Assembly: GCF_000003815.2 (NCBI RefSeq)
Contig: NC_049982.1
Span: forward strand, 18,130,246 to 18,194,245
Direction: 5' to 3'
From: Branchiostoma floridae
Taxonomy: Eukaryota; Chordata; Leptocardii; Amphioxiformes; Branchiostomatidae
DNA: 64,000 nt
Below, piece after piece: positions 1 to 64,000 of this stretch. The translations under genes were made by a program, and so were the position numbers. The notes under the pieces were generated by a model. The model saw only the letters and a program-made list of their open reading frames with translations, did not search any database and had not been told where the DNA came from. Each line of letters starts with the position of its first letter. Position 1 is the stretch's first letter.

Positions 1-1150
1 TATGTTAATACTTGTAAAATTCTTTATTTCCGGGGCTTGCTTGGGCAATATGCTCTAATACATAGGTGCACCAGTTCCAAGGGTGGTATAGATTACTGTA
101 CGTACATGTGAACGTGAATATCACGATGTATGATATCCAGCACATATAACATAATAGAATACTAGTATATAACGTTGCAGTCCAAATTTAGATACGTTAT
201 TTTCCTCTGCACAAAGATTATTAATGCTTTCTTCATGTATCTATCTCTACTCAAATGATCGTTCAAGAAAGCATTCATTCCCTACCAACGGTTCAACAGA
301 CGAGGGAAATTATGCAATGATGGTTAAAGACACATTTACGCATCCTCTCCCTAGCAATGACGACTGTTCAATGAAGTCTTCTCTTTAGTTTCACCTTCAG
401 ACCCGTGTATACGGAGTCCCTCTAAACGGACATGTAGAGGAACCAGGGAAGAGAGAGGATCCACTGGATACTAGGAACACCGTTGGGAGATGAGCTTGTA
501 CTGGTCAAACAGAGGTCTCCTTCACAACAGAGGACACAGACACCAGTACCTGTAGATACAAAGGCATACTTCACAGTCAAAATGATAACCTTCGTTGAGA
601 TGCATTTTCTGGCCTATTTGGTGATAACTACATTGGACTGCAATGTTGTTTTTTTATTGACTGGTCTTAGATTAATACAAGAATGATGTTGTTTATTTTC
701 ACCTACAAAATACATGCTTAGTCATACCAAGATGAAGACTTGACTTAGGGTTGTATCTAGCATTGTAGGGTTTGCAACCAGTTTCCTTTAACATCTAGTG
801 CCAACTCTAAACTGGGCTTCCACATTATACCACATCAGTAAGTACAATATTGATTAGAGGACGAATGATACAGAATATCCTGACTAACCGTCTTCCACCG
901 GACACTGGCAACCAGTAGAGAGGGCACAACTCCTGCTGAAACTTGTGATGTTGCCATCATCCAAGAAATAGGAACTCTATACGCATGCAAAAAAGAATGC
1001 TCAGTAAGTACTCCACATCCAATGTTATTTGGCATATCTCTGAGTAAAGAAAATGACAAATTCCAAGTGGAAATTCCTATTGAAGTTCACACAGCAGTCG
1101 TGCAAATCATCAAAATATCAAATGTACAAAATACTGTTAGGAGTAATTAC
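1..1150. other. Intergenic, nothing recognised
   Basis: AT-rich non-coding sequence. No ORF here has domain-like content or a consistent splice frame. A cysteine-containing frame near 900-1005 ends at a GTAAGT donor, but it has an in-frame stop upstream and no usable acceptor, so I do not call it an exon. Confidence 0.5.
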
Positions 1151-1182
1151 CTCCATGAAATGTCATGGAGGTTCTAGTTTAT

Positions 1183-1227
1183 CCTGCGTTTGTGTGTCTG
1201 TGTGTGTGTTTGTGTATGTGTGTGTAA
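1183..1227. repeat. TG-rich microsatellite
   Basis: Imperfect TG/TGTGTT dinucleotide tract at the left edge of the modular repeat that follows. No other function is visible. Confidence 0.8.
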
Positions 1228-2230
1228 ACAAGATAACTCAAGAACGGTTGGGCGGATTGGTTTCATACTTGGTGTGTTGGTAGTGTGTGATGAAAGCTGA
1301 AAATGATTAGATTTTGGGCCCCCTATCGGCTCCCCTTGGTACTGCAGCGCAACTTCCGGTTTTGCTATCACGGTGTTCCGAACATGCTATGGTCACGATT
1401 TTTAAGTATTAGATAGCTCTTGTGCTCAGGAAGAAATGACATATGTTTGAAGTTTGAGCCCCCTAGTGTCTAGTTTGGGGATAGCAGGGGCATTTTTGTC
1501 AAAAATTTCTGAAGAGGATAACTCAAGAAGGGAACAACGGATTTTCATGATTTTTGGTGTGTTGGTACCTTAGACAATGTTGTACAAGATAAAATACCAA
1601 TTATGCAAAATAGGACTACATTTGCATAATTAATGACAATATTCTATCATAGCAGTTTTTTCAATGTATCTCTTGTTCCAGATATGCTATAGTCTTGACA
1701 TTTTGGTGGTAGATAGCTTTCAGTGCCATGGTGGGGCAAGTTTCAGTCCCCTAACATTCAATTTTGGAACTGCAGGGGCGTTTTTGTCAAGACATTCCAA
1801 AGAGGATAACTGAAGAAAGGATTGACGGATTGGCATCATATTAGGCATGCGGGTACCTTAGGCAAAGATGTTCATAATGATATACATGTTATGCAAATGA
1901 GAGCTTAATTTGCATAATTAATGAGGAAATTGTATAATTCAATTGTTTTCAATAACTGGACTTCAATAAATGTAACACATGTTAATTATGATGGGTGGAA
2001 TATAAGCAGATACCAAATATGGTAATGAGGAACTTATTACCATATTTATGTAAAATGCATTATTTGCATAATTTAGGTAAAAATTCAAAACCGCTTTATG
2101 ATTGATGATGGGAATTTTATAATTGTGACATGTGTACGTTAGTCAATGATGAACAACACCATGCATAAATTATGTTAATGTGTTAGTCAATTGCATGAAA
2201 TTTACGAAAGCTCTCAATTTTCATGAAGGT
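1228..2230 (+). repeat. Modular dispersed repeat, about 285-bp units
   Basis: Three diverged units each open with GATAACTCAAGAA or GATAACTGAAGAA (starts at 1232, 1517 and 1805, spacing 285 and 288). Each continues with a conserved 'acggatt..tcat..ttggtgtgttggtacc' stretch and then 'tatgcaaat..ttgcataattaatga'. The same modules occur inverted at 14.7-15.8 kb, so this is an interspersed family rather than a local duplication. No ORF or clear terminal repeat was found. The class is unknown. Confidence 0.75.
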
Positions 2231-4724
2231 ATGAGGTCGCCGAACTCTAGTATATAGATATATTTTATCGATAATGGACCTGTGTCCAGAGAGAGTATAC
2301 ATACATTATTCATGCCGTTACCATGGCGCAACCTTAAGGACACGCCCAACAACAACGTTAACGGTTTCAGATGAAAAGAAAGTGACTAATGGCAAACAGA
2401 ATATACTTCTCCATTGATCTTTTCTCTGTTTTGTGTCTAAAACACATACGTGCAAAAACAACATGCAGACTTCTAGTAGGGCGCGCGAGTACTGTAGGCT
2501 ACGCTCACCGCACAGCGATCCAGGCCTGAACTACAGTCCGTCTGAGAGGCGTTGGCGGGAAGGATTGTGGGATTATTCTGGCAAGCGCCCCCAATGCCGG
2601 AACAGGAGTAACAGCGAAGTGCATCTGTGGGAGCTGGAGTCATAGTAGGAGGTTCATGTCGATGACTTAAGTAGTACCAAGGAGGTTATATAGACAATAG
2701 AAACACCTTTCAGATTTTGAAAATTCCGTAGCTTCATTTACAGCTTGGCTGACATATATGAAATACACCCACACAGTGGAATCAGCCAATGACGAGCGAT
2801 TTTGAAAAAAATTATAGAGCTCAGATTTTTAAGCTTATTTGGTCTCTGTCTCACCACTGCACTTTTTATTTCATGGAATGTACTTTGTTTTGTTAGCTTG
2901 TGTGAAATAAAAAATACAAAGACTTGATGATTATGAAGGAAATGTTATACCACGGAAGTATAGGATTAACGTGATTTTACAACTGAAGAACCTTGAGGTA
3001 GCAAATGCCATTAAGTGTACCCTAAGGCTTTTCTACCACAAAATAATCTGCACCCCAATGATCTGTTCTAAAGAAGCCAAAGCTATACATACATTGAAGC
3101 AAGCAACAAAAGACGATGCAGTACCAATAATCTTTATTGATAAGTTTAAAAAAAGCTAAAAAAAATGATGAGCAATACTAAAAGAATAGTTTGCACGTAC
3201 TATTATCATATGGTTGGTTAGAATATGATTGTGTGAATCTCTAAGGATTCCATTTCAGATATCGTAATCGTTTTTTAAGCTTTAAACATTTAGACATTCA
3301 AACGTTTTAATGTACCTGTCCATAATGTCAACGTATTTGTAAATGCTATAATATTAATTATTCTATGAACTCACCCGCTATGCACATAAGGCTTATCAGT
3401 AAGATGGTCCCAACAGAGCTGCTCACACCTGTACGTAATGCGGTATTCTTCATTCTGCCACTCCTCTCGCCTCTCCTGGTACTTAACACGTAGGTTGGTC
3501 GGTATTCTGTGTGTGCTTTGGTATTTTCTCTATTCTTACAACATGTCCACGTGTGATTTATGTTAGGTTTCCGCCCCTAATAGTGCTTTTGCGTGCTGAG
3601 CTCATTTAAGGCGTGGTTGTTCATAAAACATTTTTTACAACAGTAGTTGCGACAGTTTAGGGGTTGTAGAAACGCATTCATTGATCAAAATGTCATTAGG
3701 TATTGTCACGCAATCTCCTGGGCAACCCTGTTTCTTCTAAGCTAACAATGCCGAATACAAGGTAAACTGTAAAATCAAAATGTCGTATTGCCCGGAAGCC
3801 CCTAGACTAGAGAGTCACTGGACCAGATCGACTCACTAACATACGTACGCCACAGCGTAACAGCTTCCACCGACACCACACTATTTTCATTCAGTAGAGG
3901 GAGACATCAACATAATTTGTATTTGGTACCGCCCTAGCCATCTGCATTTTTAATGGCGACCTCCATATGTGTCATCTGTGTCTTTTGTGTTAGTAGCGGC
4001 CACAAGGACGTAACAATCACGTAGGCATTGACCAATCTTATAGGCCACGGTACAAATGCCATATTTTGTACCAGAGAGGGGTTTAACTGTTATGATAAGA
4101 AGCCGACACGACAGCTCCTTTTTTCCATTCTCGATCAAAGTGTCACGAGAAGTTTTTTTATTATATTCTTTAATTCACGGACAGGGACCTGACCATCTGT
4201 TAAACTTGTTTACATGATATATGCTATAGGGCATGCCTAACTTATATCAGCGCTTACTGAAACAACCATGATGGATGACAAGGATATCGCGTTAGATTTT
4301 CGTCTCTTATGCAGCCTAAAAGTTGTTACTTTTAGGTGGACTTCAAGCAGACTCAGCCTCCATATAGATTCATGAGCGCTTCGTGCTCATTTGCCTACAT
4401 AGGTTTTCTTGAACTTGCTAAGCACGATTGGAAACTACTATACTGTGAGTGAAACACTATTTCTGATGCCTGATGTCTGACGTGTTGTTTAGAATATAGC
4501 ACAACTGTGTATATTTAAAGCACTCACTTCAAATTCGGCGGAAAATGACCTTCTTGTACGTTAACTGGAAATTCTTACTACACCTATAGCGATCGACCAT
4601 ATAGAGATCAGACTACATTTCATAAGGCACACCGGGAATGCCAAGCTACGCCTATCCCCTGTCTATCACATCGTTTACTAACTGGCACCCTGCCATTCGT
4701 TGAAACCTTGACCAATCATCTGCC
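2231..4724. other. Intergenic, nothing recognised
   Basis: Sequence downstream of the minus-strand Ly6 gene, so part may be its 3' untranslated region. A minus-strand AATAAA lies near 4155. Short ORFs (2433-2645, 2971-3159, 3950-4138) show no domains or splice context. Confidence 0.4.
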
Positions 4725-4858
4725 TCATTGCTTTCCAGCGATGAACATTGACAAGATGGCTGCCGCGAGCAGGGCGACCATGCCCTGGGCCTGCGCAGTA
4801 GAGGAACCGCTGGTGTTGCACCTGTCAGTAGAGCAGCATCTCTTACAAGCCCCGGTAT
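4725..4858 (-). CDS. Ly6/uPAR gene exon 4 (last coding exon)
   Basis: Acceptor CCCTGCAG|AT, entered in phase 1 from exon 3. Encodes the last four LU cysteines (CKRCCSTDRCN) and the GPI signal, ending at TGA (4727-4725). Confidence 0.9.
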
Positions 4859-7374
4859 CTGCAGGGATAAAGGTAACGAATCAAATGAAAGACCTTTATT
4901 GTGCATTCATATGCCTCGACGGGCTAGGTACATGTCACTGATAACAGACATATGCAGAAAAGCAATAAGATAACATGCATTGGCATAATACCGGCCGTAA
5001 GACTTATACCGGCCGATAAAAAATAATGGAATTTAAAGAGATCTACACATGCAACAATAGTTATTTCTGAGGTGTGCACACTTCAGACATCTAGGTGTCC
5101 AATACATCATTTACAAAGCATCGATAACAATGCATTCGAAGACAACAAGGCCAAAAGTTTTCAGTATCTTTTTCGGGGTAGGCAGCTCGTCGTGGGACAA
5201 ACACACTGTCACGTTCATCGCCAGATTTGTAGATCATAATTACACATGCTCATGGCACAAGACGAACATGATTCAACAACAATCTTGAATTTCTGTTGGT
5301 GACCTACAACTCATATAAAAGTGTGAAGAACCGTTGCATAATAGCCCGGATCTACGACTGAATGGGCAAAATTGAACGTACGCAGCCATTTTCCCGCCAT
5401 TTTTATATTTACGCTAGCAGTGAAGTGTTACGTCACAGCGGTTGTGCCGGACAGAAGTTAAATGAAAATTCTTGACAGTATACGTCCGTTTTCTCATGAC
5501 ATTTTGTATGCTCATGCAGGTTTATGTTTTATGCATTAACTAACAGAAAAGGAAGGAACATGGAGGATGTATAAAGGTACATAGCGACAGTTAATTGTGC
5601 CGTGTTTCTTCCGGCCGGTATTTTGTACCCCCTCCCAACCATGCGCCCGTTCGCCGTGTAATTCCGCGGCGTGTTACAATTACAATATTACGCTTTTAGC
5701 AGGACAAGAGTGGCAGAAAAGTTACACAGAAGAAGTGGCAAGGGTAACCTATAACAGCAACATGTAACTGGAGAAAATGATGCGTTGACAATTTGTCAAA
5801 TCAGTATGGCTAGAGAAATCGTCGTAAACGTACCGGTATTATGATAATAGATGTTACAATGTAATTATTGGAAGGTGCTAAGCTAACAGGATGGTCAACA
5901 TCTTCTCACTCCTTTGTAAAAGTGTATATATAGGAACAGATAATGTTTGATATAAAGTGTTAATCTAGGCGCATCAAAAATAGAAATTTATCCATCGTAT
6001 TAAGATGTTTAATATGGGAACTCTTTTATGATATTGTTATAAAGTACAATTCGTTCCTTCTGGTACAATTTACAGTGCAAGATAAAATGCTGTTTATCTT
6101 CTACCTGTTGTACGTTCTTTACTAATAGAGTATTCGTTTAAAGTTCGACTGGTCTTCATGGTTCAACAACAAGAGTAGAACATCTTCAGTAAATCTACGT
6201 TTGACGAAAAGGATATGATATCTGGTTTCTTCGAACAAAATCTCATAGAGTTCACCCAGTGGTCACAGAGGAGAATAGAGAGTGTGTTTGTGTGGAAAAA
6301 CTCACCTCCTGCAAGGCAGACACAAGCGACGGAGGTGGCACATCCCCGACTGAACGTCACATAGTCACCATTCAGCTTACTGTAGGTGACCTGTCAAGGA
6401 AAAAAAGAATTCCCATTACTCTTACAAACCACCCTAGGCTTTTTACAGATTATAGTAATTCAGAAAGACGACATATGTGTACAGAAGAAAGAGCTTCAGT
6501 TTGCTTCTTGAGATTAACTTGCTAGTTTTCAGCTACCCCTGTATCACTTTAGCTAGATTAGGGCAAGACCGTTGTGTGTTCATTGTTCCGCTCCCGAAGG
6601 TCGCTACTCGCCAAAAAGTAGCGACCTTCGGGAGCGGCCCAAAGCGAACAAGGCTGGACTCCAGGCTACGTCTATATGCCCCATAAGTAGCCGCTTACTA
6701 CAGCTCTCCCATAGTCAGCAATTCCCGTCCGCACACGTACGCAAGCCTGAATTACAGTATGAGTCTTTACAGTAGGCGAAAACAAGATCTACTTACGGCA
6801 CATCTAGTGTTCAGACCACCGCAGGTCTCCGTGTTGTTGTTCAGGCTCTGATAATTCTTGACGCAGTCATCGCCGGTTCCGTCACACATGTAACACACCA
6901 AGGCTGAGCCTGCGGTGGGAGGAACTCATGTTAGACGTCTGGGTAGCACGAAATGCTACCACTAGAGTAGTTTTGTTTTCTTCTGCAGGCTCCTGAATCC
7001 TGTTTTAAAGATATTGTCTTTGCTGCGATTGCATTAGCTAGCAGATCACTGCGCTCTTAAGACTTTATGGATATGGATTGTTTGCTTTTCAAATCTTTCA
7101 TATTCTGCGTGAATCGTACTTGGAGCTTTATTTGCTTTTTCCTTCTCCTTTTACGCGCAGTAACAGTAGAGTGTAAAACCCCGTTAAACAAAGGATTTCA
7201 TCTTCCTATGGTGAAAAGCGTTCCTATATAAATTTCGTAAGTTTGAAGATATTAGGGCGTGTATGTATCAGACAATGAAGAAATCTTAAGTATACTAAGT
7301 AGTTATATCACTTTTTTGCACTTACCAGATGCGACAAGAGTCCCCAGCAGAATCAGAACAACTTTGCTATCCAT
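4725..7374 (-). CDS. GPI-anchored Ly6/uPAR-domain (three-finger) protein, 4 exons
   Basis: The four minus-strand exons read a signal peptide (MDSKVVLILLGTLVAS), one LU domain and a GPI-attachment tail. The domain shows the family hallmarks: it opens LVCYMCD, has a mid-domain VTYSKLNGDYVTFSRGC strand, and closes CKRCCSTDRCN, the CC..D.CN signature. After the final CN comes a small-residue stretch (TSGSS) and a hydrophobic tail (MVALLAAAILSMFIAG) ending in GKQ, as expected for GPI transfer. The product is about 125 residues, normal for single-domain Ly6 proteins, and would sit on the outer cell surface. The ligand cannot be inferred. The exon 2-3 and 3-4 junctions are in frame. The exon 1-2 junction is one base out of phase (see findings), so the model has either an assembly error, a missed splice form or a real lesion. 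Confidence 0.85.
6306..6390 (-). CDS. Ly6/uPAR gene exon 3
   Basis: Acceptor TTGACAG|GTC and donor GGAG|GTGAGT. The exon is 85 nt, phase 0 in and phase 1 out. Encodes the VTYSKLNG..RGCATSVACVC segment, the central strands of the three-finger fold. Confidence 0.9.
6588..6637. repeat. Perfect 21-bp inverted repeat with 8-nt loop
   Basis: The arms 6588-6608 and 6617-6637 are exact reverse complements around a CGCCAAAA loop. They lie in intron 2 of the Ly6 gene. The stem is GC-rich and begins CCGCTCCCGAAGG. It could be a snap-back element remnant or an RNA hairpin. No coding role. Confidence 0.9.
6797..6910 (-). CDS. Ly6/uPAR gene exon 2 (first LU-domain exon)
   Basis: Acceptor CCACCGCAG|GCTCAG and donor TGTGCC|GTAAGT. 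114 nt read as 38 whole codons, giving AQPLVCYMCDGTGDDC... and ending ...LNTRCA. A run of three T (minus strand) before GGTGTG makes the frame phase 0 at the acceptor, whereas exon 1 leaves in phase 1. Confidence 0.85.
7326..7374 (-). CDS. Ly6/uPAR gene exon 1 (signal peptide)
   Basis: ATG at 7374. Sixteen codons give MDSKVVLILLGTLVAS plus one base, then a consensus donor G|GTAAGT. A charged n-region followed by a hydrophobic core is typical of a secretory signal. Its phase-1 exit does not match the phase-0 start of exon 2. Confidence 0.75.
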
Positions 7375-7459
7375 GGCGTTGCTTCACGCAGCAATCCTCA
7401 GCACAGCCGGCTCAGCTTGTTCAAATGACGACAATGTTGTTGACAACAGATTGTCCAGA

Positions 7460-7465
7460 CTTATA
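7460..7465 (-). promoter_or_regulatory. TATA-like box of the Ly6/uPAR gene
   Basis: TATAAG on the minus strand, about 90 bp before the ATG at 7374. A start site 30 bp downstream would leave a short 5' leader. Inferred from position only. Confidence 0.4.
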
Positions 7466-7466
7466 C

Positions 7467-9492
7467 CACCACACCTGGTAACATCACTGTGCATGATTGC
7501 ACAGCCCCATTGTCTACAAGGTCTTGATATCATGTTTTGGACACCGATGTGTTGAATATTTTATGAGATAAAATTGTTCTTCGTTGGAAAGTGGAGCCTG
7601 GCATTGTTCCCTGTATGGCGTTGGCAGGTAAACGTCGTGTAGAAGGACAGACATGATGGTTGATGAACGGGCAACATGAATTATCAATGACGCTTGTATG
7701 GTACAGAAAGGTCGCGGTGACAATTATCTCTCGAAGGGCATGTTCACAGGGTAATCATAGGTATGAATGTAAAGAAAATATATATGTACGAATAAAGATT
7801 TTATGATTCGAACATTCAGACGTCTCTTTTAATCAGCTTCTCGGTTCATGATTTACTGCAGAACTTTAGGTGAACGCTGATGATGTTGTAAGCTTTGAAA
7901 ATAAGATGTATGTGAAGGCTTGGGCCCGGCGGAAGTGGGGGTGGGCGGTGACATGATATTTTGTTTTATTCCTATTGACATCAAGTTGATGTATTTGTTT
8001 CAGTTCTCCATGTTAAGACAGCCCTTTCGTACTTTTTCGTTTCCATGGCGTCATGTAAACCACACAGCCCAGATTGACAGAATGCAAATACATGTATGTG
8101 TGATACTTGCAAGAGGCAGCCATGTACTACATAAGACCTGTGGAAATGTTGAAAACAGGAAGAACAAAAGATAAATCTATTCTAATATCAATGTATTCCT
8201 GTCAACACTGTTCGTTTCGTGTTATCGTTCAAGTGTAAGTAATTCTAACACAGAAGAGAAGTAGTCGTACTTTGTGTAGTGAACCAAGGACAACTCCACA
8301 TGGAGAAAAAACAACAGCTGATAGATACCCGATCCCCCAGTGTCTGTAGACTGTGGGAATTACTATACCTTATGGAGAGACAGTACTGCGGATTCCGTAC
8401 GTACAAAGTAGGAGGACGATTGTGTCTAACTCCCTAACGGTTTACATATAACTATCGCTAGGCTCTTAAATCGTAAATCAAGTACAGGAGGGATATCTGT
8501 GAATGTGCTAAGTAACAAGTTAACGGCCTGACACAAGGAGCGACGGCTGGCACGTAACCACTCGTAACTATGTTTGGTATCTTGTTATCAACTAACAAAA
8601 GACCAGAGGGCTGTCAGAAATACTTCGGGGGGGGGGGGGGGGTGTTTCCAAGTGAAAGTCCATGACTTTGTCTAACAAAACATGTGAAGGGATTACACAT
8701 TACAACATAACATGACAGAACATGGTCCCACTACAATCATATTTCTGATTTATTTCAAAGGCAATGTTGACATGTGAAGCCCATATTTTGCTTGCAAGGA
8801 AGGTTTATAAAGGTCTGTAACGAATCATCTACTTAACTATTCAAAATGTCATGAGGTAACCAACTGCAGCATATGTTGATGTGGCAAACGTTCCGGACGT
8901 CATTGTTATTTCTATGTCGTACCAGTATTTCTCGCTAGGTGTCCCTGGTGTAACTTCTAATTGGGCCACATCAAGTTAACTTTTCGATGATATGGATAAA
9001 CTTAATCTAATGCGAGGGCCCAAAAAACAAATTTTGAAGATGATTCTACACAAATGAGAATATAACTGCCTTATCATTGTTAATGTGGGCTTTTATATCA
9101 GGTATCTGGCAAAGTAAATGATAATCAATAAAACTGATACAATTCATACCGATGTCACACTTTCCGGCAGTGGACGATGTAGCTAAAACCTAAACAGAAC
9201 ACAGTAGCATCTACGTTGCAATAACCACTAGAACGTCTTCTTGCGATTCAAGGTTTATTTTACATTTGTCAAAACAGTCCTATCAGATCAACCAACTTAC
9301 CCAACTGAAATGTAGGAATCTCAAATGAAAAGGTTTATTTTCTTTCGTTGCCTGACTAGTTTCCCTTTTCAATCACTTTTTTTGTTTGTTTCAGAACTGA
9401 ATTGACAAACGTACTGCTTGTTTAAGAATTGTTTACAGCTTAAGTCTGAGTTCCATGGCACATAGGTTCGTCGTTAACGTTTGGTTCCGTGT
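7467..9492. other. Intergenic, nothing recognised
   Basis: Lies between the Ly6 gene promoter and the 3' end of the calcitonin-family gene. Holds a G homopolymer (about 8627-8642). Minus-strand AATAAA signals near 9253 and 9333 may serve the calcitonin-family gene. No exons seen. Confidence 0.45.
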
Positions 9493-9640
9493 TCAGTGAT
9501 CGTCCTCCTCAGCAGACCTCCTCTTGCGGCCGGGGCTGTAGGGGTTCGCGGTGTCGGTCCTCTGGTTGTCCATGGCGAGCTCGTGGGCCAGCTTTTGGTT
9601 GAAGCAGGTCAGTGTTGAGCAGTCTCTCTTTCTGATACCC
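9493..9640 (-). CDS. CTFP precursor exon with mature hormone
   Basis: Acceptor ATGGTAG|G. Encodes GIRKR, the hormone DCSTLTC...NPYSP, the GRKRR amidation/cleavage site and the C-terminal acidic tail, with TGA at 9495-9493. No second hormone-like exon was found downstream on this strand. Confidence 0.95.
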
Positions 9641-10760
9641 CTACCATAACAAAGACAGAAACATGTGAGTATAGTCTGGAACACAAACTGTTGCCAGGGA
9701 CAAAGACGAGCTCTTCGAAACCAATTCTAACATTAATCCGGGGTATCAGAATATTGCTGCCGAATAATGCAACTGCTGTCCTAGTACTAGTCTAAAGTCG
9801 ATTTCAAGTTACCAAAACAATTGGCTGTTTGAATTCAAAAGAATATTATCTCCGGATCCAGACCACTCTTCTATGTGGTTGATTGCCCTTTTAAACAACA
9901 AAAATTATTGCAACTGCATTCTCTACATGTAACGTTACTACATTTTTATGTAGTACATGTGATATTAGGCAACTACATCATTACATTACACTTCATCATG
10001 ATATTTCCCACAATGCGCAGTTTGTGACCATGGACATGAACATATTGAAATATATCTTCCTCCTCGCATGCGCACAGTTTCTCTGTCTCTAATGGATTTT
10101 GTTGTCCATAGTTTTCTGGTATTGAGCCACTACTATAGTATATTATTGCGGTATATTTCGTTCAGTTGATTTTTGACAGAAAAATCACTACAACATACAA
10201 CAGTTTTCTTTCTGTGATTTGAAAGTGTGAAACCTACGGTCCGAACACCCTCTGTGCGGCCAGCTTCTCAGCAGCCAGTTGGTCCACCTCCCGGATCAGT
10301 GCCGACACGATCCGCCGCATGTCGCTGTTCGTCATGGCCAGCGGGTTGTCGCCGTCATCAGCTGGTCTGCAGGAGAACAACACGGCTCATGTCAGTAATC
10401 ATATAATGCTCACTCAGATGTAAACTTATATTTCTTTACAAGGCACCACTAATCATTTGAGAGTGTATTAGTCTAGAGTGCATTCAGAAGGCTTGTGATG
10501 AAGACCAGAAATATACTGGTAAAGCTGCACAAAAGTTGAACAAAAAGCATAAATAGTAAATATACACAACACGATATGACATTTTTCTTTTGTAGAATTG
10601 TCCAAATTGAAACACATTACGATGCAATATATTTTGCTGTAACGTTATATCACTTATTGTAGTATACATCGCCTGTGTACCTTGGTAAGGCCCCCACGTG
10701 GTCCGTGCCCCAGAACACGACCACGCACACGGTGAGAGCGGCCACGGTGTTGACTAGCAT
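9493..10760 (-). CDS. Calcitonin-family peptide (CTFP) precursor, 3 coding exons
   Basis: The three exons join in frame (phase 2 at both junctions) into a precursor of about 118 residues. It has a signal peptide (MLVNTVAALTVCVVVFW..), an acidic/helical propeptide, a KR cleavage site, one hormone, an amidation-plus-cleavage motif GRKRR and a short acidic tail ending EEDDH. The hormone is 31 residues. It starts DCSTLTC, so a Cys2-Cys7 disulfide ring is expected, and ends NPYSP before the amide-donor Gly. The proline-amide C terminus is as in calcitonin and insect DH31, while the ring spacing is as in CGRP. Family knowledge: such peptides signal through calcitonin-receptor-like class B GPCRs with RAMPs. 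I recognise it as one of the amphioxus CTFP precursors but do not assign its number. The coding exon is preceded by an acceptor 2 nt before ATG, so a noncoding first exon must lie further upstream. Confidence 0.95.
10238..10366 (-). CDS. CTFP precursor propeptide exon
   Basis: Acceptor CTCCTGCAG|ACC and donor GGACC|GTAGGT. 129 nt, phase 2 in and out. Encodes ADDGDNPLAMTNSDMRR followed by an amphipathic helix-like stretch to QRVFGP. Joins in frame on both sides. Confidence 0.95.
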
Positions 10761-10762
10761 GT
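10681..10762 (-). CDS. CTFP precursor signal-peptide exon
   Basis: Acceptor TGCCCACAG|AC, ATG at 10760, donor CCAAG|GTACAC. Encodes a hydrophobic signal (VAALTVCVVVFWG) ending near HVGA|LPRP, a plausible signal-peptidase site. Confidence 0.93.
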
Positions 10763-11284
10763 CTGTGGGCACAAGGATCAAAATGAATAATTCACCAATG
10801 CTGGATATAATGTTGAACCCTGACCAGTCAAATTACTCGTTGTTTTTCATGTAAAAGCACGAAAATGTAAGATGAAACACAAACATCGATGTGAAAATAT
10901 GGAAGCGACCGTTTCCAAAATCTAAAAACTTCCTTCAATAGTCAACGTCAGGAAGTATCGGAATCTATATCTAGCCTACGAGAAATATATTATCTAAAAA
11001 CAGAGGGGACCAAAGTTGTTTTGTTAGAAACATGGTTTGGGGCTATGTTCATTGAAAATGGAATGTAATACAGCACAAGCTGGGGATAGGATCAGGTTGG
11101 ACAAGTTTGTTGAGGAGAGAGGCACGATGTTGAGTACGTACATGACAGTGTGTATATGTGGCTAGTATCCTTCACAAGCAGCCCACAGCTCGTATAGGGC
11201 AACAAATGTGCACACATGTTAGGGATCTTCTTTGGACCTGACGCGTGCCTTATATGTCCTTCTCCGTGACTGTGAAAGGACAGA

Positions 11285-11593
11285 GTTGGACAAGTTTTCT
11301 AAAATTCACTTGTCCTATCGGGCAAGCACATAAAAAATTTACTTGCCCGAACCAAATTTTCACTGGCCCACAAATTCAAATGTCGCTGTTACTAGTATAT
11401 GCATTTTCACTTCCAGCAGAGGAATGCTCTGTTGACCATTGCTTGATGTCATGACTGTAAAAAGTATGTCAAAATTGCACTCACTCAATGGAAAAATCGT
11501 ACTTGCCCTATCAGGCAAGTGGGGTAGGTCATGCACTTGCCCGAACAGCACTTTTACTTGCCCTGGACAATAGGGCTAGTGGACTTGACCAAC
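11285..11593. repeat. 309-bp element with imperfect inverted ends and ACTTGCC motifs
   Basis: Ends read GTTGGACAAGT and, on the opposite strand, GTTGGTCAAGT. Inside are repeated palindromic ACTTGCC..GGCAAGT modules (near 11309, 11341, 11503 and 11535). Looks like a MITE-type element. No ORF of its own. Confidence 0.6.
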
Positions 11594-11599
11594 CCTGAA

Positions 11600-14500
11600 G
11601 GATGAGGCGTGTAATAAGTTGACACGTACTTTGACGCAGAGTATGGCGCTTCGAGATTGGGCGGGTTCCAACAAACGGCATTCAAAATTCTTCTTTATCG
11701 CAGATGCCGCCGACGTAATCTGATAAATGAAAGTCGATTGTTTCGACAGAGTAATGTCAATGTGCCGGGTGATGTAGCACAAGCACTGTCGCTAATATAC
11801 AATACACCGGGCCTCGGGTCGCACGTGAACATGTGACTCATGACTGACTCATAACTGATGACAGAACGTCATGGTCAGACCTGATTAACTGGGCATGCGC
11901 AGTAGTACCGACAATGACACGGTTCCCAATAATTGACAGACAGATAATTAAAACGCCTTCCCATATTTCTACCCGGCGTCATGATGAGACCTGACACAAT
12001 GCGCTAACTTGCACACGTCTTACATCATGGCAGCACTGCGTGACTCTTACAAGACATTAGATCGGGGTTCAAGTCAAGACAGCTATCGTCTGCAGACAGT
12101 TGGCGCACGTCAAAAGTAACAGATGAAATCTCATTTCTTCTTTTGAATTGATTTTTTGCCTCTATGCAAGCCTTACTTCCCAGGAGCATGATGTTTCTGC
12201 TTCTTTGTTCTTTAAGTCGGGCTGTCATATATGGCCTTCCTACAGCTATTAGATTAATGGAAGTTCTTACAATGTGCAGCCAGTATAACTCGGCGCACTT
12301 CATACAAAGGGAAAGTTGAACTTTGCTTTGGGTCGTACTTTGTCGGCAAATGATATTGCGCCTTCAAATATGGTTGAAAGGTATTAAACAAAACATACTC
12401 GAAATGCGGAATATTATTATAGTACAAAGCAAAACTTTTCTCCAACACAGCTGTACACACGGATCAAATTTTCAACTACCACTGTTGCCTTCTTCAGGAT
12501 CAATACTGATGACCAATAACTGACCAGTATTGACAAGGCGACAGTAATCGTTGAAAAATTTATCCGTATGTACTTTTGTGTTGGAAGAAAGTTTAGCTTT
12601 GTACTATGGTTATTACCAACATAGATGAGCTTCCATTATATTTAAGGATGTTATCGTTGTAATTTCTCTGGCAGATTTGCTGAGGGATGTACAACAGAAT
12701 TATTGCATATGAAATATGAAATACAAAGTCTGGCAAACTGAGGAAAAGTGTTAAAGTCAGCTGTTGTTTTTCTTTGCTGAAAATGAATGGGGGGGGGGGG
12801 CGGAAATAGTTTGTCAACTTGACTTGTACTTGGTAATGAACAGTATGCTCCCTTGTACACGTACACGACATGATGTATCCGTGCAGTTGTGACTGTGTAA
12901 TGCCCTACTCTGTATATATGTACTAATGAACTCAGACACCTGGCACATCTGGGCGTTATAACACAATTTTGAGATTGTATAATCACATAATGTACGGAAC
13001 GCCTTCAAGACGCTTTATTAATAATAATTTCAGCCGTCATCATGTATTACAGGTGTACGAGACATCAGGAGTTACTAACGTTACATGAGGACGATGAAGA
13101 AAACGTGCCGGTAAGTCGCAGCGGAAAGGCACCTCACAAATCACGAGGGATCCGGGTTGTTTCATGCGAGTTTGGTGATAACTTGAGCATCCATTTTACT
13201 GATGACGTCACAGACATCGCCAACTGTCGCCTACGCAGTTCATATGTAGTAATTTCCATCTTCTTTATTCAATCAACAATGCATGCTCAAGTCACATCTA
13301 ATATCCTGTGCTTTATCCAGAATAATTCAAGATTAAGAAACGTATTAGAGCCCGACCGTCCAGACTTAATTCTGCTTTTCCTAGTAAAGCGGTTTTGCTT
13401 TATCCTATTTTCAAAACTCTCAATGTGAAAACTTTCGGCCGACGAAATAGTAAGACTGTGACCTGGGAGATTATCCGTTAATGTATTCACGGCATCGTTT
13501 TGGGCGACATCTTTGGGCGTAACACTGATTTCATCAAATCAGTCCGTCTCGTCTTCCTGACTAATATGAACTGTTCCAGCCTCACAGGTGAATTAAGAGT
13601 AGAGATTGTCCATCTCATCACTTCCTCCACTACTATCTTCTCTGTAGGTATAACATGATAATAGTTTCCTGGGATTAAACCGCAGTTAGCTACGTTCTTC
13701 CAGTCTCTCCATGCTTAATTATTCACCCATTAGAAGTACATCAGGTAAGCGACCAGAATACTGATGTTTTGTGACGTAGAGGCTTCTGGACCGAGTCAGG
13801 ATAACTTCGTACATTACGGGATTATAACCCACCTGTTATGTGACTTTCTACCCAGCCTACAATATTCACGTCTATCTGACGGGGAGTCGCGACGACTTAA
13901 GCAAGAAGATTGATCGTTGGTTGGTTGGTAAGGTGATAACCAGGGCAAATGCTGAAGATGAGCCGTAATTTTGCACGGACGCCTTTGATACAACATGCTA
14001 ACAGTCCAATACGATATTTTGGCCTCAACTGGTAGGATATGTTAAGGTTCGTAATGTTCTTGACGTTACTTGGTGTACTTCAGGCAGTACATCTCAGAAG
14101 GAACATACAAGAAAAGTGGCGTCCGGTATTGGTCTCAATCGATGCTTCTTCAGGTAGAAAGCAGGGAATAACGGTCTTACAGTTGGTAAGTATGCTAGGC
14201 TAAGAATTATAACCTCTGAGGAGAATTGTAGTTTACATATATTGTTCATCTTTCCGTTGGTTCTGAGCGTCTTTCTGTCTCGCCTTCTGCGCATATGGTA
14301 TACCAACTACACGAACCGGGAAGTGACGGGTTGCTAGTCGAAATCTGGGAAATTAAGTTACTTGGAGATTTTGTGTGATCACTTGTACATGAGCTACTCC
14401 TTACCAAAATCCATAACCTGTAGCCTACTTTTTACAGCGGAGACAAGTGCAACTAGAGTTCAACGAACCCATCTCTTCGCCAAATAATCATGCCTTTATT

Positions 14501-14640
14501 TAAGACTTTAAGGTCTTATTGTTCCTCACAAACACACAAACATTACCAAAACCAGACTGTGACCTGACAGATGACCTGGTAGCATCCCTGGTCAATCAGA
14601 ATTTCATGCTTGTCAATTTAGACTTTGTCCCCAGTGTAAG
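11600..14640. other. Long 5' intron or intergenic region, no gene recognised
   Basis: Contains a G homopolymer (about 12789-12800) and a possible orphan plus-strand exon at 13033-13109, with acceptor ATTTCAG, donor GTGCCG|GTAAGT and encoding MYYRCTRHQELLTLHEDD. That exon has no partner exon or recognised domain. If the noncoding first exon at 16.6 kb is right, all of this is inside the first intron of the CTFP gene. Confidence 0.4.
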
Positions 14641-14734
14641 GGCGTCCTCCAGCAAACCATCTGTATAACAGCTGTGTCCATAGATATAGGTCAAAATGAG
14701 ATATATAGAGCACAGTTTATTTCTGTTAATAAGT

Positions 14735-15740
14735 TTTGCTGCAGTACCTTAGGAAGCCGCTAGGGGGCCCACTATCATAATTTATCTTCGTTTTCCTGAC
14801 CCCTACCCACCTACCAAATATCATCAGGATTTTTTCAAGGCTTCTCGAGTTATGCATTCCACAAACAAAAGGACGCACACACTCGGCCTGCTACCGTCCT
14901 AACGGAAAATGTTACGTCAACTATTTTCGAACACAACCTTTCTTTCCGCAGCCGCTACTTAAATACTAAATATCATGAAAATCCATACACAGCTTCTTGA
15001 GTTATATGCTGTTGGCATGGATTTATGAACTTTCCTCATTAATTATGCAAATAAGCTACTAATTTGCATAATTAGTATTACATTGTATAAGTCATCACTC
15101 ATTCTATCTACATACCGAAAATCCTGATGATCTGTTTACATGTTCTCAAGTTATCCTCGTCCAAAGTTTGAACGGAAATCGGTGCCTGCAGTTCCCAAAG
15201 AGCCGCTAGGGGGTCCAAACTCACAGCACTTACTCTCTGTTTCAAGGGCTATCTACCACTCAAAAATCATGACCACAGCATGTCCAGAACACGAAGTGCC
15301 AAAATTAAAAGTTTTGCTGCAGTACCTTAGGCAGCCACTAGGGTGCCCATTATCGAACTTGACCTTCGTTTTCCTAACCCCAATCCACCTAACAAATATA
15401 ATCAGGATCCATTCAAGGGTTCTCGAGTTATCTTGCTTACAGACAAACGCACTTACATACAAATCCCGCTACAGCACCATAGGTAAGAGCCAGGTAAACC
15501 ATTTTTGCACTTGACCTTCCTCTCCAAAACCGCTACACACCTACCAAGTTTCGTGAAAATCGCCCAGCTAGATTTTGACTTATGCTGCCAAAAACAAACC
15601 GCAAAAAACATACCAAGCTCGCTGCAGTACCCTAGGAAAACGCCAGGTAAACCGTTTTCAAACTTGGCATTCCTTTCGACAACTGCTACACACCTACCAA
15701 AAATCACAAAGTTCCATCCACAATTTCTCGAGTTATATGC
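14735..15740 (-). repeat. Second array of the modular dispersed repeat (inverted)
   Basis: Repeated modules of 'gctgcagtacc.ta(g)gaagccgctaggg' and 'ccacctaccaaatatcatcagga...ttctcgagttat', with the CTCGAGTTAT end at 14844, 15422 and 15727 and variants near 14994 and 15145, i.e. about 150-bp spacing or multiples of it. 'Atgcaaat..ttgcataatta' lies at about 15046-15070. This is the reverse complement of the 1.2-2.2 kb array. ORFs here merely read through the repeat. Confidence 0.75.
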
Positions 15741-16160
15741 TGTTGACCTACATACAGACCCAAGTCAAGCAATCTCATACTCTTCTTGGCGAAGAGAATA
15801 ACTGACTCCCCATTGCACCGTGCTTCTGCCTGACTCCAGCAAGCCAAAACTCATTTCGCCGTCTGACTAATCGCCAAGTCCAAGCAGATCTCAAGTTCGG
15901 TGGAAAATAGCAACTGTCGGCCGGGGCGGTCCGTAGGACAGAATCTCGGCTGATAGGTACGATTTTTCCATCGGACGATCTGCAGATTTACGCATGGCAA
16001 GACCAGACTATGTATATAAAAACATATGGCTCTGGGTAGCAAATGTGCTCATTTGGGGACACTTTGGGCGCAACAAATCCTTGTGTTCTTCGGCACAATT
16101 TTCACAGCTTAACCGAAAAGGCCCAGGCTCAGTGGGCATCACTACGTCACGTCATGGGCA

Positions 16161-16243
16161 CAACGTCCGGGCAAGTATCGAACTCGGGACATATTGGTTC
16201 TGAGCCTAATACCAGTACACTAATCGTTACGCCACACCGACGA
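16161..16243 (-). repeat. tRNA-derived SINE head (A and B box)
   Basis: The minus strand shows an A-box-like TGGCGTAACGATTAGTG (16234-16218) and a B-box-like GAGTTCGATACT (16185-16174), spaced as in a tRNA. The 3' side continues into a SINE-like body with 'TTGTGCCGAAGAACACAAGG' (about 16100-16080). The arms do not pair well enough for a working tRNA. Confidence 0.65.
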
Positions 16244-16611
16244 CAAAGACCAGACCATGCAGTCAGACAATACACGAACACCAGGGGCTTCTATTCCCTT
16301 TACAAATGTAGTCATCAGCAACAAACACTCTTTCGTTGTACATTTGCCATATTTCACAATACGGGCATACCTCGCTCGATCCATCCCACCACGAACAAAT
16401 AGAGACATATGAGTACGAAATGCTGTCTTATTTTGAAGCATCAACACCAGACGGAAAGAAAATTCGAACTACAGATCTACTTCGTGCATTTCTACGTAGG
16501 GAAGTCTTCTGGTAAAGTATAAAGTAAAGGCATAAGTATCGTGAAAGTATCCAACTGTACACATTTTCCAGGTAGCAACAGAATAAAGAGAAACGAGATA
16601 TATGGCCCTAC

Positions 16612-16680
16612 CTTGCCTGTCGTCTGCTGCTGGTGTGGTCTGTAGGGAGAGGTCCTGTCCACCGATGATCTCCTTGCCTG
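16612..16680 (-). other. Probable noncoding first exon of the CTFP gene
   Basis: On the minus strand the segment lacks an ATG, ends in a good donor (GGCAAG|GTAGGG) and begins about 25-30 bp after a TATATATA box. The CTFP coding exon needs an upstream noncoding exon on this strand, and this is the best candidate within 6 kb. The link is inference. Confidence 0.45.
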
Positions 16681-16704
16681 AATGCCACACGCTGTTCTCG
16701 CCAG

Positions 16705-16712
16705 TATATATA
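16705..16712 (-). promoter_or_regulatory. TATA box, putative CTFP promoter
   Basis: TATATATA on either strand; the minus-strand reading is supported by the donor-terminated ATG-less exon immediately downstream. Confidence 0.45.
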
Positions 16713-16719
16713 CCCGTGC

Positions 16720-19700
16720 TGAGGGGTAATTATCCCACTGGCACATGCGCATCACGTCAGGAGAACAAATTACGGAGGTGGAAACGACAAGTCAACTTTC
16801 TTCCAAGTTAACTTGTTTCATAATAGCCTAAGTCATGTGACCAGTTACATTTCCGGAATGGTGCGCCGTGCACACTACGTGCAAACTGCCACGTACTTCC
16901 CTCTCTCTACTCTCTACTTTAAGTTCTGCATTAAGTTAAAACTTACAAGCTAGCGGGTTGTATCATCATTTTCGTACATCACTAAGGCTTGGGCACAAAC
17001 TACCTTGTTTGTCTCCAGTTATAGACTTTGTTCCTCATTGTGGACTATAGGACCATGACATGAATTAGGTAGATGGTAAAACCATATTCATTCTTTGCAC
17101 GCCCAAGCTATCTTGTCTTCCTTCTTTCCTTCCGGCTCTAAGTACCCCACATATACATGGCCAGTGTTATCTTTCTTTCAGAAGTAAGTGTTTCGTCTAA
17201 AACTATTCAAAATGAAACTGCCAAAAGGAAACCCACGACCATGTTTTCTGTGCTATCAGATTGTCTCCCACACCGTAACGACCTGTCACATAAATGTTTC
17301 ATTCCTTTTTCTTTCCCAGCCTCCGTAGAAATCATCCCGGCGCCACGATCCGGAGCACGAGTTTGCAAACCGGGAAGTCTTGTGCAGCTAACACTAGACA
17401 TCATCACAGCTCAGAAAGTTTCATTTCAAATATTTCGGATGTCTCATGACAACCTGGCATGAAGTCAGCAATCATCTTGATCCATTACAATAGCGCTAGA
17501 CGAGGGCGTAAACGAATTTTGGCCGTACGCCAGGTTCAACCTGTCTTAGATGCTCAGGCAAACTACATGTTAGACCTCAAACTTTCAGGCTTTCTTTCTT
17601 TGCATGAAGCGATAGCTATAGGTTATCAACTTACGTAATCTACGAGAAACTGCTGCTGCAGGCTGCGACAAAAAGCACTCAGAGCTTGATGCGGGATTAG
17701 TCCTACCCGTAGGAAATTAGACTAAGCGCACCTGTTGCCCAGAGTTTGTAACCCTTTTGACCTTATTAATTACCAGAGCTGTTAATCCGCTTATCTAAAG
17801 CTTTTCTTTTATCGGACATGTTTGACCATACCCGACCCACCTGGCAACATCATCAGGACAGATCATCACGCCACGAGCTGCCCTGATGACGCAATGCCGT
17901 TATTCGTGTCACGTCTGTTATCAGGCCAAAATTCATATCAGTATTTCACTAACAATTTCCTGTTTGTGTGTGTGAATCGTGCGGGTCCATTGGGGTTAAA
18001 CGGCCTCACTTTGGGGCCCATTAAGAGCTTTCAGCGGACTTACGATACAGCTTTTAGAGACACGGTAGAGAAAAGTAATGGACATTGAAGCGGGAAATGG
18101 GTAGTCGTAAACGCTATTGTTTGGGACTTTGATGGGAAAGTTTGACAGTCGCCTCTTTTTGTTGAAATAACACAGGGAAAAGTCCGGCAATTTAGGACAG
18201 TGATTGTCATGTTCTTTAGACTCCTGCAAAATAGAGTATATTATACCATGGAAACTTTCAAAGTTTTAAAGGGAAACTCTTTGTGCATAGCAAGAAATGG
18301 CCGAATGAGGTAGACGTTGCTAACCCATGCAAGAATGAGAATACAAAAATACAGAATGTTGCCAGTCATGTGTAGTACACATATAGATTTAAACGCCTTT
18401 AAATTTATTTCTTCGTCTTGAGATATGCAAAATCACATAAGAGGATCTTGCTGATTATGCCGGGTATTAGCTTCTTAATTAGATCTTCTTTTTTAGTTTC
18501 TTCTCCTCTGGTGGTTGATGGCACATGGGGGCAACGCTATATGGTAGTTCCTTGTGGTGATACTATTCATAACGCTTTATCCCACAGTGGATTCTAAGCT
18601 AATGTCAATGAGTGCAACGTCTTTTACATCCCCAGTAGATCAATGTACATGTACTCCTACATCGCCGTCTGTTCTCAGAGACTTCCAGCCGTTGACGTTC
18701 TCTATCCACGTGTTCCATAAGAGTCTAGTTATGCTGAAATCTATAAAAGACTAAAAGGCCGTTCCACTTGACCCCCATAAGCGAACTTTGGCGTACTTAA
18801 AGCAATCCCGTTTTAGGGCAGACAGGTTTCTGAGAAATGGGAGCCACTGCCTTGACCTATAGGCATGATAGGCCCAACACTTACACGATGGAAAAATACT
18901 GTTCTTCCCACCTGGAATAACTGAGGGCAGAGGATCCAACTTTCAAAGCAAGGCACGCGGCGGCACCATGTAGGAAAGAAACCTTAAATCTCTGTTAGAA
19001 AGATATGACAGGGATAGTAGTCTTGATATACAAGCATTCCTAAGTTTAATCATCTGTCGCTGCCGACATAAGTAGATGATATCTGCAAAGATGTTACAGT
19101 GCTCTGGTGGTTTAAAATATGCAATCTTTGATGTTGCCATCGCCCGTACCCTTTTCTGGTTTGTTTTTGGTATATCTATATGTATTATGGCTGTATCTGT
19201 AGAGCATGTGGACCTTTAGCTTTTAGCGTAATTAACCGCACAGGTTGTGCTAAGCCCTTTTCGCTTCGGGAGTTAACGTTCTTAGTGTTACATAACTACT
19301 TATACTTTTGATTCACGGATGAGTGATGTGCGTTTTTAACGTACTTAACCAAGGAAACTACATTATGTCCTTGATGTCTAACTATCCTGCACAGAGAAGG
19401 GCACAAGCTGCAGATTTACAGGGAGTTACGCCGGGTTTACGGCGGATCTGCGACGCATTTACGTGAAGTTTGGAAGAAGTGCAAGAATGAGCTCGAGATC
19501 CCGAGGTAATTCTAACATGTGCAATCGACTGTGTAGTCTTACAAGGAAGTCCTTGGAAAAGCTAAAAAGAAAAAAAAGGGCCTTTTGATATTAGAAACTT
19601 GCATGTAGGTTGTTTTCTGCATAATCTTGAATATACATGCATCGCGCTCAGTCGTTTGCACGTGCAGGTGGGGTGTCCAAAGTGCAGCTTCCTTTCACAC

Positions 19701-21600
19701 TGACAAAAGTGATGTTTTAATCTTACTTAAGTAAGGACCTGTATAAACATTTTGTTAAGCTAGACGAGTGGTGTCTGTCAGTTATTGTAGGAGAAGCACA
19801 CGTCAAAGTTTACCACCATGGCAGTGTGATTTCATTAGTTTCTCCTGTCATAAGCGCCACCTAACGGATCATTTCCGAAACGTTTGATAGTTGAGTAACG
19901 TTAGATTTCCCACTGTTCCAAGCTATACTCGTATACTGAAGTTTAAGTGCTTACTCTTGACACCACATTCACTAAGCTGGTTGGTTGAAGAGTCAGACCT
20001 ATAGTTTTGCATGTTTTATTCACAATCATGTGTTGTTGTTTCTTTTTTGTAAAGATTCAAATTTGTCTCGGCAATTCATCGACATAACTTACACGCCGGA
20101 CAACGAGTGACACATAGCCACTATTGGAACAATGAAGTGTTCCTTTGTATGGTCTGGAAATTTGTGCAATAAGATGCAATATAGAAGAAGATACCCCTTG
20201 AGTATAGGTAACAAAGAATTAGAAGGCAAACACATATTTCATCCAACTCCAAGTCTATCGTTTAGATGTAACCCCTGTTTCCGTGCCTTTGTTGGAAACT
20301 TGGTAGGTAAGAAATATATTAAGTCACCGCTCATTTTAAAGAACGACTACACATTCTATCCATGTAGTGACTACTTTTGCATTTGTTTTCTGAAAACGGG
20401 CAGAGCCTTTGTTTGTGTAGTAACAGACCCGCTTCATGTTGTACTTTGTTGCGCCAGTCAGTACGGCTGGTTCAGACGCAGACATGTTGAGAGGGTTGGC
20501 GGGTCTCTGTTCGCACGGTCTGTCACCATGCCAAGCCGCCCAGGAATGCTTTCAAAGTTCCCCAGGAATATCTCCCTGACAATGTTCAAATAAACAACCG
20601 TTTAACGATAGTATAAACACGTCCAACAGTGGATAAAAACCACCACCCGTCCAGAAGTGCCCAGCCGAGAACTGGGCCATCTACATTTTCTTTTTCAATT
20701 CTAGGGTGAAAAAAACATGTTTCTGCGTATGGTCTGGGTCAGTTGGGTTGTTATTCGCTTTATACTCTATCAAAAAAGAAAGCTTAAGCTTTTCATTTCT
20801 ACAATATAATCAAAGATACTTCCTTTAGTAGCACAGTTACAGTATTTCATATTCATGAAAATCAACGTGCCTATATTGCCTGTGTAGAAAATGTTATGCT
20901 TCGAGTACGTAATGAATAAGGCATTCAAAGACTATACATGCTTTAATCTGTTAGTACCCTTTGACATCAAGATTATATCAAGGATCATCAAGAAGCCAAC
21001 AGCCTGAGGGAAAAAGAATGATGACTTCAATGGTCTCTTTAACCCACCATCATGGCGGACCTATGTTACGTCACGGTCACGTGCCTGCAAAACACCGTAG
21101 GTTTCCGCAGTGTGTATAAATCGCGCATATCTGTCAATTGATCAATACTCCTTTTCATATTAGAAGTATCTAGAAGAAGAGTACAAAACGCGCGTGTGTA
21201 TAGAGGGGGGGGGTGCTTATGAACATAGTATAGATAGTCAGCATACAGGCACGGCAACACAACTTACTAGTATGCCATACGTTTGCAATTTTCTACAGCA
21301 AGTTAACTCTACCTAGGCTTTATTAAGTGCGGGTCGTGCGAACAGGATTGAAGTGGAATCTTCAGGCTGTGACTTTCATACAACTGCTGCATTTGTACAA
21401 TTAAAGTATGGACTAACGCATTCAAGTATTGAACTTGGAATTTACGCACAATAAAGACATCGTTAGAGTAAAGAAATAAAACTTTGTCTATCAAGTCACT
21501 TTAATCTATCCCTCTCGCTATTTCTCAGTATATGTTACATTGCTATCCCAGTTTCCATTGACATTAACGAGCGCTTCAGGTTTTGAAGTCTCCAACCTAA
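16720..21600. other. Intergenic, no gene recognised
   Basis: Separates the minus-strand gene pair from the plus-strand pair. The longest ORF (20132-20593, 153 codons) shows no domain, signal or splice support. Otherwise AT-rich sequence. Confidence 0.4.
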
Positions 21601-21639
21601 ATGACTGCCAGGGATCAAACAAGCGGTAGGAGCGGCCGG

Positions 21640-22108
21640 TGGCGCGCGGGGACGTGTTTCAAAGGAACGGGCTTCATGCATCAGGAAGACAAAGCGTCAA
21701 CCATGTCCAGGTTTCATAGTCGCAATTCCCTGCCATCTTTAACTAAAAGGCAACTATTGTGTTCTTTCAATTTACCTTGTCGCTTTTTGTGCGCACTGAT
21801 TGCAAGCTTTTGACCGCTTCACGTGGAGCGTAGTCTCGGCGTTCCTGTTGCCGCGCCCCGGCCACTTTTTATCGCCAGAACCCGAGACCTTGCGACAAAC
21901 CTCGGTCTTCCCGCGAGAACACAACCCCTTACCGAGAACACGAGGGGCAAGAAATCATCGTTAATTTATTTGTAAATAAACGGCCGGAGGGGAACACCTC
22001 GAGGGGAAGCGGATGGCCGGAGGGCAGCAGGGCTAGCTAGGTTGTTGTCGTCACCACAAGGACAGGACTCCGATCCAGAACTCCCAGTGACTCTGTTTGG
22101 CTGCAGAT
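21640..22108 (+). promoter_or_regulatory. CpG-richer promoter and 5' leader of the secreted-protein gene
   Basis: Compared with its surroundings this stretch is rich in CG dinucleotides (for example 21840-22020). It carries a TAAATAAA TATA-like box at 21973-21980, about 130 bp before the ATG at 22109. Promoter assignment is by composition and position. Confidence 0.45.
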
Positions 22109-22154
22109 ATGGCGGACATGACAATTGTTGGATTTCTTCTCGTCATTGTCGGAG
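22109..22154 (+). CDS. Secreted-protein gene exon 1 (signal-peptide start)
   Basis: ATG GCG GAC ATG..., 15 codons plus one base, then donor GGAG|GTAAGA. The hydrophobic run TIVGFLLVIVG starts the signal peptide. Confidence 0.8.
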
Positions 22155-25100
22155 GTAAGAGCGTCCTCTCGGCACCCTCTCGTCCCAGAGTGATTCAGCA
22201 TGGCCTAACCAAAGAAACGGGCTATTGGCATGTTTATACGATGGGCAGCAGTAGATAAGGTTGCGAGCAAGCTGACTGACTGGCTCAGTGTTATGTTTAA
22301 ATAACAACGAGCCAAACAATTATTAAGTGGAGTTGGGGTTCGCAGGTAATATGTCTGATCCCAGGGTCAAGTAGGGAGACCATAGTACGTAACCATGTGC
22401 GCCATTCATGATTGTGACGCAAGGAACAAGACTTGTTGTGAGCATGTCTGTACTTCCTTTGTGTTATTGGTTTTTGATCACAACTGAATTCACTTTTCTG
22501 GACAGAGCAGCGCAATGACTGACCTTGGCAACGTCCCGTCGAAATGGCGTATTGCTAGAGTGTCAGTCAGGTATTGTGGGACTGTTGTTCTAACTTAACC
22601 ATGGCGTGGCGTGACTTACTCCAACTATGTTAGTACACACGCTGTGATAATAGCGAAACAGTTTCCATGGCCCACATCACCTCCAAATGAATGCTGTTAC
22701 CTCCTCTGGATATAGCTTTGTCCCTAGCGCTCCTGAACAGGAAAGGCTGAGTTTAAGTTTGGTAGAAGGTTGTTGAACTTGGCACGTCCTCTCAATTCTC
22801 GCAGGCAGGCGGCAACTGTAGGGTTTGTTGACCCACGTTATTTGAGTTCAATCGCGGCGTTTGGCCTTGTTATTCAAGTACTTGGCGACCAGTGGGGCGC
22901 TGAGTCCCAGGCCGCGGGGGGCGGCCTCGCTCCAGCCGGGAGATTGAATCACTGGTAGTCTTCCAGCTGATTCACCCGCCTGTAAATTGGGCAATAATTG
23001 TCCGCATGTGACAGTAGAGAAAAGTTGACCCTCCAACACTCAGCGTGCATGGTCGGCCCTTTTATTTGCTTGCCTATTGTCAGGGTAAACCCATTGCTAC
23101 TTTTGGGGGATATGCGGAGCCAGCGGGTCAGGGGTAAAAGTCATACTGACAGACTGAAGTATATAGAATGGGCATCCCCTTCCCTGTGCTGTCAAACGAG
23201 ACGGAGATGTTTTGTTTTTACCACCGACCAATGGACGGGTCCGTTTGTCCTGATTATGTGTTAAGTTGTTCATGAGTAAAAGTACAAGTATTATTGTGGA
23301 ATTGTCCCTACATAGCAATCTCGACCAATTAGATTTTGTCTCACAAAAGGTTACTGGTGAAAAATTAACACCAGGCAAGTCTTTTGTTCCACCGTTAACA
23401 AGTCTCCCGTGGTAATTGTGTTGACACACTTGGTCGATAATCACTTCTTTTGTTTTTATCAAAGCCGTTAACGACACGAGAAAAACGTGTTCGAGTTTCC
23501 TTTAGCAACTCTCAAGTCAAGTCACGAGTGTCGGTTTTCAGTCGTGTCCTGTGTTTTGGTTGGTATGTTTGAAAATCTATTGCACTTACAGGATTTCTAC
23601 ATTTTTACTAACTTGTTCTTCTATTAAAAGAAATGGCAGATGAATTGTAACTTTATCAAACACAGTCATTCGTACCTAGTTATGTCTAGAACATACACAT
23701 GCACAAACACAAACACACACTCTTTCTCACACACACGCGCGCGCAAAGAGACACATACATACATATACACACAGGCACACTCATACCCAAACACGCACAC
23801 GCGCGCGCACACACATGCACACACTCAAGCACGCTGGCAATCACTCTCACAAATGCGAAGATCGCAGTGCTATGATTCTACACAGATAGACGACATGCCA
23901 ACCCAGCCCGAGGCGCCCGCCTGAGAATGTAGTGCACAGTTCATACGTCTGCACGACCCATGTTGGCCGCTCGAGGCAAAATGAGTGCTTAAACAAACAT
24001 GCCTGACCTTGTGACACCTCAGTGACATGATAACAAACGCACTCATCTTCTGCACCACTGCCCGATATCCCTGCAAAAGGGGAGGGAACTTTTCAATAGG
24101 GAAGGGGCAGCTTGATAACGTACAGTCGATAGATGACGATAAGTTCTTTATAAAAAAACTCTTTCTTTCGATGTTTAGTGTTTGAGTGCTATTTGACAAG
24201 TGACTGGCTGTGTAAAGTTGAGTTAGAACGGACGCCTGGTGTTCACAGGTCTGTCGCCTGAGGGCGCTACAGGAGCGAGTATGAGATGAAAGTTGTAAGC
24301 TACACGATCACGATCATCATTCCAAACAAGGGCAAAAAGGCTCCGAATTATTGCAATGTAATGGCTAAGGATGTAACGAATAAAATAAATCATACTCAAC
24401 AAATGATAATCTTTGAGCCGCCAGTGCCTCGGTTCCAGGTATACATTCTGCTGTACCAAACTCTCAAAGACTCTAGTCCTCATAAGCCCAGCCAGAGCTG
24501 CCATCAGTGAGTTGGTGTCATCAACTGATATGACACCATTTATTCAACAGTATATTTAGTCTATTATTGGATATCAAGATATGAAGTTACAGAAATATTT
24601 TCTGCACCAGATTTCCTTTCCGAAACTAGATAGATCACGGTAATGTTGAAACTGTAAGTGAGTTTATCACAGCTTCTCCATCCTGTTTTAAAGCTTTCAC
24701 GCCCGCATTCTTCTCTGACCAATTTCTGTCATGCCCCTGATACGGTCCGTTTTGCCCATCTCGGAAACACAATTGTTTCCTCTAAAAGCCAAGTTTTCAT
24801 CACCAGGTTGCCATTGCTGAAGTCTGGGTCATCGCCGCTTCCTGAGTTAGTGATCGGCCCTGTCATCAGCCGGCCAGAGCTTTCACTACTCACAGAAAAG
24901 GGACGCATTTTCCTACCCCGGCATGCGTGACCATAAACCCGCCAAGCCCGCCAGAACAGGGGGCCAAGTTTGAGTGGGGAGGGGGCTGGGGTCGGCAAGG
25001 GAATGTCGATGGAAAACATGGACAGTCTAATAGGGGGGGGGGGGGGTGTTGGCATCGATGTGTCTCTTCATCCTTTCGGCCGCCACGATTGACCGACTCT

Positions 25101-25388
25101 CATAATTCCACCGGACGCCATAACACCACCTCATCATGAGGAAAATGAATGTAAAGTGATTTAAAGATCTTTACCAATGCGGTATGATTAGCCTGGGTAC
25201 CATTCGATTTCTACCGGGGCTCCATACACTCGCTACCCTACAAACAGGCTAGGTATGACGGCATGCGGTTAAAGAGTTGATCTTACATTAACGGACAAAT
25301 TAAGGCATTAGAACAGATAAGATTGCCGATCAAGTATTTTTCAACAAGTCATTCGTTAGGTAATTATGGTTTAGACATCGAACTGGAT

Positions 25389-25441
<53 letters not shown>

Positions 25442-27615
25442 GGTCTTCATGCTCTTTTCCGTAAGGTGTAGGCTGCCTTTTTAAGTTGCCGTAATTCGTA
25501 GGGAAGCTATTCTATTCTACGTAATTCGTAGTGAGGATGGAAAATTTACCGTAAAGCGTAGCCAGTGCATTTCACGTAAGGCGTAATCAAACCTAAAATT
25601 TCCACGTAAAACGTAATCAACCCTAAAAACGTTCTGTAGATCGTAGTCTGGCCTCCCAATTTTCGTAAGTCGTAGCGTAGTCTACCAGCTAATTTTGCCC
25701 CTCAAAATACAGGAAATGGCGCTTCAGATGGACAAGATTTCAAAATTTCGCCAGACCTCCCTTGCGATGCCGTTCACCTTCAGCTTCGGCCATCGACATG
25801 TTGAAACTGTTTATGGGGGGCATTGTGCTCACAAACCTTTTTTGCTAATAGAAATGTCGTTGAATTTAGCTTAGTCTGACAGCCAAATTTTCCCATCAAA
25901 ATGCAGGAAATAGCGTTTTAGAGTCGAAAGATGTCAACATTTTCCTGTGCCTCCATTGGCCTTGCGACCCCTCGCACCTCCAGCGCTCGAAATGCTGACA
26001 ATGCGTTGGGTGGGGCAGGGCGGGGTTCCCTTAATAGACTTCTTGGCATTATGCTTTATATAATGCCCAGAAAAATTTTGCCCAGAAAAATTCAAGAAAT
26101 GGCGTTTCAGAGGGTCACGATTTCAAAATTTCCCCGGACCTCCCTTGCATATATAAAATGTTTATAACTTAGAGCCACTTGTGTAAATGATACTAGACTC
26201 AACATGTTGACTTATTCATATCTATAGATATTCATATACATGTATGTAGCCAATGCATTTGTATGCACTTGTCTGCTTGTATACTAGCATGTAGTATATG
26301 TAGTTGTAATAGATCTTAAGCTATCTTTTATTGTGCCAATAAAGATAATTATATATTCAATGTGTACAGCATCAAACTGCGCTACTTTATTGTTTATAGC
26401 ACTTAACAGCAGGCCTCACGTGGAAGTCTAATTAGAAGTGCGTGAATTCCCCAAGCTATCAGTATAGGAATTGTAACTACACATGTTATTTCGCAGTGAT
26501 GTTTGACCATGTTGCTGAGGCGCAGAAGGATGAGAGTGAGTCTATAGAGCTGGACCTGAGGAAGGGACAGGTGTACGGCTGGAGTAACTACATCACCGTG
26601 CTGACCGGCCCGAGTTACGGCAGCCGGGCAGACTGCGACAGCCAGGCCGTGGTCAGGGTGGACTTCTCGGGCCCGTACAAATCCGCACGCTTCGTCCTGC
26701 AGTACAACGATCAGCCCCGGCTGTGGACCTTCGACGTGTCCGACTCCCCTGCCGCGGACGGGTACGGAGGAGACCCGGGACTCACATCCAACATGGCGGA
26801 GACTCAGATCTTCAACAAGTAAGTTTGTAACCATGGCAGCCATTCCTCACAAAACTGAAACCTCTTGCTTCCCATCCAATTTCATGAATCACCTCATGTT
26901 AGTATTTCGTCGAAAAAAAAAGTTGAAATTGATGCATGAGAAAATATTTTAAAAATGTCTTGTTGCACATTCTTATATAAACAACTGTGTTTGGATGAGA
27001 TGAAATTTCCAGGAAATACTGTGCGCCACCTGGCGCTATGGCCGTTACGATGCCGGGAACACATGTGCACGTTTTGCGGTTGCACTTCGCAAGCACAAAT
27101 GTCTATCATCTAGCCTGTGTTGTCTTCTCATTTGCTTTTTTCCTTTATTTCAAGCAAACACATAACCTTGACGTACACAAAATTGATATTTAGATGTATT
27201 TTTTCATCTCTGCTCGGTTGTTCTGTGACATCACATCACTGAAATGTCTACTCCACCCTCCAGGCAAATGCGCGTGTACAGTAACAACCTGCCGGGCTAC
27301 ATGGATGCTACTATTGACGGGGACTTGTTGATTCGGATTGAAGATGACATCATCGACAGAAACTCCCGGCTGAGTCTGGAGATCAGTGATGAGCGGCTGG
27401 AGTGGAACCGGATCGGCTCGAAGAAGAAAGGTTACATCAACAGCCAGTTCCTGTACACCCTGAGCGGACAGAGACCGATGTACGGGGAGGTAGACTATTA
27501 CATTTATGCCGGATTCAACCGCGTGCCGGCGGGGACATTCCGGTCCGGATCCGGCCTGTGCAAGGCCTCCGTCATCCTCCTGAAAGCAAAAGGTGGGGAT
27601 CTTTATTTACAGTAG
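22109..27615 (+). CDS. Secreted protein of unrecognised family, 3 exons
   Basis: The exons join in frame (phases 1 and 2) into about 239 residues. The signal peptide is split across exons 1 and 2 (MADMTIVGFLLVIVG then VMFDHVAEA), with a likely cut after AEA. The mature part has an acidic start, then VYGWSNYITVLTGPSYG, a DCDSQAVVRVDF strand, FVLQYNDQPRLWTFDVSD and a GYGGDPGLTSNMAE loop, then in exon 3 MRVYSNNLPGYMDATIDGD. Alternating hydrophobic residues suggest a beta-rich fold. The mature chain has just two cysteines (one in each large exon), which could form a disulfide. I do not recognise a Pfam family and assign no function. The end is uncertain: reading through gives GGDLYLQ and TAG at 27613-27615, but AAAG|GTGGGG at 27592 could be a donor to an unseen exon. 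Confidence 0.85.
23692..23835. repeat. CA/CG alternating purine-pyrimidine tract
   Basis: Long run of ACACAC with interspersed CGCGCG blocks in intron 1 of the secreted-protein gene. Composition is Z-DNA-prone. Confidence 0.85.
25102..25133. repeat. Solo MITE end
   Basis: 'cataattccaccgg..cataacaccacct' resembles the terminal repeat of the 45867-46064 hairpin element, but no opposite end lies nearby. Confidence 0.45.
25391..25438. repeat. (AT)24 microsatellite
   Basis: Uninterrupted AT dinucleotides directly before the 30-bp-phased motif array. Confidence 0.95.
25460..25675 (+). repeat. Eight-copy CGTAANNCGTAR array, 30-bp period
   Basis: The 12-base motif starts at 25460, 25490, 25520, 25550, 25575, 25605, 25635 and 25664 (steps 30,30,30,25,30,30,29). 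Examples are CGTAATTCGTAG, CGTAAAGCGTAG, CGTAAGTCGTAG and the variant TGTAGATCGTAG. Sequence between the motifs is mostly not conserved, unlike a young minisatellite. Lies in intron 1 of the secreted-protein gene. Confidence 0.85.
25690..26160 (-). repeat. Tandem modules shared with the 49.3-50.8 kb transposon
   Basis: Three units carry 'a(g/a)gaaatggcgtttcagag...gatttcaaaattt...gacctccctt' (starts near 25711, 25905 and 26094; spacing 194 and 189). The reverse complement of the same module occurs inside the TIR element at 49291-50818, so this is probably a related, end-less copy. Confidence 0.7.
26497..26818 (+). CDS. Secreted-protein gene exon 2
   Basis: Acceptor TTTCGCAG|TG, donor AACAA|GTAAGT. 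322 nt, phase 1 in and phase 2 out. High G+C third positions against AT-rich flanks. Encodes VMFDHVAEAQK through SNMAETQIFNK. Confidence 0.92.
27264..27615 (+). CDS. Secreted-protein gene exon 3
   Basis: Acceptor CCCTCCAG|GCAAATG. Encodes QMRVYSNNLPGYM through FRSGSGLCKASVILLKAK. Ends either at TAG 27615 or by splicing at 27592 (AAAAG|GTGGGG). No downstream exon in the needed phase was recognised. Confidence 0.88.
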
Positions 27616-30600
27616 CATCGAAACATTTCAATCATAACAATAACATGTCCCATGTTGATGAAACATGACTTGTTTATCTTCGCATAGTAAGGGGAGGAGT
27701 AAGTCAATTTTCTGGTAGAGCTCATCTAGGTCTGAATCCCTTCGTCCAAATATAGGGCATCCCTCCAGCTGCTTCTTCAATTGCAGCTTCCATTGTGCAC
27801 ATTTCCCTTCCCGAGTACCGTCATTCCATGTCTTACCCGTATACACTAATCAGCATAGAAAATGCAATTTTTGGTCTACCTGAACTGTAGAACACACACT
27901 GTCAGACAGAAAATGCATCATGTCGAAACCGTTATCCGAACGTCTATCGTTCGAGCACATTAGCACAAGTTCTGGTTGAAACCATTTGACATACTGTATT
28001 CCCATTACGTAGGGCTATGTTTGGTATGTTGCAATTAAAACAACTGTCCGAGTCGCCCGCATTAATGTTCCACGTTTTGTTTCCGGATGACCAGTTGCAT
28101 ACCTTTGGCTGTACTCGGCCGCGCAGGTGTAACACTAAGCCGTACTTCGGTCTGCTTGGTTGCGCTTGTTTGCGGTTACAGCTCAGGGGACAACGGTGTC
28201 GGCATGTGTTTGCCTTGGGCACGTGTGGGATGCATTGCGAAACATCCAACTTTGGAAACAATAACATAGAAAGACGCCGAGAGGGCGGCTTCTGTGATTC
28301 CTTTCCGAGGATTAGGGCGTGTGAGAGATGTGATACGTTCAGATCGTGGTATGCAAACAGAAAGAACCATTTTACCAGGAAAACGTGTTTCCATGCGTAT
28401 ACAAACTGACAGATGAAGATAAAAAGATAAAGATTAACTGAAGCGTTATTCCCTCTACTGACTCTGACATTAATCAGTACAGTAGCTGCATGGTATAACG
28501 TTATATTGCAATTTCTTTACGAGTTATTCATGACGGGATACAAAAGCGTCAGGTGCGCAGAAGACGAGGCCGCGTTGGCTCGGGAAAATGTTTGCTGCCT
28601 TCGATATTTTGTGACTGCCTAAATCTAATTTCCACTCAAATAAGCCGACTCGTCAGTTTTGGTAATCCCCGTGCACGCCCAAGCATGGGCCTAGTTAACA
28701 ACAGAAGGATTTCTGGCTTTTCCGTATCACTTGTTTATGAGCTGCGCGGAATTGTGTTACCGCGAGAATGCCTCCTGATGATGACCTGGTCGCTGACGTC
28801 GTTTGTTTGACGGAATTTTGACACAAGCTCAAGCCCACTGGGGTGTTATTTACAAACGTCTGTCCGTCCCCTGTATGTGTCTGATTTCTGTTCTTTACCT
28901 TTGAAGGCCCGACATACTGACTTCATTCAGAATAATTAGTGTGAAGAGATGTTGTCGTCCAGGGCGACAGCAGGTGGGTTAATACTGGGCTTCCGTTCCC
29001 CGTTTTCACGTCACTGACCTTTCACCTGCTGGGGATTACCGATCGGGATGGAGTAGAAAAGTGGACTCGGAAAAGATGGTTAAAGGGATAGTTTGTAATG
29101 AGATATCAACGCTAATGAGCCTCGAAACACCAACGGTCTTACGACAGGTTTATGTGCTGATTTACTATTGCATTGACTTTGCCTCAAGATAACATGGTTC
29201 CTGTGCGTGCGATCTGATAGTTTTGATCTTTCAACAGGGTGCCAGAGTTAGGCTGGAGTAGCATCATTTTCAGACACGCAACGATTTGTCGAGATAGTTA
29301 TCTTATCAATGTTTCCACTGTGTTTGTCTCGACTATTATCAAGTTGTTTTCGGTAGCTATCACGATAGCCTACGTATTTGGTGGGTTACCAAGAACACAG
29401 ATCTACCTGATCACTTTTGGTGAAATAGATGAAGTGGAGGGGCTAGCTTGTTCACGTCTTACTAGTACTGCTGTTGATATCTTAATGCTGATGGTGTCAG
29501 CGGTGATTCAGCCATCTTGAAGCTGAGAGGCTCTTTCGGAATGGCTTCTGATGTACCGCTCAGATGTATGCAGATTATGAAAGCGTGGACCATATTCACG
29601 ACTCATGACCGTAGAAAATGACATTTTCCGATCGTACTCCCCACATTTCAATCATTCCTTGATATAGAGTCTCTCATTGCACGTCTCCTTTCGGACCCAA
29701 CCTGTGAGGAAAGTTTCCATGACGTCAAGTCGCCATTAGCGTGGCGCTGTTTCGTTCTCAGGCTGTTCGGGCCCAGCTGCCCCGCTGTGCCGTGTCACCA
29801 AGACACTTGACTTGCTGATTACGGTTGCCCTCCGAGCCCTTCCCAAGAGGTGACGATTTCTTCCATTAGCTTATCTCCGCACTCCATCTCCGCGGGAAGT
29901 GGGGCCCAGATAATCCCAATTGACTGGTAAATTGTCCAATTGACTGCTTTGAGCAGTTTTTAATTTCATTAGGGACCACTGTCGCATATTTGTTTGGGAG
30001 TTTGGCACTTAGTTTATTGACTCTGATCAATTATGATCCGGCTGTTTATTGCTTCTGTCATCAGCGGGGTGTCGCAATGTGCGTATCTTGTAACTTTAAA
30101 TAAACAGTTCCGTGGCTAGAACCTGGCTTGTTTACATACCGTAAGTTGTGGGCAGTCATCGGGCCGCGACTGGGTAATGTACAGACGGAGTACTGATCGT
30201 GAAAATAGCTGCACGGCAGAGTTACTGGAGCACTGGCAGAGTTACTGGAGCTGATCGGCGAGTTGTTCTTTTCCTTTAGACTGGCTATTAACAAAACTTT
30301 CCAATGATTAAAAATTGTTTTAAATGTGAGATACAATCCTTCCATGTCGTTAAGAGCCAGAGGGCCGCCATACTAGTAGTAGTAGTACACCGCTGACATC
30401 TCTGATGAAGACAAGAGGCCCTGGCATCATCTGGAGTGCAAGTGGAGTACGCGGCAACATCGAAGGCTGGTTTCCATCGGCAGGGATACGTGCACAGATG
30501 AGTCACCTGCCCTTGGTATAAATCTACCTCGCGTTTCGCCTGTGACTTTCTTACTGCTTACCGTAAAGGAAGGTGCGTGGGAACGACTTCCCTGTAACAT

Positions 30601-33600
30601 GACACAGAACGTTACCGGAGTACAGAGCCTTCCGACAAGCCAAGTACTATGGTCGTTACAGACAAATCTGTCGCACATCGGAAAAGCGGAAAGTAAGAAG
30701 AACGTGCACGTGAACGTTTGAAACAACATGAAACAGTGATTAGATATCATTCTGTTTTGACGAAGCATTGCCTTGTCATTGGCATTTTGCAGTTTGACCT
30801 TCGATATATCATGAGCTACACGATACAAAGTAACAAACTGTCGCATTGCCTGGCGCTATGTTACGTGTCTTAATCTGCTTTAATCAACAAACGGATATGG
30901 GGAACCCTTTTGCTTGTCCCGAAACACTGCCTCCTACCGCTGAGAAAACAAACCGCGTCCACATCCGCACACTTTCCACGGTTTGTCTAATAGGTACAGA
31001 GTCAGAGGAAGCTGTAGAACCTACGCCCGACATCTGTACCGGATAGCCGCGATTCTGTGTGAACAGCGAATTTCCTCCCGAAACAAACCACTTTAGCCTC
31101 AGCAATTGAGTTGCCAGAGGGTCAATTTCCGTTTTTTTTTTGGTTGTTTTTTTTTGGTGAAAGTTACTTTCAGCCTTCCTTGAAGTACTGGAAGACCACC
31201 TTGCCACTGATCCACAGACCTGCGCAACTGGTTCATCTGTACGTGATAGACAGCTGCGTTTTGGAGCCCTAGACACAGAACATCACCAGCATCCTTCCCC
31301 GCTTCTTTCTGTCGGCAAGACGCGTTACTGAGATGTGTCCAATAACGAGACAGCTCCTACTCTATATCCAAGAAATGGTGAAGAACAGTGGTATCAGGAC
31401 TTCTGCCCATGGCACTGCGACTTTGACACCATGACAGTCACACGATAGCAGAACTGGCGGGAAAATGTAGAATATGCAGGATTAAAATTATGAAGAGAAC
31501 GCAACTGCCACTCGCACGCATATATATGTCTTCTGCACTTACATTTCAAGAGACGCAACAGTGCACTGACGTTCCGAAGTAGCTCTTTAAGCTTACAGTC
31601 GAACAGCCATCAGTTGGTGGGCTAGCTTATTGCTACTGATTGCTTATTGATATACTGAGGTAATTACAATGATTCTTAATGGTTAGATGTTGAGCCATTA
31701 AAAGATGGAATAGACACAGTCTTTTTTTTTTTAATTTGGCTGTCACAACGATAGACATATTCCGGAGCGTCAGGCCAAAAAATTGTGATCTCTACCAGAC
31801 TATCAATGCGGGCTGTAGAGAGAGTACTAGTAATTTTCCAGGGGAGCTTAGCCACCATAGAGTAACATTCGGAATTGTGTCCCTTCCAGTGGACTGACTA
31901 TACTGGCAATTACGTTCTCTATTTCTGCCGAATTCTACTATTCATAACTCCTTAGGAGAGTTTGGTGGATGCTATAGTGCTAACGACTATAGATTGGAGA
32001 TGGATATTATTTATCCTTGGATGAATGGTTTCTGGTTAATGGACAAGAAAAAGATAGATGATATCCAGACCATGGTATGTGTTACTGCATTTGTAGCAAA
32101 TGAAGTTGAGTGCCCTGGTTTGGTTTGGTTTTTGCTCACCCTGTTTGAGGGGTGGACAGTCAGGGCTACAAGAATGAAGAACTCTCTCAGTCTCACAGAG
32201 AAAAGGGTAACACGGTTATTCTGAAGTTCGTTTTCATCATTCCCATGGGACGAAGGAATGCCCCATACAAGATCATTACAACTGACTTTATTACAATAAT
32301 TTTAACCGATAGCAGCTTGTTGTCACCGCGGGTAAGAATCTGCTGAATGTTATCCGACACAGAGATACAAAACATCAAAGCCTCTCCGTGGGAATAACCA
32401 GTGCCGGTCTGCTGAAGCCCTTAATGATTCACAAATGTACAAGTTGAACTTCGTTATCAAGACAATCTGTGTTTGGAAGCCTAATCATCAAAATGCTCCA
32501 CCAACGAGGCCATTAGTTGGAATCACCTGTTTGGCAGCCTGTGAACCCCGTTTAAAAGGATAAAAAAATGAAAGGATCTACATGTGAAGATAATGGGATG
32601 GGATGAGAGATCGTTCGCCAAGAAATCAGCGCCGATATCGCCACGGCTGGTCGTGCCGTGTCAGGCGCGCTGGCAGCTCATCGTAAAGAGAGAGTTCTGC
32701 CTTCTGCAGATGGCGAGTGCTAGTAGCAAAACAGGATAGCGTGTGGACCTAATTACGTCGATGATGAGGAGACCTTCCAGAATCAACGAAAATATGAAGA
32801 TAAAACAATTGAAGTAGTTGCCAGATGATTTAGATGACATTCAACGTTGCGCTGATGCTTAAACTTTTAGAATTTACGTGAAAAATTGTTGGTAGCATAA
32901 TACCTCAATACCTAAGGCCTTTGTAATCTATGTCAAATGAGAAGTCTCTCTCTTGTTAAGTCAAACGTCGTATTCGGGTTAATAGTATAAGCATATATAC
33001 AACGTTATCATCAATATTAACAATAACCCCACTTTAAACCACATTCTCAGCCCTTTCAGTTTTCCAGAGTTTTATTTGCGAATAATACGTTTTTACAAGA
33101 ATCTAGCATCACTGCTTTCGTAGATTAGCTACCACCTGATTCATATCGTTATCTGTGTCTAGAGCAGCACAGAGAGTACATTATGCACGCGTCCAAATAA
33201 TGAGATGAGGTTCCAGACAGAAGCAGGGACTGCACTACAAGATTAGATAGGGATGTGCAGTAGAAGAGGAAGAAGTGACATTGATGGCACACTTTCTTCT
33301 CTAAGTGAAAAATAGGGTAAGCAGAGGGACTTTGGCTTCGACATCGTCAACATACCAAAGATTTTGTAGTCACCACCCCAACCTTTGCCAAATCACACTG
33401 TTCACAATGACTTGGCAGTCCATGACGATGTTTGGGATGTTTGGGGAAACGTATACGTACATCTATACGCTTTGGATACTGTACGGTGCTAAACGATAAT
33501 ATCTAAACTGAAGTGAAATGGAGAGTGTTAACTGTTCGTGGTAACAAGTTAGTTACAATGACCATGATCTTTCAAAACACTAAAGGGAAACGTTGCAGTG

Positions 33601-34250
33601 AATGATGTCCTTTTAATATCATTAGTGCAAACTTGAATAACGCAACTCTATATACGTATCTCGTTAGTCCAAATGACAATTGCGGTTTTATGATATCTAC
33701 AAATATTTCAAAGTGGTTTCAAAAAATGAAATGTCCTTAAAACAACTGAACTCCACTTTTGTCTTGACGCCTTGACTAATGCACCTTGAGGCGTTACTTA
33801 AATTGTTTATTTAGATGGTGTCAGGTGGGGTGGTTATCAGCTCATCTGCTGCATTCAGCATTTAACCACCTCTTAGGAAGAAATAACACACCGACACCGG
33901 CAGCCCGAGATTGCCAGGGGGCGTTGATAATTACAAAATGGTCGGCAGTGCCGCGGGTCCCCGGTGGGGGATTCGCCCATCCCCCCTCCAGTCGGAACGA
34001 GAGGGAAGCCGCAGAAGCAGGCAAGCCGTCACACCGCCGACTCATCAGACAACGCCTGTGCTGACCTTTTGTGTGCGAGACCTCTGGTTTTCAAACGAAA
34101 TGCAGGTGTTTTTGCACCAGGCCGAGCGTGAAATTTTCAGATTCCACGCATGCCTAGTGGAGTAGGCGAGCAGAAAGCCAAGCCAGCAGTCACGAGTACT
34201 GCAGGCTTTACGTGAGACCATAGACCATGCACGCCAGATTTCGCTGGAGA
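27616..34250. other. Intergenic, no gene recognised
   Basis: No exon-like frame with splice sites or domains. Contains a short tandem duplication (AGTTACTGGAGC... near 30221-30250) and a T-rich tract (31133-31158). May hold regulatory sequence for SCUBE, but nothing specific can be read. Confidence 0.4.
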
Positions 34251-34254
34251 ACAC

Positions 34255-34262
34255 ATAAAAAG
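34255..34262 (+). promoter_or_regulatory. TATA-like box of SCUBE
   Basis: ATAAAAAG, 49 bp before the ATG at 34304. A start site about 30 bp on would leave only a very short leader. Confidence 0.4.
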
Positions 34263-34303
34263 AGGAGGGTTCCCTAGTGCTGAGGCACCGCTACCCCATC
34301 GTC

Positions 34304-34373
34304 ATGAACTGTGTTTGTTTTTCTTTCCAACTATGTTTGTTTTCGCTGCTGCTGAGTACATGTCGCGCCGTAG
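34304..34373 (+). CDS. SCUBE: SCUBE exon 1 (signal peptide), probable
   Basis: [19 protein letters not shown] then CRAV plus one base, followed by a strong donor G|GTAAGC. Hydrophobic core with a plausible CRA|V cut. Phase 1 matches the EGF1 exon (G+AT = Asp, giving ..CRAVDVDEC). The 9-kb intron and lack of direct evidence leave some doubt. Confidence 0.65.
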
Positions 34374-37300
34374 GTAAGCACGTCTATTTCTTTATCAAAC
34401 ATGTATACAATTTTTAATGTTGTCCAGGTCCCTCACTAACCACAACAAATGTGCCAATAGATCTCCCTTTCGCCGGTTTGTCGCGAATAATTATGAGGAC
34501 AGCCGCGATGTTTTTGCCAGAAAATTGTAGCGAGGTTAGTCGTCTTGGATGTAAGTATTCTTATGTCAACAATCATTAACCACGTTTTCATTCCGCACTC
34601 CCTCCCGAAAAGGCGCAGCAGCCACGCCGAGGTCGTGATTGGTAGCGGCAGTCCCTTACTACCATGTACTGTACTCTAGAGTGTGATCGAGACTTCGCAG
34701 TAAGGCTTGCAATTAGTCGTGTTTGTTCTGGTTTGTTCCACAAGTAGCCCTGCAGTGCAACAATTCAGTTTTTATGTGAGAAAGTCTGGCACAGGGAACA
34801 TGTCCTATTTAACCCAGCTGGTCTTCTCCCCTGGCCAGGATCAGCTGCCTTTTGTCGCCTCCAGGCAACGTTTACTTACCAACCGCAAATGTTATTATTT
34901 TCTATTGAAACAGTAGCATTTGCTCGGGAGTAAATCGCGCTGTCGCCTGTCAAACAGGGAGAACACGGCTTGAATGACAGCTGTCAAGGATGACGAAACG
35001 GTCGGGAAGTCTGACAGACGCCTCTTACACATTCTCCCGTTCAGTGTACGATCGAGGACAACGTCTGCCTCATTCCACTAGCTTTGTCGTCTGCAGTTCA
35101 TATCATTTAAGGGTGTCATGCCGATAAAATTATCTTTGTAAAACGCCGTCTGCAGAAACAACATTTAGCAGCAAAGATGAGCCGGCTTGGATCAGTCTAT
35201 GAGTTTACATCCTTTCAGCACATGCTCATTTAGTCCTTGTTTCTTTACACTGGAGAACAGCGGGTTCCACCACGAACCAGTGATGTTTAGTCGCGGACAC
35301 CTCCATGTATGGCGAAGTGCGAGGCTCCGCCGGTAAACATGGCAGATACGTCGGTGTCAGGGCACGACCTCCGAGAGAGGGAAAGAGAGAGGGCTGACGG
35401 TGAAACGTACCTCAAAACTGCTCTCTTCATATGGACGCTACGGGAAAGTGTAGCAAGGAGTGCAGTTTTAGCTCGGGCCAATGGAAACTTGAGATGACTC
35501 GCATGTACAGCAGCATCCCCGTTCATACATCCTTGTGAATACTAATAGGCTGTTGTAGTGTTTGGCCCCGTCATTTGTAAATGTATAGTCTAATGGTCTC
35601 AACTTCTCAAGTGATAAACATTTTACATTTTATCATGTTAACATTGAAAACGTTCTCCTCCCGTTAGTTTCAGACTTTGTTGTATTTGCTTAGCTAGTCA
35701 AGTATCACCCCAGGTCTATTACAATAGCCGATATAAATGATATTTTTATATATATCAGCAATAATTGGAATCACTTTTAAATGCAAAAGAACAGTTACAC
35801 TTGTAGATGCTATCTACACATCCTACCGGACATGGCTTTATTCTGTCGCACCCGAACACGTGTTTCCCCCCAAACCCATGACGGACGGAGTGCATGGTGC
35901 CCTCGATTTTTCCATGATCAAACCTCACCCAGCTTTTAACCTTACACGTACACGCTGCGTAACCAAATAAGTTGAACCAGGTTGAATTACCTGCCAAAGG
36001 TTAAGGCAACAGAGGCAATTTAATTACACCAAGGGGGAGGGGGGGCTTAAAGTGTTTAACACACGACAACAGTACACAGCCTATTGCTTTGTTGTGCCCA
36101 CTACTGATCGTATTCTTGATGGAGAAACTCAGTTCACAGGTCTTTACAATGAGTAACTTCCAGAAAATAGTTCTTCAGGTTTGCTATGTCTTATTTTGTA
36201 TTTGCTGAGCTCCCGTCACATGTTGGCCGATTGTTTGTTGAAGTTTGATAGGTGGCGATGAAGTCACTGTCCTAACTGTGGGCTTAGAAAAGTGGTCTGG
36301 AGGATGAACTAGTTGGACATGCAGCAGTACAATAGCATTTTAGTGAGGATATCGATGTACTTGAGGAATTGCCGCACTGCAGCATTGGTGCATAGGTAGT
36401 GTGACTAATTGAAATTAGACCAACGAAGTAATAACGAAAAAGACACAGACGTAGCGTTAGGAACAGGACATCGCTTATAAAAAGTTATAGGGATAATTAA
36501 TTGGATATCTAAAACCTCGGCTTTTGGCCGTCACATGACCTTCCTAGCCATAATTCCTGCTGATAATTACTACTTTTATCGAATCTGACATCAAGACATC
36601 AGCTTTGGCGTCCATGTCATCAATTGTAGTTTGCTGACAGGTTGTTGGTGGTTGGGTGCTTCATAAAAAAGGAAGCTGAAGTTGTCGTCTCTTCTCCATT
36701 GACGTCTCCAGATGTAGGAGCGATGCTACACACGTCTGAGTTTGTTCAGTTTAGAGAGAGGATCTTGTATTACTGGCTACTGCACTGCGCCAAAGGAACA
36801 GGATCTGTCTTGTATAATACGGCCCAGATTCTAAAGGACTAGCGTGTGTAAGGTTTCGTCTGGGATCCATTTAGACACGATTATATCCACATCATTTGCT
36901 GTTAAGTAGCTCAGACCTGTCGCACATAGTTTCCCTGTCAAAAGCGTCGATTAAATCAAGAACCCCCGTCAGACCCCGTGCAAGGGATGAGGAATGTTCG
37001 GCTCCAAGCATGGTTTTGATGTGTTTTTCTTCACCATTTCTTCGGAGTGACAGCTGCTGAGAATTTTCTAATCTAGGGGAAGGAAGAAGTCGATAACACA
37101 ATTTCCTGGCAGGATATGGGTGTTGAAAGAAGTGGTGACTTTGAACCTCTCCGTGTGTAAAGGGCAAGGGGCACATGCAAACAAACGACACGGATACATC
37201 GTTATGTACGGTTTGAAATAGTGCGTGGAAACACTGTACAGGGGAGTCTTGGTTGTAACTCTTCATCTCAGTATTCCTTCCGACACCAGAGCTGCGTTGC

Positions 37301-40300
37301 TGACACGTTGCCCTTGCCACATGGCCTTCAAGTGTCGGACTTTGCCCAAATTCATTGTATTTCCGAATCGTTTCCTGTTCGTCTTATGCCTGAGCCTTTC
37401 GTGCTGGCACTGCTTACAATTCATTCTGTCTTCATCCACGGATGATGGCATGGGGTGCAAGGGCACACGAATAGCCATCACAACACTGTAACTAATCTAC
37501 GCTTCAGGAAATGTTGGGACGGCGCGTGAATTATGGCTTCCTTGTGTATACGAAGAGTAACCTAAAGGATGTTTTGAGTGTATGAATATTTATGAGATTT
37601 ACTTTTTACATCACAATTGGCAATTACATACTAGCGGAAACTGTGATCTAACAAAAATTTCTGATGATAAACCCATGAATGTCATTATTTTACAGGAAGT
37701 CTGGTTGTTTGGGCATGATCAAGGTCATCGTCATTAAATGTAGATATTTGCATTCTGCATTTTCACGCGATTATGTCAGGCTCGCTCATTGTGTGTTAAT
37801 TTTCTAGGCGATTGGTTAGAAATGTAGGGGAGAAGTAAAGGATTGTTGGGAGTTCTCCCTACTCACGAAAATGTATGGACCAAAGTGGAAAAGAAGAAAG
37901 TCCGAATCGTAGCGTAACATTGGCAAAATGACACAGCTCAGCAGCCTGTTTCGGGGGTTATTGTTTGTCGTTTAGGAGTTGAGCAAAGACGGGAACATTA
38001 CAATACGTTGACGTCATCTAGGTATGAAGACTGTCTTGTGTTGGGTCAATTTTGCACGTGTACATACACACAACGCAAGGAATGCAAGGGTACGGTGATC
38101 CGATCGCTTGTCCAACCGACCGAGTCGGGATTGACTGTCTCTCCGTTTCTCCTCGTTCCGGGCCATTGCCCTGACACAGCTATACTTTTCCAGTCTGTTA
38201 CTTTTGTTGGCCGTTCCCTTTGTGTGCGAAGTTTTGACGACAGACGACAGGTCGGTTGTTGCGGCGTGTTTGGCATTTTTTCGCCAGTTCGTCGACTCGT
38301 CTTATCTGGGTTGTCGACATGTACACGCTTCATTAGGAAAGCGCCGTGGAAGGTTGTTACATAGTAGATACATTCCATAATTTGCAGCACACGAAAAAAG
38401 ACCTGTAAAGTCTAGATTTCTTTAAAAGACGGACGTTGGTCAGAACTAAGATGATTTAAAGCCAATGTGTCGCTAGTTCTTCCGCTGTTTGGTCGCAGCG
38501 TCAAAGGCTTTGATTTTAGCACAGCGTACTGTATTTTATCGGACGACCAGAGAGTGCTAAAAGTGAAAGCTTGAGAAGTGACAACAAGAAACTGTGCCGG
38601 CTAAGAGGTCATCACGGAGCAATTTGGTTTAACAAGCCATGCGTAACAGACTTGTTGCTCTTGACTTGATTTGTATGACGACTCGACAACAAACAAACAT
38701 GGCACTGACTGTAAGTCGGGACCTTTGGCTTTTGCTCCGACGTCCTTAATGGTACAGACAGGACATGGAGATGGAGACGGGAGGATCTAGTTTCAGCTTT
38801 GTTATATGGAGGTGGGAAGAGAGGAAACCACAACAGCAACCTGTGTTGAAAAGGCGCAACTTCGGATGATATAGGTCTCCTACGCCTTGATAAAACGTAG
38901 CTTCAATTCACTAAATAACTGTACGGGTAAACTAGCTGATGTCTATGAAAATACCAGACAATTGAGATCAATGTGTATCACATTGGTTTATGACATTGGT
39001 TTATGACATATTAATTAGGTCTGTGAAAATGTTCGTCAGACTTATTTTCGAACACACATTACAGGAGATGTGCTGTAGAACAGCCGGGCGTCTGATCTTA
39101 TACAAGCCAGAGACTAGGTTGCTAACATTCATCACTTAGTCTCTGTCTGTGCTTATTATTCGTGCCAATTGTAAAGGCGACTGGAACAGCGTAGACCCAT
39201 GGGAAAAACTGCAAAAGAAAGACAAGCTGCCCGGGACGGTATCCCCTGACATCGCAAGGCGTCTTCGAGTTACCTGGGACGGTCCACGGGGGTTCCTTTC
39301 CCAGTGATCTGCAATCATACACACCGGGGGACATGGGCATTTCAATACGCGGTCGTGTTGTGGTTCGTCAGGCTGTCAGTCTCGGCAGACAATAGGGCAA
39401 TCGCGTTGAAACAATCAACTGTCGCAACAGCCCGCCAGCGTCTGTCCATCACCGCTGGCCGAATAGGAGAAAGATTGAAACGAATAGCCGCTGTGTTTAC
39501 ACCAAAAGCACCAAATATTTATACAGTCTAATTCAACCACTAGTGAGAGAATGGAAACAAGCAGCTTAAGACCTCTGGCTTTATCTGTTGAGTAGTTCGA
39601 GAAGACGGGGAGGGTCACCATTTTGCCTTAAGTACGTTTACATGTTTGCGGGGCTTGGAGGACATTCAAATAGATCGGCTGACGGATCCCACGGCGCTCC
39701 TGTAGCCAATCCTGTGGAATTATTCTGTATTGCCGTCCCGCTTCAACTTGATTCCCGTATCAGGTGGAGCTCCAGACTAGTTACAATGACATACCTTTCC
39801 ACATCCCTTGTTGATACACCGTTATACCCGCTCATCCGACACAGATTGTGGTTGCTAAGTGTTCGGACGCGGGGATGAGCACTCGTGCTACTTTGGTGTT
39901 TGTGGCATTAGTAACACTCTGTATCTGTTAGCAACACAGTCTTGTTTTAGATGCTTGCTTGTAGCTTTAAGCGTGCAGTTTCTTGTAGCTCTGTTTCTTC
40001 GGACATCACTATCAAAGGTCATTGATTGTCGCCATCCGGGCAAAGGCGGCACAAAATAGTTGCAGTAAATGTATGGGTAGGCGTGTGAAAATCGACGTCG
40101 ATCATAATTCACAAAAGACAACAATACGACATGGAGCAACCCATCATGAGAACGGAGAAAATGATGCATCCGCCTCTTCTTAACCGAAAACCAAGGACGT
40201 CCTTGCGAAAACCGATCTCACGTTAACAGGTGGCACGGTCGTTAATGGAGAATTCAAACCCTTTCATAATCGCTTAATGTCAAGGTTAGACGATCAGTCT

Positions 40301-43300
40301 AAGCCGTACATTCTTTCAGGGCTCTAGGTGAGCGTCAAGAAAAAGACCCTGAAGCACACGTATGTTCCTCTGCCCTTTCCATGTCCGCATGGTGCAGCTG
40401 TCCTACCAGGCGACATAAAGCACGGACGTCACCACCAGTGGGACTCCTGTAACTCGGGCAGGGCACCCCGTCGGATCTTTGTACACATGTCTCAAAGGGG
40501 ATTGTTTTCCCATTCTGATGCCATTTCTACACACTGGTTTTGTTTGATAATTCAGACAATATTTCGCACATTTCGAATCAATTGGAGTGCATTCATGCAT
40601 TGTGCAGTATTTTCACAGCGTGTCTAAAGCCACATGCGGGGCCATTGTGGTCCTCTCTGTCTGGGTTATTATAACCAAGAATGGTGTTACGCCCATAAGG
40701 TCCACGATGACGTTGCTCACTTGTACTTAGTGACAGGGAGTCCCGGAATGACGGTAGAGTCTCATCAGCAGTGGGTCGTCTTTGCCAGGCTTTAGAAATA
40801 GGAGCTGGGATAGTCATCTTTTCAGGGCTAAGAATAACTGTATTTAGACTAGAATTCGGAATAGCTGGAGCAAAGGAGCTAGCTGCTCATGAGAACGGCA
40901 GAGATACGTCAGGAAGACACGGAAGGATGTCACTGTTGATTTGGTGATCGACGGTCCTCTTCAATGGTCAACTATACACGTGACGAGCGTCAGTATTTTG
41001 ATAGAAAGTCAGATCGATAAAAAATGATGAGCTCTTGTTTTGTCATTCAACAAGTTAAGATACTAGTAGTTAAGACTTGTCAACTGCCCACTTACGATTA
41101 CGTTGAATTATATCATAACGTTACTTGCTTAGAAACATGTCACGTACACAACAGACATTTACAGCGCTATCTCTATATGGTCTGAAATGGAAGCCACATT
41201 GACCTCTGGTGACTTGGGCAATGGCGCCATGGCAACTCTTCAACTAGGGAGGTTACACGGTGTCAACCTCTTTGCTTCAAGTTCAACAGACCTGTGCCGC
41301 TGGCAGTCAGCACGCTTACATACCTCCGCTGGCGTATGATGTGCTGAGCGCCGACCCCCGTCGACCATCTGTGTCATTCCTCTCTTACATTCTTTGAAGC
41401 CAACAGATATGACTTAAAGAAATGAAAGGATTGAAGAAAATATTTCCCAATACCATACTGCTGTCGCCTGTCTGTTGACGAGGGATTCGCGGCTGGAGAA
41501 CGTGTAGAAGCATCACACAACATCTGCTTGGCGAGGGCTGCAATCATTGCGCGTGCGCGAAGAAGCGCCTTTCGGAACTCGTGCCACGGTGATCGGAGTG
41601 CGGCAAATTGTTGATCTGTTGGTTTGAGGTTGAAGGATTCTGCCAAATCCACGTGTCTTGGCCTTGGATGATATGGAAGACGCCTTGGATCGATCACGAT
41701 GTGTAATTTGTGTTGTTGTTTATGTCCTTGTCACATTGTTGAGGTCTTGGACCTCGCTCCGTTCTCCGTCGATCACTTTTTGCTCACGGTCTGCCATTTC
41801 AGGTTCTCGAGTTGTATCGTTTGCTGCGTCATTTCTGTGATCTTCCTTGATATAGAATAAAAGTCGACGTCTACGTCTGATCAGTGCATCAAACCAGTCA
41901 ATTCAGGAAATTGTCTGGCGTTTTGTACAGCAGCCCGCGCTGCCCCCCTCCCACGATGCTGAAGTTTCATGTGGGTGAGGGCCAGTCCAGAGGAGGCTCG
42001 GCGCGGGGTTGGGAGATTGCTGGATTTGTTAGAGTGGGGGCGGACTAAGATGAGATGAAAATAAGTGCATGCATTCAGAGATGATTATAGGATGGTATTA
42101 ACTCCTCAATAAACACTCCTCTTGACTTTCAGCCAAGTTGGGATTTTGCAATACCCAATAAGCTCTATCACAGAGTTCACTACGCATGTGCGGGCGACAG
42201 GAATCCTGGGTAATATGTCAAAGGTAAAGGCCCATCAGAAGAAAACCGTCATTTCCAGACCTTTTTTTTTTTATGTGTATGACAATGTCTGGAACGTAAT
42301 GGCGCCTGCAAAATGGTGGAATGTTAACGTTCATGAGGCCTTCACATTTGACATATTTTACAGTACTGTATTCCTGTCGGCAGCACATGTGTAGGGCACT
42401 CTGTGGAAGAGCTTATGAAACAGGCCCCCTGCCAATCTCTGACCAAGAAGGGCCTTGCTCAAAATAGAAATCTTGTCTTTCCCCCTCATACAGAACAAAC
42501 ATGCACAACATCCATTAGACAGTTTTCATATTGACTATGCAACAGTCGCTTCCATGTTAAGCAAAATCAAGTGTCTGACACCACCTGTTTGTAGTGTGGT
42601 TAATGCAAATGAAAACTGTACAAGGAGATATTTATAACCATTATACAATATTCATTGAGCTATCTGTGTATTTTGTGAAACCAACATGTTGGTTAATGCC
42701 ACGTGACCATCTGTCATGTGAAATCTGATTCAATTAACATAGCCAAATGTCACATCTGCTGAAGATTTTGACATAAGCAGATGGACTGGAGAGCATTTTT
42801 TTTTGTGTTCTTGTACTGTAGCCGCTGGTTGTTAATGGGTTATTTTCCTGAACACAATGGATTTAGGGACACCTGTTTGCATTGGAACTGAGAATATGGA
42901 GAACTATGTTACTGTGTTTTGTGTAGATCAAAGGATTACATGGGATTAAGTAAATGGCTCTGACATGTCTGAGAAATACATGCCTGGGATACTTCCATGA
43001 GATATAATACTACCAGCCTTGTCTTCCACTTTGATGCTCCAGTATGAATCTGATAAAAGCTATTGACAAGAAAATACAGGTGTGCACAGCTTGAAAATGC
43101 AGGTGTGCATGCAAGTGTGTGTGTGTGTGAGGGGGCAATGTACCAGCTGCATGTGTACCAGCATCTACAATGTCTTTTGCAAAACAAAAAAAATGCAATT
43201 TTTTAGGGGTGCACACAACATGCCAAAAAAAGTTATCCAACTATTTGTAGTAATCATATTACTTCTTACTTAGTGTAAAAGCTAACTTCTTAATGGTACA

Positions 43301-46300
43301 CATTGTAGAAGTTGTCTTCTGGAATTACAACGTATAGTGATGTTTCTGTTGTTAGAATCCAAAGCAAAATCTAATAGAAACAACTACTATAACAGCACTT
43401 TTTAGAGACTACAGTTAAAAGTGTCATTTCTACATTGCAGATGTGGATGAGTGTATGGAGGGCACGCATGACTGCCATCCCAATGCCACCTGCAGTAATA
43501 CACCAAAATCATTCCGCTGCCAATGTAGACAGGGATACGTGGGCAATGGTAGACATTGTGAAGGTGAGTACTACATGTGTATATATCATTAGTGTCCATA
43601 CTACCTATGTTCGTCATGCCATACATGTATCATTTTGTGTATGTGGGATGTTTGATTTTTCAGTATCACTAGCCTCAGTCAGCCTTCATTTGTGCATTCC
43701 CTGTGAATTTCCATTGAGAAGACCTGCACTACATACTGACCTACATGTGTAGCTATTTAGGTACCTATCTTATCATAGGGGCAGTCAGATTCTCACTTTG
43801 CAGCGCATCAAGTCAAGTCTAATCAGGACTCCTATCTCGGGTTGTCAGGTATAATTTCTGGGTTATCACATAGGCTAGTTTATCTCTAAATACCAGTTGA
43901 TCTTCTTGTAAACAGTATGTAATAACTGCAGACTATCTTATCAGTAGTGTTTCCATTTGATATCCCCCTATTGTAGCCGTAGGTCTGAACTGGATGACAA
44001 TGTTGTACATGTACATTTATGTCATCCTTGTACTTAAAAAAACAGAAACATCTACCTTGTATATTTGGATCCAACAGTAGTTCTTATTGAAAGCAGCATT
44101 GAGAAAATTATCCCTTGTTTTCTTCTTCTTCTTCTTCTTCTTCTTCTTCTTCTTCAGAATAGTCTACTTGCATTGTAGGAGATCAAAAGTTGAGAACTTT
44201 TTTTTAATTTTTTTTATTCATTTTGGAGACAAATTATGATATAAATGCTAAGAGAGAAGGCAGGTATTAAGCTGTGGGGGTACATATGCCAGGGCGATAA
44301 CACAACCTCCTTGATGTCGTGTATCAATGTTTGAGCAATACAATTGAATCCCCTCACTTGTAACTGCCTTTCCACCCTTGATCTCCTGTTGGAAATCAGA
44401 TGTCCCCTAAACCAGTTATACATCAGTGGGAACAAAATCCTCTGTAATCCATGTGATCCAAACTACCCAGTGTAATGTTGCATGGCTCATGGTGAGAGGG
44501 AGTCCAGGTTAGCCGTTTGTTTGACCATTCCCCTCAAACTGCTTACACAGCAAGACACATTGCCACTCACTGATAGAAGATAATGTTTCAATTTTCTAAG
44601 ACACTTTAAACTACTATCATATACTGAAGTACTTTAATTATAAGTCCAATGCATGTGTCATATCATAGGAAGATACCCTCTTAATCCCAATAAATCTGTG
44701 CTGCCTTAGTGTGGAAAATCCCATCAAGCTTATTACTACACAGTAGCAGAAGAATGAGTTATAAGTTAACTCTTCTATTCTTTGGCAAGAAGTGTGACAA
44801 TATATAAAAAAATAGGTTGACCTGAGAGTTGGGGTACAGTATTTGAAAATGTTAAACTAAAAGACTTGGTAAAAACATTCTTTACTATTGAGTCTTGAAA
44901 AGGAGAGTGTCATGCAAGTGTTCTTTACCGTTTCAGGAGTCTGTTGCTATGAGAACATAGTGGTTTGTAATGCAAAAACTCCTATGGCCTCTTTTAATCT
45001 CTCTTTTATTTATCAGATCAGTATCGTTTCTCCCTTACAGTTCATCAGTTTGCAGATATTCCAGTAAATGACAGATAATTGTTCCATCCCCTCAGGTCTT
45101 GGCATGTACAAAATGTATGTTTACTTTACCAGGGGGCAAAAGCAATTACCTGTTGAATAGGTGTGGGAGTGCCTAAATGGAGGGTCAACTTAATGTGATA
45201 TTTCATGTGTGACCCTTCCACTGACAATCTGATGACAGATGTGTACTGACATTTGACTGTAGACACTCTATAATTGTTTAATCGATCTTGTATTGGTAAT
45301 ACACAAAATGTGTACAGTTTGGTAAGATTGAATTTTTTCAGGATGGATATGTTACTTGGGAGTATAAAAATTGGGTTGCATACAATAAAAACTTCCTATT
45401 GACTTGTAAAGAGCTCAGGAACATACCATATGTTTAGTGACACCTTGACTTGTGTATTGTCTACATTGTGTATCATCTGTATCTGTCATGTCATGAATGG
45501 TTCCATTGTACAGTCTGCCCAGGTGCAGGACATGTCCCGACCTGTTGGCCATCTGATGCTGTTGCCAAATGTTTGATCAAGTCTCCGAGAACAAAGCATG
45601 TTTCGTGTCCAGTCACCCTAACATAATGCTTGTCATGTCCTCTGGCAGATACAATGATACCGGAGACAGGATGGAAGAGTTGATTTGTGATTCAACCTGA
45701 CTACCATTAATATGCATTCTACATGCAGACATTCATAAATATATGCCTACAAGACTTCATAGCATGACTATTTAAAAGTCATTTTGAAAACCTTATAATG
45801 CACATTGACTTGCTGGTTAGAATATAAACAGCATTGTTGAAATTGACAAGGTGTAACATCGACTATCATAATTCCACCAGGTGTCATAATACCGCCACCT
45901 AAAAAACATAAGTATAGAGGTCTTCCCAAGATTGTCTTGAACACCGAATGTTAAATATCTTAAATGTAATACAATTCAGATATATAGTTTTGAAGACAAC
46001 TTGAGAAGGCCTCTATAACAACGTTTTTTGAGGTGGCGGCATAATGGCACCTGGTGGAATTATGCGAATGTATGTTATTACCGGCACGTGAAAACAAAAC
46101 ATTATGATACTTGTGTATTGTTGATAATCACATATAATGAAGTTGATGAAGGTTAGACATCCCAGTGATTATATATGCCAAAAAACAGTTACTCAAGCAA
46201 CTGGATATGATTTGGCCATTTCCAAATTATATCTAGTTGCTTGACTAACTACTTTTTGGCTATCACATTTGATAATTTTATTTTCCATAAAGGTTATGAT

Positions 46301-49300
46301 TATTTTTTCTTAGATGTATAAGTGTAAAGAAAGCGAGTATGAAGCATTTATTGTACTGTCAAGATAAGTACCCTTGTAACTTAGACAGCAGGCATTTTTT
46401 AAAACCTTCTTGTTTAACCAAACCATCTGGTGTATATAATTATGGGTATTTTGTGGGTTGAGTTGTCAGATCTGTCGCCAGTCAGTCTCTCTGCACAATG
46501 TTACACGACAAGGATAATCAGGAAAATCATAGTGAACATTATTGGAGGTTTGCCACATTGTCGCTGCCTAATCACCTTCAAAAGGACCTGGCAGGGGGCT
46601 AATCACACGTTTGTCCCAGATATGTCCAAATAGTGGGTTTTGGTTAGGAAATGATCCAAAAGTGTGTTGTGGTATGGTCTGTACTCTGTAATTGTCGGAT
46701 GAGTACAGAGTGTTGTAACAGTCTTGTAAGGAGCGCCTAGTGTGTGAAATTGGCAAGCGAATTGTTCTCAGACTGTTATAATAAATCAAAAATTCTAGAA
46801 ACAGTCTAGATTTATTAAGCTAATCTGCAAAGAAACATCTTGTTGAATTTCACACGGAATAATTTCTTATAACTGTGGACCATCATGATATTTGTTTACA
46901 GCTTAATAGAATGTATTTCAATTTTGTTTCATTCATCAAATATGGAAACTATGACATGTCATAGAATACATGCTTGATGTTGGTCTCAGAATGTTTGATG
47001 GCATGATCCATCTTTTTTTATCTAATGCAATTGTTTTTGTCCCATGAATTGCTATGTATGCACAGTTTTGCCCAGAAAATTCTGTACAACTTTGTTCAAC
47101 AGCTCCCCCTTTGACTATTATTGGTACTGCACAAAATTATTGCCCAAGGGATGCAAGAAAATGGGGTTGTTGATTTATACGAAATACCACAGACTGACAA
47201 CAGATATGTTTGTCCAGTAGACAATTCATTGTTTTTGATAGTGGTACGTTGGAAAGTGAATCCGTTACATGTGGGAAAGAGTAAAGTACCACTATCCATG
47301 GACTAGCCCCTTACAGTCATGATTGCACAAAGTTGTGTGGCCCAAGGGCTATTGAAATGGACATGGGCATTACCCTAGATGTATGTGCTATCTGAAGCAG
47401 GAAGGCCATTAACTTACTGCAACAACTTTTTGGCATTATCTCTGGTACTTTTGAAATCCACAAGCATCAATTTAAGCTCTACGTCATGCAGTTCTGTACA
47501 ATTGTATGCTGATATGTTTCAGATGAGGATGAGTGTGCAGTGAATAACGGGGGCTGTGTACACGAGTGCACCAACACACAAGGGAACTACCGCTGTGACT
47601 GCTACGATGGCTTCATGCTCCACGACGATGGACATAACTGTATCGGTCAGTAGGACATTTCATGACAAGATGTTCATCATGACATTGTGGTCTGTCATTA
47701 GGTCCAGTTTGCTACACAGAGTGCAGTGTCTGAGTTTTACTGTACCAATGGAGGGGCACAATGATAGTACTGATGAGTACTCTTCCTTTGCTTTTAAGTA
47801 TGGTCATATGCTTTAGGACTTTAAATCTAAGCAGACTGTACTCATCAGTTCCCAGTTTCAGGACCACCACATCTTGATCATGTTAAAGAACCTGCAACAC
47901 TTCTCAGAAAGAGTAGGGGTGCCCCTTAGTATATGGTGGCTCAGACCAATTAGTCCCTAATTAAATAATGTATTGATCAATTTTACCTCAGGTAATACCT
48001 CACAGTCAAACTAACTTCAATCTTTTTTTTTTAAGTCAGGGCATTCAGAGAGAAAAATATAAAGTTGTATGGATAAAGCTGTGCTAAGCCAAGATTGGTT
48101 GATGCTGGGTTCTTGAATCACAAAAGTGGGGGGAAAATCTGATAAGCCAAAAGTGAAATATTACATAGGCTCCCACACCCAAGATTGTCAGGCTTTTTTG
48201 TTCACTGCATATTGAGAGCTTTGCTTCCATTTGTGTAAAAACATGGCTGCCACTGGTTCATGCAAATAGAAGTAACAAATGTTGTTACAACTGGCAGGTA
48301 ATTTGACACTAGAAGTACAATGTCTGCACATAACAGGGTTTTGTGGAGAACCCAAGCAGGCCTTTTAGCTAACTCAATAGTCACCAAAGGAAGGCAAATG
48401 AGTCCCAGGCTCCCTGCCTCCTATTTTCCACAGTCTGCTGTTGTCAACACCTTTCAGCCTACCCTTTCCTCGAGCTTAGTGTGGCCCCCAGGAGGACTGG
48501 AGGGGAGGGTTATATTGCTGGAGAGGTCCCAAATTCTCACAGTTGTATGTTGGCTGCTTGCCGTTTAGAGGCAGATGTCTTGTCAATCATACTAGATGTT
48601 ATATAAGCACTTCTCAAGTATTCTTTTTCTCTAATCAATTCTTCTGTATGTAGACGTAATCAAGTGCAGCATTCCAGAATGAACAATGTCAAATTCCCTG
48701 CATTCTGGTGACGCAGGACAATACACATGTACAAGGTTTGTACGTCAGCCTTCACTTGCTGTATCGTCTCCGTCTTCAACGTCAAGACATTTCTCATCCA
48801 GAGCTTTTATGATAAATTATAGTACTTTATCTATGGGTTCTTTTCAGCTAGCTGTTTCCTACAAGCTATATGTCAGATTTTTCAATTGCCAGTGATAAAC
48901 ACTCAATACATTCATCAGTATATATGATATAATATGGGGAGATACCTGAATGTACTGTAGCACTAAAATTCATGATCTTATCAGTGTTAGCAAGGCCTCT
49001 TTTATGACATTGCCATTTCAAGGAATGGAAATAGCAAATCAAAAATGACCTTTACTTGATGACAAGAAACTATACTGGTTGTAAGTTCTGGTTACACATA
49101 AGGGAGGAGCTGTAAATATCAGTCTGACGCTTGCTAAGAAGTTCCATCACCACCTCTAATGCTGCTCTTTCCCAAGAATTCAGCATTTCCCTCAAGAAGT
49201 CTTTAATTGGCTGGAAAGTGAGGAGTGAGGAAGCCAAGATCTGGCATTCTTCCCTTCACCCAGGGCAACATCTTCACTAGGTGACACTTAGGGACCGTAC

Positions 49301-52300
49301 GGCGTTTAGTGAGGGGGGAGGGCCGGTCGCCAGAGGGTCGGGTCAAAAAAATTTTGCATGGCCCTCCCCCCAGGTAAAATTTTTTTTGCTAGGCCCTCCC
49401 CCCAAGACAAAATATTTTTGCTTGGCCCTCCCCCCTCCTATCAACTTTGAAAAAAATATTCAAGACGCCAATAAAACACTGCGCTCCCGCATTTGGAAAT
49501 GTGCTTTGCGTCATACTTTTTCATGATTTTCATCGAGAAGCAGATCTCTCACCCCTAGTAAAAAAAGGAAAACAGAATGGCTCAAAATATCTGCTAAATA
49601 GAGGGATAAATATCTGCTTTATAGAGGCATAAATATTTGCTTTATAGAAGCTATTTCATTGTTTTGATATTAAAACAACAGCTAAAAAACAGTTGTACCT
49701 GGATTTCTAGTAACGTTAGATTTGCGCCACGAAGCGGCGCGCGCCCCGCTCCCTAAATTTACGCTCGCGGGCCTGAGCGGCTTGACGGAAACTATTTTCA
49801 ATTTACATATATTTTGGACTTTTTCTTGGTTCTGTGGTGGTAATAACTTACGGTAAATCAGGGGAAAAAATGAAAACCAAAACGACAGCACGATTCGACT
49901 TCCAAAACTGTAGTGGGGAGGGGGGCGCCGACGCGTGACGCTGATTTTCCCACGGCGGGGTAAGCCTCTCTCTAGCCGCCGGCGGGCGTGAGACCGCAGA
50001 CTTGCAGGAGATCTTTTAGAAATGCCACGCTTTTTTTGCCACGATTTCCTGCATTGCTTTTTTATGGTAAAATTTGCTGGTTAGATGACATTTCTATTAA
50101 AAAAAAAAAAATACGAGGGTTTCAAGTTTTTGAGAACGACGTTCCGAACACCATGTTCGGCGCCAAAGGCACGAAGAATCGCAAGGTAGGTCCGGGAGAA
50201 TTTTGAAATCTTGACCCTCTTAAAAGCTATTTCCTTCAGTTTTGAGGAGATATTTTGCTGACAAACAAAGCTAACTTTAATAGCATTTCAATTTAGAAAT
50301 ACAAAATTAAATCCCCCCCAAACACATTATCACGATGTCGGTCATCAAAGGCGCGAGGCCGGTCACGTCAAAAGGGATCCAGGGAAATTTGCAAATATTT
50401 ACCCTCGAGCTCTGAAACGCCATTTCTTACATTTTGAGGGCAATAAGACAGGGGTAGATTTTGCTGGCAGACTAATCTAGAGTTTAATAACATTTCTGTG
50501 CGTGAAGAAGGTTTTCGAGGGCGTCATGCATAAGCCCCGCCCCCTCCCTTTCGCATTTTCACTGTATCCCGAGCGCCAACCTCGGGCGATCCCTTGCAGA
50601 GGTCCAGAAAAATTTTGAAATCTTGACCCTCTGAAACGCCGTTTCTTGGATTTTAAGGGACATATTTTGCTGGCAGACCAAGCTATTTTTTTTTGCTTGG
50701 CCCTCCCCCCAAGTAAAAAAAAATTTGCTAGGCCCTCCCCCTGGCAAAATATTTTTTTGCTTGGCCCTCCCCCCCCTGGCGACCGGCCCTCCCCCCTCGC
50801 TAAATGCCGTACGGTCCCTTAAACCTGTCATAAAGCAATTTTAAGTATTTGCAAAATTTGAGAGTTGTAGATATGATTAAATGCTGTATTTTTCAGCCAA
50901 CTATAGCTACATCAAGTTTTTCTGCCAATGGCTTAATCTTTAAGCATGATGTATGTGCCACTTGTAGCTTAATGGCTACCAGTGGGTAGCCCTGGCCAAT
51001 ACATCTAGGTTTAAAACGTACAAGTATCAAAGGCCTGGGGTTTTAGTATGACAGCTTGTGGACAGCTTGTTAGTTTTACTAACCCCTTGGACATCCCTAC
51101 TGAGATCATTAAGTTATTTTAACATAAGCAGTAATGCTAGATCTTGTCCTTGTTTTATGACACCACACTAATTCCACAGTAAGCTGCTTTGATGGTGGAG
51201 GTTGACCGGCCTTAATGCAGTATTAAGTGGCTCTATAAAACCAAGGCCAGCTTTATTACTGTGACCTTGTGCCATGTGAATTACACATTCCTGGTGCAAA
51301 GAGCCTTAAGTGTGACCTGATTCACTAAGGTGTGGAATTCACAGGTTCGATGTGAAATTTTAATTTGACTTAAGCTGAGGAGTGACATTGCCAAGCAGAC
51401 TCAGTAGTGGCTAATAGCAGGATTAAGTCACCCTAAGGAAATTTAGACATGGAAAAAATCCACAACACAGCAGACATTTGGTGGCTTCCTCAAATTTAAC
51501 TTATTAGGGTGAATTACTGTCATTGTGTCACACAAGTTAGTAGTTTTGTAGGAACTGATTGGACGTTGCTCTGTTCTCACATCCTCATTCAGTGGAGAGA
51601 ACTACTGAAGGCTGTTATTATCATCTGGATGAAGTCAGGTCTGCACTCATCTTACAGCATTTGGTCGTAAAGGTGGTATGTCACTGCACTTAATTGAGGC
51701 ACCGGTGCAGCACTGCAGGGTTCGTTCACTGTGGCACTGTTTTGTTATTTTTGCCGATTTTTTTTTATAATCTAAATATTGCATAATACGTAAAAGTATG
51801 TATTAGAAGACGACAATATGCACAGCACGTAAGAAAATTTGTTCTTCATATCTGAAATGTCATTGAATCATCTACAAACCCCGCAGTGCCACACCGGTGT
51901 CGCAAGTGCAGTGAGATACCACCTTAAATGTTATAACGTTATGTAGGTCAGTTCAGCGTTCTGGACACTGATACTCTTACAAATAGACTGCTACTTTGTT
52001 ACTTGTAGGTTTTTCGTATGAAAATCCTTGTTTTGCCTGTAGAACAATGATACCTGTCAGTACCTATTTATTATTGGCACTTCTAGAAGTTATTCTAGAG
52101 AAAAACCAATCCGATTTATGACTCTAAGAATCAAGTGTTGTAACCAAGCTCCAGAAACAATTAAAAATCTATTTTCAACCTGTTTTAATTTATCGTTTAA
52201 TGGGCATGAGGATGGAACTAGGTATGGTAAGGTAAGTAAGGATTTAACAAGACTCTGGTTTCTCAAAAAATAGCATGTGAACCCTTTAACTGGTCCCAGT

Positions 52301-55300
52301 CTAAACAGGGTCTCAGTGGATCATCTTCCCTGGCTCCCTTTCCTATGACCAGCAGTACCCACATACCCATGACAGCCTTTTTACATGCTTGGAATATCTC
52401 AGATGTTGCCTTCGATTAGAGGCTTAACTAAAAAGGTCCAGAATTGGGTGTTAATTTGTTTTCAGTGGTCTTTAACCGCCATTGTGTGCAGCCCTTTGCA
52501 GGTCTTGCTGCAGAGTAATTGATGAGGTGGAGAGTGAAATTATCAAGATAAACCTCAGTCTGAGCCCTTCAAGACACTTTGTTTACGGCGTTGGCAGGAG
52601 ATGTTATTCCTAAAAGTAGTCTGGACTAACCAAGCTTTCCCTGCTTATTGAGAATCTTCTTCATGCTTTGAAGATGAACGGAAAGTAATGTACAGTAACT
52701 CCAGAATCTTACTTGGACAAATATACCGGATTCAGTGCAGTCTTTGATCACCATGTGTTTATTTGACTTAAAAGATTATCCAGTAAAAAGGTAGGTCAAT
52801 TTCAGGAAGGAAAAAGTACTCGACTCAGATCAGGCCATGCCAATGTACTTTTATGGAAGTTGGATTTTTTTACAAGAAGAATGCTGGTTATTGTTGATGG
52901 TCAGGTGATTAATGATAGTCACTTTATCATATAGACAATGAAAATTCAATATAAGAACTAGAAACTAGTATTCTTATAACGCTAGTTCACCTTTATCCGT
53001 GGGGTGACCTTTATCCGTTGTCTTTTAAAACAGCACATTTAGGAGTATTAAATCTGTGGACAGTGGTTTCAAATATGCCATATTTTCAAAATGTTCCGAT
53101 TTGAAACCACCATCCGTTGACTTCATATCCCTAAATACATTTTTTCTTACAAACAACGAATATAGGTTACCCTCGGATAAAGGATAACCAGCGTTATAGA
53201 CATCAGACAAAGAATGCATTATTACTCATACTAAGCACTACGTGTATACTATACTTGTGACTTACTCCTGTCTCTGGTATAGGAACACTAGTCTAGTGAG
53301 TTAGACCAGATAAGCCTCATATGTCAGGTAACTATGTTCAGGCCTTGGGAAGTATTCTGAACATTTTAAGTGAAGTTTCAACATTTTTGAAGGAGAGAAC
53401 ACACTGAAGCTTTTTTCCTGGGAACATGTAATGTTGCCCAGTGGGAAATGTAGGTTATGTGTTTGTGATGAGAAACATTGCCTGATGAGAAAGCAAAATG
53501 TGCAAAGGCTGACCATTATTTTCTACTTGACACACTCAAAAAGTAGACACACATCAATTGACCTGCATTAATGAGTGAAATAGTTTTTTTTTGGTGGGGG
53601 CAAATTTGAGTCAAGTAAAAATGAAAAAAAAAATGACTTATCCACCCTGTTGCTTTACAAGTGCTTTATGTTGATATCTCCAAAAAAAATGCCTTATATT
53701 AATATAAAGCTGCATCATATTACACGGTGTTAAGGATGGTAAGACAAAGTTTGCACCAGCCCTGTACATTTTGTCCCCCCTTTCTTGTAATATTCTGTCT
53801 CCATCACTCTTTTCATTAAGTTACATTTAGCTTTTGCCTCTGCCCCATTTGAGCTAAATGTGAAATACTTAAGGTTAGGTGAATTAAAGCACAACACTCT
53901 TCTCAGGAGGCAGTCCTCTTCTCAGAACAGTTAATCTGAGAAATGCGTTCAGGTCTTGTTGACAGGGGATTGGGCTTCATCGATCATTTATATGTATGAG
54001 AGGCAGTTCACTTAGCCATTTAATCAAAAGCCGAGAACTGTGCTACAGTGAGAGCTTAACACTGTCACAACTGACTTATCACCATCCAGTTTTTGTCCCT
54101 TCTGGTGTAACTCAAAGTGTTTCCTACAATATCGTCAGCTTAAATGTTTGGCAAGAAGCAACACTGTTCAAAGCTATCAATATTCTGCTCACACACTCTA
54201 AGTTTTCTCCTGCAGTACCAGGCTCTTGACCTGTCCTACAGATAACATCCCAGCCAATCTGTCCTCACTTGTAGGGGAAATAAGCTCTGTCAGGGGCAGG
54301 AAAAATAAACATGCCATTATGCAGTGGTTTATTTTCACTTCAAGGAGAATTTGCCAACTTGACGTTTTGGAAACAGTAAGTAGAACAAGATGAGGGACGT
54401 GAGCTGGCACAAATCCAGTGTAGACAGGTCTGACGCTATGATGTGTACCCTTCATACATCAGGATGGCTGGTGTATGATGGGATGTCATTTGCTGTTGGC
54501 TTCCAACTGATGTCAAGGAAAATTATCTTAGGACAGTGTCATCCCCTGAAGGAAATTTTCAAACTGCCCCTCGGAATTTGTAGATGTGTATCAGAACGAG
54601 TGAGAGAATTGTATAAACAGTGGGAGGATAACAAAATGAATGATTCTCCTTCTGACACATGATTTCCTCCTGGTCACAAGTACATTGTACATTGCACTGT
54701 ATTACTTAAACTTAGTTAAAGCCAGTTGAAGCCTAGATTTAATAGTATACAAGTATGTATGCTGTTGTCATAACATTAAAACTGGAAGTATGGTTAAGAC
54801 CTAATTGTGAAATTTACTTGACTGTTAAGCCAATGATTGGGTAATTTGCATATCAAGGAAACTGATTTTTATTTGGGAGAAGTACGAACATGATTCATGT
54901 ACTGGAGAAGTACAATGTTCTGTATATTGTTTCCCTTTTTTCCCTCTCAGATGTTGATGAATGTGCTGTAAACCGTGGTGGTTGTCAGCAGATCTGTCTG
55001 AACAACATGGGGAGTTATGAGTGCCGCTGTAGTGCAGACTTCGTCTTGAGTGACAACGGCCACACCTGCATCAGTAACAAAGGTAGTGGTGAGCACACAT
55101 TCTGTGGTTTGGGTCCGGTTTAGATAAGTAAGCTAGATGGTTTTTGCTATGCAAGATTCATGCATTTATGTTTCTGAACCATGGTGGCTTATGATCTACG
55201 TTTGTCTGATTCAACAGAATTGCTACATTGTACATGTACATAAGAAAAATGCTGTCACAGTGATATGCAGATTATATCATCAAGATAGCATTTAGATGTA

Positions 55301-58300
55301 ACTGTAGTGATGGTGAAAAGTGTAAATTTTTGTCAAGTTGATGTTTAAAAAAAGAATATTTCTCAAGCTGTTTAAGAGTTGATTCATCTGGAGTAAAACA
55401 TGTATAAGGGGAAGATCTTGGAAGAAGAAACTTATTTACTTATGTACTTAAATATTTAAGCGAGGAAGTGGTAGTGCCATTTCCATGTGAGGAGGGTTCC
55501 AGGCCGGTGCTGTCAACAGGTGCTGATGTCAGTGTGTAACCTGACTCTGTGCAGTGAGAACATTCTTGGTAGGAGCTTCATCTGGTCGTTGACAAGGACT
55601 CTTCCAAACACAGCAAAGTTATATAAACCCTGCACTTTACCCTAGTAACCTTCTACCATGTGATATCAGTCAAGCCCATGTCAGGGATATACTGCCAGTT
55701 CCAAAATCACTTTGATATACCTCATTTTGATTTATGGTGACAAATATGAAAAGCTGTAGTGCAATATTTGTATATCAAGATGACACATTTAAAAAGCTGA
55801 GCAAAACATGATCAGTTAAATCCAATCATAGTTTTTCATACATTAGTTTCGATTTTGTGAGGCCCTACAGATAATATTGCACATGGAGGTACATGCCAGA
55901 CTTGTTCCTACAAAAGAATGTTTGTTTCTCCATTAATGGAATAAGTCTTCTGAGTGCTTGTGACAATGAAGTCAGGATGTTGTGATGTCATTCCAGGGAA
56001 CTGTAAGAAGCAGGAACATGGCTGTGCCCACATATGTCAGGAGACTAACAGGGGAACTATCTGCCAGTGCAGGCCTGGGTTTGAACTTGCTCCCAACAGG
56101 AAGGACTGTATAGGTACATTGTAAAATGTATTATGTATACACTGCACTGCAGTGACTGTTATAACTTATATACGGCTAGCATGAATACCAGAAAAATAAA
56201 ATTAGCCTTCTACATGTATAATATGATGATGTTGTCACATGTTTCTACTATTCACATGATGTTGCTGACTATTCTGTAGTAGGGAACATTCATTAGGCAG
56301 TTATTGTATTTATTGATGCTACACAGGAGTTCTTTCATAATCATAAGTCAATAACATTAAGCCATACCTTTAGTTTTGATTTAGTGTTACGTTTAGCATC
56401 TTTACTTAAGATTTGGTTATGTCATCACAAGTCTTCTTCCCTGCTGCAGTGACTTGTTCCCATGGTAACGGAGGCTGTCAGCACGAGTGCCAGGATACAG
56501 ACAACGGGCCTGTCTGCACCTGTCATCTCAACTATCTCCTGGCCTCCGATGGCAAGACTTGTATAGGTGAGTCTGGTAAGACACCATTCTTTATCTTATT
56601 CTCAGCAGACATTTAAGAGTTTGTAAAATACTACACTGATGGGTTTACATTAGCATGTGTATGTCATGAATTATATTGTTCAATGTACATTACATTGGAC
56701 AGTGATTTTTGCAGAAAAGGTCCATGTTGAAAATACCAACCTTTTGGCACATACATGTATCAACTTTTGATTCATGATCACCCCTTGAAGATTTCTGGTA
56801 TTGAAACTTACATTTGTCCCAGGACCCTGTATAGGGGAGTTCAAAACCTGTAACCACTGTTGTTTAAAAGAGCCATCTAGTGGTGAGAACCAGTACTGTA
56901 TGGGCTGAATTCTACTCGTATGCCAGCACTTCTTCATACATGGAACATTCCTGCTAATGTTTGAATGTCCAGAACATGCTGCAGACCAAATAGCTGGCAA
57001 AGAAAATGATCCTCAGAAAATAATGCATACCAGCATAAAGCACTGTCTTAGATAGGAATCCAACACCTCTGGTATGTCGCATGTGTCACCCTTCTCTGAT
57101 CTCCATATACCTGATAAAGTGGTGTAAGCAGGTCCTTAGTAACTAGAGGAATTCCAGATATCATGTCTAAACAAATCATGGCAAGTCAGTCAAGTACCAT
57201 ATAAGTGCAGTCCGTTAGTGACCGGGGTATCGTACATGTTGAAAATATGGAAAAGACCGAGTGAGTTTCGTTCGAGTTTTGTGCGCTTAGTTCTCCTTTC
57301 CCCAGGCAGGGATGTATGTTGTGCATCCATCTGATGTCCTGCACGTGGTATGTGTGTTTAACTCTGTTGAGGATTGACACAGACAAGGCTTGAAAGGCAA
57401 TATTGACACAGTGGCAGGCTGGCCCGCAGTGTTTGTTTCTCGGAGCTGTCCAACTGAGATGTAAGTCATTACAAATTCATTTTCCACCCGGGCGGAAAGG
57501 CAGCGGCACTTCAAAAGCCCCAGCCCAGGAGACGGAGTACATCCTCGGCAAACAGCGTGGTCACAACGGTGTGCTTCTCGTCCCGAATGGTGCAAGGCTT
57601 AAAATATTTCTACCTTAATACAGCGGGTTTTTGGTTACAAATTGGCAGGCGAGCCTGACAGTTTACGTAGGAGAGTGGGGCAGTGCTGGGCTGCTGCTGG
57701 TGCGTGCAGACCTGTGCCGGCAGCGGGCGGTGACGGCCGCCGTTTCCAGTGAACCTGACCTGCCCCCTGCAGACTCCCTGTACAATGCATCCTTTCTAGT
57801 CCCCGGGGGGTGCCCAGCTCAGCTGATTGGCAGTTGCACGTTGTCGATATGGGTTGAGCTTTACTCGTGTTGCACTGAGGCCTGAAGACATACTCTGCAG
57901 TGTTTGTGCTTCCTCCTAAGAACCCTTCAGGATTCAACAGGATTACCACTTCTCTTGTGATGGATACATTCAGAAGACTGGTGCTCCTGCCATGCCTTAT
58001 CTGCTTGTGTTTTTCCTGGACCAAAGCTAAAGGTACGTTCATCTGACTTCGCTCTCCTATAAGCTTGCTGCCCATCTGGACTGCAGGATATGTGTATCCT
58101 TTTCTGTTTACTTCTCTTGTCCTGCTTGCAAATGTGTCTGCAAACATTAGGGATGTCTTCTAAACTTCTTTCTTTGCCTCTTCTGACATTTTGGGGTTAG
58201 TTATTTCCAGTTGATGGTATGAAAGTATGCCATGAAAAGTTTAGCGGTGTTCCCCAAGTATTAAAAGATTGGTTAGAGTAACCAGCATTCTGTACTGTGT

Positions 58301-61300
58301 GGTACCATTTAGAGATTGGCTTAATATGTTTATCTAAGGGATTAAAGCCCTGAGAAAACAGTTTAAACAGTACTTTGGACAACTTAAATGTGTTAAGAAA
58401 ACTTCTTTCCCATCTGAAATTGCTGTGCTATCCAGTTGTTCAAAACCCTTTCTCCTTTTTGTCCTTTTTTTACTGTATACTATTTACTGTATATAGCTCA
58501 CAGAAAGTTAGCCTTGTGAACTTTTGGTCATTTTGATTCTCAAACAAAAATGGCAAGGTCTTTGCATCCCTTGAACAGCAAGCTTTCACAGTTTTTTGTA
58601 AAATATGTTTCATTTCCCAGTAATTTGCTAGCATAAAGTACTTACGTGCTAGACTGCTTTCCTGAACAGAAATATATGAACAAGGCTTCCTAATCATCTC
58701 TATTATCTTGTTAGTTCATTAAAATTTGAAGTCACCATACATTTGGAACAGTTGATTACACATGTGTTCAGAGGTCCCCAAATGACTCGTTCCCAATGAG
58801 GAATTCCACAAATAAAGATGCTACTTAAGACATCTATTTTAAGCATTGACCTTTTGATGACAGGGGAAGGCAATGAATTGCTTTCTTAGGCAAACTATGC
58901 CAGCACTCAGGAGTTCTTGATGAATAGAAAAGCTTCACAATGAAACCTTGAGAAAGGCTCGATTCTAGTAACCTTTGAATTCTTCATGCTAGGGAGAATA
59001 TGTGAAACCCAACCCCAATAGGCAGTTTATCGATAGAGTAACATAGGACGACACTGAAACTGAAGTTGAATGAGTTTTTCCATGCAGTAGTATTGTTTCT
59101 GTGACCATGCAAAGACATGAATGGCTTATTTGAAGAAGAAATGAATGTAGGTTACACATGTCCTGTTTTGTATTTGTCCTGTCAACTCTCTACTATTGAA
59201 TATTGAATTTTCACTAGAGATTTTGTTACAAGGGTAGGAAATAGACTATTGAACAACCCCATTTTTTGTCGCCAGCGAAACGGGTACCNNNNNNNNNNNN
59301 NNNNNNNNNNNNNNNNNNNNNNNNNNNNNNNNNNNNNNNNNNNNNNNNNNNNNNNNNNNNNNNNNNNNNNNNNNNNNNNNNNNNNNNNCTTCATGCTAGG
59401 GAGAATATGTGAAACCCAACCCCAATAGGCAGTTTATCGATAGAGTAACATAGGACGACACTGAAACTGAAGTTGAATGAGTTTTTCCATGCAGTAGTAT
59501 TGTTTCTGTGACCATGCAAAGACATGAATGGCTTATTTGAAGAAGAAATGAATGTAGGTTACACATGTCCTGTTTTGTATTTGTCCTGTCAACTCTCTAC
59601 TATTGAATATTGAATTTTCACTAGAGATTTTGTTACAAGGGTAGGAAATAGACTATTGAACAACCCCATTTTTTGTCGCCAGCGGAAACGTTCAGGACAT
59701 GATTATGTGTACCTTTAAGCCTGGGGACTTTATTTTGAGCCAGTTATGTCTGACCACATGAATGTCATGAGTTGTCAGGCACCAGTGTTCACAGAGGTTA
59801 GAGGAATGGGGGCAGTTGTCTAGCTCGATCATGGATATCATACTATAATGTTGTGTTCTTCTGGTATTGAGTTTTAGTTTTAGTCATAAAAAGGGTACTT
59901 TGTTCAATTTCCTCAGTGATGTCATTGACAACAAAGACAACATTAGACAAGCTTTGAGTACATATACAACTGAGAAGGTAGGGAGACATACATTATGTTT
60001 TTATTTTCAAGTTGTGTTACATCTTATAAATATTGTAGTGTGTAGCATAGACATCAAGGAGGATTAGTCCACAGGTGCATGTAGCATATCCATGTCCAGC
60101 CCAGTAATGTGGAGGGCTGTCAGTCCGACTGGTTCTACATGGTCCCGGTGTCTGGCCTACAAAAGGTAAGTGGTCATGGGAAGGCGAGGGCAACCAATCG
60201 TGTAACCCGATTCAATCAAAGCAGTCATCAGATCTGTGACTGAACAGTGCGCGCTCCACGCACCAATGCCGCCCCTTAACTTACATGTCCAAGTACTCCA
60301 CCCTCAGGAAGTCCGCCAGTGCTTCTGAAGTGGCAGATGGCTTTGTCCTGTTCAAATTGATACACAACCAAGTTTACTTTAAGCACATGTACAAAATGTA
60401 CCTCACTTCAGAACTGTTCAGCCAAGAGCTGGAAGGAGTGGGCATCCCTAGGTTAGCTGACAGAGGACAGGTTTTGCTGATCCTTTACAAGAAACGCTAG
60501 TTCACCATTATCCGAGGGTTGCCTTTATCCATTGTTTTTAAAACAAACAGGGTATCAAGGATATCAAGTCGACGGATGGTAGTTTCATTCTGCAATTTTT
60601 GAAATATTTTAAAAATATATTGCAGTTTGAAACCATCGTTCGTCAACTTGATATCCCTAAACACCCTGTTCTTGAATGCAACAGATATAGGTTACCCCAC
60701 CGATAAAGGTGAACTAACGTTACTTTGAAATTGTAATGGGTATATACAGTGTATGTACAGATGGCACAAACTTTGCAAGATATAGTTATATCATTCTGTG
60801 GTATATTAAAATTACCTGTTCTGAATAATTCCTATCTGATGATAATGCAGATGATTCCTTTTTGCTGTTGTTTTTGACGGAGAAAGGTTTGGAAAACAAA
60901 TTGTCTTCTGACTCAGAGCCATCCTCTAAACAGAAGAGCAGCTGTGTTCCTCTGACGTCTCCCAAAAATGACTTGCCATGCTTCTGGAGACTTCCCTTCA
61001 TTATACACATATTCAACTGCCTTATTCTTAATTTGCCAATATAGAAGGCTAATCAGGCAGTTAGAGAATGCAGCAACACTGTTCCAGTCACTTCAGGAAA
61101 ACTTCTTACATAGTGACTATTTTTAACTTTATCTCCAGACATGTTTTCCCACTATGGCCTGTCCAATCATTCCTGGTGTACCTGACCAGATCGCAGGATG
61201 TTCTTGTGCTTTGTGTTGACTGTGAAGTCAACTTGAAGTAATCTTTGTTTGCTTTAAGTTCCCATTTCCCCTCATTAGTTGTGGCCCAGGTCCATGATGT

Positions 61301-63194
61301 AGAGACACAGTGTCAGCCCCACTAAGTACATGTCATTTATTGCCTTATGCAATCAGCTCCTAACGCAGGATGGATAGAAGCCAGGTCTGTGAACTAGTCA
61401 GGCTGCCTGAGAGAAACTGCAGACCTTGTCTGCAGCCATGGCAATGCAAAGTACCTCTTCTGACATCATACATTTGTAGATAACTCAATATTTGGTCTGC
61501 AGAATTAACTGCTTCTTGAGTTGAAGCGCTATAGCCTGAAGACTACTCCATGAAACTATAGGTTTCCTCCTATAGTTGGGAGATTTTTGTCTCTCATGTC
61601 TGTTGTGCTACCTTTTTATTCATTAAGAAGATTCTAACAAGATTCTGCTTGGATGTTGACTTCGGCAAACTGCAACATGGCAAACAAGTTTATTTCTGCT
61701 TGTACACGTATAACAGTTTTCCCAGTCAAAGTTTGAAAACCATTTCAGTGTAGTTGTCGGAATGCTCTTTCCTCATCATTGAAGTAGAAGCAATATTGTT
61801 AGCATTAACATGTGTAGCCATGTCAGTGATTGTGAAATCAATGAGCGGGGCACACAAACCATTGGTATTAGTACTTGGTATACACACTCTAAAACAAATA
61901 TGGCATTTTTGTATTCAGTAAACTGAATGAATGAACAGTGATGAAGAGTAGATTGTTGCAGCTTTCATTGGATGTTTCTTCAGCTATGCACAGCCATTTC
62001 CTACAGGATACCTGTAGTATTTCAGCAGGACTGCCAAACCTTGTTCTAGCTGGACATGCCTTACCGACATAATCCAGAAACCTAATCTGAGTCAACTGTA
62101 ACACATCTGAGTCGCTCCTGTTTCTCTGTTTACAGAGAACTGCGAAGGCTCAACCCTGTGGTGGCATTATCTCTCCAAAGGGCACACCGTTTCACCAATA
62201 TCTAGCACACCCTGCATTTTTTGTTGACAGGCACATTTTTTCTGGAGCTCTTACAAAGTGAAATGTTTATCTTTATTCTTGGCCGAGGTTTTTGTAAAGA
62301 ATGATGGTATGAGGATTGTATTGGTTTAAGGAGTCGGTCTTGGCCAGGTCGAGGAAACTTTGAAGGACTTTCCACATCAGGTGCCTGACTTGTAGATGCG
62401 TTCTGAGACACCTGATAGGTCTAATAAGATTTTAACTGGACGTAATAACAGAGCAGCACTTCTTCTGATCTATCCTGCAGGCTCTGCTGGCATGCAGGGT
62501 TGTATATTTTATGAAATACCAGGAGCTCCACTGAGGATGACCCAGACAGGACCTTGAAGGCTTGATGTGTTGTCCCTAACAATGCTATGGAGCCATTGAA
62601 GGGAACAGTTGTTGCTATTATCATTCTTTACTCTGTCACCAAAACAAGTTTGTTGCCATACAATTTCACAGATGTTTTCTCAGTTTCAACTTTGTTGATG
62701 TTTTTCAGGATTTTTGCTCTTCAGGAAGACTCCCATGTTCTGATCAGGGATATAACATTACATTCACAATATGTTGTCACATCTTAAGGTTGTTAGTTTA
62801 GAACTACAGTAGTTTTGGTCATATACATAATTATATACAAAATGTACATCTGTTCTGTCATATATGTACCTATCGTTGATCATTTAAGAAAAGGTGCTGA
62901 ATAGATTTTAGTCATTGATGTATAATCTTTCTCACCTACATATCCCAAGCATTTTCATGTTGTGTTTTTTATAATTAGCAATCTTATTGATTTTTTTGAG
63001 TGAGGTTGTACTTAAATCAAGTTTCAGAAGAACTGGAGATAAAGATGGATTTTATGAATGACCTGCATGTTTTGCAGAGACGTGTGCAGTGAATAATGGG
63101 GGCTGTGACCGGCAGTGTAAAGATACGCAGAGCGGCGTACGCTGTAGCTGTCCTGACGGATTCACCTTGCAGCCAGATGGGAAGAAGTGTCTGG
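34304..63194 (+). CDS. SCUBE: SCUBE (signal peptide-CUB-EGF) gene, 5' part, runs off right edge
   Basis: Exons in order: signal peptide (34304-34373), then six EGF-like modules at 43441, 47523, 54951, 55997, 56450 and 63078, each its own phase 1-1 exon. Order and spacing match vertebrate SCUBE EGF1-EGF6. EGF1-3 are calcium-binding type (DVDEC/DEDEC starts) and carry the Asp/Asn hydroxylation pattern (for example [12 protein letters not shown]). EGF4 is the GC..ICQE..RG type, EGF5 begins [12 protein letters not shown], and EGF6 begins [14 protein letters not shown]1 has an N-glycosylation site (NAT). EGF7-9, the spacer, the cysteine-rich repeats and the CUB domain must lie beyond position 64000. 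Family knowledge: SCUBE proteins are secreted or cell-surface glycoproteins; vertebrate SCUBE2 promotes release of lipid-modified Hedgehog. Introns total over 25 kb and are loaded with MITEs. Confidence 0.95.
34374..43440. other. SCUBE intron 1, no further exon seen
   Basis: About 9 kb. The minus-strand frame at 41374-41697 has protein-like composition ([20 protein letters not shown]) and could be a mobile-element relic, but has no recognisable domain. A short GT tract lies at 43114-43130. Confidence 0.4.
43441..43563 (+). CDS. SCUBE: SCUBE exon 2: EGF1 (calcium-binding)
   Basis: Acceptor ACATTGCAG, donor GAAG|GTGAGT. Encodes [18 protein letters not shown] ending in [10 protein letters not shown]. 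Six cysteines, calcium-binding start and hydroxylation motif [12 protein letters not shown]. Confidence 0.95.
44120..44156. repeat. (CTT)n microsatellite
   Basis: About twelve CTT triplets in SCUBE intron 2. Confidence 0.95.
45867..46064. repeat. 198-bp hairpin MITE
   Basis: The ends are inverted copies: CATAATTCCACCAGGTG on the left and the same on the opposite strand at the right, continuing through CCGCCACCT.AAAAAAC (about 40 bp). A second, inner inverted pair (TATAGAGG.CTTC.CAAG) means almost the whole element folds back. Target duplication not resolved. Confidence 0.8.
47523..47645 (+). CDS. SCUBE: SCUBE exon 3: EGF2 (calcium-binding)
   Basis: Acceptor TGTTTCAG, donor ATCG|GTCAGT. Encodes [16 protein letters not shown] with hydroxylation motif [12 protein letters not shown] and the SCUBE-typical [13 protein letters not shown]. 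Confidence 0.95.
49291..50818. mobile_element. PIF/Harbinger-like non-autonomous DNA transposon
   Basis: Both ends start GGGACCGTACGGC and share a 43-bp inverted terminal repeat with two mismatches (49291-49333 and 50776-50818). It is flanked by TTA on each side (49288-49290, 50819-50821), the 3-bp duplication typical of PIF/Harbinger. Subterminal zones repeat a GGCCCTCCCCCC / poly-A/T motif several times. No transposase ORF, so mobility would need a helper. Inside are modules also found at 25.7-26.2 kb, and three copies of an ATATCTGCTTTATAGAGGC-like 23-mer near 49587-49652. Confidence 0.85.
51670..51925. repeat. 256-bp hairpin MITE
   Basis: Left end AAGGTGGTATGTCACTGCAC and right end, on the opposite strand, AAGGTGGTATCTCACTGCAC, extending with gaps through CACCGGTG and GCACTGC.GGGTT. 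No ORF. TA-rich flanks, with the target duplication unresolved. Confidence 0.75.
52975..53198. repeat. Hairpin MITE, family A copy 1
   Basis: Left end TATAACGCTAGTTCACC and right end (opposite strand) TATAACGCTGGTTATCC, followed on both sides by TTTATCCG. The interior also folds back (TTTGAAACCACC.TCCGTTGACTT). Same family as 60493-60721. Confidence 0.8.
54951..55088 (+). CDS. SCUBE: SCUBE exon 4: EGF3 (calcium-binding), two possible donors
   Basis: Acceptor CCCTCTCAG. Encodes [16 protein letters not shown], motif [12 protein letters not shown] and [14 protein letters not shown]. Two phase-1 donors lie 6 bp apart: AAAG|GTAGTG (ends 55082) and AGTG|GTGAGC (ends 55088, chosen as the better donor and closer to vertebrate linker length). 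Confidence 0.93.
55997..56113 (+). CDS. SCUBE: SCUBE exon 5: EGF4
   Basis: Acceptor CATTCCAG, donor ATAG|GTACAT. Encodes [19 protein letters not shown] and [15 protein letters not shown], matching the fourth SCUBE EGF including the [11 protein letters not shown] core. Lacks the calcium-binding start. Confidence 0.93.
56450..56566 (+). CDS. SCUBE: SCUBE exon 6: EGF5
   Basis: Acceptor CTGCTGCAG, donor ATAG|GTGAGT. Encodes [20 protein letters not shown] and ends ASDGKTCI, matching SCUBE EGF5 ([11 protein letters not shown] in vertebrates). Confidence 0.94.
57470..57959 (+). promoter_or_regulatory. CpG-richer tract before the internal signal-like exon
   Basis: Unlike the AT-rich intron around it, this stretch is GC-rich with many CG pairs (for example 57480-57550 and 57700-57750). 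It directly precedes the hydrophobic exon. No TATA box. The 170-codon minus-strand ORF across it is an effect of composition. Candidate internal promoter. Confidence 0.4.
57931..58032 (+). CDS. SCUBE: Candidate alternative SCUBE exon with signal-like hydrophobic segment
   Basis: From ATG 57960: [20 protein letters not shown] then TKAK plus one base and donor AAAG|GTACGT. An arginine pair, hydrophobic core and small polar end resemble a signal peptide. Exit phase 1 fits the EGF6 exon (..TKAKETCAVNN). An acceptor CCCTTCAG at 57930 also makes 57931-58032 a symmetric 102-nt cassette with an open phase-1 frame. Either an internal first exon (secreted form starting at EGF6) or a cassette placing a hydrophobic segment between EGF5 and EGF6. 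Could also be chance. Confidence 0.45.
58982..59277. repeat. 296-bp duplicate flanking gap (left copy)
   Basis: Identical to 59389-59684, offset 407 bp. Diverges into GAAACGGGTACC just before the Ns. Almost surely an unmerged contig overlap. Confidence 0.9.
59289..59388. other. Assembly gap, 100 N
   Basis: Exactly 100 N, the usual placeholder for a gap of unknown size. Confidence 0.99.
59389..59684. repeat. 296-bp duplicate flanking gap (right copy)
   Basis: Begins at the first base after the Ns and repeats 58982-59277 exactly. Confidence 0.9.
60060..60175 (-). pseudogene. Possible ankyrin-repeat fragment
   Basis: The minus strand reads [18 protein letters not shown], then [12 protein letters not shown], resembling the G-TALH core of an ankyrin repeat. 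A TAG stands in frame just before it (or is the AG of an acceptor). Too short and isolated for certainty. The plus-strand frame at 60285-60500 nearby is also smooth but has no recognised domain. Confidence 0.3.
60493..60721. repeat. Hairpin MITE, family A copy 2
   Basis: Left end AACGCTAGTTCACC and right end (opposite strand) AACGTTAGTTCACCTTTATC. The interior is inverted around TTTGAAACCATC.TTCGTCAACTTGATATCC. Same family as 52975-53198. The TAG in its left end closes the ORF that begins at 60285. Confidence 0.8.
60722..63077. other. SCUBE intron before EGF6, no certain exon
   Basis: In vertebrates short spacer exons sit between EGF5 and EGF6. A phase-1 open stretch after TAATGCAG (about 60851-61044, [13 protein letters not shown].. 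then a Ser/Lys-rich run) was considered, but it has no matching donor that I trust. Confidence 0.35.
63078..63194 (+). CDS. SCUBE: SCUBE exon: EGF6
   Basis: Acceptor TTTTGCAG, donor CTGG|GTAAAT. Encodes [17 protein letters not shown] and [17 protein letters not shown], nearly the vertebrate SCUBE EGF6. Last exon in the window. Confidence 0.95.
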
Positions 63195-64000
63195 GTAAAT
63201 ATCACTACTTTGTCATCCATGGATAAAACTAGTCCACAGTCTCTGCTGCATTTGTGATCATCATACATCTGATTGAAGTATCCATATACTAAGACTGCTT
63301 TGTTAACCTCTGAACCTAAGACCAATGTCTTGTGGTGTGAAGTTCAATTCCCCATTGAGTGTTGGCACAGGGCTGGTCGGGACGGCCCTCTTGTGCGTCA
63401 GCCGGAATTAGGAAACTTTTGATGTTGTGTGTTTTGGTTGGGCAGAGACATTCCTCAGGAACTGTTTTACATGTACTTATTAGTTGGTTTGACGAATAAC
63501 ATTTTATACCGCAGCTTTGAACATTGTGCTTTGAACACCAAGCAGTGGAGTGGACTTCCTGTGGAAGAAACTTCGATCTGTTGACCAAGTCCCTTTAGTT
63601 CCCATGTATTTCTACATCTCGATGTTGATACACTAGGGCTTTGATGACCACAATTTCGAAGTTGGAACCATGGTGTTAAGTTAGCTCGTAAACACATGCA
63701 CACACACAATACATGTACATGGGCACACACATACATGTGCATGTAAATCCTATTTGATAGGCCTTCGTACTAGGAAAAAGAGTTAAATCAGGCATAATCA
63801 TGTTTTGCAATGTATCACTAGTTTCTTTGGAGGGCGGTCAGCCTATAAGACCCATGGAACATTAAAGACAGGAAAGGAATAAGTTCTAGAAGACTTTACA
63901 ATGGTCTATGCACTGCTGCTTGCAATCAAAGATCAACTACACTTTCCTGTTTATGACCAATGCTGATCCTTTTAACCCCAGTTTCCAGGTGATCACTTCT
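63195..64000. other. SCUBE intron after EGF6
   Basis: No exon before the window ends. A CA-rich tract lies at about 63696-63743. Confidence 0.6.

Follow-up and report, generated by a model that had tools for sequence, protein, structure and literature searches.

Does the SCUBE-like gene of this amphioxus locus possess a second start, hidden in the intron between its fifth and sixth EGF exons? The window, by which we mean the whole 64-kb stretch of DNA analysed, carries in that intron a CpG cluster and, downstream of it, an open frame with a signal-like sequence and a donor whose phase matches EGF6. We suggest that the interval 57213-58032 probably comprises an internal promoter and an alternative first exon of the gene, from which a secreted SCUBE protein beginning at EGF6 would be made; the proposal is drawn from sequence.

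A SCUBE-like gene and its presumed normal start

We take the gene to be close to vertebrate SCUBE in sequence. Its six recognizable EGF exons (Table 1) are each a multiple of three in length and were taken as phase 1-1, and Pfam assigns to the six joined domains five stretches of FXa_inhibition, four of cEGF and three of EGF_CA; a PDB search with EGF1-6 returned 17 sequences at E ≤ 1e-10, thrombomodulin being the best and none of them named SCUBE. The layout, in which a signal-peptide exon precedes EGF exons that each encode one domain, is that described for mouse Scube3, where exon 1 encodes the signal peptide and exons 2-10 the EGF domains (PMC3558425). SCUBE proteins are described as having nine EGF repeats, of which 1-3 and 7-9 belong to the calcium-binding kind (PMC10214685); only EGF1-6 lie within the window, and the rest of the protein would fall beyond its end.

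The normal first exon is presumably 34304-34373, judging from its sequence; joined to EGF1, it yields a signal score of 13.1. A lax scan of 34-43.4 kb found no other phase-1 signal-peptide exon there. In the intron between EGF5 and EGF6, a gap of 100 N (59289-59388) separates two copies, each about 302 bp long and 99.7% identical to the other (58982-59282 and 59389-59690); it is probably an unclosed contig overlap, the intron likely being about 400 bp shorter than assembled. The same intron contains a plus-strand frame at 60351-60500, ending in ILYKKR and a stop, which resembles a protein C terminus and has no Pfam match.

Table 1. Positions of the features discussed, numbered from the first letter of the window
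Feature	Position	Strand	Remarks
GC-rich stretch before presumed normal first exon	33801-34300	.	GC 0.54, CpG o/e 0.74
Presumed normal signal-peptide exon	34304-34373	+	23 residues; top scan match; in phase into EGF1
EGF1 exon	43441-43563	+	123 nt
EGF2 exon	47523-47645	+	123 nt
CpG cluster	49226-50850		maximum 29 CpG/300 bp
CpG cluster	51626-52050		maximum 11 CpG/300 bp
EGF3 exon	54951-55082	+	132 nt; 3' end uncertain: donor 0.6, stronger GT (4.1) 6 nt downstream
EGF4 exon	55997-56113	+	117 nt
EGF5 exon	56450-56566	+	117 nt; donor 6.9
CpG cluster	57151-58000		maximum 19 CpG/300 bp
CpG cluster, putative internal promoter	57213-57742	.	29 CpG in 530 bp vs 5.6 expected (background: remainder of 42-64 kb minus the 49-51 kb repeat; edges picked post hoc)
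5' extension of exon if weak acceptor used	57931-57959	+	open frame; acceptor -0.7; 102-nt exon to 58032
Coding part of putative alternative first exon	57960-58032	+	24-residue signal peptide plus one base; signal score 10.8
Phase-1 donor gtacgt	58033-58038	+	score 5.1, top 0.4% of 4143 GT sites
CpG cluster	60026-60425		maximum 10 CpG/300 bp
EGF6 exon, in-phase splice partner	63078-63194	+	117 nt; acceptor 4.4, donor 1.0

A signal-peptide exon between EGF5 and EGF6

The initial annotation had described an ATG exon with a signal-like segment and a phase-1 donor suited to EGF6, and both parts of that description are borne out. The frame from the ATG at 57960, which has G at -3 and at +4, runs for 24 residues and stops one base into the 25th codon, at 58032, directly before the donor; joined to the phase-1 acceptor of EGF6, it continues without a break, and in the joined short form EGF6 matches Pfam FXa_inhibition with E 7.3e-14. 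The leader has a hydrophobic core of about 14 residues (by eye), and its best cleavage site falls after residue 19, between S and W, with lower scores after residues 21 (6.7) and 23 (5.9). ATG, signal peptide and a donor in phase with the downstream exon are thus all present, as in an alternative first exon. As a possible sign of an antisense gene, a stop-to-stop frame of 174 codons on the minus strand covers 57635-58159.

How readily would such an exon arise by chance? Both strands of the 64 kb were scanned for an ATG with a signal score of at least 3.5 and a phase-1 donor of at least 4, with a von Heijne matrix for eukaryotic signal peptides and matrices of splice-site frequencies. There were three matches on the plus strand and five on the minus strand, led by two plus-strand exons, 34304 (13.2) and 57960 (10.8); the next scored 7.7 on the minus strand and 6.1 on the plus strand. 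Dinucleotide shuffles of the plus strand, which understate the variety of real DNA, gave 0.66 matches apiece at these lax thresholds and in none of 400 cases a phase-1 candidate with a signal score of at least 10.8, even with a donor as low as 4. In the real DNA, for which the control is one 64 kb window, three ATGs out of the 2744 of the two strands reach a signal score of at least 10.8 when no donor is required: 34304 and 57960, each with a phase-1 donor, and 12164, with none. Phase-1-type donors of at least 5.1 preceded by G number 23 in 128,000 base-strands, and the odds that a signal-like frame meets one in phase by chance over a distance of about 14 codons are, by hand estimate, roughly 0.25%. 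On the shuffles and these base rates from a single 64 kb window, base composition was rejected as the source of the 57960 exon. An origin as a copy of the region of the 34304 exon was likewise rejected, the exon and its upstream sequence sharing matches of only 10 and 13 bases with it.

When 43561-63100 was scanned with a lax donor, the only candidates were 57960 and, in the same intron, a weaker one at 58090-58195 (signal 7.4, donor 1.4). For phases 0 and 2, the best signal-like exon of the window scores 10.5 and lies at 14039 with a phase-0 donor; it is perhaps the first exon of another gene, or chance, and so such patterns arise elsewhere too, real or by chance. Two exon-like plus-strand frames at 26436-26822 and 27229-27615 perhaps belong to other genes; neither they nor the 14039 exon have a Pfam match.

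The CpG cluster and competing readings of the interval

The CpG-richer tract that had been noted in an otherwise AT-rich intron is real: 57401-57800 has a GC content of 0.55 and a CpG o/e of 0.69, against 0.10 in the upstream flank (56567-57100, GC 0.39) and 0.29 downstream (58033-63077). The CpG excess of 57213-57742 has a Poisson tail of 3e-12, with edges picked after viewing the data. Segments of 300 bp with at least 10 CpG make up 81 of 852 between 42 and 64 kb and fall into the four clusters of Table 1. Per kilobase, CpG o/e ranges from 0.41 to 1.06 over 1-42 kb and from 0.12 to 0.45 thereafter, the exceptions being 49-51 kb (0.82 and 0.77) and 57 kb (0.56). Because the first 42 kb are CpG-rich, the segment 57501-57900 is only 145th of 1273 by CpG count; by GC it is the 1st, and the segment at 33901 (GC 0.5675, tied with two others) is next below it. 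The 57 kb cluster and the stretch before the presumed normal first exon are close in GC and CpG content, a likeness that counts mainly for GC, since the whole area of 34304 is CpG-rich. CpGs become scarce from about 42 kb onward, which is 1.4 kb 5' of EGF1; the presumed first exon lies at 34.3 kb, and most of intron 1 is not depleted.

Methylated CpGs decay by mutation (PMC8857923), and in amphioxus nearly all 5mC is described as lying in gene bodies (PMC6292497). An island unmethylated in the germline and directly before a signal-peptide exon would be the expected trace of an internal promoter; an enhancer could look alike, and we call the cluster a putative promoter. A transposable element was rejected as its source: 57101-58040 has no second copy in the 64-kb window, 56700-58400 contains no inverted repeats of at least 14, and the TG+CA o/e of the tract (1.29; 1.23 at 33801-34300) is unlike that of the 49-51 kb repeat (0.93); copies may still exist outside the window. 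That repeat, at 49226-50850 inside the gene, is a CpG-rich element with repeated ends and related pieces at 25.7-26.1 kb. No known RNA family or tRNA was detected in the window at the thresholds used.

Three other accounts of the interval deserve consideration. The cluster might be an unmethylated intronic enhancer or other regulatory element, next to which the ATG frame and donor stand by coincidence. Demethylated regulatory elements within methylated gene bodies are reported in amphioxus (PMC6292497), and no transcription start motif was established at the 57 kb cluster; the signal peptide, the donor and its phase would nevertheless go unexplained, when none of 400 shuffles reproduced them and when, of 2744 ATGs, the three that look most like signal-peptide starts include two with a phase-1 donor, and we regard this account as unlikely. 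Far less probable is a truncating or terminal exon inside the island, with splicing of EGF5 to 57306 to give a short EGF1-5 protein, either alone or together with an internal start in a split gene. The acceptor at 57306 scores 9.7, 2nd of 3891 plus-strand AG sites, a donor of 4.1 at 57460 would complete a 155-nt exon (57306-57460), EGF5 so joined gains GRDVCCASI and then a stop, and an AATAAA lies at 58811. However, similar scores occur at other plus-strand AG sites that are tied to no exon (e.g., 6989 and 44158), the phases of EGF5 and EGF6 still match, and the EGF6 acceptor is ordinary. The segment 57306-57460 would either end the reading frame shortly downstream of EGF5 or belong to a 5' UTR.

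The initial annotation had also offered a second use of the signal-like exon, in which some transcripts would include 57931-58032 as an internal exon between EGF5 and EGF6, adding 34 residues whose hydrophobic stretch would serve as a membrane anchor. The symmetric frame stood up to inspection: it is 102 nt long, phase 1-1, open, and unbroken once joined. Its acceptor is weak: the score of -0.7 is below those of all six EGF acceptors (0.1 to 9.3) and is reached by 17.7% of 3891 AG sites. Ahead of the ATG, the frame is open for 81 nucleotides, which contain six AG sites, of which three are in phase and 57931 is the best, and by hand estimate about 0.3 equally good in-phase acceptors would be expected there by chance. 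A hydrophobic core as short as this one is more typical of signal peptides than of anchors, and the CpG cluster is left unexplained, so that the anchor itself is poorly supported and its insertion, in our judgement, highly improbable. The short secreted SCUBE lacking EGF1-5, which the initial annotation had put forward, appears to fit the sequence best; the presumed normal leader exon was recovered by the same blind scan, and the discrete CpG cluster lies just upstream in a CpG-depleted gene body.

A predicted short SCUBE and its possible counterparts

In the internal-promoter reading, transcription would begin in the CpG cluster or just 3' of it. Ten ATGs lie within 57236-57849, so a transcript begun at the 5' edge of the cluster would have to have its leader spliced; the easiest start would be after about 57850, or else upstream with a leader spliced from the donor at 57460 (4.1) to an acceptor at 57773 (3.3). 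Translation would then begin at the ATG at 57960, the first exon would be spliced from 58032 to 63078, and the 24-residue leader would act as a cleavable signal peptide removed in the ER. The product would be a secreted SCUBE without EGF1-5 that keeps EGF6-9, the spacer, the cysteine-rich repeats and CUB; we infer the transcription, splicing and secretion of this form, and everything beyond EGF6, from the genomic letters. It would drop the cbEGF1-3 block and, by inference, retain cbEGF7-9, which are reported to suffice for homophilic contact of SCUBE1 (PMC10214685), together with the C-terminal part.

More tentatively, and with considerable doubt, we raise the possibility that the SCUBE gene of this lineage is a two-promoter gene, with a long form that includes cbEGF1-3 and a short form that starts at EGF6 with its own leader. 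If so, the contacts of the first EGF block could be present or absent while the part serving Hedgehog release is retained, and if the arrangement were common to chordates, it would amount to an old switch between long and short SCUBE. It would also offer a concrete and testable case in which CpG content reveals an internal promoter within the gene body of an invertebrate.

Beta-neurexin has its own leader exon. The arrangement predicted here would be of a known kind, similar to that of the alpha- and beta-neurexins, in which a single gene with two promoters yields a long and a short modular extracellular protein (PMC12665717). Neurexins, however, are synaptic membrane proteins, whereas the present gene is SCUBE-like, its product presumably secreted and its second promoter a prediction. 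Among SCUBE genes, mouse Scube3-004 is likewise a transcript shortened at the N terminus; its first exon corresponds to exon 3 of Scube3-001, and it is thus without the signal peptide of exon 1 (PMC3558425). The available text of that paper describes no leader exon of its own for Scube3-004, whereas the form predicted here would have a new leader and be cut after EGF5. None of the literature matches listed describes a SCUBE protein that begins at EGF6, their coverage leaving aside most subscription papers and genome annotation records.

SCUBE proteins are described as aiding Hedgehog release and binding growth factors (PMC4873810, PMC10214685), and a natural short form would part the N-terminal EGF block from the spacer and CUB, as a native counterpart to the engineered truncations with which SCUBE function has been mapped. 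One such truncation, Mini-Scube2, is reported to remain active in Shh release; unlike the form proposed here, which would be natural and retain EGF6 onward, it is a laboratory construct without any EGF domain (PMC4873810). In B. belcheri, a gene labelled SCUBE1 is reported to rise by log2 12.05 after poly(I:C) (PMC5752451).
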